DNA of 40,829 bases. Source: Oscillospiraceae bacterium. Its GTDB lineage: Bacteria > Bacillota > Clostridia > Oscillospirales > Acutalibacteraceae. Below the pieces are notes generated by a model. It had not been told where the DNA came from. It did no database searches and saw nothing but the letters and a program-made list of their open reading frames with translations. Where the stretch lies: NCBI GenBank assembly GCA_022508805.1, contig JAFLUM010000017.1, positions 1 to 40,829 of the forward strand, in the 5' to 3' direction. The position numbers were made by a program, and so were the translations under genes. Shown here in pieces: positions 1-40,829 of this stretch (positions are counted from its first letter, which is position 1; every line of letters starts with the position of its first letter).

Positions 1-55
1 GAACTCGTGTTACCGCCGTGAAAGGGCGGTGTCTTGACCGCTTGACCACCGGGCC
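1..55 (-). tRNA. tRNA-Glu (anticodon UUC), 3' part cut by window edge
   Basis: Read on the minus strand the gene starts GGCCCGGTGG at base 55. It shows a D-arm and an anticodon stem CCGCC/GGCGG closing a CTTTCAC loop with anticodon TTC, which reads glutamate codons. The T-arm begins (GAGTTC) and runs off the window start, so the acceptor 3' strand is missing. It lies about 30 bp downstream of tRNA-Met in the same direction and is probably co-transcribed from the promoter at 190-218. Confidence 0.9.
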
Positions 56-60
56 GTATG

Positions 61-86
61 AAGAACGGAATGCTCCGTTCTTTTTT
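61..86. other. Hairpin between the two tRNA genes
   Basis: A perfect 9-bp inverted repeat, AAGAACGGA then ATGC then TCCGTTCTT, fills the spacer between tRNA-Met and tRNA-Glu. The T-run follows it on the plus strand, so as a terminator it would stop antisense transcription. On the tRNA (minus) strand it would form a stem between the two precursors and could assist tRNA processing. The role is inference. Confidence 0.5.
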
Positions 87-162
87 GGTAGCGGCAACGG
101 GACTTGAACCTGTGACCTTCCGGGTATGAACCGGACGCTCTAGCCAACTAAGCTATGCCGCC
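86..162 (-). tRNA. tRNA-Met (anticodon CAU, elongator type)
   Basis: A complete 77-nt cloverleaf on the minus strand with encoded CCA at 86-88. The anticodon stem TCCGG/CCGGA closes a TTCATAC loop, giving anticodon CAT. The acceptor starts GGCGGCA and pairs fully with TGCCGC, including the first base pair. Initiator tRNA normally has an unpaired first base, so elongator Met is preferred; tRNA-Ile2 with a modified CAU cannot be excluded from sequence alone. The promoter at 190-218 is directly upstream. Confidence 0.9.
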
Positions 163-189
163 ATATGCCGTCAAAAAGACGGCTTGATT

Positions 190-218
190 ATTATAATATA
201 ACTGTTTTTATTTGTCAA
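190..218 (-). promoter_or_regulatory. Consensus sigma-A promoter for the tRNA genes
   Basis: On the minus strand there is TTGACA (213-218), a 17-bp spacer, and TATAAT (190-195): both hexamers perfect at ideal spacing, as expected for a strongly expressed stable RNA unit. tRNA-Met begins about 28 bp downstream. Confidence 0.88.
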
Positions 219-249
219 CAATTTTATTAAATATTTTTACGTTACTTTT

Positions 250-284
250 AAAAAACGGAAGAGGCGCCGACTTTTTGGCGTCTC
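250..284 (-). terminator. Probable terminator of the 589-residue membrane protein gene
   Basis: GAGGCGCC (261-268) pairs with GGCGTCTC (277-284) around an 8-nt loop, with one G-U pair. On the minus strand it is followed by TTCCGTTTTTT. It lies 27 bp past the stop codon of the upstream minus-strand gene. The T-tract starts a few bases away from the stem, so efficiency is uncertain. Confidence 0.55.
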
Positions 285-310
285 TCCCTCATTTTTTTAA
301 TAACTTAACT

Positions 311-2080
311 TTATTTTACGGAATCCACGGGGATAATGTCACCGCTTGCATCCTTTGCGACCGTAAATGTTACTGAGTCACCCACGTTGAGGATAACTAT
401 CTTTTCCGCCTGGCCGACGGCGACTTTATAATAAGATGCGCTTTCGTCAAGTCTTATATAGAAATATGTCTCGCCGCCCGTTATGACACTGCGGATCTCA
501 GCTACCGTACCGCTTACATCGACGGTTTCCTTGGTGTTTTCCGTATCGCCGTTATTCTCATCACCCATTGAGTCCATATCGATTTCAACGCTTACGCCGC
601 TCTTGTCAAGCTCAGAGGCGTAATTTTCCATACACTCGGTAAGATTTGAGCCTACGCCAACCACCGTTGACTGCTTAACGTTTACCATAGCGTACATCTT
701 AACAAGCTGGCTGGCATCCTTAAGTGCCATAAAGTAGGTAGGCTCACCGCTGACGTTTAAAAGAAGCGGGAATGTGGCAGTATAGCTGTACTGCTGAACC
801 TTACCCTGTGCAGAGGTACGGGCGGTATTTTCCAACGCGCCGGACACCTGATAATATTTTGCTTCTTTCGTTCTCTGATTTATAAGGACAAATCCGATTA
901 TGGACTGGTCGGAGCTAATGGAAGTAACGCCCGTATACATATATACGTCGTCGTTAAGGGCAAGGTAATTATAACCGTCACTTGTTATTTTGACATCGGT
1001 CTGACCGATAAGAGAGTTTATAAATCCGTTGACATATTTGCCGTAATAATTGTACTGCTGATTAAGAATACTTGCGGAATATACCTGATCGAGCCACTGG
1101 TATTCGGAGTCGGTCACGAATTTGTCGGTTTTAAGCTTTGTTTTGCCGTCAAGGCTTGTGGAAATAAGCGTCATATCGCCCGTTACCGCGTCAACGAGTA
1201 CAGCACCTGCAACATCGGTTCCGCCGAAAAGCCCTATGGTCTTATCAAGCACGGGAACCACCCAATAGGGATTACCGTCGTCGTCGATCTCAAAGGACGG
1301 ATAATCAAGCATAAGCGTGGGGTAGCTGAAACGCACATGACGGATAAGATATTCGTTAAAATGCTCTGCCGGAGAATATTTTATGGGATTCTCCAGGCGG
1401 ACTGCCTCCGCTTTTTGCGTGGTCATATCAATAATGATATAAGCAGGTATTCCGTTTTTAGTATTCTTTAACCACTTGAATATATCACCGTAAGCAAGTG
1501 ACTGAACGCGAACGGGAGTACCCTTATAATTTATTTGTGTAGAAAAATCGGAAACTATAAATTGTGAAACGTAGTCGGAAAGCTCGCCCAGTGCTCTTGT
1601 GGCTATCATATTGGACGAGTCCTTGTCAAGACGCGGAACGCTGGAAAAGTCGATCTCCGCAACATCCTCAGCGAAATTGCCGTTCTCAACCTTGATTATC
1701 TCGTGATACGCCTTTGCACGGAAGATAACGGCGCCTGTAAGGTATCCTATACCGATGACGACCGCCAATACAAGCAGGAGTATGACCGGAATTTTAACCT
1801 TGTTTTTAGCATATTCCATATATTCGGGACGGAAATATGCCTTTGAAACAAGACCGAACGTACCTATAAAAGCTATAATAACTACAGCAATGTAAAGATA
1901 AAGCTCTATTGCCTTGAAATTAAGTGCGGGAAGCATAAAGTAATAAGCTGCCGCCGCAATGATGACGGTAACGACAAGGCTTATTATAACTCTTTTTGCC
2001 GTAGTGCCTTTAGGTTCGACGACAGTGGTCTTTGAGTTCTTTTTGCCCTTTCCTGAGAAATCAACATTTATGGGTTCCAT
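311..2080 (-). CDS. Multi-pass membrane protein of unknown function (589 aa)
   Basis: I do not recognise the family. The first 30 residues are a basic cytosolic tail. Three strongly hydrophobic segments follow at about residues 31-50, 58-80 and 95-117. A large, probably extracellular domain of about 460 residues comes next, rich in aromatic residues and in polar beta-type sequence. Near residue 500 is an acidic, Asn-rich linker, then a final 75-residue segment that looks like a small OB- or SH3-like beta domain (begins VDVSGTVAEIRSVI). The gene appears monocistronic: its own promoter candidate is at 2120-2149 and a terminator follows it. No catalytic motif is visible. A role at the cell envelope is inference from topology only. 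Confidence 0.75.
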   Translation of the reverse strand: MEPINVDFSGKGKKNSKTTVVEPKGTTAKRVIISLVVTVIIAAAAYYFMLPALNFKAIELYLYIAVVIIAFIGTFGLVSKAYFRPEYMEYAKNKVKIPVILLLVLAVVIGIGYLTGAVIFRAKAYHEIIKVENGNFAEDVAEIDFSSVPRLDKDSSNMIATRALGELSDYVSQFIVSDFSTQINYKGTPVRVQSLAYGDIFKWLKNTKNGIPAYIIIDMTTQKAEAVRLENPIKYSPAEHFNEYLIRHVRFSYPTLMLDYPSFEIDDDGNPYWVVPVLDKTIGLFGGTDVAGAVLVDAVTGDMTLISTSLDGKTKLKTDKFVTDSEYQWLDQVYSASILNQQYNYYGKYVNGFINSLIGQTDVKITSDGYNYLALNDDVYMYTGVTSISSDQSIIGFVLINQRTKEAKYYQVSGALENTARTSAQGKVQQYSYTATFPLLLNVSGEPTYFMALKDASQLVKMYAMVNVKQSTVVGVGSNLTECMENYASELDKSGVSVEIDMDSMGDENNGDTENTKETVDVSGTVAEIRSVITGGETYFYIRLDESASYYKVAVGQAEKIVILNVGDSVTFTVAKDASGDIIPVDSVK

Positions 2081-2119
2081 AAAATATACCTCATTTCCAA
2101 ATTTCCAAATGTTGTAAAT

Positions 2120-2149
2120 AGTATATCATATATCCGGATGAAAATACAA
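2120..2149 (-). promoter_or_regulatory. Candidate promoter of the membrane protein gene
   Basis: On the minus strand TTGTAT (2144-2149) and TATACT (2120-2125) are separated by 18 bp, about 40 bp before the ATG. The -35 is weak. A short direct repeat ATTTCCAA lies between the -10 and the start codon at 2093-2108. Confidence 0.45.
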
Positions 2150-2151
2150 GT

Positions 2152-2186
2152 AAATATATAAAAATAGGGGCTAATTTTCAAGCCCC
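2152..2186 (-). terminator. Terminator of the XRE-nth operon
   Basis: GGGGCT (2167-2172) and AGCCCC (2181-2186) form a stem with an 8-nt loop. On the minus strand it is followed immediately by TATTTTTATATATTT. It lies just beyond the nth stop codon. Confidence 0.75.
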
Positions 2187-2194
2187 ATAAAAAT

Positions 2195-2821
2195 TTACAA
2201 TATTTTTTTGCAATATTCTGCCGCGGAGCACCGCTCACAATCGGCTTTTCGTGCTGCGCACACCGCTCTGCCGTGCAAAACACACCTGTGGCAGAAATCG
2301 TTGCTCTCCTCAGGCGGTAAAATTTTCTTAAGCTCAAATTCCACCTTTTTGGGGTCTTTTGTATCCACAAGTCCCATTCTGTTGGAAAGGCGTATCAGAT
2401 GAGTATCAGCCACCACGGCAGGCTTGCCGTAAACGTCGCCCACTATTAAGTTGGCAGTCTTTCTGCCCACGCCCTGCAGGGTGGTAAGCTCCTCAACGGT
2501 GTCTGGCACTCTGCCGCCGAAACGGTCGCGTACTCCCCTCGCCATTTCGATTATGTCCCTTGCCTTGCCGTGATAAAAACCGCAGGAATGGATGATCTCC
2601 TCAATATCCTTTACGTCGGCGTTACAGTAATCATCCAGTGTTTTATACCGTGCAAACAGTGTGGGAGTAACAAGATTTACGCGTGCGTCGGTACACTGTG
2701 CCGAAAGGCGTGTTGCAACGAGCAGTTCAAAGGGATTTTGAGACTCCAGAGAACAAACCGCATCGGGATATTCTTTTTTCAACGCCTCAACAAGCAGTCT
2801 TGCACGCTCTTTCTTTGTCAT
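2195..2821 (-). CDS. nth: Endonuclease III (DNA glycosylase/AP lyase)
   Basis: Base-excision-repair enzyme that removes oxidised pyrimidines and nicks the abasic site. At 208 aa it has the usual family length. The helix-hairpin-helix is LQGVGRKTAN with catalytic Lys121, followed by the GPD-type loop VADTH with catalytic Asp139. The C-terminus carries the [4Fe-4S] signature Cys188-x6-Cys195-x2-Cys198-x5-Cys204, matching the Escherichia coli enzyme spacing. It is the second gene of a two-gene operon: its ATG begins only 3 bp after the stop of the small XRE regulator, and a terminator follows. Pairing nth with a small regulator may mean local control, but no operator is proved. Confidence 0.95.
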   Translation of the reverse strand: MTKKERARLLVEALKKEYPDAVCSLESQNPFELLVATRLSAQCTDARVNLVTPTLFARYKTLDDYCNADVKDIEEIIHSCGFYHGKARDIIEMARGVRDRFGGRVPDTVEELTTLQGVGRKTANLIVGDVYGKPAVVADTHLIRLSNRMGLVDTKDPKKVEFELKKILPPEESNDFCHRCVLHGRAVCAARKADCERCSAAEYCKKIL

Positions 2822-2824
2822 AGC

Positions 2825-3049
2825 TTACTCCGGATAGTTCATATTTTTCGGCAGTCCCAAAAGATAATCTGCCGAGACGTTAAAATACTTGCACAGCGCC
2901 ACTATGTCGCCCAAAGACGGCTCGGTAGTGCCTGTTTCCATAAAGGAAACCTTGCGCTGAGTTATGCCGAGGGCGTTTGCGAGATCCTTTTGCGTTATGG
3001 TCGGGATTTTTTCGCATCTCAACATTTTTAACCGTTCACTGAAAGTCAT
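2825..3049 (-). CDS. Small XRE-family HTH regulator (74 aa)
   Basis: A single Cro/C1-type helix-turn-helix covers almost the whole protein (about residues 5-65). The pattern is TQKDLANALGITQRKVSFMETG, split here as TQKDLANALGI and TQRKVSFMETG, followed by SLGDIVALCKYFNVSADYLLG, typical of single-domain XRE proteins. There is no ligand or dimerisation domain beyond the core. It precedes nth with a 3-bp gap, so the two are translated from one message. The start is supported by AAGGTGAT about 8 bp upstream. The target is unknown; autoregulation is the usual expectation for such proteins. Confidence 0.85.
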   Translation of the reverse strand: MTFSERLKMLRCEKIPTITQKDLANALGITQRKVSFMETGTTEPSLGDIVALCKYFNVSADYLLGLPKNMNYPE

Positions 3050-3073
3050 AATTTATCACCTTAACAGCTATTT

Positions 3074-3101
3074 ATAATAGCATAAATCAACGCCCAGTTA
3101 A
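3074..3101 (-). promoter_or_regulatory. Candidate promoter of the XRE-nth operon
   Basis: On the minus strand TTAACT (3096-3101), a 16-bp spacer and TATTAT (3074-3079) lie about 25 bp before the XRE start codon. Agreement with consensus is moderate. Confidence 0.45.
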
Positions 3102-3141
3102 AGCGGCAGAACAAAAATAACTATACAAAAATTTTTAAGAT

Positions 3142-3172
3142 TTTTTGTGAGGTTTTACAAAGATTTTCGACA
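3142..3172 (+). promoter_or_regulatory. Candidate ECF-type promoter motif, copy 1
   Basis: TTTTTGTGAGGTTTT at 3142-3156 matches 14 of 15 bases of a motif upstream of the ECF sigma gene (10003-10017, minus strand). It is followed 11 bp later by CGACAG, a plausible ECF -10 type element. It would drive the flavin-reductase-like gene with a leader of about 125 nt. This is inference from two copies only. Confidence 0.35.
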
Positions 3173-3176
3173 GTGT

Positions 3177-3203
3177 GTGCATAGTCAAAATTTAACTATG
3201 CAC
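3177..3203. promoter_or_regulatory. Inverted repeat, possible operator
   Basis: A perfect 9-bp inverted repeat GTGCATAGT / ACTATGCAC with a 9-nt AT-rich spacer lies between the divergent XRE-nth operon and the flavin-reductase-like gene. The arms are 18 bp centre to centre, which suits a dimeric regulator. There is no T-run on either side, so a terminator is unlikely. Confidence 0.5.
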
Positions 3204-3254
3204 TGTTTGCGCTTGATTTTGAGCCGTTTTTTGAGGTCAAATTGCGGCTTCCGG

Positions 3255-3299
3255 TTGTATTTTGCAAAACTTGGATATATAATATGTTATAAGGAGGGA
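3255..3299 (+). promoter_or_regulatory. Promoter and RBS of the flavin-reductase-like gene
   Basis: TTGTAT (3255-3260), a 17-bp spacer and a perfect TATAAT (3278-3283) are followed by the ribosome binding site AAGGAGGGA (3291-3299) ahead of the ATG at 3305. The spacing leaves almost no untranslated leader, which makes the -10 call somewhat uncertain. Confidence 0.5.
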
Positions 3300-3304
3300 C
3301 TGCA

Positions 3305-3805
3305 ATGTTCAAAGAGATAAATATAAAAGAGCTGAACGGAAATTTTGTTAAAATGATAAGCGAGGACTGGGCACTGCTCACCGCAGGTAACAGTAATTGC
3401 TTTAATACCATGACCGTGAGCTGGGGCGGAATCGGTGAGCTTTGGGGCAAAGATGTAGGCTTTGTGTTCGTCCGTCCGCAGAGATACACATACAGATTTA
3501 TGGAAAAACACGAACGGTTTACCCTCGCGTTTTTCGGCGGCGAATGCAAAAAGGAGCTCTCTATATGCGGCTCAAAATCCGGCAGAGATATTGATAAAAT
3601 TGCCGAAACGGGACTTAAACCGATATCCCTTGACGGCGCGGTCGGCTTTGAGCAGGCAAAAGTCGTGATAGTTATGAAAAAAATTGCCTATCAGGACATA
3701 AACCCGAAAGGCTTTCTTGACCCGTCAATTACAGAAATCTACAAAACAAATGATTTTCACCGTGCTTATGTTGGTGAGATCGAAAAGGTGTATATTGCTG
3801 AATAA
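3305..3805 (+). CDS. Flavin reductase-like FMN-binding protein
   Basis: 166 residues with the split-barrel flavin reductase pattern. The N-terminal strand ends in WALLTAGN; the FMN-phosphate region is NCFNTMTVSWGGIGELWGK. Then come FVRPQRYTYRFMEKHERFTLAFF, the usual R-P-x-R-x-T/Y segment, and a central stretch CGSKSGRDIDKIAETGL. Family members use FMN as prosthetic group or substrate with NAD(P)H; the specific partner is unknown. A strong AAGGAGGGA ribosome binding site fixes the start, and a clear terminator follows at once, so it is a single-gene unit. It is divergent from the XRE-nth operon across a 255-bp spacer with operator-like features. Confidence 0.85.
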   Translation: MFKEINIKELNGNFVKMISEDWALLTAGNSNCFNTMTVSWGGIGELWGKDVGFVFVRPQRYTYRFMEKHERFTLAFFGGECKKELSICGSKSGRDIDKIAETGLKPISLDGAVGFEQAKVVIVMKKIAYQDINPKGFLDPSITEIYKTNDFHRAYVGEIEKVYIAE

Positions 3806-3823
3806 GGCTTCTTAAAATGAGTT

Positions 3824-3850
3824 ATCCCCTCTTTGCAGAGGGGATTTTTT
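3824..3850 (+). terminator. Terminator of the flavin-reductase-like gene
   Basis: ATCCCCTC (3824-3831) pairs with GAGGGGAT (3838-3845) around a 6-nt loop, followed by TTTTTT, about 18 bp after the stop codon. Confidence 0.88.
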
Positions 3851-3866
3851 GTCGGTGTATTCTTTT

Positions 3867-4080
3867 ACTCCCTCAGTCAAAGCCTACGCCTTGCTCCCTC
3901 TTGGATGGAGGGAATCGAGTTTCACTGTTGATTTATAGTAGTAGGGGCGGGTGCCCACACCCGCCCGTGAGTTACTGAAAAAATTTAATCGTGTTGCGGG
4001 ACGATGAGGGCATCGTCCCCTACAACTACCCCTCAGTCTCGCCTGCGGCGGGCCAGCTCCCCTGACAAGGGGAGCCGGTT
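3867..4080. repeat. Composite palindromic intergenic repeat
   Basis: A mosaic of GC-rich inverted repeats: CTCCCTCAGTCAAAGC with a matching GATGGAG (3867-3910); GGGCGGGTG / CACCCGCCC (3945-3953 with 3958-3966); GGGACGATG / CATCGTCCC (3998-4006 with 4011-4019); and AGCTCCCC / GGGGAGCC near 4053-4075. The first module recurs at 10040-10089. No coding potential is seen. It fills the gap between the plus-strand flavin reductase gene and the convergent LRR gene. Confidence 0.7.
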
Positions 4081-4091
4081 TAGAATTAAAC

Positions 4092-7000
4092 TTAAGCGAT
4101 GTCGTTTACGGCGTCTTTTATGCGTTCGATAAAGGTTTTTTTGCCGTGTTTTTTGCGCCATTTATCAGACAAAATATTGAGCGCTATAAGCAGCGGGACC
4201 GTGAGGCCGATCCAAAGGATATTTTCAACCGTTTCGTTTTCGGAGTCGGTATTGGGAATGGACGGAGAGTCAACTGCATTTTGCTGTGAATTGTCTGTCT
4301 GTGTACCGTCCTGTTGCTCGGAAGAGCTCGGTTTGTTCTGATTGTCCGTGCTGTTTTGATTTTCGTCTTTTTGGGCAGTATCATTATCATTTTTATTGCC
4401 GTTGTCGGGTTTGGGATCAGCGGGTTCTTGTTTGTCTTTATCATCCTGACTGTCATCGGGTGCAGGAGTCGGATCTTTGTCTTGCTTGTTATCGTTATCG
4501 TCGCCCTTATTCTCCTCTTTGGGCGCATAAATCTCAAATTCCATATTGACCGTGCCGATGTAATTACCGATGCCCTCAACAGTGAGATACGCCGTGCCGA
4601 CCTCAATATTATTGTGATAGGTTACCGTGTATTCAGTGCCGATTTCAAGAAGCTTGCCGTTTTTATACACAGTGACCTGCGGCTCAATAGCCTCACCGTT
4701 GTACTGAGTGTTGCCGCTGACAAAAACATCTTCTGCGCCTACCTTGCAGGGCAAAATGGTGAAATTGTATGAGCGTTCCCCCTCAAAACGACCCATGCCG
4801 CAAATGGTAACGGTCGCTGTGCCTGCGTTGATGTTATTTTCAAGGCGTACCGTGTAATCAACACCCTCAGTGAGAAGCTCAGTACCGAAATACACTTCCA
4901 TTTCGGGTTTCAAAGGGGTGCCGTCATATGTAGCGGTCATTTGAGTTTCGGAGAATACAGTAAAGGAGTATACACTGTTTTTGTAAATGTTAAAGAATTT
5001 CTCCGTAACTCCGCTGTAATTCCCGATTCCTCGGATGATCACCGATGCCGTTCCGTTTTCAATATTGTTTTTATATTCAACCGTGTAATCAACATTTTCG
5101 GTAAGCGTTTTTCCGTCAACGGTGACAGTTACTTGGGGTTGAATTGCCTGACCTGTGTATTCTTGGTCGGCGATTTCGGAAACGACCGCATTTTCAATGC
5201 TTTTGCCGAAAATTCTGAATTTTACAAGCTGTGTTCCGCAGAAATTGCCTTTACCGTAAATTACGGCAGTGCCGAAGCCTGCATTTACGTTTTCAAAATA
5301 CCTTACCTCATAATCTTCGCCGTAAATGAGTGTGAAGCCGTTCCAAGTAAGCGTTGGTATGGGACAAATTTCAGAGCCTGTGTAAACGCAGTCGGGAATC
5401 TTATCTGCGGCAGCCTCGGCGATATCACGGCGGACAATGTTGTAATAGCAGTCTATTGAACCTGTGTAGTTGCCTCTGCCGTTTATTGTAAAGAACATTG
5501 TTCCCGTATCTGTTCCGCTTGAATACTTAATTGAGTAATCAACGCCCTCGACAAGGATTTTACCGTCAAGCCTTACCACAACGGCAGGTCTTATATCTTC
5601 GCCCGTATACTCATTATCTACCACATATTCAACCTCGGCTGAAGTAATATCGCGGCGTGTAATTGTGAATACACGGCGAGCGTCAGGCAGACCGTCGAAG
5701 TCGCCTATAAAGTGAACGGTTACCGTAGCGGTTCCCACTTTAAGATTATTTTCAAAGGTCAGTGTGTAATCTCTGTTTTGCACAAGTGTCATACCGCTTA
5801 TGCTTACAATTATGCTCGGTTCAATTTTGCTGCCTGTGTATTCGTATTTATCATTTTGGAATCCCACGCTGATAGCAATAATGGGAATATTGTTTTTAAC
5901 CGCATAATTGTAAGCATCGGAGTTTTCATCACAGTAGAACGAAAGATTCGGGCAGTTCTCGAATGCCTTACTGCCGAAAGTGCATTTTGTGTTGTCGAAC
6001 TGTGCAAGGGTGAGACCGTTACAGTCTTTAAATGCACTTTCACCTATTTTGCTTACTCCGTACAGCTTTATATTCTTAAGAGATACGCAACCTGAAAATG
6101 CAGACTCGCCTATATTCTTTAACCCGTCTATGCTCTGAAGAGAAATACAGTTTAAAAATGCACCTTCAAAAACTCTTGCATTGTTAAGGGTTACATCTTG
6201 AAGATTTGAACATCCCTTAAAAGCATACTTGCCAACATAACGTAGCGGCATATCAAGTTTTTCCAATGAGGTACATCCGTAAAAGCAGTACTCATCAATC
6301 TGTATGCAATTAGGTGCATAAACATTTACAAGAGAGGTACATCCGCAAAAACAGCTATCGGGAAGGTACTCCACAAGCGGCATATTTACACTTTCGAGCG
6401 CGGTGCAACGATAAAACACATAATCCCCAGCCCAATCACTTGTTTCACCCGTCCACAGCGGAAGATTTACTGTTTTAAGTGATTTGCATTCCTCGAATGC
6501 GTAGCCAGCCAGATCCGTGCAGGAAGGTAAGTCTATTTCAATAAGGTTTTGACAGTATGAAAAACCACCACGCATTACTCTTTCGGTTTCGCTGAGATCA
6601 ATGTCCTTTATGGCACTGGATGTGAACATAAAAAAGCCTACCGTTTTCATTCCGCCTTTTGGGAAAGTCACTTTTTCAACAGAAGAGTCATAAAAACTGC
6701 TGTCAAGTAAATTATACATTCTTAAGTCTTTGCTGTTATCTTCAAATTCGGGAAAAACAACCGGCTTTGTGAAATTTACTTCCTTTAAATGTCGGGTTCC
6801 TGCAAATGCCATCTCGCCTAATGTAAAGTCCTTATTGACACCGGCAAGAGCCTTTTGGGTTGAATAATACTCACCTTTTTTCGCCCTGGGGTAGCAAAGA
6901 AGTATATACACGTCGCCCTCGTCAAGATAAAGCACGTTATCAACTGAGCGGTAATAGGGATTATCTGGAGAAACCTCTATTTTCTCTAAACTGCTTAAAT

Positions 7001-8402
7001 AATAGTAGCTAAAGAAATTCGTTGCCAAATAAATATATTTGTTTTCTTTAACATTAGGCACAAAATTTGCTCCTATGTAGATGTATTTTACATTGGTGCA
7101 GCCTTCAAAAATCTCATTGGAAAGATAATCTCCCAATTGAGATCTTTCAGTTAAATCTACATACTTTACATTGTCCTCGACAATTATTTTTTCAAGACCT
7201 GTGCAATCTTTAAAAGCATGCTCCCAAATATTCATGTCGTGATCAATATGAAGCTCTTTAAGCCCTGTGCACTCGCTAAAGGCACCTTCCTCGATTACCT
7301 TAACGCCTGACAAATCAAGCTCTGTTAACGATGTACAGCCTGAAAAGCAAAATTTGGTAACTACCTCGACGGTCGACAAATCAATATTTTTAAGTGACGT
7401 ACAGTCTGCAAACGAGGCATAATCTAATTTAATGACTTTTGACAAGTCAAAATATTCTAATCCCGAACAGCCGTAAAATGAACGGTAACCTATATTCACC
7501 TTGCCGTTACTGATAAATTCCTTTAATGATGTACATTTTTCAAATGCGTAGTCAATTATTGACGTCGCATTGCCTACATTCACTTTTTCAAGAGCAGGGC
7601 ACTCGCTGAACATATATTTATATATTATTTCATAGTTCGCAATTGTAACCTCACGCAGAACGGGGCATTTGTAAAACAAATATTCAGAAAAAACGTCTTT
7701 TTGTGCTATTACCTTGCCTGTACGGGTATCTGTTGTTGTTTCTACCTGTTTCAATGGAGAACCGTAAATTTCCGCTTTTACAAGATTTGGACATAGATAA
7801 AATACATACTGACCGAGGCTTACACCTTTGGGAACCGTAATTTCAGTTATACCAGTATTTGCAAAAGCTTTGTTTTTAATTTCCATACCCGTGGGATTAC
7901 CTAAATCTACGGTTTTAAGTTTTGTGATATCTGCAAAAGCATTTGAGTGTATTATTACATTTTGTGTATTTCCAAAAGTAACTGATTCTAAAGCAGTGCA
8001 AGTAGTAAATGTATCTGACCATATATCAAGGTTACTTACGTTTCCGAAAATTACATTTTTCAGGCTTCTGCACATATAAAACGCATTAACGTATATATAA
8101 TTCACGGTATTCGGAATTGTAATACTCTCAAGCTTTCCTTGTGAATTGGTACCGTAAAACACATAATTGCCCATACGTGTTACTGTGCTGCCGTTTATTG
8201 TATCGGGAATTACAAGATGCGTTCCGGAATTTTTTAATTTAATTTCGTTAATAGTCAAGTTTTCGGCTGAAATCGTGTATGTATATATATTTCCGTCGGC
8301 GTCGACATATTCAGCAGTAGCCGCAGAGCTTTGAAATGCACATACCGCAAGCATAGACACGATAAACACCGTTGTCAATAAACATCTTAATACCTTTTTC
8401 AT
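4092..8402 (-). CDS. BspA-type leucine-rich-repeat surface protein (1436 aa)
   Basis: A secreted, membrane-anchored surface protein. Residues 1-27 are a signal peptide. About 30-840 are BspA/TpLRR leucine-rich repeats, with many units of the type AFxxCxSLKxIxL. About 844-1292 hold six Ig-like repeats of 73-77 residues with the pattern YTG..I.P.V.V..G..L..G.DYTV.Y.NN...GTA.V.I.G.GNY.G. About 1293-1390 is a low-complexity Asp/Asn/Lys/Gln linker. About 1394-1412 is a transmembrane helix with a basic cytosolic tail. There is no LPXTG motif, so anchoring is by the helix. It is the last gene of a sigma/anti-sigma operon; its ATG overlaps the anti-sigma stop (TAATG), so translation is coupled. BspA relatives bind host or matrix ligands; the ligand here is unknown. 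No clear terminator follows. Confidence 0.92.
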   Translation of the reverse strand: MKKVLRCLLTTVFIVSMLAVCAFQSSAATAEYVDADGNIYTYTISAENLTINEIKLKNSGTHLVIPDTINGSTVTRMGNYVFYGTNSQGKLESITIPNTVNYIYVNAFYMCRSLKNVIFGNVSNLDIWSDTFTTCTALESVTFGNTQNVIIHSNAFADITKLKTVDLGNPTGMEIKNKAFANTGITEITVPKGVSLGQYVFYLCPNLVKAEIYGSPLKQVETTTDTRTGKVIAQKDVFSEYLFYKCPVLREVTIANYEIIYKYMFSECPALEKVNVGNATSIIDYAFEKCTSLKEFISNGKVNIGYRSFYGCSGLEYFDLSKVIKLDYASFADCTSLKNIDLSTVEVVTKFCFSGCTSLTELDLSGVKVIEEGAFSECTGLKELHIDHDMNIWEHAFKDCTGLEKIIVEDNVKYVDLTERSQLGDYLSNEIFEGCTNVKYIYIGANFVPNVKENKYIYLATNFFSYYYLSSLEKIEVSPDNPYYRSVDNVLYLDEGDVYILLCYPRAKKGEYYSTQKALAGVNKDFTLGEMAFAGTRHLKEVNFTKPVVFPEFEDNSKDLRMYNLLDSSFYDSSVEKVTFPKGGMKTVGFFMFTSSAIKDIDLSETERVMRGGFSYCQNLIEIDLPSCTDLAGYAFEECKSLKTVNLPLWTGETSDWAGDYVFYRCTALESVNMPLVEYLPDSCFCGCTSLVNVYAPNCIQIDEYCFYGCTSLEKLDMPLRYVGKYAFKGCSNLQDVTLNNARVFEGAFLNCISLQSIDGLKNIGESAFSGCVSLKNIKLYGVSKIGESAFKDCNGLTLAQFDNTKCTFGSKAFENCPNLSFYCDENSDAYNYAVKNNIPIIAISVGFQNDKYEYTGSKIEPSIIVSISGMTLVQNRDYTLTFENNLKVGTATVTVHFIGDFDGLPDARRVFTITRRDITSAEVEYVVDNEYTGEDIRPAVVVRLDGKILVEGVDYSIKYSSGTDTGTMFFTINGRGNYTGSIDCYYNIVRRDIAEAAADKIPDCVYTGSEICPIPTLTWNGFTLIYGEDYEVRYFENVNAGFGTAVIYGKGNFCGTQLVKFRIFGKSIENAVVSEIADQEYTGQAIQPQVTVTVDGKTLTENVDYTVEYKNNIENGTASVIIRGIGNYSGVTEKFFNIYKNSVYSFTVFSETQMTATYDGTPLKPEMEVYFGTELLTEGVDYTVRLENNINAGTATVTICGMGRFEGERSYNFTILPCKVGAEDVFVSGNTQYNGEAIEPQVTVYKNGKLLEIGTEYTVTYHNNIEVGTAYLTVEGIGNYIGTVNMEFEIYAPKEENKGDDNDNKQDKDPTPAPDDSQDDKDKQEPADPKPDNGNKNDNDTAQKDENQNSTDNQNKPSSSEQQDGTQTDNSQQNAVDSPSIPNTDSENETVENILWIGLTVPLLIALNILSDKWRKKHGKKTFIERIKDAVNDIA

Positions 8403-9397
8403 TATTTTTCCTCCTCTACTCTGATAAGGTAGCTGAACGAGCAGCCCTCAAATTCTACTGTTACTATTCTGTTGGCAGGTGTAGCGGTAGAAAAGCCGTA
8501 AATACTGCAGGCACTTATTGGAATTATCTTTTCCGTGCCGTTGTCGTAAACAGCAGTTACCGTAAGTCCGCTGAAATCTGCCTCTTCGCCGACCTTGTAG
8601 GTGCGTTTGAAATCGCTTGAATATGTACCCGTCAGCTTGATTATCTGCGGTGCTGCAGTTGCATCTTCATCGACCCTCGTAAACGGTTCACGGGTCGTGG
8701 TCTCCGTCGGCGGTTCGGTGGGCGGTTCCTCGGGGGATAGTACCTGCGACAGATTCGGATTTTTCGGAGCTACCGAGGTCGTCTGTTCCTTATCGGTTTT
8801 ATCCTTATCGGTCGTGGTATTACCCTGCTGTGTCTGCCTGCTCGGCGTGACTGTTACGGGGGCATCTTTTTCTACGGCCGTTTCCGAAGTATCGGTAACA
8901 GGCTCAGTGGATGCTTCCTCAGTAACGCTTTCACTTTCCGTAACAGGCTCGGTAATAAGCGCCGGCAGAGTCGGCTCTTCGTGCCTTTCACCCGTTACAA
9001 AATCTCTGAACGCCTGTGCAACGCCGCCAAGCACATCGATCCCCGTGGTCTTTTCGGTCACTGTGTTCGCCGTAAAGAGCAGCGCCATCACTGCGCAGGC
9101 GGCAAGGGTTATTTTGAAAGCTCTGTTTATGTTCTTCCATTTTTTGTTGCCGCTGAGTCGGTCAATGAATTCATCGGCGGTTTGCAGCCTGTGCAATACA
9201 TACACCGCTCCGCGTTCACCATAAAGGTCGTTGAGCGCCTCGCTGTACTCGTCTATTAAATCAAAATCAGCTTCGCCGTCAGGCTTTGCCAGCTCTTCGT
9301 CAATAAGCTCGTTGAGCAGCTCGGCAAGCTCTGTATAAAGAATATTGTCGTTAAAAATACTTTCCGCTATTTTTCGGTTTAAAACTATCTCGTTCAT
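8402..9397 (-). CDS. Membrane-spanning anti-sigma-factor-like protein with Ig-like ectodomain
   Basis: 331 residues. Residues 1-92 are a cytosolic, helical, acidic domain. About 94-110 form one transmembrane helix. About 120-245 are a Thr/Pro/Glu-rich extracellular spacer, and about 250-329 are an Ig-like domain (GLTVTAVYDNGTEKIIP) resembling Big_3-type bacterial Ig folds. Its position between an ECF sigma gene (16-bp gap) and a surface protein gene (1-bp overlap), together with the single-span inside-to-outside topology, is the basis for the anti-sigma call. I do not see a textbook zinc-binding anti-sigma (H-x3-C-x2-C) motif, so the sigma-binding domain is inferred from context. The ectodomain would be the sensor or would contact the LRR protein. 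Confidence 0.7.
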   Translation of the reverse strand: MNEIVLNRKIAESIFNDNILYTELAELLNELIDEELAKPDGEADFDLIDEYSEALNDLYGERGAVYVLHRLQTADEFIDRLSGNKKWKNINRAFKITLAACAVMALLFTANTVTEKTTGIDVLGGVAQAFRDFVTGERHEEPTLPALITEPVTESESVTEEASTEPVTDTSETAVEKDAPVTVTPSRQTQQGNTTTDKDKTDKEQTTSVAPKNPNLSQVLSPEEPPTEPPTETTTREPFTRVDEDATAAPQIIKLTGTYSSDFKRTYKVGEEADFSGLTVTAVYDNGTEKIIPISACSIYGFSTATPANRIVTVEFEGCSFSYLIRVEEEK

Positions 9398-9413
9398 TTT
9401 CTTGTCCTCCCTC

Positions 9414-9932
9414 CTAAATCAGCAGATCTTCAAGCTCTTTTTTGAGCTTTTTGCGAAGCCGCGACAGTCTCATAGTCACTGCTCCGACCGAAAGTCCCGA
9501 TTCCTCGGCTATCTGCTCTATTTTCTTTTCGTTTACATATTTTTCCGTGTAGAAAAAGCGCTCGTCCTCGTCAAGAGTGTTTTCGAGCTGTTTTATGTAT
9601 TTTTCGTAATCCGCGCTGTCCTCCGCCTTTAGCTCTAAAATATTTTCGGGGTCATCGAGCGAAAGCGTGTTCTTTTGTTCCGTGGAAATTTTTGACTGCT
9701 GTTTTTTGATGATATTATCCAGAGTTCTGTATAAAAATGCTCTCGGGTGTTCAAAGCGCTCGCCCGATTTGAGCTTATCGTAAAACACCATAAACGCCTC
9801 CTGCACGCAGTCCTCGGAAAAATCACTGCTCGAGCGAAGTCTTGCGCAGGCAAAACTTATAAGGCTTTTATAATATTCATCGTAGTATTGTCGAAAAATT
9901 TCCGCGGCATCTTCTTTGATGCCGTACGCCAT
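9414..9932 (-). CDS. ECF-type RNA polymerase sigma factor
   Basis: 172 residues with only the two core domains. Sigma region 2 is about residues 12-78 (YYKSLISFACARLRS..EDCVQEAFMVFYDKL, then ..RAFLYRTLDNIIKK). Region 4 is about 110-165, with the helix-turn-helix EKKIEQIAEESGLSVGAVTMRLSRLRKKLK split around IAEESGLSVG. This is the extracytoplasmic-function class, which directs RNA polymerase to a small regulon when released by its anti-sigma factor. It is the first gene of the operon. The start is supported by AAGGAGAGG 6-14 bp upstream. A motif at 10003-10017 upstream of it is shared with another intergenic region and may be its own promoter. Confidence 0.9.
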   Translation of the reverse strand: MAYGIKEDAAEIFRQYYDEYYKSLISFACARLRSSSDFSEDCVQEAFMVFYDKLKSGERFEHPRAFLYRTLDNIIKKQQSKISTEQKNTLSLDDPENILELKAEDSADYEKYIKQLENTLDEDERFFYTEKYVNEKKIEQIAEESGLSVGAVTMRLSRLRKKLKKELEDLLI

Positions 9933-10002
9933 ATAACCTCTCCTTAGGTAAGCATTACTTACTTAAAATTTTGTCCTTCGCAATGTAGTGCCTAAAATTT
10001 AC

Positions 10003-10017
10003 AAAACCTAACAAAAA
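10003..10017 (-). promoter_or_regulatory. Candidate ECF promoter motif, copy 2
   Basis: On the minus strand this reads TTTTTGTTAGGTTTT, 14 of 15 bases identical to the plus-strand site at 3142-3156. It lies 71 bp upstream of the sigma factor start codon, where an autoregulated ECF promoter would be expected. The -10 partner is not clear. Confidence 0.35.
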
Positions 10018-10039
10018 TTTTTAAAAAATATTAAAAAAA

Positions 10040-10089
10040 CTCCCTCAGTCAAAGCTGACGCTTTGACAGCTCCCTCAGAGATGGAGCGG
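10040..10089. repeat. Short copy of the palindromic intergenic repeat
   Basis: CTCCCTCAGTCAAAGC, then ACGCTTTGACAGCTCCCTC and GATGGAG, repeats the module at 3867-3910. AGTCAAAGC and GCTTTGAC form a hairpin. The remaining bases of the 302-bp gap (9933-10234) are AT-rich and hold the flanking promoters but no gene that I can see. Confidence 0.65.
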
Positions 10090-10183
10090 ATAAGCTGATG
10101 TTAATAAAAATATATATTTATTTTATCAGTATGATAATAAAATGTAAATCGGCGTATACTGTAAAATGTTAACAATTTGTGCA

Positions 10184-10212
10184 TTGACTTAAAGGTTTCG
10201 GTGATTTAGAAT
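10184..10212 (+). promoter_or_regulatory. Promoter of the orphan ABC ATPase gene
   Basis: TTGACT (10184-10189), a 17-bp spacer and TAGAAT (10207-10212), 22 bp before the annotated start. Confidence 0.65.
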
Positions 10213-10234
10213 ATTATACATAATTTAAACGGCG

Positions 10235-10927
10235 GTGACTGCTTTGAGCCTTATTGAAATCAAAGATATTTACAAAATATATAACCCGGGGGAAAACGAA
10301 GTACGTGCGCTGGACGGAATTTCGCTTACCGTTGAACACGGTGAGTTTTTGGCGATAGTAGGTCAATCCGGTTCGGGAAAATCCACGCTTATGAATATGC
10401 TGGGGCTTCTTGACGTTCCCACCAGCGGAACATACACTCTTGACGGCGAGGATGTGTCGAATATGACTGATGACGAGCTGTCGGAGATAAGAAATAAGCA
10501 GATAGGCTTTATTTTTCAGGGCTTTAACCTTATTCCCAGCCTTAACGCGGTGGAAAACGTTGAATTGCCCCTTGTTTACCGAGGCATGAGAAAAGAAGAA
10601 AGAAACCGTTTGGCGTTGGAGGCGCTTGACCGTGTAGGGCTTTCGCACCGTCTCGACCACTTGCCTAAACAGATGTCGGGCGGTCAGCAGCAGCGTGTCG
10701 CCATTGCCCGTGCTGTTGCCGCAAGACCGCCCATTATCCTGGCAGACGAGCCTACGGGCAATCTTGACAGCCATTCAGGCGTTGAGGTTATGAAAATACT
10801 GCACGAGCTACATGAGGAAGGCAGAACCATAATCCTTATCACTCACGACAACGATATTGCTCTTGAAGCTCAAAGGGTCATAAGAATACAGGACGGTCAG
10901 ATAGTCTCTGACGTTGTTAATGCATAA
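10235..10927 (+). CDS. ABC transporter ATP-binding protein (MacB/LolD type), orphan
   Basis: A complete 230-residue nucleotide-binding subunit: Walker [10 protein letters not shown] (43-51), Q-loop FIFQGFNL, signature MSGGQQQR (147-154), Walker B IILADEP (167-173) followed by TGNLDS, and H-loop His204. These motifs belong to the MacB/LolD/FtsE-like group, which works with FtsX-like permeases in peptide or lipoprotein export or in signalling. No permease is adjacent; a terminator follows directly, so the partner must be elsewhere. The GTG at 10235 has a weak ribosome binding site. The TTG at 10244 is preceded by GGCGGTGA at good distance and would give a more usual N-terminus ([10 protein letters not shown]), so a 227-residue form is plausible. 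Confidence 0.9.
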
Positions 10928-10946
10928 ATTTTACAAATTTTTTCTG

Positions 10947-10982
10947 AAAAATACCGCAAAAACTGTGGTATTTTTCTTTTTT
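10947..10982 (+). terminator. Terminator of the orphan ABC ATPase gene
   Basis: AATACCGC (10950-10957) pairs with GTGGTATT (10965-10972) with one G-U pair, and TTTCTTTTTT follows. Confidence 0.85.
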
Positions 10983-11041
10983 ATGTGTTATCATTTAATA
11001 TGTATTATTAGGAATACGATTCCACAAACGGAGGTAAATTT

Positions 11042-14000
11042 ATGAAAAAGAAAGGTGTTATTACCAAGGTGTTCAGTTTGGTAATGGCGGTAGCGATAGT
11101 CGCAATGAGCATTCCGTTCACGGCATTCGCTGTTTCCAAGCCCGATGATACCATCAATTTCGGCGTGATCAGCGATCTTCACTACTTTGCCGAAGAGGAC
11201 ATGGGTGAAGATATGAATGCGTTTATTGCCGACTGTCAAAGCTCCGGCTCAACAACGTATCTTGCGCAAGCGGTGCTCAACAATGCGTTAAACGCATTTG
11301 CCAATGATGACAGCATTGAATACGTTCTTGTTTCGGGCGACCTTACGCGCAACGGCGAATTAAACGCCCACAAGGCTCTTGCAGCACGCCTTGAACGGTT
11401 TGAGGCTGAGACCGGCAAGCAGGTGATCGTCGTTGACGGTAACCATGATATCAATAATAAGCGTGCCGCTAAATTCTCAAACGGCGAATGGGACAAGGGC
11501 ATGGAATACAGCATGACTCCCGACCAGTTCAAGGAAGTTTATAAAAACCTCGGTTATGACCTTGCCGACCACGTATATACCCTTCCCAACGGTGCAACTG
11601 CCGGCGGACTCTCATATACCGTCAGACTTAACGACAGTTATTATCTTGTAGTTCTTGACGGCGCAATGTACAGCGCAGACGTTACCGCCTCAGGTCTTGA
11701 CGAGCAGGAAACTGCAGGTATGTTCACAGACGACCTTTATAACTGGGCTTTAAAGGAAATTAAAGCTGCCGATAAAGCGGGATATACAGTGTTAGGTATG
11801 ACCCACTTTAACTGGATACCCAACTTTGACATTGAGGATTCTCTTTTTGAGGCTTTCGTGCTCAAGGATTGGATGAAAATCGTTGAGACCTTTGCCGATG
11901 CTGGTATGCACTACGCTTTCTCGGGTCATATACACTCCCAGGACATCGTTAGCCACGTCAATGATAACGGCGAGACCTTTACCGATATTGTTACTACATC
12001 GCTTCTCAGTTTCCCTCACTATTACAGAACGGTGGAATTTGTAACTGAGGGCGACAAGGTCACATTTAACTATGAAACATACGATATAGACAAGTTTCAG
12101 CCGCTTGTGGTGAACGGTCAAGCAATGCCCGTTCCCTACAAATATACTTCATTCGGAATCAACTTCGGTAACGGCGGAGTTAGGGATTTCGTTATGAGAG
12201 TGATCGAATATCAGCTTCGCAGCGGCTTTGGTAAGGATATACGCAAAGCGGGCGGTCTCTACTCATACCTTACGGATATGGTAGATTTCAATGAGCTTAT
12301 GACCGAACTTACAAACTCTAAGCTTTTAGGCGGAGCCTCCTCTCTTGCTATCAGAGCTCTTCTTCGCTCTATCTGCAATCAGGTAGACAAAGTATATCTA
12401 AGAGAGGAATCCATTCCTTACACTATGTCGGTTCTTGAAAAGGCGATCGACAAGGTGCTGGATATTGAAATATCCGATTATCCTTCAACCAAATTTGCAG
12501 ACACGCTCGGTTTTGCCAGCAAGGGTGACGTAGGTACTCTTGCAGACGTTGCATCGGAGCTTCTTGCCTATCACTACTCCAGCGATGAGAATATTTCGGA
12601 CGATTTGTGCATGAAAAGCGCACTTGAAAATCTTTACAATAACGAAAAAGGCGAAATCGTTCTCAATACCTTGCTTGATGCAGTTCTTAACGATATCTTG
12701 GGAACGATCTTGAGCGATATAAAGATCGATCCGATATCTATGGGCATCAGCGGATCTAATTCCGAGATTTTAGACGGAATTATTGATGCGCTTCAGGGTC
12801 TTTTCGGCACGCCCGATTTCAATGGGCTGAGCGTAGGTGATGTCGTTGCGGTAATCCTGATGACAGGCGTACTCGGCAAAAACGACAATCTTGCTGATAC
12901 GGTTAGATCACTTCTCAGCGAATATCTTACACAAAGCCAATACGATATTATCGACGCTGAGCTTTACAGAGTTGTCAAGAGCTTTGTAACTGACGAAAAT
13001 CCCGCAGTTGAGGCGGACCATAGCGGTACGATCGTTTACAACGGCAAGGTCGCGGTCACTCCCACAGTAAAGGATCTGCGTTTGCCCTCAGGCGTTGCAA
13101 TTACCTTCGGCGAAAGCAGCAATTCAGCAGTAAACATCAGCTATGTCACAAAATACAGTCTTACACGCACCGATATACAGATAGTCCCCTATTCCGAAAA
13201 GCCCGATTTCTCAAAGGGATCAACGGTTAAGGCGACTGTCAAAGCAAGCAGTGAAGAGGTAGGACGCGCTTATCCGGGCGTTGATCTTGGATTTATAGGA
13301 ATTCTGTACCATGACATCACGGTCGTTCGCCATACGGTACAGATAAGCGGACTTGAGGCAGGTAAAAAATACTCCTACCGCATTGGAGATGCTTCACGTG
13401 GCTGGTGGAGTGATGCGGGAGTTATCGAAACTGCCGATAATTCCACTGCGTTCAGCTTTTTCCATATGACCGACCCGCAGGCGGTCACCGACAGACAGTA
13501 TTCCGATAACTGGGCACAGGCTGTTAAGACTGCATTCACGCTTCATCAGAATTCAGACTTTATTCTGAGCACAGGCGACCTTGTTGACGACGGCGGCAAC
13601 TTCAATCACTGGCAGAATATGTTTAATTCCGCCTCTGATAACCTTATGAGCACGGTTTTGATGACCGCGACCGGCAACCATGAAACTAAGGGCGACAACG
13701 CTACGGTTGAAAACTTTCTGTTCACTAACCTTCCCGAGCAGGATACTGCAAACGGCGTTTACTATTCTTTTGATTACAACACCGCTCACTTTGCAATTCT
13801 TAACACGAATGAGCTTAATTCCGACGGAACACTTTCAGACGAGCAGCTCAACTGGCTCAAAGCGGATATGGCCGACTCTGACAAGCCGTGGAAATTTGTG
13901 GCGCTTCATAAGGCTCCTTATTCAAACGGCTCACACTTTGACGATGACGACGTTGTAGCGCTCAGAACTCAGCTTTCGACCCTTATGCCTGAGCTTGATA

Positions 14001-14614
14001 TTGATATGGTATTCCAGGGTCACGACCACGTTTATCTGCGTACCGACGTTATGAACAACAACACGGTTGTCGATACCAAGACACAGGAACTCACCCATAA
14101 CGGACTTAAGTACACCTCAAAAATTGCTCCCGACGGAACCATATACTCAATAAACGGTACGGCGGGCGTTAAGCACTATACTCCCAAAGAGCAAGCTGAA
14201 ACCGACAAGCTGTTCCCCACTGCTGAAACCGTAGTTGATGTTCAGATACCGTCATATTCCTACATTCAGATAGACGGCGGCAACCTGTACTTTGACTCAT
14301 ACGCAGTCACCGGAAGCGCTGAGGAGCGCATTGACCAGTTCGCTATCTCAAAGGTCATCACTCTCCCTGACGGCACTACCATTGACGGCACAAACGGCAA
14401 CCAGACGACTGCTCCCGACGGAACGGTCACTACTCCCGATGAAAGCACCACAGATGGCAGCAACGGCACATCAAATGTTGAAGGTGATATCGCAAATACA
14501 TCAAGCTCCAATCGCGTAATGACGATTGTTTTTGCGGCTGTTGCATCGCTTGCAGTGATAGCAGGTGTTGTGTTCACGGCGATAGTTATAAAACGCCGCC
14601 GCGAGGAAGCATAA
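11042..14614 (+). CDS. Surface-anchored protein with two fused metallophosphoesterase domains
   Basis: 1190 residues. A signal peptide covers about 1-30. The first calcineurin-like domain has every metal-binding block: SDLH (Asp45, His47), SGDL (Asp99), DGNHD (Asn133-His134), GMTHFNW and SGHIH. A helical middle of about 300 residues follows (roughly 390-660). Next is a purple-acid-phosphatase-type N-terminal Ig domain (HTVQISGLEAGKKYSYRIGD), then a second, purple-acid-phosphatase-like catalytic domain with HMTDPQ (about 811), STGDLVDD (about 843), ATGNHE (about 875), ALHKAPY and QGHDHVY (about 993). A Thr/Asn-rich linker and a transmembrane helix (about 1159-1183) with a basic tail anchor it outside. 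Such enzymes cleave phosphoesters; the substrate is not predictable. GGAGGT upstream of the ATG supports the start. Confidence 0.92.
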   Translation: MKKKGVITKVFSLVMAVAIVAMSIPFTAFAVSKPDDTINFGVISDLHYFAEEDMGEDMNAFIADCQSSGSTTYLAQAVLNNALNAFANDDSIEYVLVSGDLTRNGELNAHKALAARLERFEAETGKQVIVVDGNHDINNKRAAKFSNGEWDKGMEYSMTPDQFKEVYKNLGYDLADHVYTLPNGATAGGLSYTVRLNDSYYLVVLDGAMYSADVTASGLDEQETAGMFTDDLYNWALKEIKAADKAGYTVLGMTHFNWIPNFDIEDSLFEAFVLKDWMKIVETFADAGMHYAFSGHIHSQDIVSHVNDNGETFTDIVTTSLLSFPHYYRTVEFVTEGDKVTFNYETYDIDKFQPLVVNGQAMPVPYKYTSFGINFGNGGVRDFVMRVIEYQLRSGFGKDIRKAGGLYSYLTDMVDFNELMTELTNSKLLGGASSLAIRALLRSICNQVDKVYLREESIPYTMSVLEKAIDKVLDIEISDYPSTKFADTLGFASKGDVGTLADVASELLAYHYSSDENISDDLCMKSALENLYNNEKGEIVLNTLLDAVLNDILGTILSDIKIDPISMGISGSNSEILDGIIDALQGLFGTPDFNGLSVGDVVAVILMTGVLGKNDNLADTVRSLLSEYLTQSQYDIIDAELYRVVKSFVTDENPAVEADHSGTIVYNGKVAVTPTVKDLRLPSGVAITFGESSNSAVNISYVTKYSLTRTDIQIVPYSEKPDFSKGSTVKATVKASSEEVGRAYPGVDLGFIGILYHDITVVRHTVQISGLEAGKKYSYRIGDASRGWWSDAGVIETADNSTAFSFFHMTDPQAVTDRQYSDNWAQAVKTAFTLHQNSDFILSTGDLVDDGGNFNHWQNMFNSASDNLMSTVLMTATGNHETKGDNATVENFLFTNLPEQDTANGVYYSFDYNTAHFAILNTNELNSDGTLSDEQLNWLKADMADSDKPWKFVALHKAPYSNGSHFDDDDVVALRTQLSTLMPELDIDMVFQGHDHVYLRTDVMNNNTVVDTKTQELTHNGLKYTSKIAPDGTIYSINGTAGVKHYTPKEQAETDKLFPTAETVVDVQIPSYSYIQIDGGNLYFDSYAVTGSAEERIDQFAISKVITLPDGTTIDGTNGNQTTAPDGTVTTPDESTTDGSNGTSNVEGDIANTSSSNRVMTIVFAAVASLAVIAGVVFTAIVIKRRREEA

Positions 14615-14620
14615 TTTTAC

Positions 14621-14649
14621 TTGACTTAAAATAAATCTTTTGATATACT
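14621..14649 (+). promoter_or_regulatory. Promoter of the T-box leader and pheST
   Basis: TTGACT (14621-14626), a 17-bp spacer and TATACT (14644-14649) begin 6 bp after the stop codon of the phosphoesterase gene. Confidence 0.75.
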
Positions 14650-14786
14650 AATTCCCGATAGAAAAACGCGCAGATGAAGAGAGTAAGCTGTTTTTAAAAG
14701 CCTTTGCAGAGAGCCGTACCGTTGGCTGAAAGTATGGCAAGTGCCAAAACAGCCGAAGTTCACTTCGGAGCGGCACCGTTGAAATT

Positions 14787-14962
14787 AAGTAGACACCGAT
14801 TAATTATAGTGTGCAGATTGCGTAGTCAGATTTTTCGTTAGATTGTATAAAGACACCGTGGGCATACTGACGTATGTCAAGGTGGATTTGTGCAAGATGA
14901 CGGAGAATATGCACGCAAGGTGTGCACTAAGGCGTCAGCTGGTAATTAATCAGTGGCTACTT
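14787..14962. mobile_element. 176-bp MITE-like inverted-repeat element inside the T-box leader
   Basis: The ends are AAGTAGACACCGATTAATTA (14787-14806) and its inverted counterpart TAATTAATCAGTGGCTACTT (14943-14962): 18 of 20 bases match. There is no coding gene inside and no obvious target-site duplication. The last 40 bp recur, inverted, just after pheT (18558-18600). An alternative is that part of this segment is the normal stem II region of the T-box; recurrence outside a leader argues for a dispersed element. Confidence 0.6.
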
Positions 14963-15051
14963 CAAGTAGGCGGTGACGGCAGTTCCCGTTACAGAACAAT
15001 GGAGTGTTTGCTTCGTGCAAAAATTTGGGTGGTACCGCGGAGATTTTTACT

Positions 15052-15086
15052 TCGTCCCTTGTATTTTTACAGGGGACGATTTTTTG
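15052..15086 (+). terminator. T-box regulated terminator
   Basis: TCGTCCCTTGTA pairs with TACAGGGGACGA (12 bp, one G-U) and TTTTTTG follows. It is the attenuator of the pheST T-box. Confidence 0.88.
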
Positions 15087-15119
15087 TTCCGCAAGTATTA
15101 TGTAAAGGAATGATTTTTA

Positions 15120-16172
15120 GTGAAAGACAAACTTGAAGCTATTCGCCGTAAGGCGGAGGCTGAGCTGGCAGAACTAAAAGAGCAAAGTCAACTTGAAAAT
15201 TTCAGAATTGCCGTCCTCGGCAAAAAGGGAGAGCTTACATCCATACTTAAAATGATGGGCTCGCTCTCGCCTGAGGAAAGACCCGTAATGGGACAAATGG
15301 CAAATGATGTAAGAACATTTATCGAGGAAAAGTTGCAGGAAAAAGCAAAGGAAATCAAAGAGCGTGAAATGCAAAAGGAAATTGAGTCTGTACCGCTGTT
15401 TGATGTTTCTGCTCCTGCAAATCTTGACCGTGGATCATATCATCCCATAACACTTGTTCAACGTCAGTGCGAGGCGGTTTTTAAATCCATGGGCTTTACC
15501 ATAGAGAATTACAGCGAGATCGTGACCGATTATGAGTGCTTTGAAGCGCTGAATATCCCCAAGCATCACCCGGCGAGAGATATGCAGGACACATATTATC
15601 TTGAAAACGGTCAGCTCTTAAAATCCCATACCTCCGCGGCACAGAACGCTATCTACAGAAAATACAGAGACAGTCTTGTAAATGACGGTTTGCCCATAAA
15701 GGCGATTTTCCCCGGTCGCTGCTTCCGCAATGAGGCGACTGATGCCTGCCACGAGAATACATTTTTCCAGATGGAAGGCGTAATGGTAGATAAAAATATC
15801 TCCATTTCAAACCTTATTTACTTTATGAAAACAATGCTTTCCGAAGTGTTCCAAAAGGACATCAAGGTCCGTTTACGCCCCGGCTTCTTCCCCTTCGTTG
15901 AACCCGGCTTTGAGCTTGACATAAGCTGTCTTATCTGCGGCGGCGACGGATGCCCCTCCTGCAAGCACAGCGGTTGGCTGGAGCTTTGCCCCTGCGGAAT
16001 GATACATCCCGAGGTGCTGAAGGCGGGCGGAATCGATCCCGAGGAGTACACCGGCTTCGCTTTCGGACTTGGACTTACAAGACTTGCTATGATGAAATAC
16101 GGCGTAAAAGACATCCGCGACTTAAACTCCGGCAGTCTTAAAAGCCTTGCACAATTCACAGACGACGAATAA
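15120..16172 (+). CDS. pheS: Phenylalanyl-tRNA synthetase alpha subunit
   Basis: Catalytic subunit of the alpha2-beta2 enzyme that charges tRNA-Phe. At 350 aa it is slightly longer than the roughly 330-340 common in bacteria. An N-terminal coiled-coil tRNA-binding arm covers about 1-85. The class II core follows: motif 2 region FPGRCFRNEATDACHENTFFQMEG, and motif 3 region GFAFGLGLTRLAMMKYGV. Between FELDI and LCPCGMIHP there is a Cys-rich insert, Cys270-x2-Cys273-x4-Cys278-x2-Cys281, with two more cysteines near 290, suggestive of a small zinc knuckle. The start is GTG with AAAGGAA upstream. It lies under T-box control and is followed by pheT after 17 bp. Confidence 0.97.
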   Translation: MKDKLEAIRRKAEAELAELKEQSQLENFRIAVLGKKGELTSILKMMGSLSPEERPVMGQMANDVRTFIEEKLQEKAKEIKEREMQKEIESVPLFDVSAPANLDRGSYHPITLVQRQCEAVFKSMGFTIENYSEIVTDYECFEALNIPKHHPARDMQDTYYLENGQLLKSHTSAAQNAIYRKYRDSLVNDGLPIKAIFPGRCFRNEATDACHENTFFQMEGVMVDKNISISNLIYFMKTMLSEVFQKDIKVRLRPGFFPFVEPGFELDISCLICGGDGCPSCKHSGWLELCPCGMIHPEVLKAGGIDPEEYTGFAFGLGLTRLAMMKYGVKDIRDLNSGSLKSLAQFTDDE

Positions 16173-16189
16173 GGAAGGAGGAAACGACA

Positions 16190-18553
16190 ATGCTTTTATC
16201 AATGAACTGGATCTCAGATTTTGTTGACCTTACGGGTCTTGACAAATTAGAGCTTATTCACCGTTTTTCGCTTTCCACTGCCGAGGTTGAGAACGAAATA
16301 TTCTTTAAAGGCAGTGAAATTGACGGAATTGTGGTAGCTGAAATCAAATCGGTGGAACCGCATCCCGATTCAAGAAAGCTTCATCTTTTAAAGGTCGATG
16401 CCGGTGACGGTGAGCTTACTGACGTTGTCTGCGGTGCTCCGAACGTGCGTGTGGGTATGAAAACCGCCTTTGCAAAGGTGGGAGCTCGCATCGGCGATAT
16501 CACCATCACTCCCCGCCCCCTTGCAGGATATACTTCCAACGGTATGTGCTGCTCTGAAAAAGAGGTCGGCATAAGCGACGACCATTCGGGTATAATGGAA
16601 ATCACCGATGATATTGCTAACGGCACGGATATTAAAGCTGTTTATCAAATTGACGATATTATTTTTGAGGTCGACAACAAATCGCTGACAAACCGCCCCG
16701 ATCTTTGGGGTCATTACGGCATTGCACGCGAATTCGCAGCATTGGCAGGTCGCGAATTAAAGCCACTTGACACTGTTGACCTTCACGCTTACGATAATCT
16801 TCCGAAAATTGATATGAAAATTGAAGATCCTCTTTGTCAGCGTTACTCCTGTCTGCACGTTGAGAATATCCACACAACAGTAAGTCCTGTTAATATGCGT
16901 ATTCGCCTTTACTACTGCGGTATGCGTGCCATAAACTTCCTTGCGGACCTGACCAACTATCTTATGCTTGAAATGGGTCAGCCAATGCACGCCTTCGATG
17001 CCCGAAAGGTTGAAAAATTGCGTATTAAACGTTTCAATGAGCCGTTCGTGTTCCAAACTCTTGACGGTGCAGAGCGTCAGATAGACGAAAACACGCTGAT
17101 GATATGCAACGGCGACACACCTGTGGCTATCGCGGGCATTATGGGCGGTCTTGACTCCGAAATTGTTGAGGATACCACCACACTTACGCTTGAATCCGCT
17201 ACCTTTGATGCAGTTTCCATACGCAAATCCACGGTGCGCCTTGCACACAGAACGGATGCTTCAATGCGTTACGAAAAATGCCTTGACCCCGAGATGACTG
17301 TTCCTGCAATCGCCCGTTTTGTAAAACTCCTGACCGATACCGATAAGGATGCCCGTGTTGTTTCTTCCCTCACAGACGAATACGCCTATCATTATGACAC
17401 GGTCACACTTGATTTTGACAAGGCGTTTGTAGACAGATATACGGGAATCGAGATAGACAACGATACTATTGTTAAAACTCTTTGCTCGCTTGGCTTTAAA
17501 GTGACACTTGACGGCGACAGTTTCTCCGTTACCGTGCCAAGTTGGAGGGCCACAAAGGACGTTACCATAAAAGCAGACATCATTGAAGAGATAACACGTA
17601 TTTACGGTTACGATAATTTTGACGTTCATACTGCGTTCGCTCCTCTCTGCCCTGTTCGCATTACCGATGAGAAGAGCGTTGAAGATAAAATCAAGGATAT
17701 TCTTGTAAAACGCTTTTCACTGCACGAGCTACACTCGTATATTTGGGCGTATTATGATGAATACAAGGCACTGGGTATTGAAATTGAGGACAATATAAAG
17801 CTCTCTAACGCGACAAATCCCAATATTGAGACCATAAGAAATTCCATTATACCCACACAGCTTTGTCAGGTGCGCACGAATGTCTCATACGCCGCTGATT
17901 TCGGCATATTTGAAATCGGCAGAACTGTTGACGGAACAGACGAAAACGGTCTTTGCCGTGAGCACAAAAAGCTGGCGGTAACGCTTTTCAGCAAGACAAA
18001 GTCTCTTGAGGCGCTTTATTTTGAGCTTCGTGATATGCTGGCGGTAATAGCCGACGATATTAAGCATAAATCTCTCTCCTTTGAGGCAGCAGAGGCAACG
18101 CATAGCTATGAGCATCCGCGCAACTTAAACAAAATTTTATGCGACGGAACGGTTATCGGTGAGATCGGCGTGGTACACCCCACAGTATCAAAGAAAATTG
18201 ATAAAAAAGCTGCAATCGTTTTTGCAGAGATAGATGTACCTGCGTTTGCTGAGATAGAAAGTGCGGGAATTACGTATGACGAGCCGTCACGCTTCCCTGA
18301 GATAGAAATTGACCTGTCGTTTGTGTCCGAGGTATTCGCACCGATAGGCAAAGCAATCCGCGACGCCCACTGCCGGCTTATTAAAAAGGTCGATGTCGTT
18401 GACACATACCGTGACAGCACAGGCAAATCGATAACGGTAAGGCTCACCTTCTCTCACCCCGAAAAGACCCTCACAAGAGACGAGGTTATGAAGGTCGTAG
18501 GCTCCATTGTAGACGCTCTCGCCGCTGAAAATGTCGTTTTAAAGCAGCAGTAA
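16190..18553 (+). CDS. pheT: Phenylalanyl-tRNA synthetase beta subunit
   Basis: 787 residues, the normal size for the long bacterial beta subunit. In order: an N-terminal segment MLLSMNWISDFVDLTG; an EMAP/OB-type tRNA-binding domain (about 40-150, HPDSRKLHLLKVDAGDG); the B3/B4 editing domain, which hydrolyses mischarged tyrosyl-tRNA (about 210-375); B5 (about 395-470); the catalytic-like core; and a C-terminal anticodon-binding ferredoxin-fold domain (about 695-787, SRFPEIEIDLSFV to LTRDEVMKVVGSIV). The start has an excellent AAGGAAGGAGGAAA site. It forms the holoenzyme with PheS. A short inverted-repeat element begins 4 bp after the stop codon. Confidence 0.97.
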   Translation: MLLSMNWISDFVDLTGLDKLELIHRFSLSTAEVENEIFFKGSEIDGIVVAEIKSVEPHPDSRKLHLLKVDAGDGELTDVVCGAPNVRVGMKTAFAKVGARIGDITITPRPLAGYTSNGMCCSEKEVGISDDHSGIMEITDDIANGTDIKAVYQIDDIIFEVDNKSLTNRPDLWGHYGIAREFAALAGRELKPLDTVDLHAYDNLPKIDMKIEDPLCQRYSCLHVENIHTTVSPVNMRIRLYYCGMRAINFLADLTNYLMLEMGQPMHAFDARKVEKLRIKRFNEPFVFQTLDGAERQIDENTLMICNGDTPVAIAGIMGGLDSEIVEDTTTLTLESATFDAVSIRKSTVRLAHRTDASMRYEKCLDPEMTVPAIARFVKLLTDTDKDARVVSSLTDEYAYHYDTVTLDFDKAFVDRYTGIEIDNDTIVKTLCSLGFKVTLDGDSFSVTVPSWRATKDVTIKADIIEEITRIYGYDNFDVHTAFAPLCPVRITDEKSVEDKIKDILVKRFSLHELHSYIWAYYDEYKALGIEIEDNIKLSNATNPNIETIRNSIIPTQLCQVRTNVSYAADFGIFEIGRTVDGTDENGLCREHKKLAVTLFSKTKSLEALYFELRDMLAVIADDIKHKSLSFEAAEATHSYEHPRNLNKILCDGTVIGEIGVVHPTVSKKIDKKAAIVFAEIDVPAFAEIESAGITYDEPSRFPEIEIDLSFVSEVFAPIGKAIRDAHCRLIKKVDVVDTYRDSTGKSITVRLTFSHPEKTLTRDEVMKVVGSIVDALAAENVVLKQQ

Positions 18554-18557
18554 GCAT

Positions 18558-18600
18558 AAGTAGACACTGATTAATTACCGATTGACGCCTTAGTGTCTAC
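18558..18600. repeat. Shortened copy of the T-box inverted-repeat element
   Basis: GTAGACACT (18560-18568) and AGTGTCTAC (18592-18600) are perfect inverted repeats around 23 nt. The first 38 bp match the inverted right end of the 14787-14962 element at all but 4 positions, including GATTAATTACC and TGACGCCTTAGTG. It looks like an internal deletion derivative. There is no T-run beside it, so it is probably not the pheST terminator. Confidence 0.7.
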
Positions 18601-18618
18601 AAAAAAGCATTTTAACTA

Positions 18619-18669
18619 TTGTTTTTTTGACAAAAGCAGTGTATAATAGTTATGATTATAAGTAGGAGG
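18619..18669 (+). promoter_or_regulatory. Promoter and RBS of ireB
   Basis: TTGTTT (18619-18624), a 17-bp spacer and TATAAT (18642-18647), then AGGAGG at 18664-18669 before the ATG at 18677. A TTGACA lies inside the spacer but is only 9 bp from the -10, too close to be its -35. Confidence 0.65.
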
Positions 18670-18676
18670 TGGCGGA

Positions 18677-18940
18677 ATGCTTGATCCAAACAAAACAATT
18701 CAATTCTCGTTAAAGGACGACAGTGCGGAGGCCACACGTCAAATACTCGTGTCGGTTTATGACGCTTTGGTCGAAAAGGGATATAACCCCATTAATCAGA
18801 TAGTCGGTTATATTCTCTCTGAGGATCCGACCTATATTACCACTCACAACAACGCGAGAAGTCTTATCCGCCGCCTTGACAGAGACGAACTTTTGCAGGA
18901 TCTTTTAAAAGAGTATCTTAAATCGGCAAAGGCGAAATAA
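18677..18940 (+). CDS. ireB: IreB family regulatory phosphoprotein (UPF0297)
   Basis: 87 residues with the family signature: a short N-terminus [10 protein letters not shown], then [29 protein letters not shown] (core [18 protein letters not shown]), and an [18 protein letters not shown]-terminal helix. In Enterococcus the homologue is phosphorylated by the PASTA kinase IreK and affects cell-envelope stress and cephalosporin resistance; the Bacillus homologue is YrzL. In many Firmicutes it sits beside ruvX (yqgF) and a DUF1292 gene. Here it is followed instead by an unknown 96-residue protein and a phosphoribosyltransferase gene. Confidence 0.93.
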
Positions 18941-18962
18941 GTTTTAGTTATGAGGTGCTTTT

Positions 18963-19253
18963 ATGTCATCAAAAAACGGTCAATTCCTCACGTATAAGGG
19001 CAAGCCGCTGGTTCGTAACGGCAACACTCTTTATTACGGCGAACCCTCCGAAAGATATGTTATTATGATGCAGATCAACGCCACAAAGCCTGTGGGCGAT
19101 ACAGAGATCGCGTCAAAGGTATCTGTTCAGCTTCTTAACACTGATCCGGACGTCAGCGCCCGTGAGAGAATAGTTAAGTCAAGTGAAAAGAAGGGACTTT
19201 ACGCTGCAATGGATATTGCCGAGATATGGCTTTCCCGTGCTTTGGCAAATTAA
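18963..19253 (+). CDS. Small conserved-looking protein of unknown function (96 aa)
   Basis: Not recognised. A soluble alpha/beta-type protein with no signal peptide and no membrane segment. It opens with a glycine- and lysine-rich hairpin-like stretch (GQFLTYKGKPLVRNGNTLYYG), followed by a strand (ERYVIMMQINAT), a second strand (SKVSVQLLNTDP), and a C-terminal helix that ends in IAEIWLSRALAN. The order suggests a compact beta-alpha fold. It is translated from TGAGGTGC 22 bp after ireB and so lies in the same transcript. A weak hairpin follows. Co-transcription with ireB is the only clue to its function. Confidence 0.8.
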   Translation: MSSKNGQFLTYKGKPLVRNGNTLYYGEPSERYVIMMQINATKPVGDTEIASKVSVQLLNTDPDVSARERIVKSSEKKGLYAAMDIAEIWLSRALAN

Positions 19254-19257
19254 TAAT

Positions 19258-19289
19258 CGGCGGCGGTTTTCCGCCGCTTTACAAATTTT
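19258..19289 (+). terminator. Weak terminator-like hairpin
   Basis: GCGGCGG (19260-19266), TTTT, CCGCCGC (19271-19277), followed by TTTACAAATTTT. The stem is strong but the T-tract is interrupted, so it may only attenuate transcription into the phosphoribosyltransferase gene. Confidence 0.5.
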
Positions 19290-19301
19290 GAGGTGAAATA
19301 A

Positions 19302-19853
19302 ATGACATATCATCTTAAGGTTGCAGGAGTGGAACGTGATCTTACGCTCTGTCCGGTTACAGACGACCTTTACATTGCAGGATTTATTGTTTTCGGCGAC
19401 CCTGAGCTAACAACTGCGTGTGCTAAAGCTATGCTGGAGGTTGCACCCGAATACGATTACATAATAACCGCTGAAGCAAAGGGTATTCCCTTGGCTCACG
19501 AAATGGCAAGGCTTCACGGTAACGAAAAATATTTAGTTGCAAGAAAAAAGCCGAAAGCATATATGTCCGGCGTATTCCAAGTAACGGTAAATTCAATTAC
19601 CACTAAAGGCGAACAAAAGCTTTATTTAGACACCGCTGATGCAGAGCTTATGAAAGACAAAAGAATTCTTCTCGTTGACGATGTTGTTACAACGGGCGAA
19701 TCTATAAACGGACTTGAAAAGCTTGTAACGGAAGCGGGCGGAATAGTTTGCGGCAGACTTTGCGTTTTAGCAGAGGATACGGCTGCAGACCGTGACGACC
19801 TTATATATCTTGAAAAGCTACCCGTCTTCAACCCTGACGGTACAATAAAATAA
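19302..19853 (+). CDS. Type I phosphoribosyltransferase (adenine phosphoribosyltransferase-like)
   Basis: 183 residues with the PRPP-binding loop RILLVDDVVTTGES (121-134, acidic pair Asp126-Asp127). Its flexible region resembles adenine phosphoribosyltransferase (ITAEAKGIPLAHEMARLHG, then YLVARKKPKAYM). Such enzymes convert a purine base plus PRPP to the nucleotide in salvage. The base specificity is not secured: it differs enough from classical Apt that a xanthine or regulatory (PurR-like, non-catalytic) role is possible. It carries its own TGAGGTG ribosome binding site, and a clear terminator follows. Confidence 0.85.
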   Translation: MTYHLKVAGVERDLTLCPVTDDLYIAGFIVFGDPELTTACAKAMLEVAPEYDYIITAEAKGIPLAHEMARLHGNEKYLVARKKPKAYMSGVFQVTVNSITTKGEQKLYLDTADAELMKDKRILLVDDVVTTGESINGLEKLVTEAGGIVCGRLCVLAEDTAADRDDLIYLEKLPVFNPDGTIK

Positions 19854-19870
19854 CTCTTTACAGCTCTTTG

Positions 19871-19900
19871 CTCCGACTGTTTCAGTCGGAGTATTTTGTT
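19871..19900 (+). terminator. Terminator of the phosphoribosyltransferase gene
   Basis: CTCCGACTG (19871-19879) and CAGTCGGAG (19883-19891) are perfect arms with a 3-nt loop, followed by TATTTTGTT. Confidence 0.87.
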
Positions 19901-19927
19901 GACTTTATTTGCGTTTTAGAGTATATT
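19899..19927 (+). promoter_or_regulatory. Promoter of the MIF-family gene
   Basis: TTGACT (19899-19904), a 17-bp spacer and TATATT (19922-19927), with GGAGGTGAT ahead of the ATG at 19952. The -35 overlaps the end of the preceding terminator T-tract. Confidence 0.7.
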
Positions 19928-19951
19928 ATAAGGTAGTCTGGAGGTGATAAG

Positions 19952-20293
19952 ATGCCATATATCGACGCAAACGTTTCCGTAAAGCTTGACGATGAGAAGA
20001 TCGAAAAAATCAAATCGGATTTCGGAAAAGCCATCACTCTTATCCCGGGTAAGAGTGAAAGCTACCTGATGGTGAAAATCAGCGACGGCTGCAATTTGTT
20101 TTTTAAGGGAGACTCTTCCCCCGCCGCTATGTGCTCCGTCAGCATTTTCGGCAGTGCAGATGATCAAAGCTGTGAGGCCCTGACAAAGGAAATCTGCGAC
20201 ATTCTCGAGCGTGAAGCGGATATTCCGTCCTCGCGAACATACGTCAAATTCCGGTTTGTTGACACATGGGGCTACAACGGATTTTTATTTTAA
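19952..20293 (+). CDS. MIF-family (macrophage migration inhibitory factor-like) tautomerase
   Basis: 113 residues that align end to end with MIF. Pro2 would become the catalytic N-terminal proline after Met removal, and Lys34 matches the active-site lysine. The central strand AAMCSVSIFGS corresponds to the CALCSLHSIG strand of human MIF, and the C-terminal RTYVKFRFVDTWGYNG corresponds to RVYINYYDMNAANVGWNN. The first Cys of the MIF CxxC redox motif is Ala here, so thiol-oxidoreductase activity is unlikely, while tautomerase activity is possible. It is a single gene with its own promoter. The biological substrate is unknown. Confidence 0.85.
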   Translation: MPYIDANVSVKLDDEKIEKIKSDFGKAITLIPGKSESYLMVKISDGCNLFFKGDSSPAAMCSVSIFGSADDQSCEALTKEICDILEREADIPSSRTYVKFRFVDTWGYNGFLF

Positions 20294-20378
20294 ACAAATC
20301 TTAAATTATTATATATGGACTTTATACTTTGTATGTGGTAAAATACTTTAAATTTATATTCAGAAGGATTGATGAATA

Positions 20379-21236
20379 GTGAAAGATTATTTCAAAACAA
20401 TAACTTCTAAGCCCAAAAAATGGGAGCTTGTTTATTGGTGGGTGCTTCGTGCAACCATGATTTTTGCTATGGCGGATGCCGCTTTCGGGTTAGGCAGATT
20501 CGGTTTCGGTCTTGAAGATTCCGTAAACATTCAGCAGGTTTTGCAGACCTTTGCAAATCTTGCAGGTATGTTTGCATGGGAAATTTGTATGCTCTTTGGG
20601 AAGAAAAGATGGCCGCATTACATACCGCCGCATTTTCAGGACGGTTTGATTCTTCTTTTGTGGCTGGCCTCCTTCGGCGGAGCTTACATCAATTTCTATT
20701 ACAGCGTTAACTCTTACGACTACATAATGCACGCCGCTTTGGGTGCTTACGCAGTTATTATGGGCTATGAAATATGCACCGCTATGCAGAAAAGAGATAA
20801 AAAGCAGACTAACCTTGCAGTTATGCTGCTCGCGGCCTTCGGATTTTCATTTATTGTCGGCACAGGATGGGAGCTTTTCGAGTTCACATTCGATCAGGTT
20901 GCCGGCGGCGACTCACAGCATTGGTCACAGTCCTTGGCAATATGGGCAGCAGAAAAATACAACAATCCCGGTCTTGCTAAGCCGTGGATATTAGACCCCA
21001 CAAGCTATGCGCCGAGACTGCAGGAGATTACGGACGGCTCAGTTCTTTATAACTCTGCCGAAGAAGTCTACAATGCCCGTTATGCTATTATTGACACAAT
21101 GGAGGACATTATTTTCAATACTTTGGGCGCAGTAGCTGCTTATATTTTCCTTAAAGTTAAGCCCTATTGGCACAAAGGCAAAAACGATGTAAACGCTATG
21201 TTTGCAGATAAAGAAGTTCAGACAGTTGAAAAATAA
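20379..21236 (+). CDS. YjdF-like (DUF2238-type) multi-pass membrane protein
   Basis: 285 residues, with about five to six membrane segments (about 20-37, 47-70, 87-106, 117-134, 145-165, 240-262). Conserved-looking motifs at membrane borders, YDYIMHAALGAY, GTGWELFEFTFD and DTMEDIIFNTLGA, match the D..xH..xG, WE.xE and D...D...N..GA blocks of the YjdF/DUF2238 family. The function of that family is not established. Between the fifth segment and the last one lies a 70-residue loop. The start is GTG with GAAGGA upstream. It is convergent with cysK and shares a bidirectional terminator. Confidence 0.75.
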   Translation: MKDYFKTITSKPKKWELVYWWVLRATMIFAMADAAFGLGRFGFGLEDSVNIQQVLQTFANLAGMFAWEICMLFGKKRWPHYIPPHFQDGLILLLWLASFGGAYINFYYSVNSYDYIMHAALGAYAVIMGYEICTAMQKRDKKQTNLAVMLLAAFGFSFIVGTGWELFEFTFDQVAGGDSQHWSQSLAIWAAEKYNNPGLAKPWILDPTSYAPRLQEITDGSVLYNSAEEVYNARYAIIDTMEDIIFNTLGAVAAYIFLKVKPYWHKGKNDVNAMFADKEVQTVEK

Positions 21237-21259
21237 TTATTAAGTAGATACACAAAAAA

Positions 21260-21289
21260 ACAGGACGAAGCCTTTCGGTTTCGTCCTGT
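21260..21289. terminator. Bidirectional terminator between the YjdF-like gene and cysK
   Basis: CAGGACGAAGCC pairs with GGTTTCGTCCTG (12 bp, one G-U) around TTTC. The A-run upstream gives a T-run on the minus strand, and TCAATTTT follows on the plus strand. Confidence 0.87.
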
Positions 21290-21304
21290 TCAATTTTATG
21301 TTTC

Positions 21305-22234
21305 TTATTCTGCGAACAGAGGAGTTGAAAGATATCTGTCGCCCGTATCGGGAAGAAGAACTACGACGGTCTTTCCCTTGTTTTCGGGACATTTTGCTAT
21401 TTCGAGTGCCGCATATAGCGCTGCTCCCGAAGAAATACCGACGAGTACGCCTTCTTTTTTCGCGATTACTTTACCGATAGCGAATGCATCCTCATTTTCC
21501 ACCTTGAATATCTCATCATAAATTTCGGTATTAAGTACGTCGGGAACAAATCCTGCGCCTATACCCTGAATCTTATGAGCACCGGATGCGCCGCCCGAAA
21601 GTACGGGAGATGATGCAGGCTCAACTGCCACGACTTTGACGTTTGGATTCTTTGATTTAAGGTACTCGCCTACTCCCGTTACCGTTCCGCCTGTGCCTAC
21701 GCCTGCTACAAAGATATCAACGCTTCCGTCGGTATCTTCCCAAATCTCAGGACCTGTTGTATGCTTATGTATCTCGGGATTGGCGGGGTTGACGAACTGA
21801 CCGGGAATAAAGCTGTCGGGAATTTCTTCCGCCAGCTCCTGCGCCTTTGCGATAGCGCCCTTCATACCCTTAGTTCCGTCGGTGAGCACCAGCTCTGCGC
21901 CGTAAGCGCGCATAAGATTACGTCTTTCGACTGACATTGTCTCCGGCATAGTGATGATTATTCTGTAGCCCTTTGCGGCTGCGATGGCGGCAAGACCGAT
22001 GCCCGTGTTGCCGCTGGTCGGCTCAATAATTACCGAGCCCTCTTTGAGCAGACCCTTTGCCTCGGCGTCCTCGATCATAGCCTTGGCTATTCTGTCCTTA
22101 ACGCTGCCTGCGGGATTGAAATACTCCAACTTTGCAAGTAGCGTAGCTTCGAGTCCCTGTTCTTTTTCAATATGTACGAGCTCCAGCAGAGGGGTTTTTC
22201 CTACTAAATCTGCCGCTGTACGGTAAATTTTCAT
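21305..22234 (-). CDS. cysK: Cysteine synthase (O-acetylserine sulfhydrylase)
   Basis: A PLP enzyme that makes cysteine from O-acetylserine and sulfide. At 309 aa it is full length. The PLP lysine is Lys46 in [10 protein letters not shown]; the substrate loop TSGNTG is at 72-77; the PLP-phosphate glycine loop is [12 protein letters not shown]; the C-terminal SSGAA contacts the PLP ring nitrogen. It is the second gene of the metY-cysK operon (32-bp gap, GGAGGT site). In Bacillus, CysK also binds the Rrf2 repressor CymR when O-acetylserine is scarce. The Rrf2 gene upstream makes a similar partnership plausible here, as inference. Confidence 0.96.
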
Positions 22235-22266
22235 AATGATTACCTCCGATAATAGTATATTTTATA

Positions 22267-23553
22267 TTATATGCTTGCAAAGCCGTTTTCGAGATCGGCA
22301 ATGATATCGTCAATATGCTCAGTACCGATTGAGAGACGGATAGTATTCTGCTTGATGCCCTGATCTGCCAGCTCCTCCTCAGTGAGCTGTGAATGAGTGG
22401 TCGTGGCGGGGTGAATAACCAGTGATTTTACGTCCGCAACGTTGGCAAGCAGTGAGAATATCTCCAAATTGTCGATAAACCTATGTGCCTCTTCCTGACC
22501 GCCCTTGATCTCAAAGGTGAAGATCGACGCGCCGCCGTTGGGGAAATACTTATTATAAAGATCGTTTTGCGGATGGTCGGGCAAGGACGGGTGGTTGACC
22601 TTTTCAACCTTTGGGTGATTTTTAAGGAACTCAACGACCTTTTTCGTGTTTTCCGCATGGCGCTCAAGTCTTAAAGACAGCGTCTCAACGCCCTGTAACA
22701 GCAGGAAAGCGTTAAACGGAGAGAGCGTTGCGCCCGTATCGCGAAGAAGGATCGCGCGGATATAAGTAACGAACGCTGCAGGACCTACTGCATCCGCAAA
22801 GGATATGCCGTGATAGCTGGGGTTGGGGTCAGCGATAGGAGCAAATTTACCCGAAGCCTTCCAGTCAAATTTACCGGAATCAACGATAACGCCGCCGAGT
22901 GTCGTTCCGTGTCCGCCCAAGAATTTAGTTGCCGAATGAACAACGATGTCCGCACCGTGTTCAATGGGACGGATAAGATAAGGCGTACCGAAGGTATTGT
23001 CAATTACCGCGGGAATTCCGTACTTGTGAGCAAGCTCAGAGAGCGCGTCAATATCCGGAATATCACTGTTGGGGTTGCCAAGCGTCTCAAAATAAAGCGC
23101 CTTTGTGTTGGGCTGAATGGCTGCCTCTACCTCAGCAAGATCATGGATATCAACAAATGTGGTTGTTATGTTAAACTGAGCCAGCGTGTGCGCCAAAAGG
23201 TTGTAGCTGCCGCCGTATATAGTCTTTTGAGCTACGATGTGATCCCCTGCCTGTGCAAGAGCCTGAATCGTGTATGTAATTGCCGCCGCTCCGGAAGCCA
23301 CCGCAAGACCTGCAACGCCGCCCTCAAGAGCCGCTACACGGTCCTCAAAAACGCCCTGTGTGGAGTTTGTAAGTCTGCCGTAAATGTTGCCGGAATCGGC
23401 TAAGCCGAAACGTGCAGCCGCATGTGCGGAGTTTTTAAATACGTATGACGTTGTCTGATATATGGGCACTGCGCGTGCGTCAGTTGCGGGATCGGGATTT
23501 TCCTGACCTACGTGGAGCTGAAGTGTTTCGAATTTATAGTTTTTATTAGACAT
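22267..23553 (-). CDS. metY: O-acetylhomoserine sulfhydrylase (homocysteine-forming)
   Basis: 428 residues, of the Cys/Met-metabolism PLP fold. The PLP lysine is Lys210 in HSATKFLGGHG. N-terminal FETLQLHVGQENPDPATDAR and QTTSYVF are the MetY/MET17 pattern, and the length above 420 with the extra segment after residue 220 separates it from shorter cystathionine enzymes. It uses sulfide (or methanethiol) and O-acetylhomoserine to give homocysteine (or methionine). It is expressed from the promoter at 23710-23738 through a leader carrying a Cys-rich 24-codon reading frame 40 bp ahead of its ATG. The ribosome binding site is AAAGGAT. Confidence 0.94.
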   Translation of the reverse strand: MSNKNYKFETLQLHVGQENPDPATDARAVPIYQTTSYVFKNSAHAAARFGLADSGNIYGRLTNSTQGVFEDRVAALEGGVAGLAVASGAAAITYTIQALAQAGDHIVAQKTIYGGSYNLLAHTLAQFNITTTFVDIHDLAEVEAAIQPNTKALYFETLGNPNSDIPDIDALSELAHKYGIPAVIDNTFGTPYLIRPIEHGADIVVHSATKFLGGHGTTLGGVIVDSGKFDWKASGKFAPIADPNPSYHGISFADAVGPAAFVTYIRAILLRDTGATLSPFNAFLLLQGVETLSLRLERHAENTKKVVEFLKNHPKVEKVNHPSLPDHPQNDLYNKYFPNGGASIFTFEIKGGQEEAHRFIDNLEIFSLLANVADVKSLVIHPATTTHSQLTEEELADQGIKQNTIRLSIGTEHIDDIIADLENGFASI

Positions 23554-23593
23554 TAAAAAATCCTTTCAAAGTAAAATATTCTATATATTTATT

Positions 23594-23668
23594 TTATTTG
23601 TAACATCGACAGCACATTCGCCCGTTTCTGAAATTGACTCTTAATTGTTTCTCAATTCGAAATGTCAT
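23594..23668 (-). CDS. Cys-rich leader peptide (24 aa) upstream of metY-cysK
   Basis: An ATG at 23668 follows an ideal ribosome binding site (GGAGGAAG, 23671-23678). The frame runs 24 codons to TAA and ends FRNGRMCCRCYK, three Cys codons among the last six. It starts about 35 nt after the predicted transcription start and stops 40 nt before metY. The N-terminus is basic (MTFRIEKQLR). A Cys-codon cluster in a leader of cysteine/homocysteine synthesis genes fits ribosome-stalling control by cysteinyl-tRNA supply, as known for Cys-containing leader peptides upstream of sulfur genes in other bacteria. No strong terminator lies between it and metY, so control could be translational or Rho-dependent. 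Translation is inferred, not shown. Confidence 0.7.
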   Translation of the reverse strand: MTFRIEKQLRVNFRNGRMCCRCYK

Positions 23669-23678
23669 ATCTTCCTCC

Positions 23679-23738
23679 ATAAACCTATTTATATGGTTGG
23701 TTTATAGGAATAATACACCAATATGCAGATTATGTCAA
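23679..23738 (-). promoter_or_regulatory. metY-cysK promoter with operator-like inverted repeat
   Basis: On the minus strand there is TTGACA (23733-23738), a 17-bp spacer and TATTAT (23710-23715). An inverted repeat ATAAACC / GGTTTAT (23679-23685 and 23699-23705, 13-bp spacer) begins just downstream of the -10 and covers the expected start site, ideal for a repressor. The Rrf2 gene next door is the obvious candidate. Confidence 0.75.
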
Positions 23739-23743
23739 TAGAT

Positions 23744-23785
23744 TTTTAAAAAAAATAAAAAAGTACCGTCCACTGAGAACGGTAC
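23744..23785 (-). terminator. Terminator of the Rrf2 regulator gene
   Basis: GTACCGT (23763-23769) and ACGGTAC (23779-23785) form the stem. On the minus strand it is followed by TTTTTTATTTTTTTT. Confidence 0.88.
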
Positions 23786-23800
23786 ATCCAATAAAATTGC

Positions 23801-24238
23801 TTATATTGCGTAAAAATCGCCTTTGGAGTCGCTCGCCTCGTCAGCAAGATCCTTAAGCGTTATCCCCTCAAAGAATTCGCTGATAAGAGTATCCAGCTTT
23901 TTCCACATAGAAAGTGTTGAGCACCTGTCCATTCGCGGGCACACATACGATTTATCCTCAAGGCACGTCACAGGGGCAAGCGAGCCTTCTGTAACGTGTA
24001 AAATATCGGCAACAGTATAAAGAGACGGATTTTTTGAGAGTTTATATCCCCCGCCCTTGCCGCGCAGACCCACGACCAGTCCCTCACGGACAAGATTTTT
24101 CATAATCGCCTCTAAATATTTTTCGGAAATCTCCTGATTGTCGGCAATTTGCTTGAGCGGTATAAATTCCTCGGAATCGCTTGTTGCAAGCTCCACCATC
24201 ACCCGCAAGGCGTATCTTCCCTTCGTTGATACAAGCAT
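23801..24238 (-). CDS. Rrf2-family regulator with IscR-like Cys triad
   Basis: 145 residues from the ATG at 24236-24238, which has GGAGGT 6 bp upstream. A TTG five codons earlier also opens the frame but overlaps that ribosome binding site. The N-terminal winged helix is typical of Rrf2 (MLVSTKGRYALRVMVELA, LKQIADNQEISEKYLEAIM, LRGKGGGYKL). Three cysteines, Cys92-x7-Cys100-x5-Cys106, sit where IscR has its [2Fe-2S] ligands. The tail (GDFYAI) resembles CymR-like regulators. It neighbours metY-cysK, so a cysteine-metabolism role like CymR is likely, possibly with an Fe-S or redox input. It has its own promoter and terminator. Confidence 0.9.
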   Translation of the reverse strand: MLVSTKGRYALRVMVELATSDSEEFIPLKQIADNQEISEKYLEAIMKNLVREGLVVGLRGKGGGYKLSKNPSLYTVADILHVTEGSLAPVTCLEDKSYVCPRMDRCSTLSMWKKLDTLISEFFEGITLKDLADEASDSKGDFYAI

Positions 24239-24266
24239 AGCATTACCTCCCAATTGTTATATACCT

Positions 24267-24295
24267 ATTATACCATAGGGTTAATATGTTTTCAA
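24267..24295 (-). promoter_or_regulatory. Promoter of the Rrf2 gene, with operator-like bases
   Basis: On the minus strand there is TTGAAA (24290-24295), a 17-bp spacer and TATAAT (24267-24272). ACCTATT and GGGTTAAT within the promoter resemble ACCTATTT and GGTTTAT at the metY operator, which suggests autoregulation. Confidence 0.7.
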
Positions 24296-24350
24296 GAGGA
24301 ACATAATTTAACATCAGCAGACCAATGCTTAAAAATTCCAAAAAAACATC

Positions 24351-24378
24351 TTGCAAAAAAATAAAAATGTGGTACAAT
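24351..24378 (+). promoter_or_regulatory. Promoter of tRNA-Ala
   Basis: TTGCAA (24351-24356), a 16-bp spacer and TACAAT (24373-24378), 41 bp before the tRNA. Confidence 0.65.
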
Positions 24379-24419
24379 ATCATTTGCGTATAAGGCAGAA
24401 TCAAAGCGCATAATATTTT

Positions 24420-24495
24420 GGGCCCGTAGCTCAGCTGGGAGAGCGTACGGTTCGCATCCGTAAGGTCGAGAGTTCGATCCTCTTCGGGTCCACCA
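24420..24495 (+). tRNA. tRNA-Ala (anticodon CGC)
   Basis: A complete 76-nt tRNA with encoded CCA. The anticodon arm TACGG-TTCGCAT-CCGTA gives anticodon CGC, reading GCG. The acceptor stem GGGCCCG/CGGGTCC contains the G3-U70 wobble pair, the classic alanine identity element, which independently supports the call. It has its own promoter and a 14-bp terminator. Confidence 0.95.
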
Positions 24496-24498
24496 TAA

Positions 24499-24539
24499 AA
24501 TAACCGTCATTCTGATACAACGGAATGGCGGTTATTTTT
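24499..24539 (+). terminator. Terminator of tRNA-Ala
   Basis: AATAACCGTCATTC (24499-24512) pairs with GAATGGCGGTTATT (24523-24536), 14 bp with one G-U, followed by a T-run. Confidence 0.88.
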
Positions 24540-24652
24540 GCCTAAAAATGACGTCTTACGCGCTTTTGAAAGTTAGAAAATGGAAAACACTGCAAAATGT
24601 CCACTTTCATATCGTTAAGAATAATCATTTAATTTAATTATAGGCAAAATCG

Positions 24653-24681
24653 TTGAAGCGAAAGCTTTAATATGCTATATT
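24653..24681 (+). promoter_or_regulatory. Promoter of the PH-like membrane protein gene
   Basis: TTGAAG (24653-24658), a 17-bp spacer and TATATT (24676-24681), then AGAGGTGAT before the ATG at 24701. Confidence 0.55.
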
Positions 24682-24700
24682 TAAAAAAAGAGGTGATATT

Positions 24701-25180
24701 ATGAGATTTCATACACATGATAGAACGCCTAAAACCAAAATGGCGAAATCCGCTAAAGCAATGCTTGCCGTTGGGTTTGGATTGATATTTGCTTTATTTG
24801 TTTTTGTGGCCATGGTGTGTTATCTTTGCACAAACAGCATTGCGCCCGCCGTTTTGATACTAACGCCGGTGTTTGTCCTTGCAATTCTGTTCACGATGGT
24901 GCAGAAAGATATGGCGAAGGCCTTCGTCGAAATTAACAACGATACAATAACCGTTGTGGATTATTATTTCGGAATCAAGAAGGAAAAGTCTTTCTTAATT
25001 CATGACATAGCAAATGCTGAAATTATGATTGGTTATTCTATGCGTGTACGCGGCTATCGATATAGTAATGGAGGCTGTTCCTATATCGTTATTCGAGATA
25101 ATAATGGCAAGTATTTATTTAAAATTATATGCGTTCCGGAAACAAAGCAATTCTTTGAGAAATATTTCAATCGGTATTGA
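24701..25180 (+). CDS. Small membrane protein with a C-terminal PH-like domain
   Basis: 159 residues. A short basic N-terminus (HDRTPKTKMAKSAK) precedes two adjacent transmembrane helices (about 20-44 and 49-68). The remaining 90 residues read as alternating beta strands (FVEINNDTITVVDYYFGIKK; SYIVIRDNNGKYLFKIICV) and a final helix (ETKQFFEKYF), an arrangement like small bacterial PH-like (bPH) membrane proteins. The exact family is not recognised. It is a single gene with its own promoter; a run of CACCCCC repeats follows. It is the last intact host-type gene before the IS-bounded island. Confidence 0.7.
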   Translation: MRFHTHDRTPKTKMAKSAKAMLAVGFGLIFALFVFVAMVCYLCTNSIAPAVLILTPVFVLAILFTMVQKDMAKAFVEINNDTITVVDYYFGIKKEKSFLIHDIANAEIMIGYSMRVRGYRYSNGGCSYIVIRDNNGKYLFKIICVPETKQFFEKYFNRY

Positions 25181-25191
25181 TTTCTTGTCAT

Positions 25192-25256
25192 TGCACCCCC
25201 TCAGCCAAAATGCACCCCCTAAAATGATTTTGCACCCCCTAATGCCAAAAGGGGGG
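25192..25256. repeat. Three tandem TGCACCCCCT units
   Basis: TGCACCCCCT occurs at 25192-25201, 25211-25220 and 25231-25240 (period 19-20 bp), each preceded or followed by A-rich bases. It ends with AATGCC / GGCATT around an A4G8 run that can pair with the C-runs. It may act as a terminator for the upstream gene. Confidence 0.65.
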
Positions 25257-25293
25257 GGCATTCGTATCAAAATAAGGGTCAGTCTTCATATGA

Positions 25294-25348
25294 AACACCT
25301 ATTGCAATCTGAACCCTTTCGGTTTGGACAACAATAGGTGTTATTTAT
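25294..25348. terminator. Hairpin at the 3' side of the IS3 remnant
   Basis: AACACCTATTG (25294-25304) and CAATAGGTGTT (25332-25342) are perfect 11-bp arms. The same ACACCTATTGCAATCTGAACCC sequence (first 20 bases ACACCTATTGCAATCTGAAC) recurs at 36715. It is probably the end region of the insertion sequence, with terminator function. Confidence 0.6.
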
Positions 25349-25378
25349 TATTCCTTGATATATAAGGGGTTTCAGGTT

Positions 25379-25752
25379 TTACTTTTCCAAAATCAAATTT
25401 GAATCATCACCCAAAAGCGCTTGTTTATTGAGATAATCCAGTTCTTTCTTTAAAGGTGTCTTGTATCCGTTCTTTGCGTGTGGTCGTTGTTCGTTATAGA
25501 AAACCATATATTTGTCAACTGCCGTTCTGAATTCATTTTCAGAACGGTATTTTGTTCGGTATAGTTCCTCTCTTTAGATTAGAGAAAAACGACTCCATAA
25601 CCGAATTATCATACGGTATATGAGCCCTTGAGAATGATTGTATAACTCCTAGATTTCGCAGACAAGCACAAAAGGTTTTTGAATGATAATTGGAGCCTCA
25701 GTCAGTATGAAATGTTAAAGGTAAAACAGGCTGACGGTCTGCATCTGACAGT
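25379..25752 (-). pseudogene. IS3-family transposase (OrfB/integrase) remnant A
   Basis: Minus-strand translation gives the C-terminal part of an rve-type DDE integrase. It contains LTFHTD then a TGA stop where Arg is expected (25698-25700), GSNYHSKTF, LRNLGVIQSFSRAHIPYDN, and SVMESFFSNLKR with the catalytic Glu. A 2-bp deletion near 25570 shifts the frame; then ELYRTKYRSENEF, AVDKYMVFYNEQRPHAKNGY and KTPLKKELDYLN lead to a proper stop at 25379. The N-terminal half and OrfA are absent. The copy is dead: truncated, with one nonsense codon and one frameshift. A second 3' fragment, in the same orientation, is at 36744-36818. Confidence 0.88.
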
Positions 25753-25828
25753 CACGGCTTGATGGTGTCGCCGAGTCCGTCCTCTGACGTTTGATACAGA
25801 ACCGTAAATAGAATACTATCGTTTCCTA

Positions 25829-26206
25829 ATGATACATTTCCTTGCCTCTTCCCCGAATGTAGCCTTATGCGAATGCTGCGGTCGATATTTTATACCGAAA
25901 ACGAAAAAGAAAACCTTGTATTGCGACAGAGTGATCAAGGACGGAAAGATCTGCAAGGAACTGGCGCCTGTCCTAAAGCATAAAATCCATGCGGAAAACG
26001 ATGTAGTGATACAGGCTTTTGACCGTACCAAACATAAAATGTATCGGCGTTATGAGCGTGCAAAGGATTCGCTGCACAAACTGCCGAAGGGCATTACTTA
26101 TGACAAATTCTACGTATGGCTTGACAAAGCAACTGCCGCGCGGGATGCGTATTTGAACGATAATCTACCCGCTGAGGAAGCAATGAAAATAATAGACGAG
26201 CAATAA
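25829..26206 (+). CDS. C-terminal fragment of a zinc-ribbon protein (DUF6076-like)
   Basis: 125 codons open from an internal ATG. The same frame continues eight codons upstream (IEYYRFLM) to a stop, and no ribosome binding site precedes the ATG, so this is probably the 3' end of a longer gene cut during IS decay. It shows a zinc-ribbon-like CECCGRYFIPKTKKKTLYCD, with a further Cys in GKICKE, then a helical, Lys-rich region (HKMYRRYERAKDSLHKL) and a short C-terminus. The pattern recalls DUF6076-type proteins, but I am not certain. Expression is doubtful. A strong hairpin terminator follows. Confidence 0.5.
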   Translation: MIHFLASSPNVALCECCGRYFIPKTKKKTLYCDRVIKDGKICKELAPVLKHKIHAENDVVIQAFDRTKHKMYRRYERAKDSLHKLPKGITYDKFYVWLDKATAARDAYLNDNLPAEEAMKIIDEQ

Positions 26207-26231
26207 GAAAACTTAGCCGTAAAAATGCGAA

Positions 26232-26265
26232 AGCCGGGATGAGGTTTTTAGACCTTATCCCGGCT
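26232..26265 (+). terminator. Terminator after the zinc-ribbon fragment
   Basis: AGCCGGGATGAGGT (26232-26245) pairs with ACCTTATCCCGGCT (26252-26265), 14 bp with one G-U. The following T-tract is imperfect (CTCTTGTTG). The rest of the gap to 26453 shows no gene, only a short GATCAT direct repeat (about 26412 and 26446). Confidence 0.65.
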
Positions 26266-26453
26266 CTCTTGTTGTATTTATAAAAATTAATCGAAAAGCA
26301 TCAAAGCACCTATTCAAAGACTTTCCCACCAAAATGTCCGGTTTTCGGAGACAATCTCGGAAAAGGTTACAATTAGGTTTATAATTTGGTCGACTCATGG
26401 AGCATTCTAATGATCATCCGCGAAGTAACATTCCTGCACTTCCTTGATCATTT

Positions 26454-27692
26454 TTATCTCTTTCGTTTCACAAAATAGCCGCAGGTAAAACCGCCGCCAA
26501 GGCCAATCGCTCCGGCAACCAGCAACCACCACCAAGGGATACCATGGAAATCACCAGCGGGTTCCGTTCCATCAGTATCTGTTGGGGCTTCTGCCGTCGA
26601 ACCTGGACCATCTGTTTCTTCCGGCGAATCGGTAAACGCCGGATCTCCATATGAAGTGTCTGTGCTGCCGTCATGAGCCGCCGCCCGTTTGACAATCACC
26701 GTGTATTCTTTCGTTTCACCGTTTTCTGCCGTACAGATCACTTTCACCAAATTGTCCTGACCTGGAAGCAGGTTATCTCCGCCAACCACCTGTACGTTCG
26801 CTTTGTTATCGGCCGCCTTTCCGTTGACCTTAACGCTTTCAGTTTCATAAGGCAACCACACAACATAGTCAGTCCTATCAGCGCTGAATACCGGTGACAA
26901 CAGGAATCCTTCTACGGTGATTTCCGAGAGATCATTATTACTGCTGGCCACATAGTTGGGATCCTTTTCCCGATGCACCTTGATAGTATAGGTCTTTTTC
27001 GACCCATTTTCCGCGGTGACCGTGACGGTCACATTGGTGTCGCCGCCCGGCGTTAAATCCGGGCTGCTGATGTTCACCTTAGCCTTGCTGTCCGCGGCCG
27101 TTGCCTTCACGTCCAGTTTGGATACGCTGAACGGTACATTTGCTGTATAGCTTGTCGTGTTGGCGTTAAAGGCCGGTGAGATCGTAGCGTTGCTCACCGT
27201 CAGGGATGCAAGTGCGTTGTTTGCGGACAGAGGCTCCGCAACAGTCACCCGATAACTGACAGTTCCAATGTTGGCGTCGGTCTTGCCGTCCGATGCTTTT
27301 ACATTGGTATAGGACACCTTGATAGCTGTCCCTGCCGCCACATTCTTGACTTTAAAGGTGACGGTAAACAGATCCTTGCTGCTGTTGATCGGTGCCGACA
27401 GGTTGTTATCATAGGCAACCATATTATTACCGTTGAACTCAACCATCCATGGGGAAGCAATACTCTGTTTGGTTCCGGTCATGGTCAATTGATTGGTGTC
27501 GTAGGACAGCGTGCCGGATGCACCGTACAGTCCGGAACCATTCAACTTAAAGGTCAGTATGATGGTATCCCCGGCCCGAACGGTTCCCGGTCCGGTCAAG
27601 GACGCAGTCGTTGTTGCGGCCGATACGCTGAGCGGCGTCAGCATACACAGGAGCAACAGCAGGACCACCATACCTGAAAGAATTTTTTTCAT
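26454..27692 (-). CDS. Membrane-anchored cohesin-domain protein
   Basis: 412 residues. The signal peptide is 1-25. A cohesin domain covers about 26-150 (VRAGDTIILTFKL, then GTLSYDTNQLTM, then the SSKDLFTVTFKVKNVAAGTA motif). Two cadherin-like beta-sandwich repeats are at about 157-245 and 253-338, each ending in ENG.KK/TKEYT.K/V. An acidic Thr/Asp/Gly spacer (about 340-383) and a transmembrane helix (about 386-408) with a KRKR tail complete it. Cohesins bind dockerins through a calcium-dependent interface. The gene starts 15 bp after the stop of a protease gene whose product ends in a dockerin, so it is the likely cell-surface receptor. Its GGAGG site overlaps the gap. No sortase motif is seen. 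Confidence 0.88.
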   Translation of the reverse strand: MKKILSGMVVLLLLLCMLTPLSVSAATTTASLTGPGTVRAGDTIILTFKLNGSGLYGASGTLSYDTNQLTMTGTKQSIASPWMVEFNGNNMVAYDNNLSAPINSSKDLFTVTFKVKNVAAGTAIKVSYTNVKASDGKTDANIGTVSYRVTVAEPLSANNALASLTVSNATISPAFNANTTSYTANVPFSVSKLDVKATAADSKAKVNISSPDLTPGGDTNVTVTVTAENGSKKTYTIKVHREKDPNYVASSNNDLSEITVEGFLLSPVFSADRTDYVVWLPYETESVKVNGKAADNKANVQVVGGDNLLPGQDNLVKVICTAENGETKEYTVIVKRAAAHDGSTDTSYGDPAFTDSPEETDGPGSTAEAPTDTDGTEPAGDFHGIPWWWLLVAGAIGLGGGFTCGYFVKRKR

Positions 27693-27707
27693 ATTCTATA
27701 ACCTCCC

Positions 27708-30700
27708 TCAGCACGCACGTGCCTGCACTTTTTCTTTTCCCAGAATGTGTGCTTTGATCTGAATAAAATCTGTAATAGAAACGGCTTTGTCCCCGCTGGT
27801 ATCCGCGGCCTTGGCCGCTGCACCCGTCAAAATATCTTTTCCAAGCAGATGAGATTTCACCGCCAGCATATCGGTGATGGTGATCTCTCCGTCCCCATTG
27901 GTATCGCCGGTCACAACGATCGTTACCTTTGCGAGGATCGTGGAGCCATCCATCAGCCGCACCTCCATGCCGGTGCCGACTAAGGTGCTTCCGGATATCT
28001 CCCTATTTCCTTTGTAAACCTTACAATAGGCTTTCTCATTGATACCGTTCAGCAGCTGAGCCGCCGTTGTACCCGCGCCGATCTTGCTGATGTACCCGCT
28101 GCCGACCGAATACACATTGCTGGTGATCGAGGTAGGAATGCGGGATTTTACAGTTACCTTGAAAGTTGTGGTCTTACCGCCGTAAGTAACGGTTACAGTC
28201 TGACTGCCTACCTTGTTCGGATCGTAGCCGCTCACCATGGAACTGTCCACGGTGATCTCTTCGCTTGTGCCATTGTTGTACTTCACGGTAATCTTCGCAC
28301 CGGTCAGATTCAGGCTTTCGCCAGTCAAATACTCCGTTTTTCCGGGATTCGATTTCATAGTGATCGACGTTATAGATTTCGCGGACACATTCACCGTGAA
28401 AGAAGCCGTCTTACCTTGATAGGTCACGGTGACTGTTTTCGTGCCGGGCGTGGAAGTATATCCGGTGACGGAATAACCGGTGACGGTCTCGGAAGAGCCA
28501 TCGTTGTAATACGCGGTCACTGTCATTCCCGCCGTATCGAGACTTTCTCCCTCCAAATACTGCATCTTACTCGGTTTCTTGGTCACTTCGATCCGTGTCA
28601 ACGCTTTCGCAAGCAATGTGACCTTAACCGTAGTGCTGTTACCGGCCTTATCCGTGGCGACAACGGTATACACCCCATCCTTACCGGTCAGGATAAACTG
28701 ATGATTGGCATTCAACTCTACCGGTGATCCGTTTACCGTGACGGCGTCCAGATATTCGTCTTTCACCGTAACTGTAGCGGAGTCGTAATAGGTACTTCCG
28801 TTCGTGATGCCGGAGATCACCGGAGCAGTAGCGTCCAACACAATACCATTACTGGAATAGTAACCAACGTTTCCAACCCGGTCTGTTATTTTGACATAAA
28901 CGATCCACTTAGCATCGGGATCGAGGTGGACTGCCGTTTTGTATTCGGTCCAGGAGGCAGTTTTTTCAATTTCCTCCTTACTGATCTCAGTATGGGACAG
29001 ATAGTAATAAATCTTGTCTACACCCGAACCAATATCTTCGGCTTTGATCACCGCCTCCTGCGTTTCGTTAAAGAACAGGCCAAAGGTGATATTGCTTAAG
29101 AACGTACGCCAACTGTTTTCGCCAACCGTAATGGTTGCCGTCGGCGCTTCGGCATCGATCAGCTTTGTCCCTTTCGCCGATCGGGTATTTTTCGTGCCGC
29201 AGTGATAGTCACACTCAGCCGTTTCGGTACCGTCTTCCCAATAGGTCGCGTTGTTGTCGTATTGGTAATTCGAATAGCGGTGCCCGACCATAGGAATGTC
29301 TGCAACATCTTTGGTTTCTGCGTATTGCTTCCCTTCGAAATTGACAGTTGCCGTGTATGTAGTGATGCCGTCTGCGATACATGTAGCAGGTTGTTTTATC
29401 TTGTTGGTCACAAGCGCTTGCCTTTTCTCGGCGTGGGATGGGTCGTGCTGACAGGTAAAGGTCGCGTCAGCCGTCTTTCCGTCATCAGACCAGTCAAACA
29501 CAGGCTTACCATAACTGTGCCCCGTAGCGGGTACAGTCACCTCTTTCGTTTGCGTGAATTCTTCTCCGTCAAACGATACCGTTGCTGTATAGGAGATAGA
29601 ACCGTTTGTCGTACAGGTGGGCAGCGTAGTGTCTTTGATGGTAGCTTTGACCGTTGCGGTTTGCGTATGGTCCAAAGCGCAGGTTCGGGTAACAGTTACG
29701 GAATAACCGTCCTCTGTCTGTTGCCAATCAAACTTCGGTTCGCCCCAATCATGGCTCACGGTAATGATACATGTTTCCTTAAATCCGTTGATCTCCGCAG
29801 TAACCGTCGCAGTACCCACGCCGACAGCCCGCAAGGTGACTCTATTTCCCTCAATGACCAAGGTGACTACTGTGCCTCTTTGTTCCACACTCCACTGAAC
29901 CGTTTGATTGAGCGCGGTATCAGGCGAAACTACAGCGTTAAGTTCATCGGTTTTTCCCTCTTTCAGGGAAAGCTCTGTATGATCGAGCGTGACACCTTCC
30001 GCCTTGATTTCTTTCCATTGGGCAACGTAAGTCACGTCTTCTGTGACAATAGAAGACCATGCAGGTTCCCAACCCACAAACCAGTAACCTTGACGAGTGG
30101 GAGCAATACCGTTGCCAAACTGCGGAGTTTGCGTTCCGGTTTTCAGACCGGTATGCTCCTCCGGAGAGAAGACAGTGTTATTCGCACCGTCTGTATAGGT
30201 TACGGTGTATTCGTTTTCGTCTACCGCATCGTCGGCTTTTTTCGCCGCGATACCGTACGCGGGCGCGCTCCTGCCCGTCTTTTCCACGACGTAGTCGTTC
30301 AAAATTTGAGGATTCGCAGCGTTAAATCTCTCGTTCGGTCCCGCGCTTGCGTGATCATAGAGCCCGTCGGCTCCGTCCGCGTACCACGCGACGACGGCGT
30401 CGCTTTCTTCGGCGTCGTCCCATTCGGCGGGATCGCTTAAGTCGACGCGATAGGTTACGCCTCCTCTTTGAGACACGACTACAATATCGTCACCCAAAGT
30501 TTCTGCCGCATTGCCGTAAATACGCACATCGTCAGCGACCTTAAGCTCCTGCGTTCCGGTCCCCCACAGATAGAGTCCCCCACCGGCACCGGTAACCTGA
30601 TTTTCCGTGATCACACCGCCGGTCATCGTGATCCATCTGCCGGACACAGCGCCGTTTGTTGCCGTGTTGTCGCGAATAACGCCGCCCGTTATGACAAGCT

Positions 30701-33700
30701 GTGCCGCAGCGTCTCCCGACATGGCAATGGCGCCGCCGTTGCCGGTGACATGATTGTCTTTGATATTACCGCCGCTGATTGTCAGCGAATCGTTGACGGT
30801 GGAGCCGCTGAAATAGATGCCGCCACCGTTGGTTTTAGAGAAAGCGTCAAGCCGTCCCGTTCCGCCGGTGATGGTTCCTTTTCCGCCGCTGCTGTCCATG
30901 ATCGTCACATGATAGCCATACTTCGCGCCGCCAAGACCGCCGGCTTCAAACCAAAGAACCGGGCCGCCGTTTCCTGTTATCGTGTAACCGTTCAGATCAA
31001 TCGTCAGATTGTAATCGTAATCAATATGACTGCGAATCCAGACGTCGCGTACCGATTCGGTCACATTTTTGAGCAGTGTCACCGTCTGCGCCTCGTGATT
31101 TCCTTGCTGTATCCGCGCATGGGCCGCGTCAATCGCCTCTTGAAGGGTAGAATAAGTCGTATCCCCCACACGAGCGACCGCTGTCCCCGCTGCCGCGTAG
31201 GGACGGATAATCGGCGCCTCGAGGAGCTCCTCCAGCCCCTCATATACGCTGTGGGTCCCTTTTGAAACTGAGTTCTCCGCCGTTGACTCCGGGAATTCCC
31301 ATGGACTTTCGGGGGAAAGAAGCTCCTCCCATGCGTAAGGCGTCGAATTTGCAGCGATCTTGTCGGCAGCGCCAGGAGTTTTATCGTACTGATACAGAGC
31401 CGTGGCATACCAGACGTCCTCACTGAACTCGGTGGTAGACATGACCCGCAGCTCATTGGGGTCAATCAACTGAACCTTTGCCCGCTCCCCTTTCAGACGG
31501 CTGGAAAGTATCAGATATTTGCTATCCTGATCATACCACATGGACGCGGAAATGCCCTGTGTTACATTGGAAACGCCTTTCAGATTAACGCCCGGTACCA
31601 TGCCGAGAAATTCACATTTGAACGGATTGTTTGGGAAGAAAACGCGATATAAAGCGCCGTTTTCCGACAGGACATAATAGCAACTCGCCGTGCCGTCATC
31701 CTCTATATACGCAATCGTTGCCGCGGGCGAATCAAAAGGCAGCGCGTTGCCAAAGGGCGCTCTCAAGGTTCTTTTATACATTCCGATCCATGGGGAACCA
31801 CTTAAAAAGAGACCAATCGTCTCATAAAAACCAGAGTAGACCGTCGGCACCTGAGCCGCATCCGACCATGCATACTCCAGATAAGAAAGCATCATTGCCA
31901 GTTCCACATCGTAGGTTTCAAGATCAAGCGTATACATAAAATAGCCGTCATGGAGATACAGCCTTCCGTTGGAAAGTCCGCCGGCATAGAACGAGTAAGA
32001 CGCCGGCAGCGGGTGCTGCTCCGTCAAATCCTTGGGGGAAGCAACATCATAGCTTGCCAGATAGCCGTTCTGCTCCTTGTCATAGATCACCGTTGACATC
32101 TGAATCGAAGGGATCTCCTCAACGGTAATGGTACAGGTATCTTTTACGCCGGGATCCGCCGCGGCGCTGACCGTGACGGTTGCCGTGCCGAGCCCCACCG
32201 CTGTTATCACGCCGTTGTCTACCCTAACGGCTTTTTCATTCGAGGTCTCCCATAAGAGCTCCTGATCTTTTGCCGTCCACGGGCTGATCAGCGGACTCAA
32301 ATCCTCCTGTCCGGTGATTAACATCTTCAGATCCTGCGGCAGGATATCCAGTTTCTGTACCGTTTCGGTAGGCTTTAAGATATCATCCCCGTCATCCTCC
32401 GCGGGCACCGCAAACAAGCCACGCACGGCGTAATTCAGTTTGTCTGTAACGTGCGAAACAGACTTTGTTTGCGGATTGATGCACAGCAAACGATTGTACG
32501 TCGAAGAAACGTTATCGGCATAGGCTTCGGCCAAATACAAGACGTCCTTTTCCGCGTCGTAAGCCATGGAACCGAACCGTTCGCGGATCGTTTCCCCGGG
32601 AAGCCTTTCACCGACCAGGGCAAGCTGATCTTCTTTCAGCTGCTCCGGTGTCCATTTCACAAATGACGAGGAAACTGACTCGTAATAAGTAAATCCGTAG
32701 AAATTCCCCTTGCCGTCAATGGCCATAGAGGTAATGCGTCCTGCGCCGTCCGTGAGACCGGAAACAGAGATTTGGGTCACTTTTTGGGCATTGCCGTTTT
32801 TCGGATCAATGCTCCACAGATAATTCCCATCGGTGAGCGCGTAAAGCAAATGATCTGTCCTATTGTAGGAAAGAGCATGGATGCTGTGCAGCCTAAACCG
32901 CTCTAAATCCACAAGCTCGGTCAGATAGTCCACCTCATCCACTGGAGAGGTATAGAGCTTACTTCCGATCACCTGATAGATATATCCGTCCACATACGCA
33001 GCAGCGGTAACGGTATCTCCGCCGTGATACGCGATGGGCTTGATCCCATTATTCTGCATATTCGCAGGATCGATCACGGTCCACGCCTTGTTATACTCGC
33101 CTTTGCCTTCGTGGATATAACCGCCCAGTTTTCCCTCAAGCGCGGGATAGACTTTTTTGGTCTGATAGTACCGCGTCGTGGAATTTGCCGCGTAGTCGCC
33201 CACAAATATCACGCAGGTTGGACCGACATTGGCGTCTCTCAGGTCAAAGGTGCAGGTCACCTCTTTGCCTTTTTCTCCGTTTGGCACACAGATTCCATAG
33301 ATCACCGTGCCGCTGCGGTCGGTAATACTCATATAAGCAATGTACTGATTATCCTTGGCCGTAACGGTAAGAATACCCTCTTCATCCTCTGTAACACGCA
33401 GGATGGTCGGTGCGGTATCATCCACCGTCAGCGTGGCGGATTGCAGTGTAGTGCCTTTGCCGACTCTTCCCTCTTCGATCATGGCCTGCAGCTCATTTGC
33501 GCTGATATCTCCGCCTGTTTCATAATACTCAGGCACCGCCACCACATTGACGTTAAACACATCGTTCTCCTGCAGTTTCATAGAAGCCGGCGTCCGACTA
33601 AAGGGAATGGTAACGGTGCTGGTCATCCATTTGCCCTTGTAGTTCGACGCGGCCTCCACTTGATGTCTGACGCTGCCCATCCCGATCCACTCATCCTTGT

Positions 33701-36590
33701 CATTTGTCAAATACACGGCGGCAGCAGCCGCGCTGCGGATCAAGATAGTGGAATACCCTGAAATGGTGTCTGTGCTGCGAATCGCGCCGCGGTCGGGGGT
33801 GAAGGTTTTCTCAAACGTATACGGATTTCCCGTGTAGATCCGGCTTTCGTCGGTCTCGGAATTCACAATGCTGAAACAGTTGGCATACTGACTGTTGCCG
33901 GAAGTCAGATACGGATAAATGTAAGACAAGGCGGTATCGCCGTAAAGCCAGTCTGCATAGCTGGCGTGGTCGTACATAGAGGCGTCGCCCCAATCCCCGT
34001 AAAATCCGATCAGGGGAATGGAATATTCTACGTCCTGCACGCCCTCCGAGTCTGCCACGCCTGTAATAAAGGTATAGCCCTCTATATAAGCGCCGTTTGG
34101 ATAGTCCTTGAGCTGCTCCTTATCGGTCAGCGTGATTTGCACATGCACGGAAACGGATTCATAGGCTGCCACCGTAAAGGCTTCATCGGCTTTTACCGCC
34201 GCACCGTTTACCGTATAGACGGCATTGAAACGCAAAGGCGTGGTCAGTTTATCCAAAAGGTCGACCTCGCGCCCGTTGGAGAGGGTGTAATTCTCCTTCA
34301 GCGCCTGCGTAAACAACACGCTGGAAAGGGTGTAAGAATTCTCCTTGCCGCTGAAATTTTCAATGGTAAAATCATATTGATATACGCCGGTCTTTTGACG
34401 ATCGTCACCGAATTCGGCCTTGACCTTTCCGTCGGCGTATTGCGGGGTGGACTTTTGATCCATTAAAATCAACGCCTGGGCGTTCAGGGCGCGATCCAGA
34501 TCGGCCAGACCGGAACCCTGCTGGAAAACCGGGTAATAGTAATCGCTTTTTTCATCCTTAAACGGAACGGCAGTGGCCATCAGCAGATTTTGGATCAAAA
34601 AGCGCGCGCTGCGGTTGGTCTTGGTAAGCTTTAAATCCCTGACATACTGTGCAAGCACGGCCGACATGCCCGCCACCTGGGGGCCTGCCATGGAGGTTCC
34701 GGAAAAGCTGACATAATCCTGTCCGCCCGGAATGCGACCGTTCACTGAGAGAATATTTCCTCCGGGAGCGACAATATCCGGTGCAAGAGAAAGATTCCCC
34801 GGAACGCCGAAGGAGCTAAAAAAGCTCATGGTGTAATAGCCGCTTTTTTGATCGGCAAGCTCCTTGCCAACCGTCATTTTTCCCGCAAGGTACTCCGTAC
34901 CGTCGCTGCCCGAAATCACCGACGCAGCGCTTTTTAAAAAGGCGCCGTCGGCCTTGGTCACCGTGATCACAGGGACGCCGCCGTGATAATCGGCAAGAAC
35001 GGGATCCAGCGTGCCCTCCTCGTTATTTACAAGGATCACCGCGATCGCGCCGGCCTCTGCCGCACGGTTGGCTATGGCTGCAAGCGACGTCCTTGCGTCC
35101 CGCTCGCAAACGGCAATTTTTCCATGCACAGCGCTGTAAAGATCACCGACCGCGTCTGAATCGGCAAAGACTTTGCCGGGCAGATATACATACTCCCGCT
35201 CACCGGCCACAGCAGAAAGAGCGCCGGTGCCGGTCTCAACGGCATGATAGAAAATCCACCGACCGTCTACGGTAAAATACGACTGCGGGGTATTGCTGTT
35301 ATCCACGGAACCCACAGAGAGGGTCGTGCTGTACGATCCAGGGCTGCCGAGGGTGTTAAAGTTTACGTCTTCGGATAAGAGGTAGCCGTCCATTTGGCCA
35401 TAGTCGGCCCATGTGCCGTTATTGCCGGCCGACGCCACGCAAACGGTGCCGCTGTTTACGAGATTTTCCAAAATATCGGCATAAACGCTGGAACGGTTGA
35501 ATCCGGAGACAAGGCTTCCGAGCGATAGATTGATGCTGTCCGCTCCAAGGATGATCGCATCCTCAATGGCGACCATATAGGTAGATTCATAAGCGCCGCC
35601 GGTTTTGTCAAAGACACGCAGGGTCAGGATCTGGGCGTCGGGCGCCATGCCGCAAACGCCGACCGCATCCGCCGCATAAAGATAATTCCCGTTTCCAGAT
35701 GGAATGTATGTATTGGCCGCGGCAATGCCCGCCACGTGGGAGCCGTGCTCCATGTCTTTTGCGGTCTCGCCTTCGTGGTGGTTCACATCCTTGCCGGGCT
35801 CCGCGTAGTTATATGCAAAGGGTAATTTGCTGCTGTAATAAAGGTCGTTTACATTGATCTCTTTTTTGCCGATATTCAGCTCCTGCAAAACGCCTTCAAT
35901 GGTTGCCGCGGTCATCAGATCAAGCTCGTCGATGCGGATCAGTCCCTGTTCTTCCAGCCGACGCAGGGAATACTGAAAGGCGCTCTCGTCAAAGGACTGG
36001 TGATCTGTGTCGATTCCGGTATCAATGATAGCGACACGGCTGCCGGCGCCGGTAAAGCCTGCCGCATGGGCAAGGGAGGAACCGGTCATGGAGGAGGAGT
36101 CGAGCATGGCAGGGCTAACGGTTCCGGAGGTATCCATTACATCAAGATACACACGGTTTTCCACAAAAACGTCAACAACGCCATCCATGGCCTTAATGTC
36201 GTCGATTTTTCCGTATTCCACGTTGGCGGAGATCATATTGGCCACAAGGGTCAGATTCCACACCACGTCAAGCTCTTCGCCGTCAAGCGCATAGGTCTCA
36301 ATGTTGTCGACCACAAGCTCCTGAATCTGCTGCAGTTTGTGCCGATACGCCATGGCGTCCTCGTTTGCCGCGATGTTTTCGATGCTGTAGGGAACGTCGA
36401 TGGTAGGCGCGTCCTCCAGAACGATAGAAACCCGCACCGAATCATCGTCGGCGTAGGTTTCCCCTCCCGATCCGGAAGAATTGCTGCCGTGAAAATCCAA
36501 CGCAGAAACACTTGGTACTGCCATTTGAAGAAGCATGATCACGGTCAGCAATAATGCTGTAAAACGCCTACGGGGATTCATTCTTTGCAT
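27708..36590 (-). CDS. Giant secreted subtilase with C-terminal type I dockerin (2960 aa)
   Basis: Signal peptide about 1-30, then a propeptide-like region (about 50-150). The S8 domain has catalytic Asp190 (VAIIDTG), His282 (HGSHVAG), oxyanion Asn390 (SAGNNG) and Ser633 (SGTSMAGP), with a PA-type insert (about 455-555) as in C5a-peptidase/lactocepin enzymes. Fn3-like domains follow. Then come propeller-like repeats (about 1150-1400 and 1500-1760) with a Big_2 domain between, a right-handed beta-helix stretch (about 1800-2040), an InlB-type repeat (about 2125-2190), Big_2, Cys/His modules, and two Big_3-like domains (about 2663-2817). The dockerin is at about 2894-2953, with two calcium loops (DTNGDGEITITD, DTSGDKAVSITD). 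AAAGGAG supports the start. It is the first gene of a two-gene operon with the cohesin protein. Substrate unknown. Confidence 0.93.
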   Translation of the reverse strand: MQRMNPRRRFTALLLTVIMLLQMAVPSVSALDFHGSNSSGSGGETYADDDSVRVSIVLEDAPTIDVPYSIENIAANEDAMAYRHKLQQIQELVVDNIETYALDGEELDVVWNLTLVANMISANVEYGKIDDIKAMDGVVDVFVENRVYLDVMDTSGTVSPAMLDSSSMTGSSLAHAAGFTGAGSRVAIIDTGIDTDHQSFDESAFQYSLRRLEEQGLIRIDELDLMTAATIEGVLQELNIGKKEINVNDLYYSSKLPFAYNYAEPGKDVNHHEGETAKDMEHGSHVAGIAAANTYIPSGNGNYLYAADAVGVCGMAPDAQILTLRVFDKTGGAYESTYMVAIEDAIILGADSINLSLGSLVSGFNRSSVYADILENLVNSGTVCVASAGNNGTWADYGQMDGYLLSEDVNFNTLGSPGSYSTTLSVGSVDNSNTPQSYFTVDGRWIFYHAVETGTGALSAVAGEREYVYLPGKVFADSDAVGDLYSAVHGKIAVCERDARTSLAAIANRAAEAGAIAVILVNNEEGTLDPVLADYHGGVPVITVTKADGAFLKSAASVISGSDGTEYLAGKMTVGKELADQKSGYYTMSFFSSFGVPGNLSLAPDIVAPGGNILSVNGRIPGGQDYVSFSGTSMAGPQVAGMSAVLAQYVRDLKLTKTNRSARFLIQNLLMATAVPFKDEKSDYYYPVFQQGSGLADLDRALNAQALILMDQKSTPQYADGKVKAEFGDDRQKTGVYQYDFTIENFSGKENSYTLSSVLFTQALKENYTLSNGREVDLLDKLTTPLRFNAVYTVNGAAVKADEAFTVAAYESVSVHVQITLTDKEQLKDYPNGAYIEGYTFITGVADSEGVQDVEYSIPLIGFYGDWGDASMYDHASYADWLYGDTALSYIYPYLTSGNSQYANCFSIVNSETDESRIYTGNPYTFEKTFTPDRGAIRSTDTISGYSTILIRSAAAAAVYLTNDKDEWIGMGSVRHQVEAASNYKGKWMTSTVTIPFSRTPASMKLQENDVFNVNVVAVPEYYETGGDISANELQAMIEEGRVGKGTTLQSATLTVDDTAPTILRVTEDEEGILTVTAKDNQYIAYMSITDRSGTVIYGICVPNGEKGKEVTCTFDLRDANVGPTCVIFVGDYAANSTTRYYQTKKVYPALEGKLGGYIHEGKGEYNKAWTVIDPANMQNNGIKPIAYHGGDTVTAAAYVDGYIYQVIGSKLYTSPVDEVDYLTELVDLERFRLHSIHALSYNRTDHLLYALTDGNYLWSIDPKNGNAQKVTQISVSGLTDGAGRITSMAIDGKGNFYGFTYYESVSSSFVKWTPEQLKEDQLALVGERLPGETIRERFGSMAYDAEKDVLYLAEAYADNVSSTYNRLLCINPQTKSVSHVTDKLNYAVRGLFAVPAEDDGDDILKPTETVQKLDILPQDLKMLITGQEDLSPLISPWTAKDQELLWETSNEKAVRVDNGVITAVGLGTATVTVSAAADPGVKDTCTITVEEIPSIQMSTVIYDKEQNGYLASYDVASPKDLTEQHPLPASYSFYAGGLSNGRLYLHDGYFMYTLDLETYDVELAMMLSYLEYAWSDAAQVPTVYSGFYETIGLFLSGSPWIGMYKRTLRAPFGNALPFDSPAATIAYIEDDGTASCYYVLSENGALYRVFFPNNPFKCEFLGMVPGVNLKGVSNVTQGISASMWYDQDSKYLILSSRLKGERAKVQLIDPNELRVMSTTEFSEDVWYATALYQYDKTPGAADKIAANSTPYAWEELLSPESPWEFPESTAENSVSKGTHSVYEGLEELLEAPIIRPYAAAGTAVARVGDTTYSTLQEAIDAAHARIQQGNHEAQTVTLLKNVTESVRDVWIRSHIDYDYNLTIDLNGYTITGNGGPVLWFEAGGLGGAKYGYHVTIMDSSGGKGTITGGTGRLDAFSKTNGGGIYFSGSTVNDSLTISGGNIKDNHVTGNGGAIAMSGDAAAQLVITGGVIRDNTATNGAVSGRWITMTGGVITENQVTGAGGGLYLWGTGTQELKVADDVRIYGNAAETLGDDIVVVSQRGGVTYRVDLSDPAEWDDAEESDAVVAWYADGADGLYDHASAGPNERFNAANPQILNDYVVEKTGRSAPAYGIAAKKADDAVDENEYTVTYTDGANNTVFSPEEHTGLKTGTQTPQFGNGIAPTRQGYWFVGWEPAWSSIVTEDVTYVAQWKEIKAEGVTLDHTELSLKEGKTDELNAVVSPDTALNQTVQWSVEQRGTVVTLVIEGNRVTLRAVGVGTATVTAEINGFKETCIITVSHDWGEPKFDWQQTEDGYSVTVTRTCALDHTQTATVKATIKDTTLPTCTTNGSISYTATVSFDGEEFTQTKEVTVPATGHSYGKPVFDWSDDGKTADATFTCQHDPSHAEKRQALVTNKIKQPATCIADGITTYTATVNFEGKQYAETKDVADIPMVGHRYSNYQYDNNATYWEDGTETAECDYHCGTKNTRSAKGTKLIDAEAPTATITVGENSWRTFLSNITFGLFFNETQEAVIKAEDIGSGVDKIYYYLSHTEISKEEIEKTASWTEYKTAVHLDPDAKWIVYVKITDRVGNVGYYSSNGIVLDATAPVISGITNGSTYYDSATVTVKDEYLDAVTVNGSPVELNANHQFILTGKDGVYTVVATDKAGNSTTVKVTLLAKALTRIEVTKKPSKMQYLEGESLDTAGMTVTAYYNDGSSETVTGYSVTGYTSTPGTKTVTVTYQGKTASFTVNVSAKSITSITMKSNPGKTEYLTGESLNLTGAKITVKYNNGTSEEITVDSSMVSGYDPNKVGSQTVTVTYGGKTTTFKVTVKSRIPTSITSNVYSVGSGYISKIGAGTTAAQLLNGINEKAYCKVYKGNREISGSTLVGTGMEVRLMDGSTILAKVTIVVTGDTNGDGEITITDMLAVKSHLLGKDILTGAAAKAADTSGDKAVSITDFIQIKAHILGKEKVQARAC

Positions 36591-36743
36591 ATTAGATTCT
36601 CCTTTGCAACGGTCGTTATAGATTTACTTCGTGATGAAGGAATTTTAAATATATCTTAGCTAAAGTCTATCATAATTTGATGAACAATTCAATAACTCAA
36701 ACAATTGAAAATGAGACACCTATTGCAATCTGAACCCTAATGT

Positions 36744-36818
36744 CTAATTTGAATCATCGCCCAAAAGTGCTTGCTTATTGAGATAATCCAAATATTTCTT
36801 TAAATATGTCTTGTGTCC
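36744..36818 (-). pseudogene. IS3-family transposase remnant B (3' end only)
   Basis: 24 codons on the minus strand read GHKTYLKKYLDYLNKQALLG then DDSN and a TAG. They match, residue for residue with few changes, the last codons of remnant A (GYKTPLKKELDYLNKQALLG, DDSN). The adjoining ACACCTATTGCAATCTGAAC also matches. Both fragments point the same way and flank the 25.8-36.7 kb island. Only the extreme 3' end survives. Confidence 0.82.
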
Positions 36819-36888
36819 GCATTTATAATACGAGGGTTCGAATCTATCTACCAAAAACGCAAAAACATCTTTTTTTATGTTAATGACA
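36816..36888. repeat. Approximately 75-bp dispersed repeat, copy 1
   Basis: TCCGCATTTATAATACGAGG followed by GTTCGAATCTATC and a CAAAAACGCAAAAACATC-T-run resembles 37919-37990. The GTTCGAATC core looks like a tRNA T-arm and is followed by a terminator-like stretch, so this may be a decayed tRNA 3' end or attachment-site scar. No intact tRNA can be folded. The rest of 36591-37101 holds the protease upstream region, remnant B and the terminator at 36895; no gene is seen. Confidence 0.5.
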
Positions 36889-36894
36889 CAAATT

Positions 36895-36955
36895 AAACAC
36901 CTATTGTCATCTGATCATTTGGAGTTGGGCAATAATAGGTGTTTTTATTTTTTTG
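36895..36955 (+). terminator. Terminator-like hairpin
   Basis: AAACACCTATT (36895-36905) and AATAGGTGTTT (36934-36944) are perfect arms, followed by TTATTTTTTT. It is related to the hairpin at 25294-25342 and preceded by the recurrent TGACACAAA. Confidence 0.7.
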
Positions 36956-37101
36956 ATTTATTAAGAAATGTCAAGCTTTTTATTCTTTTAACTTTTAATG
37001 ATATTGAAATAATTAGTAAAGCAAGATATAATTACGTTGGTATTTACTAAGACGGATTACCGTTTTAATCTACACAATGAAAGTAAAAGGAAGAAACGGA
37101 T

Positions 37102-37890
37102 ATGGCTAAAAAATTACCTGTTACGGGCATTGCAGATAATACATATTTGATCAATGAATTTGACGGTACGAACTGCTATCTGGTAGTCGGTACCGAAAAA
37201 GCTTTGCTGATAGACTGCGGTACGGGTTTCTGCGATTTAAGGGACGCTTGCGAAAAAATCACAAGCCTGCCGATTACAGTTGTTGCAACACACGGTCACG
37301 TCGACCATATCGGCGGCGCAGGTCAGTTTGAAGAAATATATATTCACCGTGACGACTGCAAGGCTATCAATAAATTGCAGATGGGTATGCCGATGCGAAA
37401 AGCATTTTTAAGCGGAAACAGCGCTATTAAAGAACACGGTTTTACTGCAAAGGATATAACAAAGCCGAAATATAAAACGAAGCTTATCCCTATTGACGAC
37501 GGATATAAATTTGATTTGGGGAACAAGATAATTTCCGTAAAGCATACGCCGGGTCACAGTGTGGGTAGCATTGCTCTTATTGACGAGGACAGCAAAACCG
37601 TATTCAGCGGTGATAACGTTTGCGATGCGTTATGGATGCAGCTTCCCGGCGCTACGAGTCTTGAAGAATGGCTGCCGTCAGCTAAATGGCTTTACGGTAT
37701 GAGCAAAGAATACCGCATCTTTTGGGGGCACAGAACCCCTGAATTATCAAGCGAATATATTGCGACGGTAATTAAATGGGGTGAGGAAATAATCAAAAAC
37801 AATAAAAACTCAATTCTCCCGAAAACAAAGCAATATCCCGACCAAAGCGACGGAATAATATATAAAACCAATAAAATTCACAGTAAATAA
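37102..37890 (+). CDS. MBL-fold metallo-hydrolase
   Basis: 262 residues of the metallo-beta-lactamase superfamily. The metal ligands are visible in order: THGHVDHIGG (His64, His66, Asp68, His69), TPGHSVGS (His152), SGDNV (Asp171) and WGHRTPE (His210). This is a complete two-metal glyoxalase-II-like set. The opening NTYLINEFDGTNCYLVVGTEKALLIDCGTG (core LLIDCGTG) is also standard. Members hydrolyse thioesters, lactones or phosphoesters; the substrate here cannot be named. AAAAGGAAG lies before the ATG. It is a single gene between two repeat copies. Confidence 0.9.
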   Translation: MAKKLPVTGIADNTYLINEFDGTNCYLVVGTEKALLIDCGTGFCDLRDACEKITSLPITVVATHGHVDHIGGAGQFEEIYIHRDDCKAINKLQMGMPMRKAFLSGNSAIKEHGFTAKDITKPKYKTKLIPIDDGYKFDLGNKIISVKHTPGHSVGSIALIDEDSKTVFSGDNVCDALWMQLPGATSLEEWLPSAKWLYGMSKEYRIFWGHRTPELSSEYIATVIKWGEEIIKNNKNSILPKTKQYPDQSDGIIYKTNKIHSK

Positions 37891-37918
37891 AACTACTCCT
37901 GCCACAAAGGATATATTT

Positions 37919-37990
37919 TATCCGTATTTATAATACAGGAGTTCAAATCTATCCACAAAAAACGCAAAAGCGTCTTTTTATGTTTATGAC
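37919..37990. repeat. Approximately 75-bp dispersed repeat, copy 2
   Basis: TCCGTATTTATAATACAGGA, then GTTCAAATCTATC, then ACGCAAAAGCGTCTTTTTATG parallels copy 1 at 36816-36888 in sequence and order. The ACGC-AAAA-GCGT part is a small hairpin with a T-run. It follows the MBL gene directly. Confidence 0.55.
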
Positions 37991-37996
37991 ACAAAG

Positions 37997-38033
37997 CGAC
38001 AAGCTTCGAGAAAACGAAACTTGTCGTTTTTTT
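37997..38033 (+). terminator. Terminator of the MBL-fold gene
   Basis: CGACAAG (37997-38003) and CTTGTCG (38020-38026), with inner TTCG/CGAA pairing, are followed by TTTTTTT. It is preceded by TGACACAAA. Confidence 0.85.
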
Positions 38034-38035
38034 AA

Positions 38036-38743
38036 TCACTCTTTATCATGATTGTCATTTTGTCGCTTTTGAATTTTTAACCAGTTTATAAATCCGTATA
38101 TATCGTTCACCAGAAACGCAACAAAACAAATTATTACCGACAAATACGATATGTTCGACAGTGTGGCTAAAGCCCATAAAATAATTAAAACGATATCATT
38201 AGCGGCATAAGCAAGGGCAAAATAGGCACTTCGCCTGAATGTCAAATATACAGCGATAAAGCTTGTTGCAACTGAAAGCGTACTCGGTATTATGTTTGCT
38301 GTACGGAAAAAGTCCAGAATAAAATAAAAAGCAACAGTTATAACGGCAGTAAGTATGAACATAAAAATGACTTCTCGCTTTTTTATTGAATTGACCTTAA
38401 CTTCTGCTCGGTTTCCGTTATAAGGATTTCGCAGCCACGAGATCAATGCCAAAACGGCCATAGGTCCTGTCATACCAAGATAGGTTATCATTTCGCCGTA
38501 GTAGGAAAAGGTGTAGGATATGATACCGTACAAGATGCTGAATACGACCATAAGCACCTGTCCTATAGGATTCCCTTTTGCATTGAATATTAAAGAAGTT
38601 ACACCAATTAAAGATGCTATGAGCGTCATATAGTTTTCTCTATCAAAAACTGCAAATGAAATTGCTACAAGTATTACCGACAAAGACCACAATGTAATCT
38701 CACACATTGAAAAGCTATTCAGCATTAATCTAATTTTCTTCAT
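38036..38743 (-). CDS. pnuC: PnuC-family nicotinamide riboside/vitamin precursor transporter
   Basis: 235 residues, about seven membrane helices. PnuC motifs are visible: NAKGNPIGQVLMVVFSILYG (residues about 55-75), SYYGEMITYLGMTGP, and the C-terminal NDIYGFINWLKIQK. PnuC proteins are facilitators that take up nicotinamide riboside (or thiamine and riboflavin in PnuT and PnuX variants); the vitamin cannot be fixed by eye. Uptake is driven by phosphorylation of the substrate inside. The gene has its own promoter and a 95-nt leader with a terminator hairpin immediately before GAGGAGG, so expression is probably attenuated. Confidence 0.88.
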   Translation of the reverse strand: MKKIRLMLNSFSMCEITLWSLSVILVAISFAVFDRENYMTLIASLIGVTSLIFNAKGNPIGQVLMVVFSILYGIISYTFSYYGEMITYLGMTGPMAVLALISWLRNPYNGNRAEVKVNSIKKREVIFMFILTAVITVAFYFILDFFRTANIIPSTLSVATSFIAVYLTFRRSAYFALAYAANDIVLIILWALATLSNISYLSVIICFVAFLVNDIYGFINWLKIQKRQNDNHDKE

Positions 38744-38755
38744 TCGTACCTCCTC

Positions 38756-38816
38756 AAAAAAATAAGCATCCGTCTACACATCTTCTAAGACCTAACGATG
38801 TGTAACGAATGCTTAT
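38756..38816 (-). terminator. Attenuator-like terminator in the pnuC leader
   Basis: On the minus strand ATAAGCATTCGT-T-ACACATC pairs with GATGTGT-AG-ACGGATGCTTAT (19 bp, one G-U, small bulge) and a T-run follows. Then comes GAGGAGGTACGA before the ATG. It lies between promoter and gene, so it must be regulated or read through. Confidence 0.75.
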
Positions 38817-38844
38817 ACATTCCTCTACCCGGTGGCAGGTTTTT

Positions 38845-38873
38845 ATTGTAGCATAAAGATTACGGGAGTTCAA
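38845..38873 (-). promoter_or_regulatory. Promoter of pnuC
   Basis: On the minus strand there is TTGAAC (38868-38873), a 17-bp spacer and TACAAT (38845-38850). Transcription would begin near 38838. Confidence 0.7.
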
Positions 38874-38930
38874 GCCCCGATACTGAACAGCGAAAATATC
38901 TTTTTAACAGTCCTTAGACCAAAATGCACT

Positions 38931-39266
38931 TTAACTCTGTCTATGTTCCTCACCCCAAGTACACATTTGATCCAAAATCGGTATCAAAGACTTACCCCGT
39001 TCGGTTAAGCTGTATTCGACTTTTGGCGGAATCTGCGGGTATTCTTCCCGGTGAACTAATCCATCAGACTCCAATTCTTTCAGCGTAGCACTAAGAGTTT
39101 TATATGAAATACTGCCAATAAACTTTTTCATCTCGTTGAAACGGACAACTCCAAACCACGCCAAAGCATAAAGAATAAACATTTTGTACTTTCCTTGTAT
39201 CAAAGACATCGTATAGTTAAAGCCCGTGTCTTCTAATTTCGCATCCTGAATACATTCAATACTCAT
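38931..39266 (-). CDS. HxlR-family transcriptional regulator
   Basis: 111 residues from the ATG at 39264-39266, which has AAGGGAAG at proper distance; an in-frame GTG three codons upstream abuts that site. The winged-helix HxlR/DUF24 pattern is clear: TMSLIQGKYKMFILYAL, VVRFNEMKKFIGSISYKTL, LKELESDGLVHREEYPQIPP, and KVEYSLTERGKSLIPILDQM. A single Cys near the N-terminus (SIECIQD) is where thiol-sensing HxlR proteins such as HypR and YodB place their redox cysteine. It is divergent from a flavoprotein gene, the usual arrangement for a regulator and its target. Confidence 0.92.
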   Translation of the reverse strand: MSIECIQDAKLEDTGFNYTMSLIQGKYKMFILYALAWFGVVRFNEMKKFIGSISYKTLSATLKELESDGLVHREEYPQIPPKVEYSLTERGKSLIPILDQMCTWGEEHRQS

Positions 39267-39312
39267 AATTATCACTTCCCTTTTGGTAAGTATTAGACCT
39301 TTAGGTTAGTAT

Positions 39313-39359
39313 CGTACTTTGATGTGCGTACTTGTATTATATTTCATTTATGGTATATT
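39313..39359 (+). promoter_or_regulatory. Promoter of the flavoprotein gene with direct repeats
   Basis: TTGTAT (39332-39337), a 16-bp spacer and TATATT (39354-39359). CGTACTT occurs at 39313-39319 and 39327-39333 (14-bp period), the second copy touching the -35. They are candidate half-sites for the HxlR regulator. Confidence 0.6.
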
Positions 39360-39413
39360 TATAGTACAAGACGCGAGAAAAGTCAATCCCTATAAAATTT
39401 GGAGGATTTAATT

Positions 39414-39959
39414 ATGGGCAAGAAAATTGTTGTAATTACAGGTAGTCCCCGCAAAAACGGAAACAGCTTTGCAATGACTGATGCGTTTATTAAAGCGGCA
39501 GAGACAAAAGGACATACGGTTACGCGGTTCGATGCCGCTATGAAAAAAATCGGCGGATGCCAAGCATGTGAAACCTGCTATTCTACCGGAAAAGCCTGCT
39601 CCTTTGATGACGATTTTAACACAATCGCACCGGCTATTTTGGATGCTGATGCCATTGTATTTACCATGCCTGTTTATTGGTATTCCATTCCGGCGCAGAT
39701 CAAAGGTGTAATTGACCGTATTTTTTCTCTTGTTGTCGGCGGTAAAGATATTGCCGGCAAGGAATGTGCACTTATCACCTGCTGTGAGGAAGAGGATATG
39801 TCGGTAATGGACGGCGTTCGCATTCCTATGGAGCGGATGTGCGCCCTCAATAAGTGGAAGATGGTTGGCGAGGTTCTGATACCCGGTGTACTGAATGTGG
39901 GCGATATCAATAAGACTGACGGCTGCAAAAAGGCTGCAGCCTTGGCTGATGAAATTTAA
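39414..39959 (+). CDS. Iron-sulfur flavoprotein-like NAD(P)H-dependent oxidoreductase
   Basis: 181 residues from the ATG at 39414, which has GGAGG 8 bp upstream; an in-frame TTG at 39399 is part of that site. The fold is flavodoxin-like: FMN-phosphate loop GSPRKNGNS (10-18), MPVYWYSIPAQIKGVIDRIF. A compact motif Cys49-x2-Cys52-x2-Cys55-x6-Cys62 matches the Cx2Cx2Cx4-7C [4Fe-4S] pattern of Isf-type iron-sulfur flavoproteins. These transfer electrons to quinones, peroxide or oxygen, consistent with control by a redox-type HxlR gene next door. A terminator follows. Confidence 0.88.
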   Translation: MGKKIVVITGSPRKNGNSFAMTDAFIKAAETKGHTVTRFDAAMKKIGGCQACETCYSTGKACSFDDDFNTIAPAILDADAIVFTMPVYWYSIPAQIKGVIDRIFSLVVGGKDIAGKECALITCCEEEDMSVMDGVRIPMERMCALNKWKMVGEVLIPGVLNVGDINKTDGCKKAAALADEI

Positions 39960-39976
39960 GTTGATGACACAAAAAG

Positions 39977-40015
39977 AAACGACAATCTTCGGCAGGAGAT
40001 TGTCGTTTTTGCTTT
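39977..40015. terminator. Terminator between convergent genes
   Basis: AAACGACAATC (39977-39987) and GATTGTCGTTT (39998-40008) are perfect 11-bp arms, followed by TTGCTTTTT on the plus strand. It serves the flavoprotein gene and possibly the convergent ABC gene. It is preceded by TGACACAAA. Confidence 0.85.
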
Positions 40016-40036
40016 TTAATACTTGTCTATTTTGTG

Positions 40037-40711
40037 TTATGGCTTTTCTTCATATAAAACACCGTCATGCATATACACTACGGTATCGGCTCGGGAAGCC
40101 AGCTCTTGGTCGTGGGTGACAACAATTACACAACGTCCGGTCTCGTGGGCGAGCCGAATCAGGATATCCATAACCTGTTCTCCGTTTGCATCGTCTAAGT
40201 TTCCGGTGGGCTCATCCGCCAAAAGGACACGGGTATCCATACCCAATGCGCGGGCGATAGCAACTCTCTGCTGTTCTCCGCCCGAAAGCATCGTGGGAAA
40301 ACGATCCATCATTGCCTCCGACAGACCAACCTTTTCCAAGAGCTCTGCCGCCTTTTTTTTAGCCTCCGCAGGGCGAACACCGCGCAGCTCCATAGGATAC
40401 ATCACGTTTTCCGCTGCCGTGAGCAGAGGGAACAGCCGAAAGCTTTGATAAATAACGGCAACCCTCTCCCTACGGTACTGCTCTAAATTCATTTTTGCAG
40501 TGGACTCGCCTTCACACAGCACCTCACCCGCTGTCGGCAGATCCAGCCCCGCCATAAGGGATAGAAGCGTCGTCTTGCCCGAACCTGATTTACCCATAAT
40601 TGCATGGACTGCACCCTCTCCAAAAGAGTGGTTTATCCCCTTTAAGACGTTATTTTCTTGATACTGAGTTTTGTATGTATACTGTACATTTTTCAGCTCC
40701 AAAACAGCCAT
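40037..40711 (-). CDS. ABC transporter ATP-binding protein (MacB/LolD type)
   Basis: 224 residues, complete. Walker A GKSGSGKTT (40-48), Q-loop VIYQSFRLFPLL, signature LSGGEQQR (142-149), Walker [14 protein letters not shown] (162 onward), and H-loop VTHDQE. It pairs with the FtsX-like permease whose stop codon lies 12 bp upstream, so the two form an operon on the minus strand with the permease first. The system is of the peptide/lipoprotein export or antimicrobial-peptide-sensing type; there is no histidine kinase in view. It is distinct from the orphan ATPase at 10235, which lacks a permease. Confidence 0.92.
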   Translation of the reverse strand: MAVLELKNVQYTYKTQYQENNVLKGINHSFGEGAVHAIMGKSGSGKTTLLSLMAGLDLPTAGEVLCEGESTAKMNLEQYRRERVAVIYQSFRLFPLLTAAENVMYPMELRGVRPAEAKKKAAELLEKVGLSEAMMDRFPTMLSGGEQQRVAIARALGMDTRVLLADEPTGNLDDANGEQVMDILIRLAHETGRCVIVVTHDQELASRADTVVYMHDGVLYEEKP

Positions 40712-40723
40712 ATCGATTCCTCC

Positions 40724-40829
40724 TTATTCCCGTTCAGACAGTAGTTCTATTAGTTTTGTGCGACCCACTGCCAGTATGGAGAGGGCGCATCCTGCGAGAT
40801 AGCTTACTACAAATCCCGCTGTAGCCAGC
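40724..40829 (-). CDS. FtsX-like ABC permease, C-terminal end (cut by window edge)
   Basis: The minus strand is open from the window edge to TAA at 40724-40726, giving LATAGFVVSYLAGCALS, then ILAVGRTKLIELLSERE. The first part is a hydrophobic, small-residue-rich helix like the last transmembrane segment of FtsX/MacB permeases, and the short charged tail is typical. It is directly upstream of the cognate ATPase gene, whose ribosome binding site (GGAGG) lies in the 12-bp gap. Confidence 0.75.
   Translation of the reverse strand, partial: LATAGFVVSYLAGCALSILAVGRTKLIELLSERE

Follow-up and report, generated by a model that had tools for sequence, protein, structure and literature searches.

The two genes at positions 26,454 to 36,590 of the window (the whole stretch of DNA analysed, 40,829 nt from the genome of an Oscillospiraceae gut bacterium) probably form a surface-display operon, in which a protease is held by a cohesin anchor encoded next door and in which the X-dockerin tail of the protease and the anchor are exchangeable. 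The first gene would give rise to a giant secreted subtilase, similar to C5a peptidases and cell envelope proteinases, and the second to a protein with one cohesin, whose C-terminal helix would fix it in the membrane. Once the protease is secreted, its X-dockerin tail, presumably loaded with calcium, would bind the cohesin, as the predicted complex suggests, and the protease would be held in trans at what is presumably the cell surface, replacing a cis anchor. Such a cis anchor is usual for enzymes of this kind, and the paralogue of the protease has a membrane segment at its end. The tail and the anchor gene would together constitute one exchangeable unit, which carries different cargoes in related Clostridia; the protease is putatively active and may supply nutrient peptides or process surface proteins. 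This reading starts from what the sequences themselves display, namely the domains, the operon layout, the recurrence of the arrangement and a dockerin class that follows the cohesin.

A giant subtilase and its neighbouring cohesin anchor

A 2960-residue secreted subtilase ending in a type I dockerin had been proposed for the first gene, and the reading frame, the Pfam domains (Peptidase_S8, PA, Big_2, Big_3 and a terminal Dockerin_1) and all three catalytic motifs (DTGID190, HGSHVAG282 and GTSMAGP631) agree with that proposal (Table 1). PF00082 identified the S8 domain at 146.1 bits. The nearest solved relatives are a C5a peptidase (7edd) and cell envelope proteinases (also 6vjb and 31mr), and they place the protease in the C5a-peptidase/cell-envelope-proteinase group; it does not belong to the LPXTG-anchored SGO_0316 subfamily of NCBI (NF040553; 173.8 bits vs a cut-off of 1400).

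Table 1. Features of the two-gene unit, in window coordinates (., no strand assigned)
Feature	Position	Strand	Basis
Secreted S8 protease with C-terminal dockerin, 2960 aa	27708..36590	-	ORF + Pfam
Peptidase_S8, residues 181-682; inserted PA domain, 484-550	34545..36050	-	Pfam, motifs
C-terminal tail, residues 2123-2960; missing from same-genus orthologue G019	27708..30224	-	BLASTP
Big_3, residues 2748-2814, better-scoring of two stretches	28149..28349	-	Pfam
X module, ~75 residues, immediately N-terminal of dockerin	27909..28130	-	By-eye comparison
Type I dockerin, residues 2895-2950, two calcium loops	27741..27908	-	Pfam
Intergenic gap, 15 bp, with Shine-Dalgarno GGGAGG at 27702-27707	27693..27707	-	
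Single-cohesin membrane-anchored protein, 412 aa	26454..27692	-	ORF + Pfam
Cohesin, residues 31-145	27258..27602	-	Pfam
Cadherin-like domain, residues 162-242, better-scoring of two stretches	26967..27209	-	Pfam
Probable C-terminal membrane segment, ~residues 385-408, then VKRKR	26469..26540	-	By eye
Terminator-like hairpin downstream of both genes	26232..26265	.	

The preliminary description had predicted a dockerin and a cohesin, and an HMM search found both above their curated Pfam cut-offs. The dockerin contains two calcium-loop/helix repeats, in both of which an I-T pair precedes the loop-closing D. Its best solved match by sequence is the double dockerin of an S8 protease (8x39/8x3a), which was also the sole dockerin among the best 50 fold matches listed. 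For the cohesin, a profile restricted to the domain matched the cohesin fold (a profile of the whole anchor found no match in the solved-structure search), and cohesin and dockerin each match their own half of one solved complex (5nrm/5nrk). Chance domain calls were rejected on the basis of these fold matches and the scores above cut-off.

The X module matched no Pfam family at E up to 1. Its end reads like VGTGM-V-LMDG----TIVVTGD, and with the dockerin it makes up an X-dockerin dyad; by eye, an X-like stretch precedes the dockerin in many of the 36 adjacent pairs described below.

The anchor protein combines a signal peptide, one cohesin, two Cadherin-like stretches and a probable membrane helix. 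As claimed before, the cohesin gene is the next one on the same strand after a 15-bp gap, with the sizes and layout described; carbohydrate-active enzymes were said to be missing from the unit, and no plant-polysaccharide enzyme is among the domains found there. A ribosome-binding site lies directly after the protease stop codon, inside the gap, and ~190 bp past the anchor gene is a terminator-like hairpin, the strongest in the region. Both features fit one transcript for the two genes, which probably form one operon.

The G+C content at 26454-36590 is 0.50-0.53, as compared with 0.457 for the window and 0.37-0.45 for the other stretches of the genome examined, which may point to transfer or to strong expression. 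The idea that a foreign tail was added to a native protease body was rejected by base composition, because the whole operon, body included, has 50-53% G+C; as the body is as G+C-rich as the rest, the direction of transfer cannot be told. Elsewhere in the window, two genes touch at one base (4092-9397). The first product, of 331 aa, has a C-terminal Big_3 domain and, by eye, a membrane segment; the second, of 1436 aa, has BspA-type leucine-rich repeats and, again by eye, a hydrophobic segment at its C-terminus. The product of a third gene (11042-14614), of 1190 aa, combines a purple-acid-phosphatase N-domain with two stretches of calcineurin-like phosphoesterase; a signal peptide and a C-terminal membrane helix were recognised by eye.

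Dockerin class follows the adjacent cohesin across changing cargo

By sequence comparison, the window protease does not have such a pair to itself: its locus is one example of a two-gene layout that recurs. Within the genus, the window anchor class was found in none of 38 other genomes, several of which are incomplete (best match ~39 bits vs 900), and among 150 genomes of the family the closest anchors lie in other genera, with identities of 67% (G127), 47% (G044) and 45% (G078). Scanning named genomes for the anchor returned 80 loci, and at eleven named loci (L099-L108 and L111) the anchor is 57-66% identical to that of the window. In 9/11 of these, the anchor gene directly follows a dockerin gene of the same strand, with gaps of -7 to 31 bp; no dockerin gene lies alongside the other two (L104 and L111). 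The survey of genomes suggested by the preliminary description yielded recurring adjacent cohesin-dockerin pairs, two of them with S8 subtilases as cargo (L099, 959 aa; L107, 3115 aa). Other cargoes beside the close anchors are an M6 peptidase (L105), a GDSL/SASA esterase (L106), BspA-type leucine-rich repeats (LRR_5; L102) and Glug/Big_3 proteins (L100, L101 and L108). Despite the different cargo, the dockerins at these loci are 61-79% identical to the window dockerin. Further, more distant pairs occur at L170, L176 and L178, in Lachnospiraceae and other Clostridia.

PF00963 undercounts the anchors of such pairs, because several score below its cut-off of 24.1 (L099, 23.8; L107, 22.5; L176, 23.1; L178, 19.5); L168 and L138 give no match, and L102 passes at 25.1. 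At L116:5862-6746 (on the same contig as L082), a window-like anchor is preceded by a 294-aa protein that has a dockerin and a weak cohesin match below the cut-off (18.8 bits), a possible two-step adaptor.

The dockerin class does not follow the enzyme. In another genome of the genus (G019), the protease is 70.6% identical to that of the window, with the BLASTP alignment stopping at residue 2121, and its dockerin is 32% identical to the window dockerin; no cohesin was found on that contig, of which just 314 bases remain past the protease gene. Similarly, a partial protease copy in G018, also of the genus, has a dockerin 34% identical to the window's, and the ~10 kb that follow it showed no cohesin. 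Nor does the class follow the genome: dockerins of different pair classes within one genome have identities of 0.24-0.46 (7 comparisons, 3 genomes), and window-class dockerins have a mean identity of 0.69 (45 comparisons among 10 pairs, one comparison being within a genome). Over 36 adjacent pairs, cohesin identity correlated with dockerin identity, species relatedness included (r = 0.79; none of 5000 permutations was as high), and the correlation held in the 26 pairs of other classes (r = 0.48; 0/5000 reached it, the best permutation being 0.47). Permutations numbered 2000 when the correlation was first computed and 5000 later. The enzyme and same-genome comparisons depend less on species relatedness than the correlation does. 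These comparisons agree that dockerin class tracks the adjacent cohesin, and not the enzyme or the genome, which gives good support to the proposed tether.

The 36 pairs comprise 28 from a survey of 107 loci (49 cohesin ORFs, 33 with an upstream dockerin ORF; L079-L082 among these duplicate named loci), 7 from a second survey and the window pair. L107, L118 and L214, each with an adjacent dockerin gene, were excluded by length or parsing filters; at L093, L097 and L168, the last from the isolate Roseburia faecis M72 with a putative SagB-type pair, a dockerin protein is encoded upstream and the profile called no cohesin.

Pairing belongs to particular cohesin classes and is not universal, as judged from the best cohesin of each genome. 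A gene with a C-terminal dockerin lies directly upstream in at least 8/37 genomes of the family (3 more without an ORF) and at least 2/28 of the genus (1 more without an ORF), both counts being lower bounds because of missing cohesin calls (6/65 picked ORFs without a cohesin by profile), missing upstream ORFs (5/65 on the stretch) and flanks of 1.5 kb only at the genus loci; 4/69 loci had no ORF at the match. The notion that every family cohesin has a neighbouring dockerin was rejected on these counts. Four of the 8 family cohesins with an upstream dockerin gene have a C-terminal membrane segment by the hydropathy cut. The domains themselves are widespread: in family genomes at least 90% complete, cohesins were found in 41/60 and dockerins in at least 46/60, and in the genus both were found in 39/39.

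The commonest cargo is a SagB-like glucosaminidase, directly upstream of a single-cohesin anchor in 18 of the 36 pairs (L088, L089, L090, L094, L095, L098, L115, L120, L121, L132, L134, L170, L174, L176, L178, L210, L215 and L219). The profile used for this count was built from five proteins, four of which represent counted pairs (L088, L090, L098 and L081, the last on the same contig as L121). Nine of the SagB-like cargo proteins scored 34.5 to 80.9 bits against NCBIfam, far under the SagB cut-off of 425, and are therefore relatives of SagB and not SagB itself. Records of these pairs include Oscillospiraceae and Lachnospiraceae. The SagB-like dockerin proteins and their anchors possibly act as a cell-wall enzyme tether.

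More tentatively, and as an idea that we hold plausible yet short of probable, the X-dockerin and single-cohesin anchor might be a module for surface display that is general among Clostridia and can be exchanged horizontally, with the SagB-like form being basic to cell-wall growth. If so, a secreted protein fused to an X-dockerin tail would be displayed through the product of the neighbouring anchor gene, independently of cellulosomes, and cohesin-dockerin pairing may be an ordinary device for surface attachment more than an invention of the cellulosome.

Other cohesins and dockerins of the genome

The genome containing the window (1.96 Mb, 99% complete) encodes three cohesin proteins on three contigs (PF00963, E up to 1, whole genome), each with a single cohesin and a C-terminal membrane segment, which is weak in the window protein. 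Five dockerin proteins exceeded the cut-off in the genome search. In addition to the window protease, these are a 696-aa SH3/SagB-like glucosaminidase, a 562-aa lipase-like alpha/beta-hydrolase, a 1714-aa protein whose kind was not recognised, and a 2179-aa protease paralogue with a C-terminal membrane segment and an internal dockerin-like stretch beside an Fn3-like domain; the calls for the last two are borderline, passing in the genome search and falling under the cut-off in whole-protein scans. The two-gene unit had been described as a minimal set, a claim overturned by the two further single-cohesin proteins and four further dockerin proteins. None of the five dockerin proteins shows a Pfam domain of a plant-polysaccharide enzyme, and PF00963 found no multi-cohesin scaffoldin in this 99% complete genome; as the profile misses some relatives, a divergent scaffoldin could still be encoded. 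A cellulosome fragment was rejected as an explanation, with neither a multi-cohesin protein nor a plant-polysaccharide dockerin enzyme found.

Dockerin-like loop pairs far from the C-terminus were seen in two large subtilases, at residues 859-908 of L012:6198-12737, near an Fn3-like region, and at residues 826-874 of L107:572-9919. Cohesin-like stretches occur inside the same dockerin subtilases (L107, residues 2801-2892, by profile with E about 1e-5; L012, about residues 1900-2010, by eye only), perhaps for self-docking.

With three cohesins and five dockerin proteins in one genome, the single-cohesin anchors could form a shared docking set that serves all five, adjacency reflecting co-expression only. 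Either of the two other cohesins could bind the window dockerin; neither of their genes is directly preceded by a dockerin gene, and no cohesin was found on the contigs that carry the remaining four dockerin genes. Nevertheless, sharing of this kind seems unlikely, since the other four dockerins are 25-42% identical to the window dockerin and by eye none has its I-T pair, and since dockerin class co-varies with the adjacent cohesin. For the adjacent pair itself, an AlphaFold2 single-chain model of the window cohesin and dockerin (one model, this pair only) gave a pLDDT of 91.3 and a pTM of 0.77, where ~0.57 would be expected if the dockerin were unplaced (arithmetic with assumed errors). The model seems to put the two domains together, pTM being an indirect measure of domain placement, read here without coordinates or PAE. 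The earlier claim of a cognate pair tethering the protease is thus favoured by the co-variation and the predicted model as far as pairing is concerned, and its exclusivity is called into question by the two additional cohesins in the cell.

Attachment to the cell would rest on the C-terminal segment of the anchor, which in the window protein lies under the hydropathy threshold and in close homologues lies over it (10/10 scanned). The anchor helix claimed earlier is probable, being weak by hydropathy in the window protein and clear in the ten homologues. Its weakness would suit an anchor that is shed, or a pair that works off the cell, either as a released complex or as a link between neighbouring cells, with the two Cadherin-like stretches potentially mediating contacts; the retention of a C-terminal hydrophobic segment in 10/10 close homologues makes such off-cell action very improbable. 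We thus retain the reading of a single-cohesin surface anchor, with an OlpA/ScaE-like role, consisting of one cohesin and an attachment segment that is weak in the window and clear in homologues. That the genes are chance neighbours, the dockerin being a calcium-stabilised tail with no partner next door, could draw on the 2/28 best genus cohesins with a dockerin gene directly upstream, and is scarcely credible given the recurrence with changing cargo, the joint change of dockerin and cohesin, and the AlphaFold2 model.

Comparison with known systems

Cohesin-dockerin pairs are known mainly as parts of cellulosomes. For C5a peptidases and cell envelope proteinases, the usual attachment to the wall is a cis anchor that depends on sortase. 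The window protease differs from these enzymes in having a dockerin end, and no sorting-like motif was seen near its C-terminus.

Dockerin proteases themselves are not new. The S8 protease Clo1313_0689 of Clostridium thermocellum carries the double dockerin dDoc_0689 (8x39/8x3a; Chen et al. 2024 via PMC12484212), proposed to anchor the protease on the cell. There, the host produces cellulosomes and the anchor is a cellulosome scaffoldin (PMC12484212), whereas the window system has a single dockerin and, within its operon, a dedicated anchor gene; no scaffoldin with several cohesins was found. A further likeness, in outline, is offered by RflaF_05439 of Ruminococcus flavefaciens, an NlpC/P60-like protein held by an X-dockerin on the ScaE cohesin (PMC3573020): in both cases a non-carbohydrate enzyme would be surface-held via an X-dockerin on an anchoring cohesin. 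ScaE, however, is sortase-anchored and also carries the cellulosome (PMC3573020). In the Limousia mucinolysome (PMC12997984), a gut bacterium combines dockerin-bearing peptidases with an anchoring cohesin protein, together with multi-cohesin scaffoldins and many dockerin glycosidases, neither of which was found in the window genome.

Single-cohesin proteins without known function and anchors lacking a clear partner are listed in a survey (PMC11557425). Its membrane-helix anchors share one cohesin and a C-terminal helix with the window anchor, whose partner would be the product of the neighbouring gene; one-cohesin sets fall outside that survey, because it asked for a protein with several cohesins together with a dockerin-glycosidase. 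In many genomes, the neighbouring gene may reveal the partner of a single-cohesin membrane protein, so that what such proteins bind becomes directly testable. The pairs also provide a putative natural set of matched, cargo-independent binding partners and a possible route to place proteases and peptidoglycan hydrolases on gut bacteria.

Among the literature matches listed, which include few subscription journals, there was no dedicated two-gene protease-cohesin operon and no dockerin-bearing SagB relative. As compared with the known systems, the recurring gene pair suggests a way in which enzymes could be held at the cell surface without a cellulosome. Three features appear to be new: the dedicated operon, the exchange of its cargo, and the predominance of SagB-like peptidoglycan hydrolases among the cargoes.
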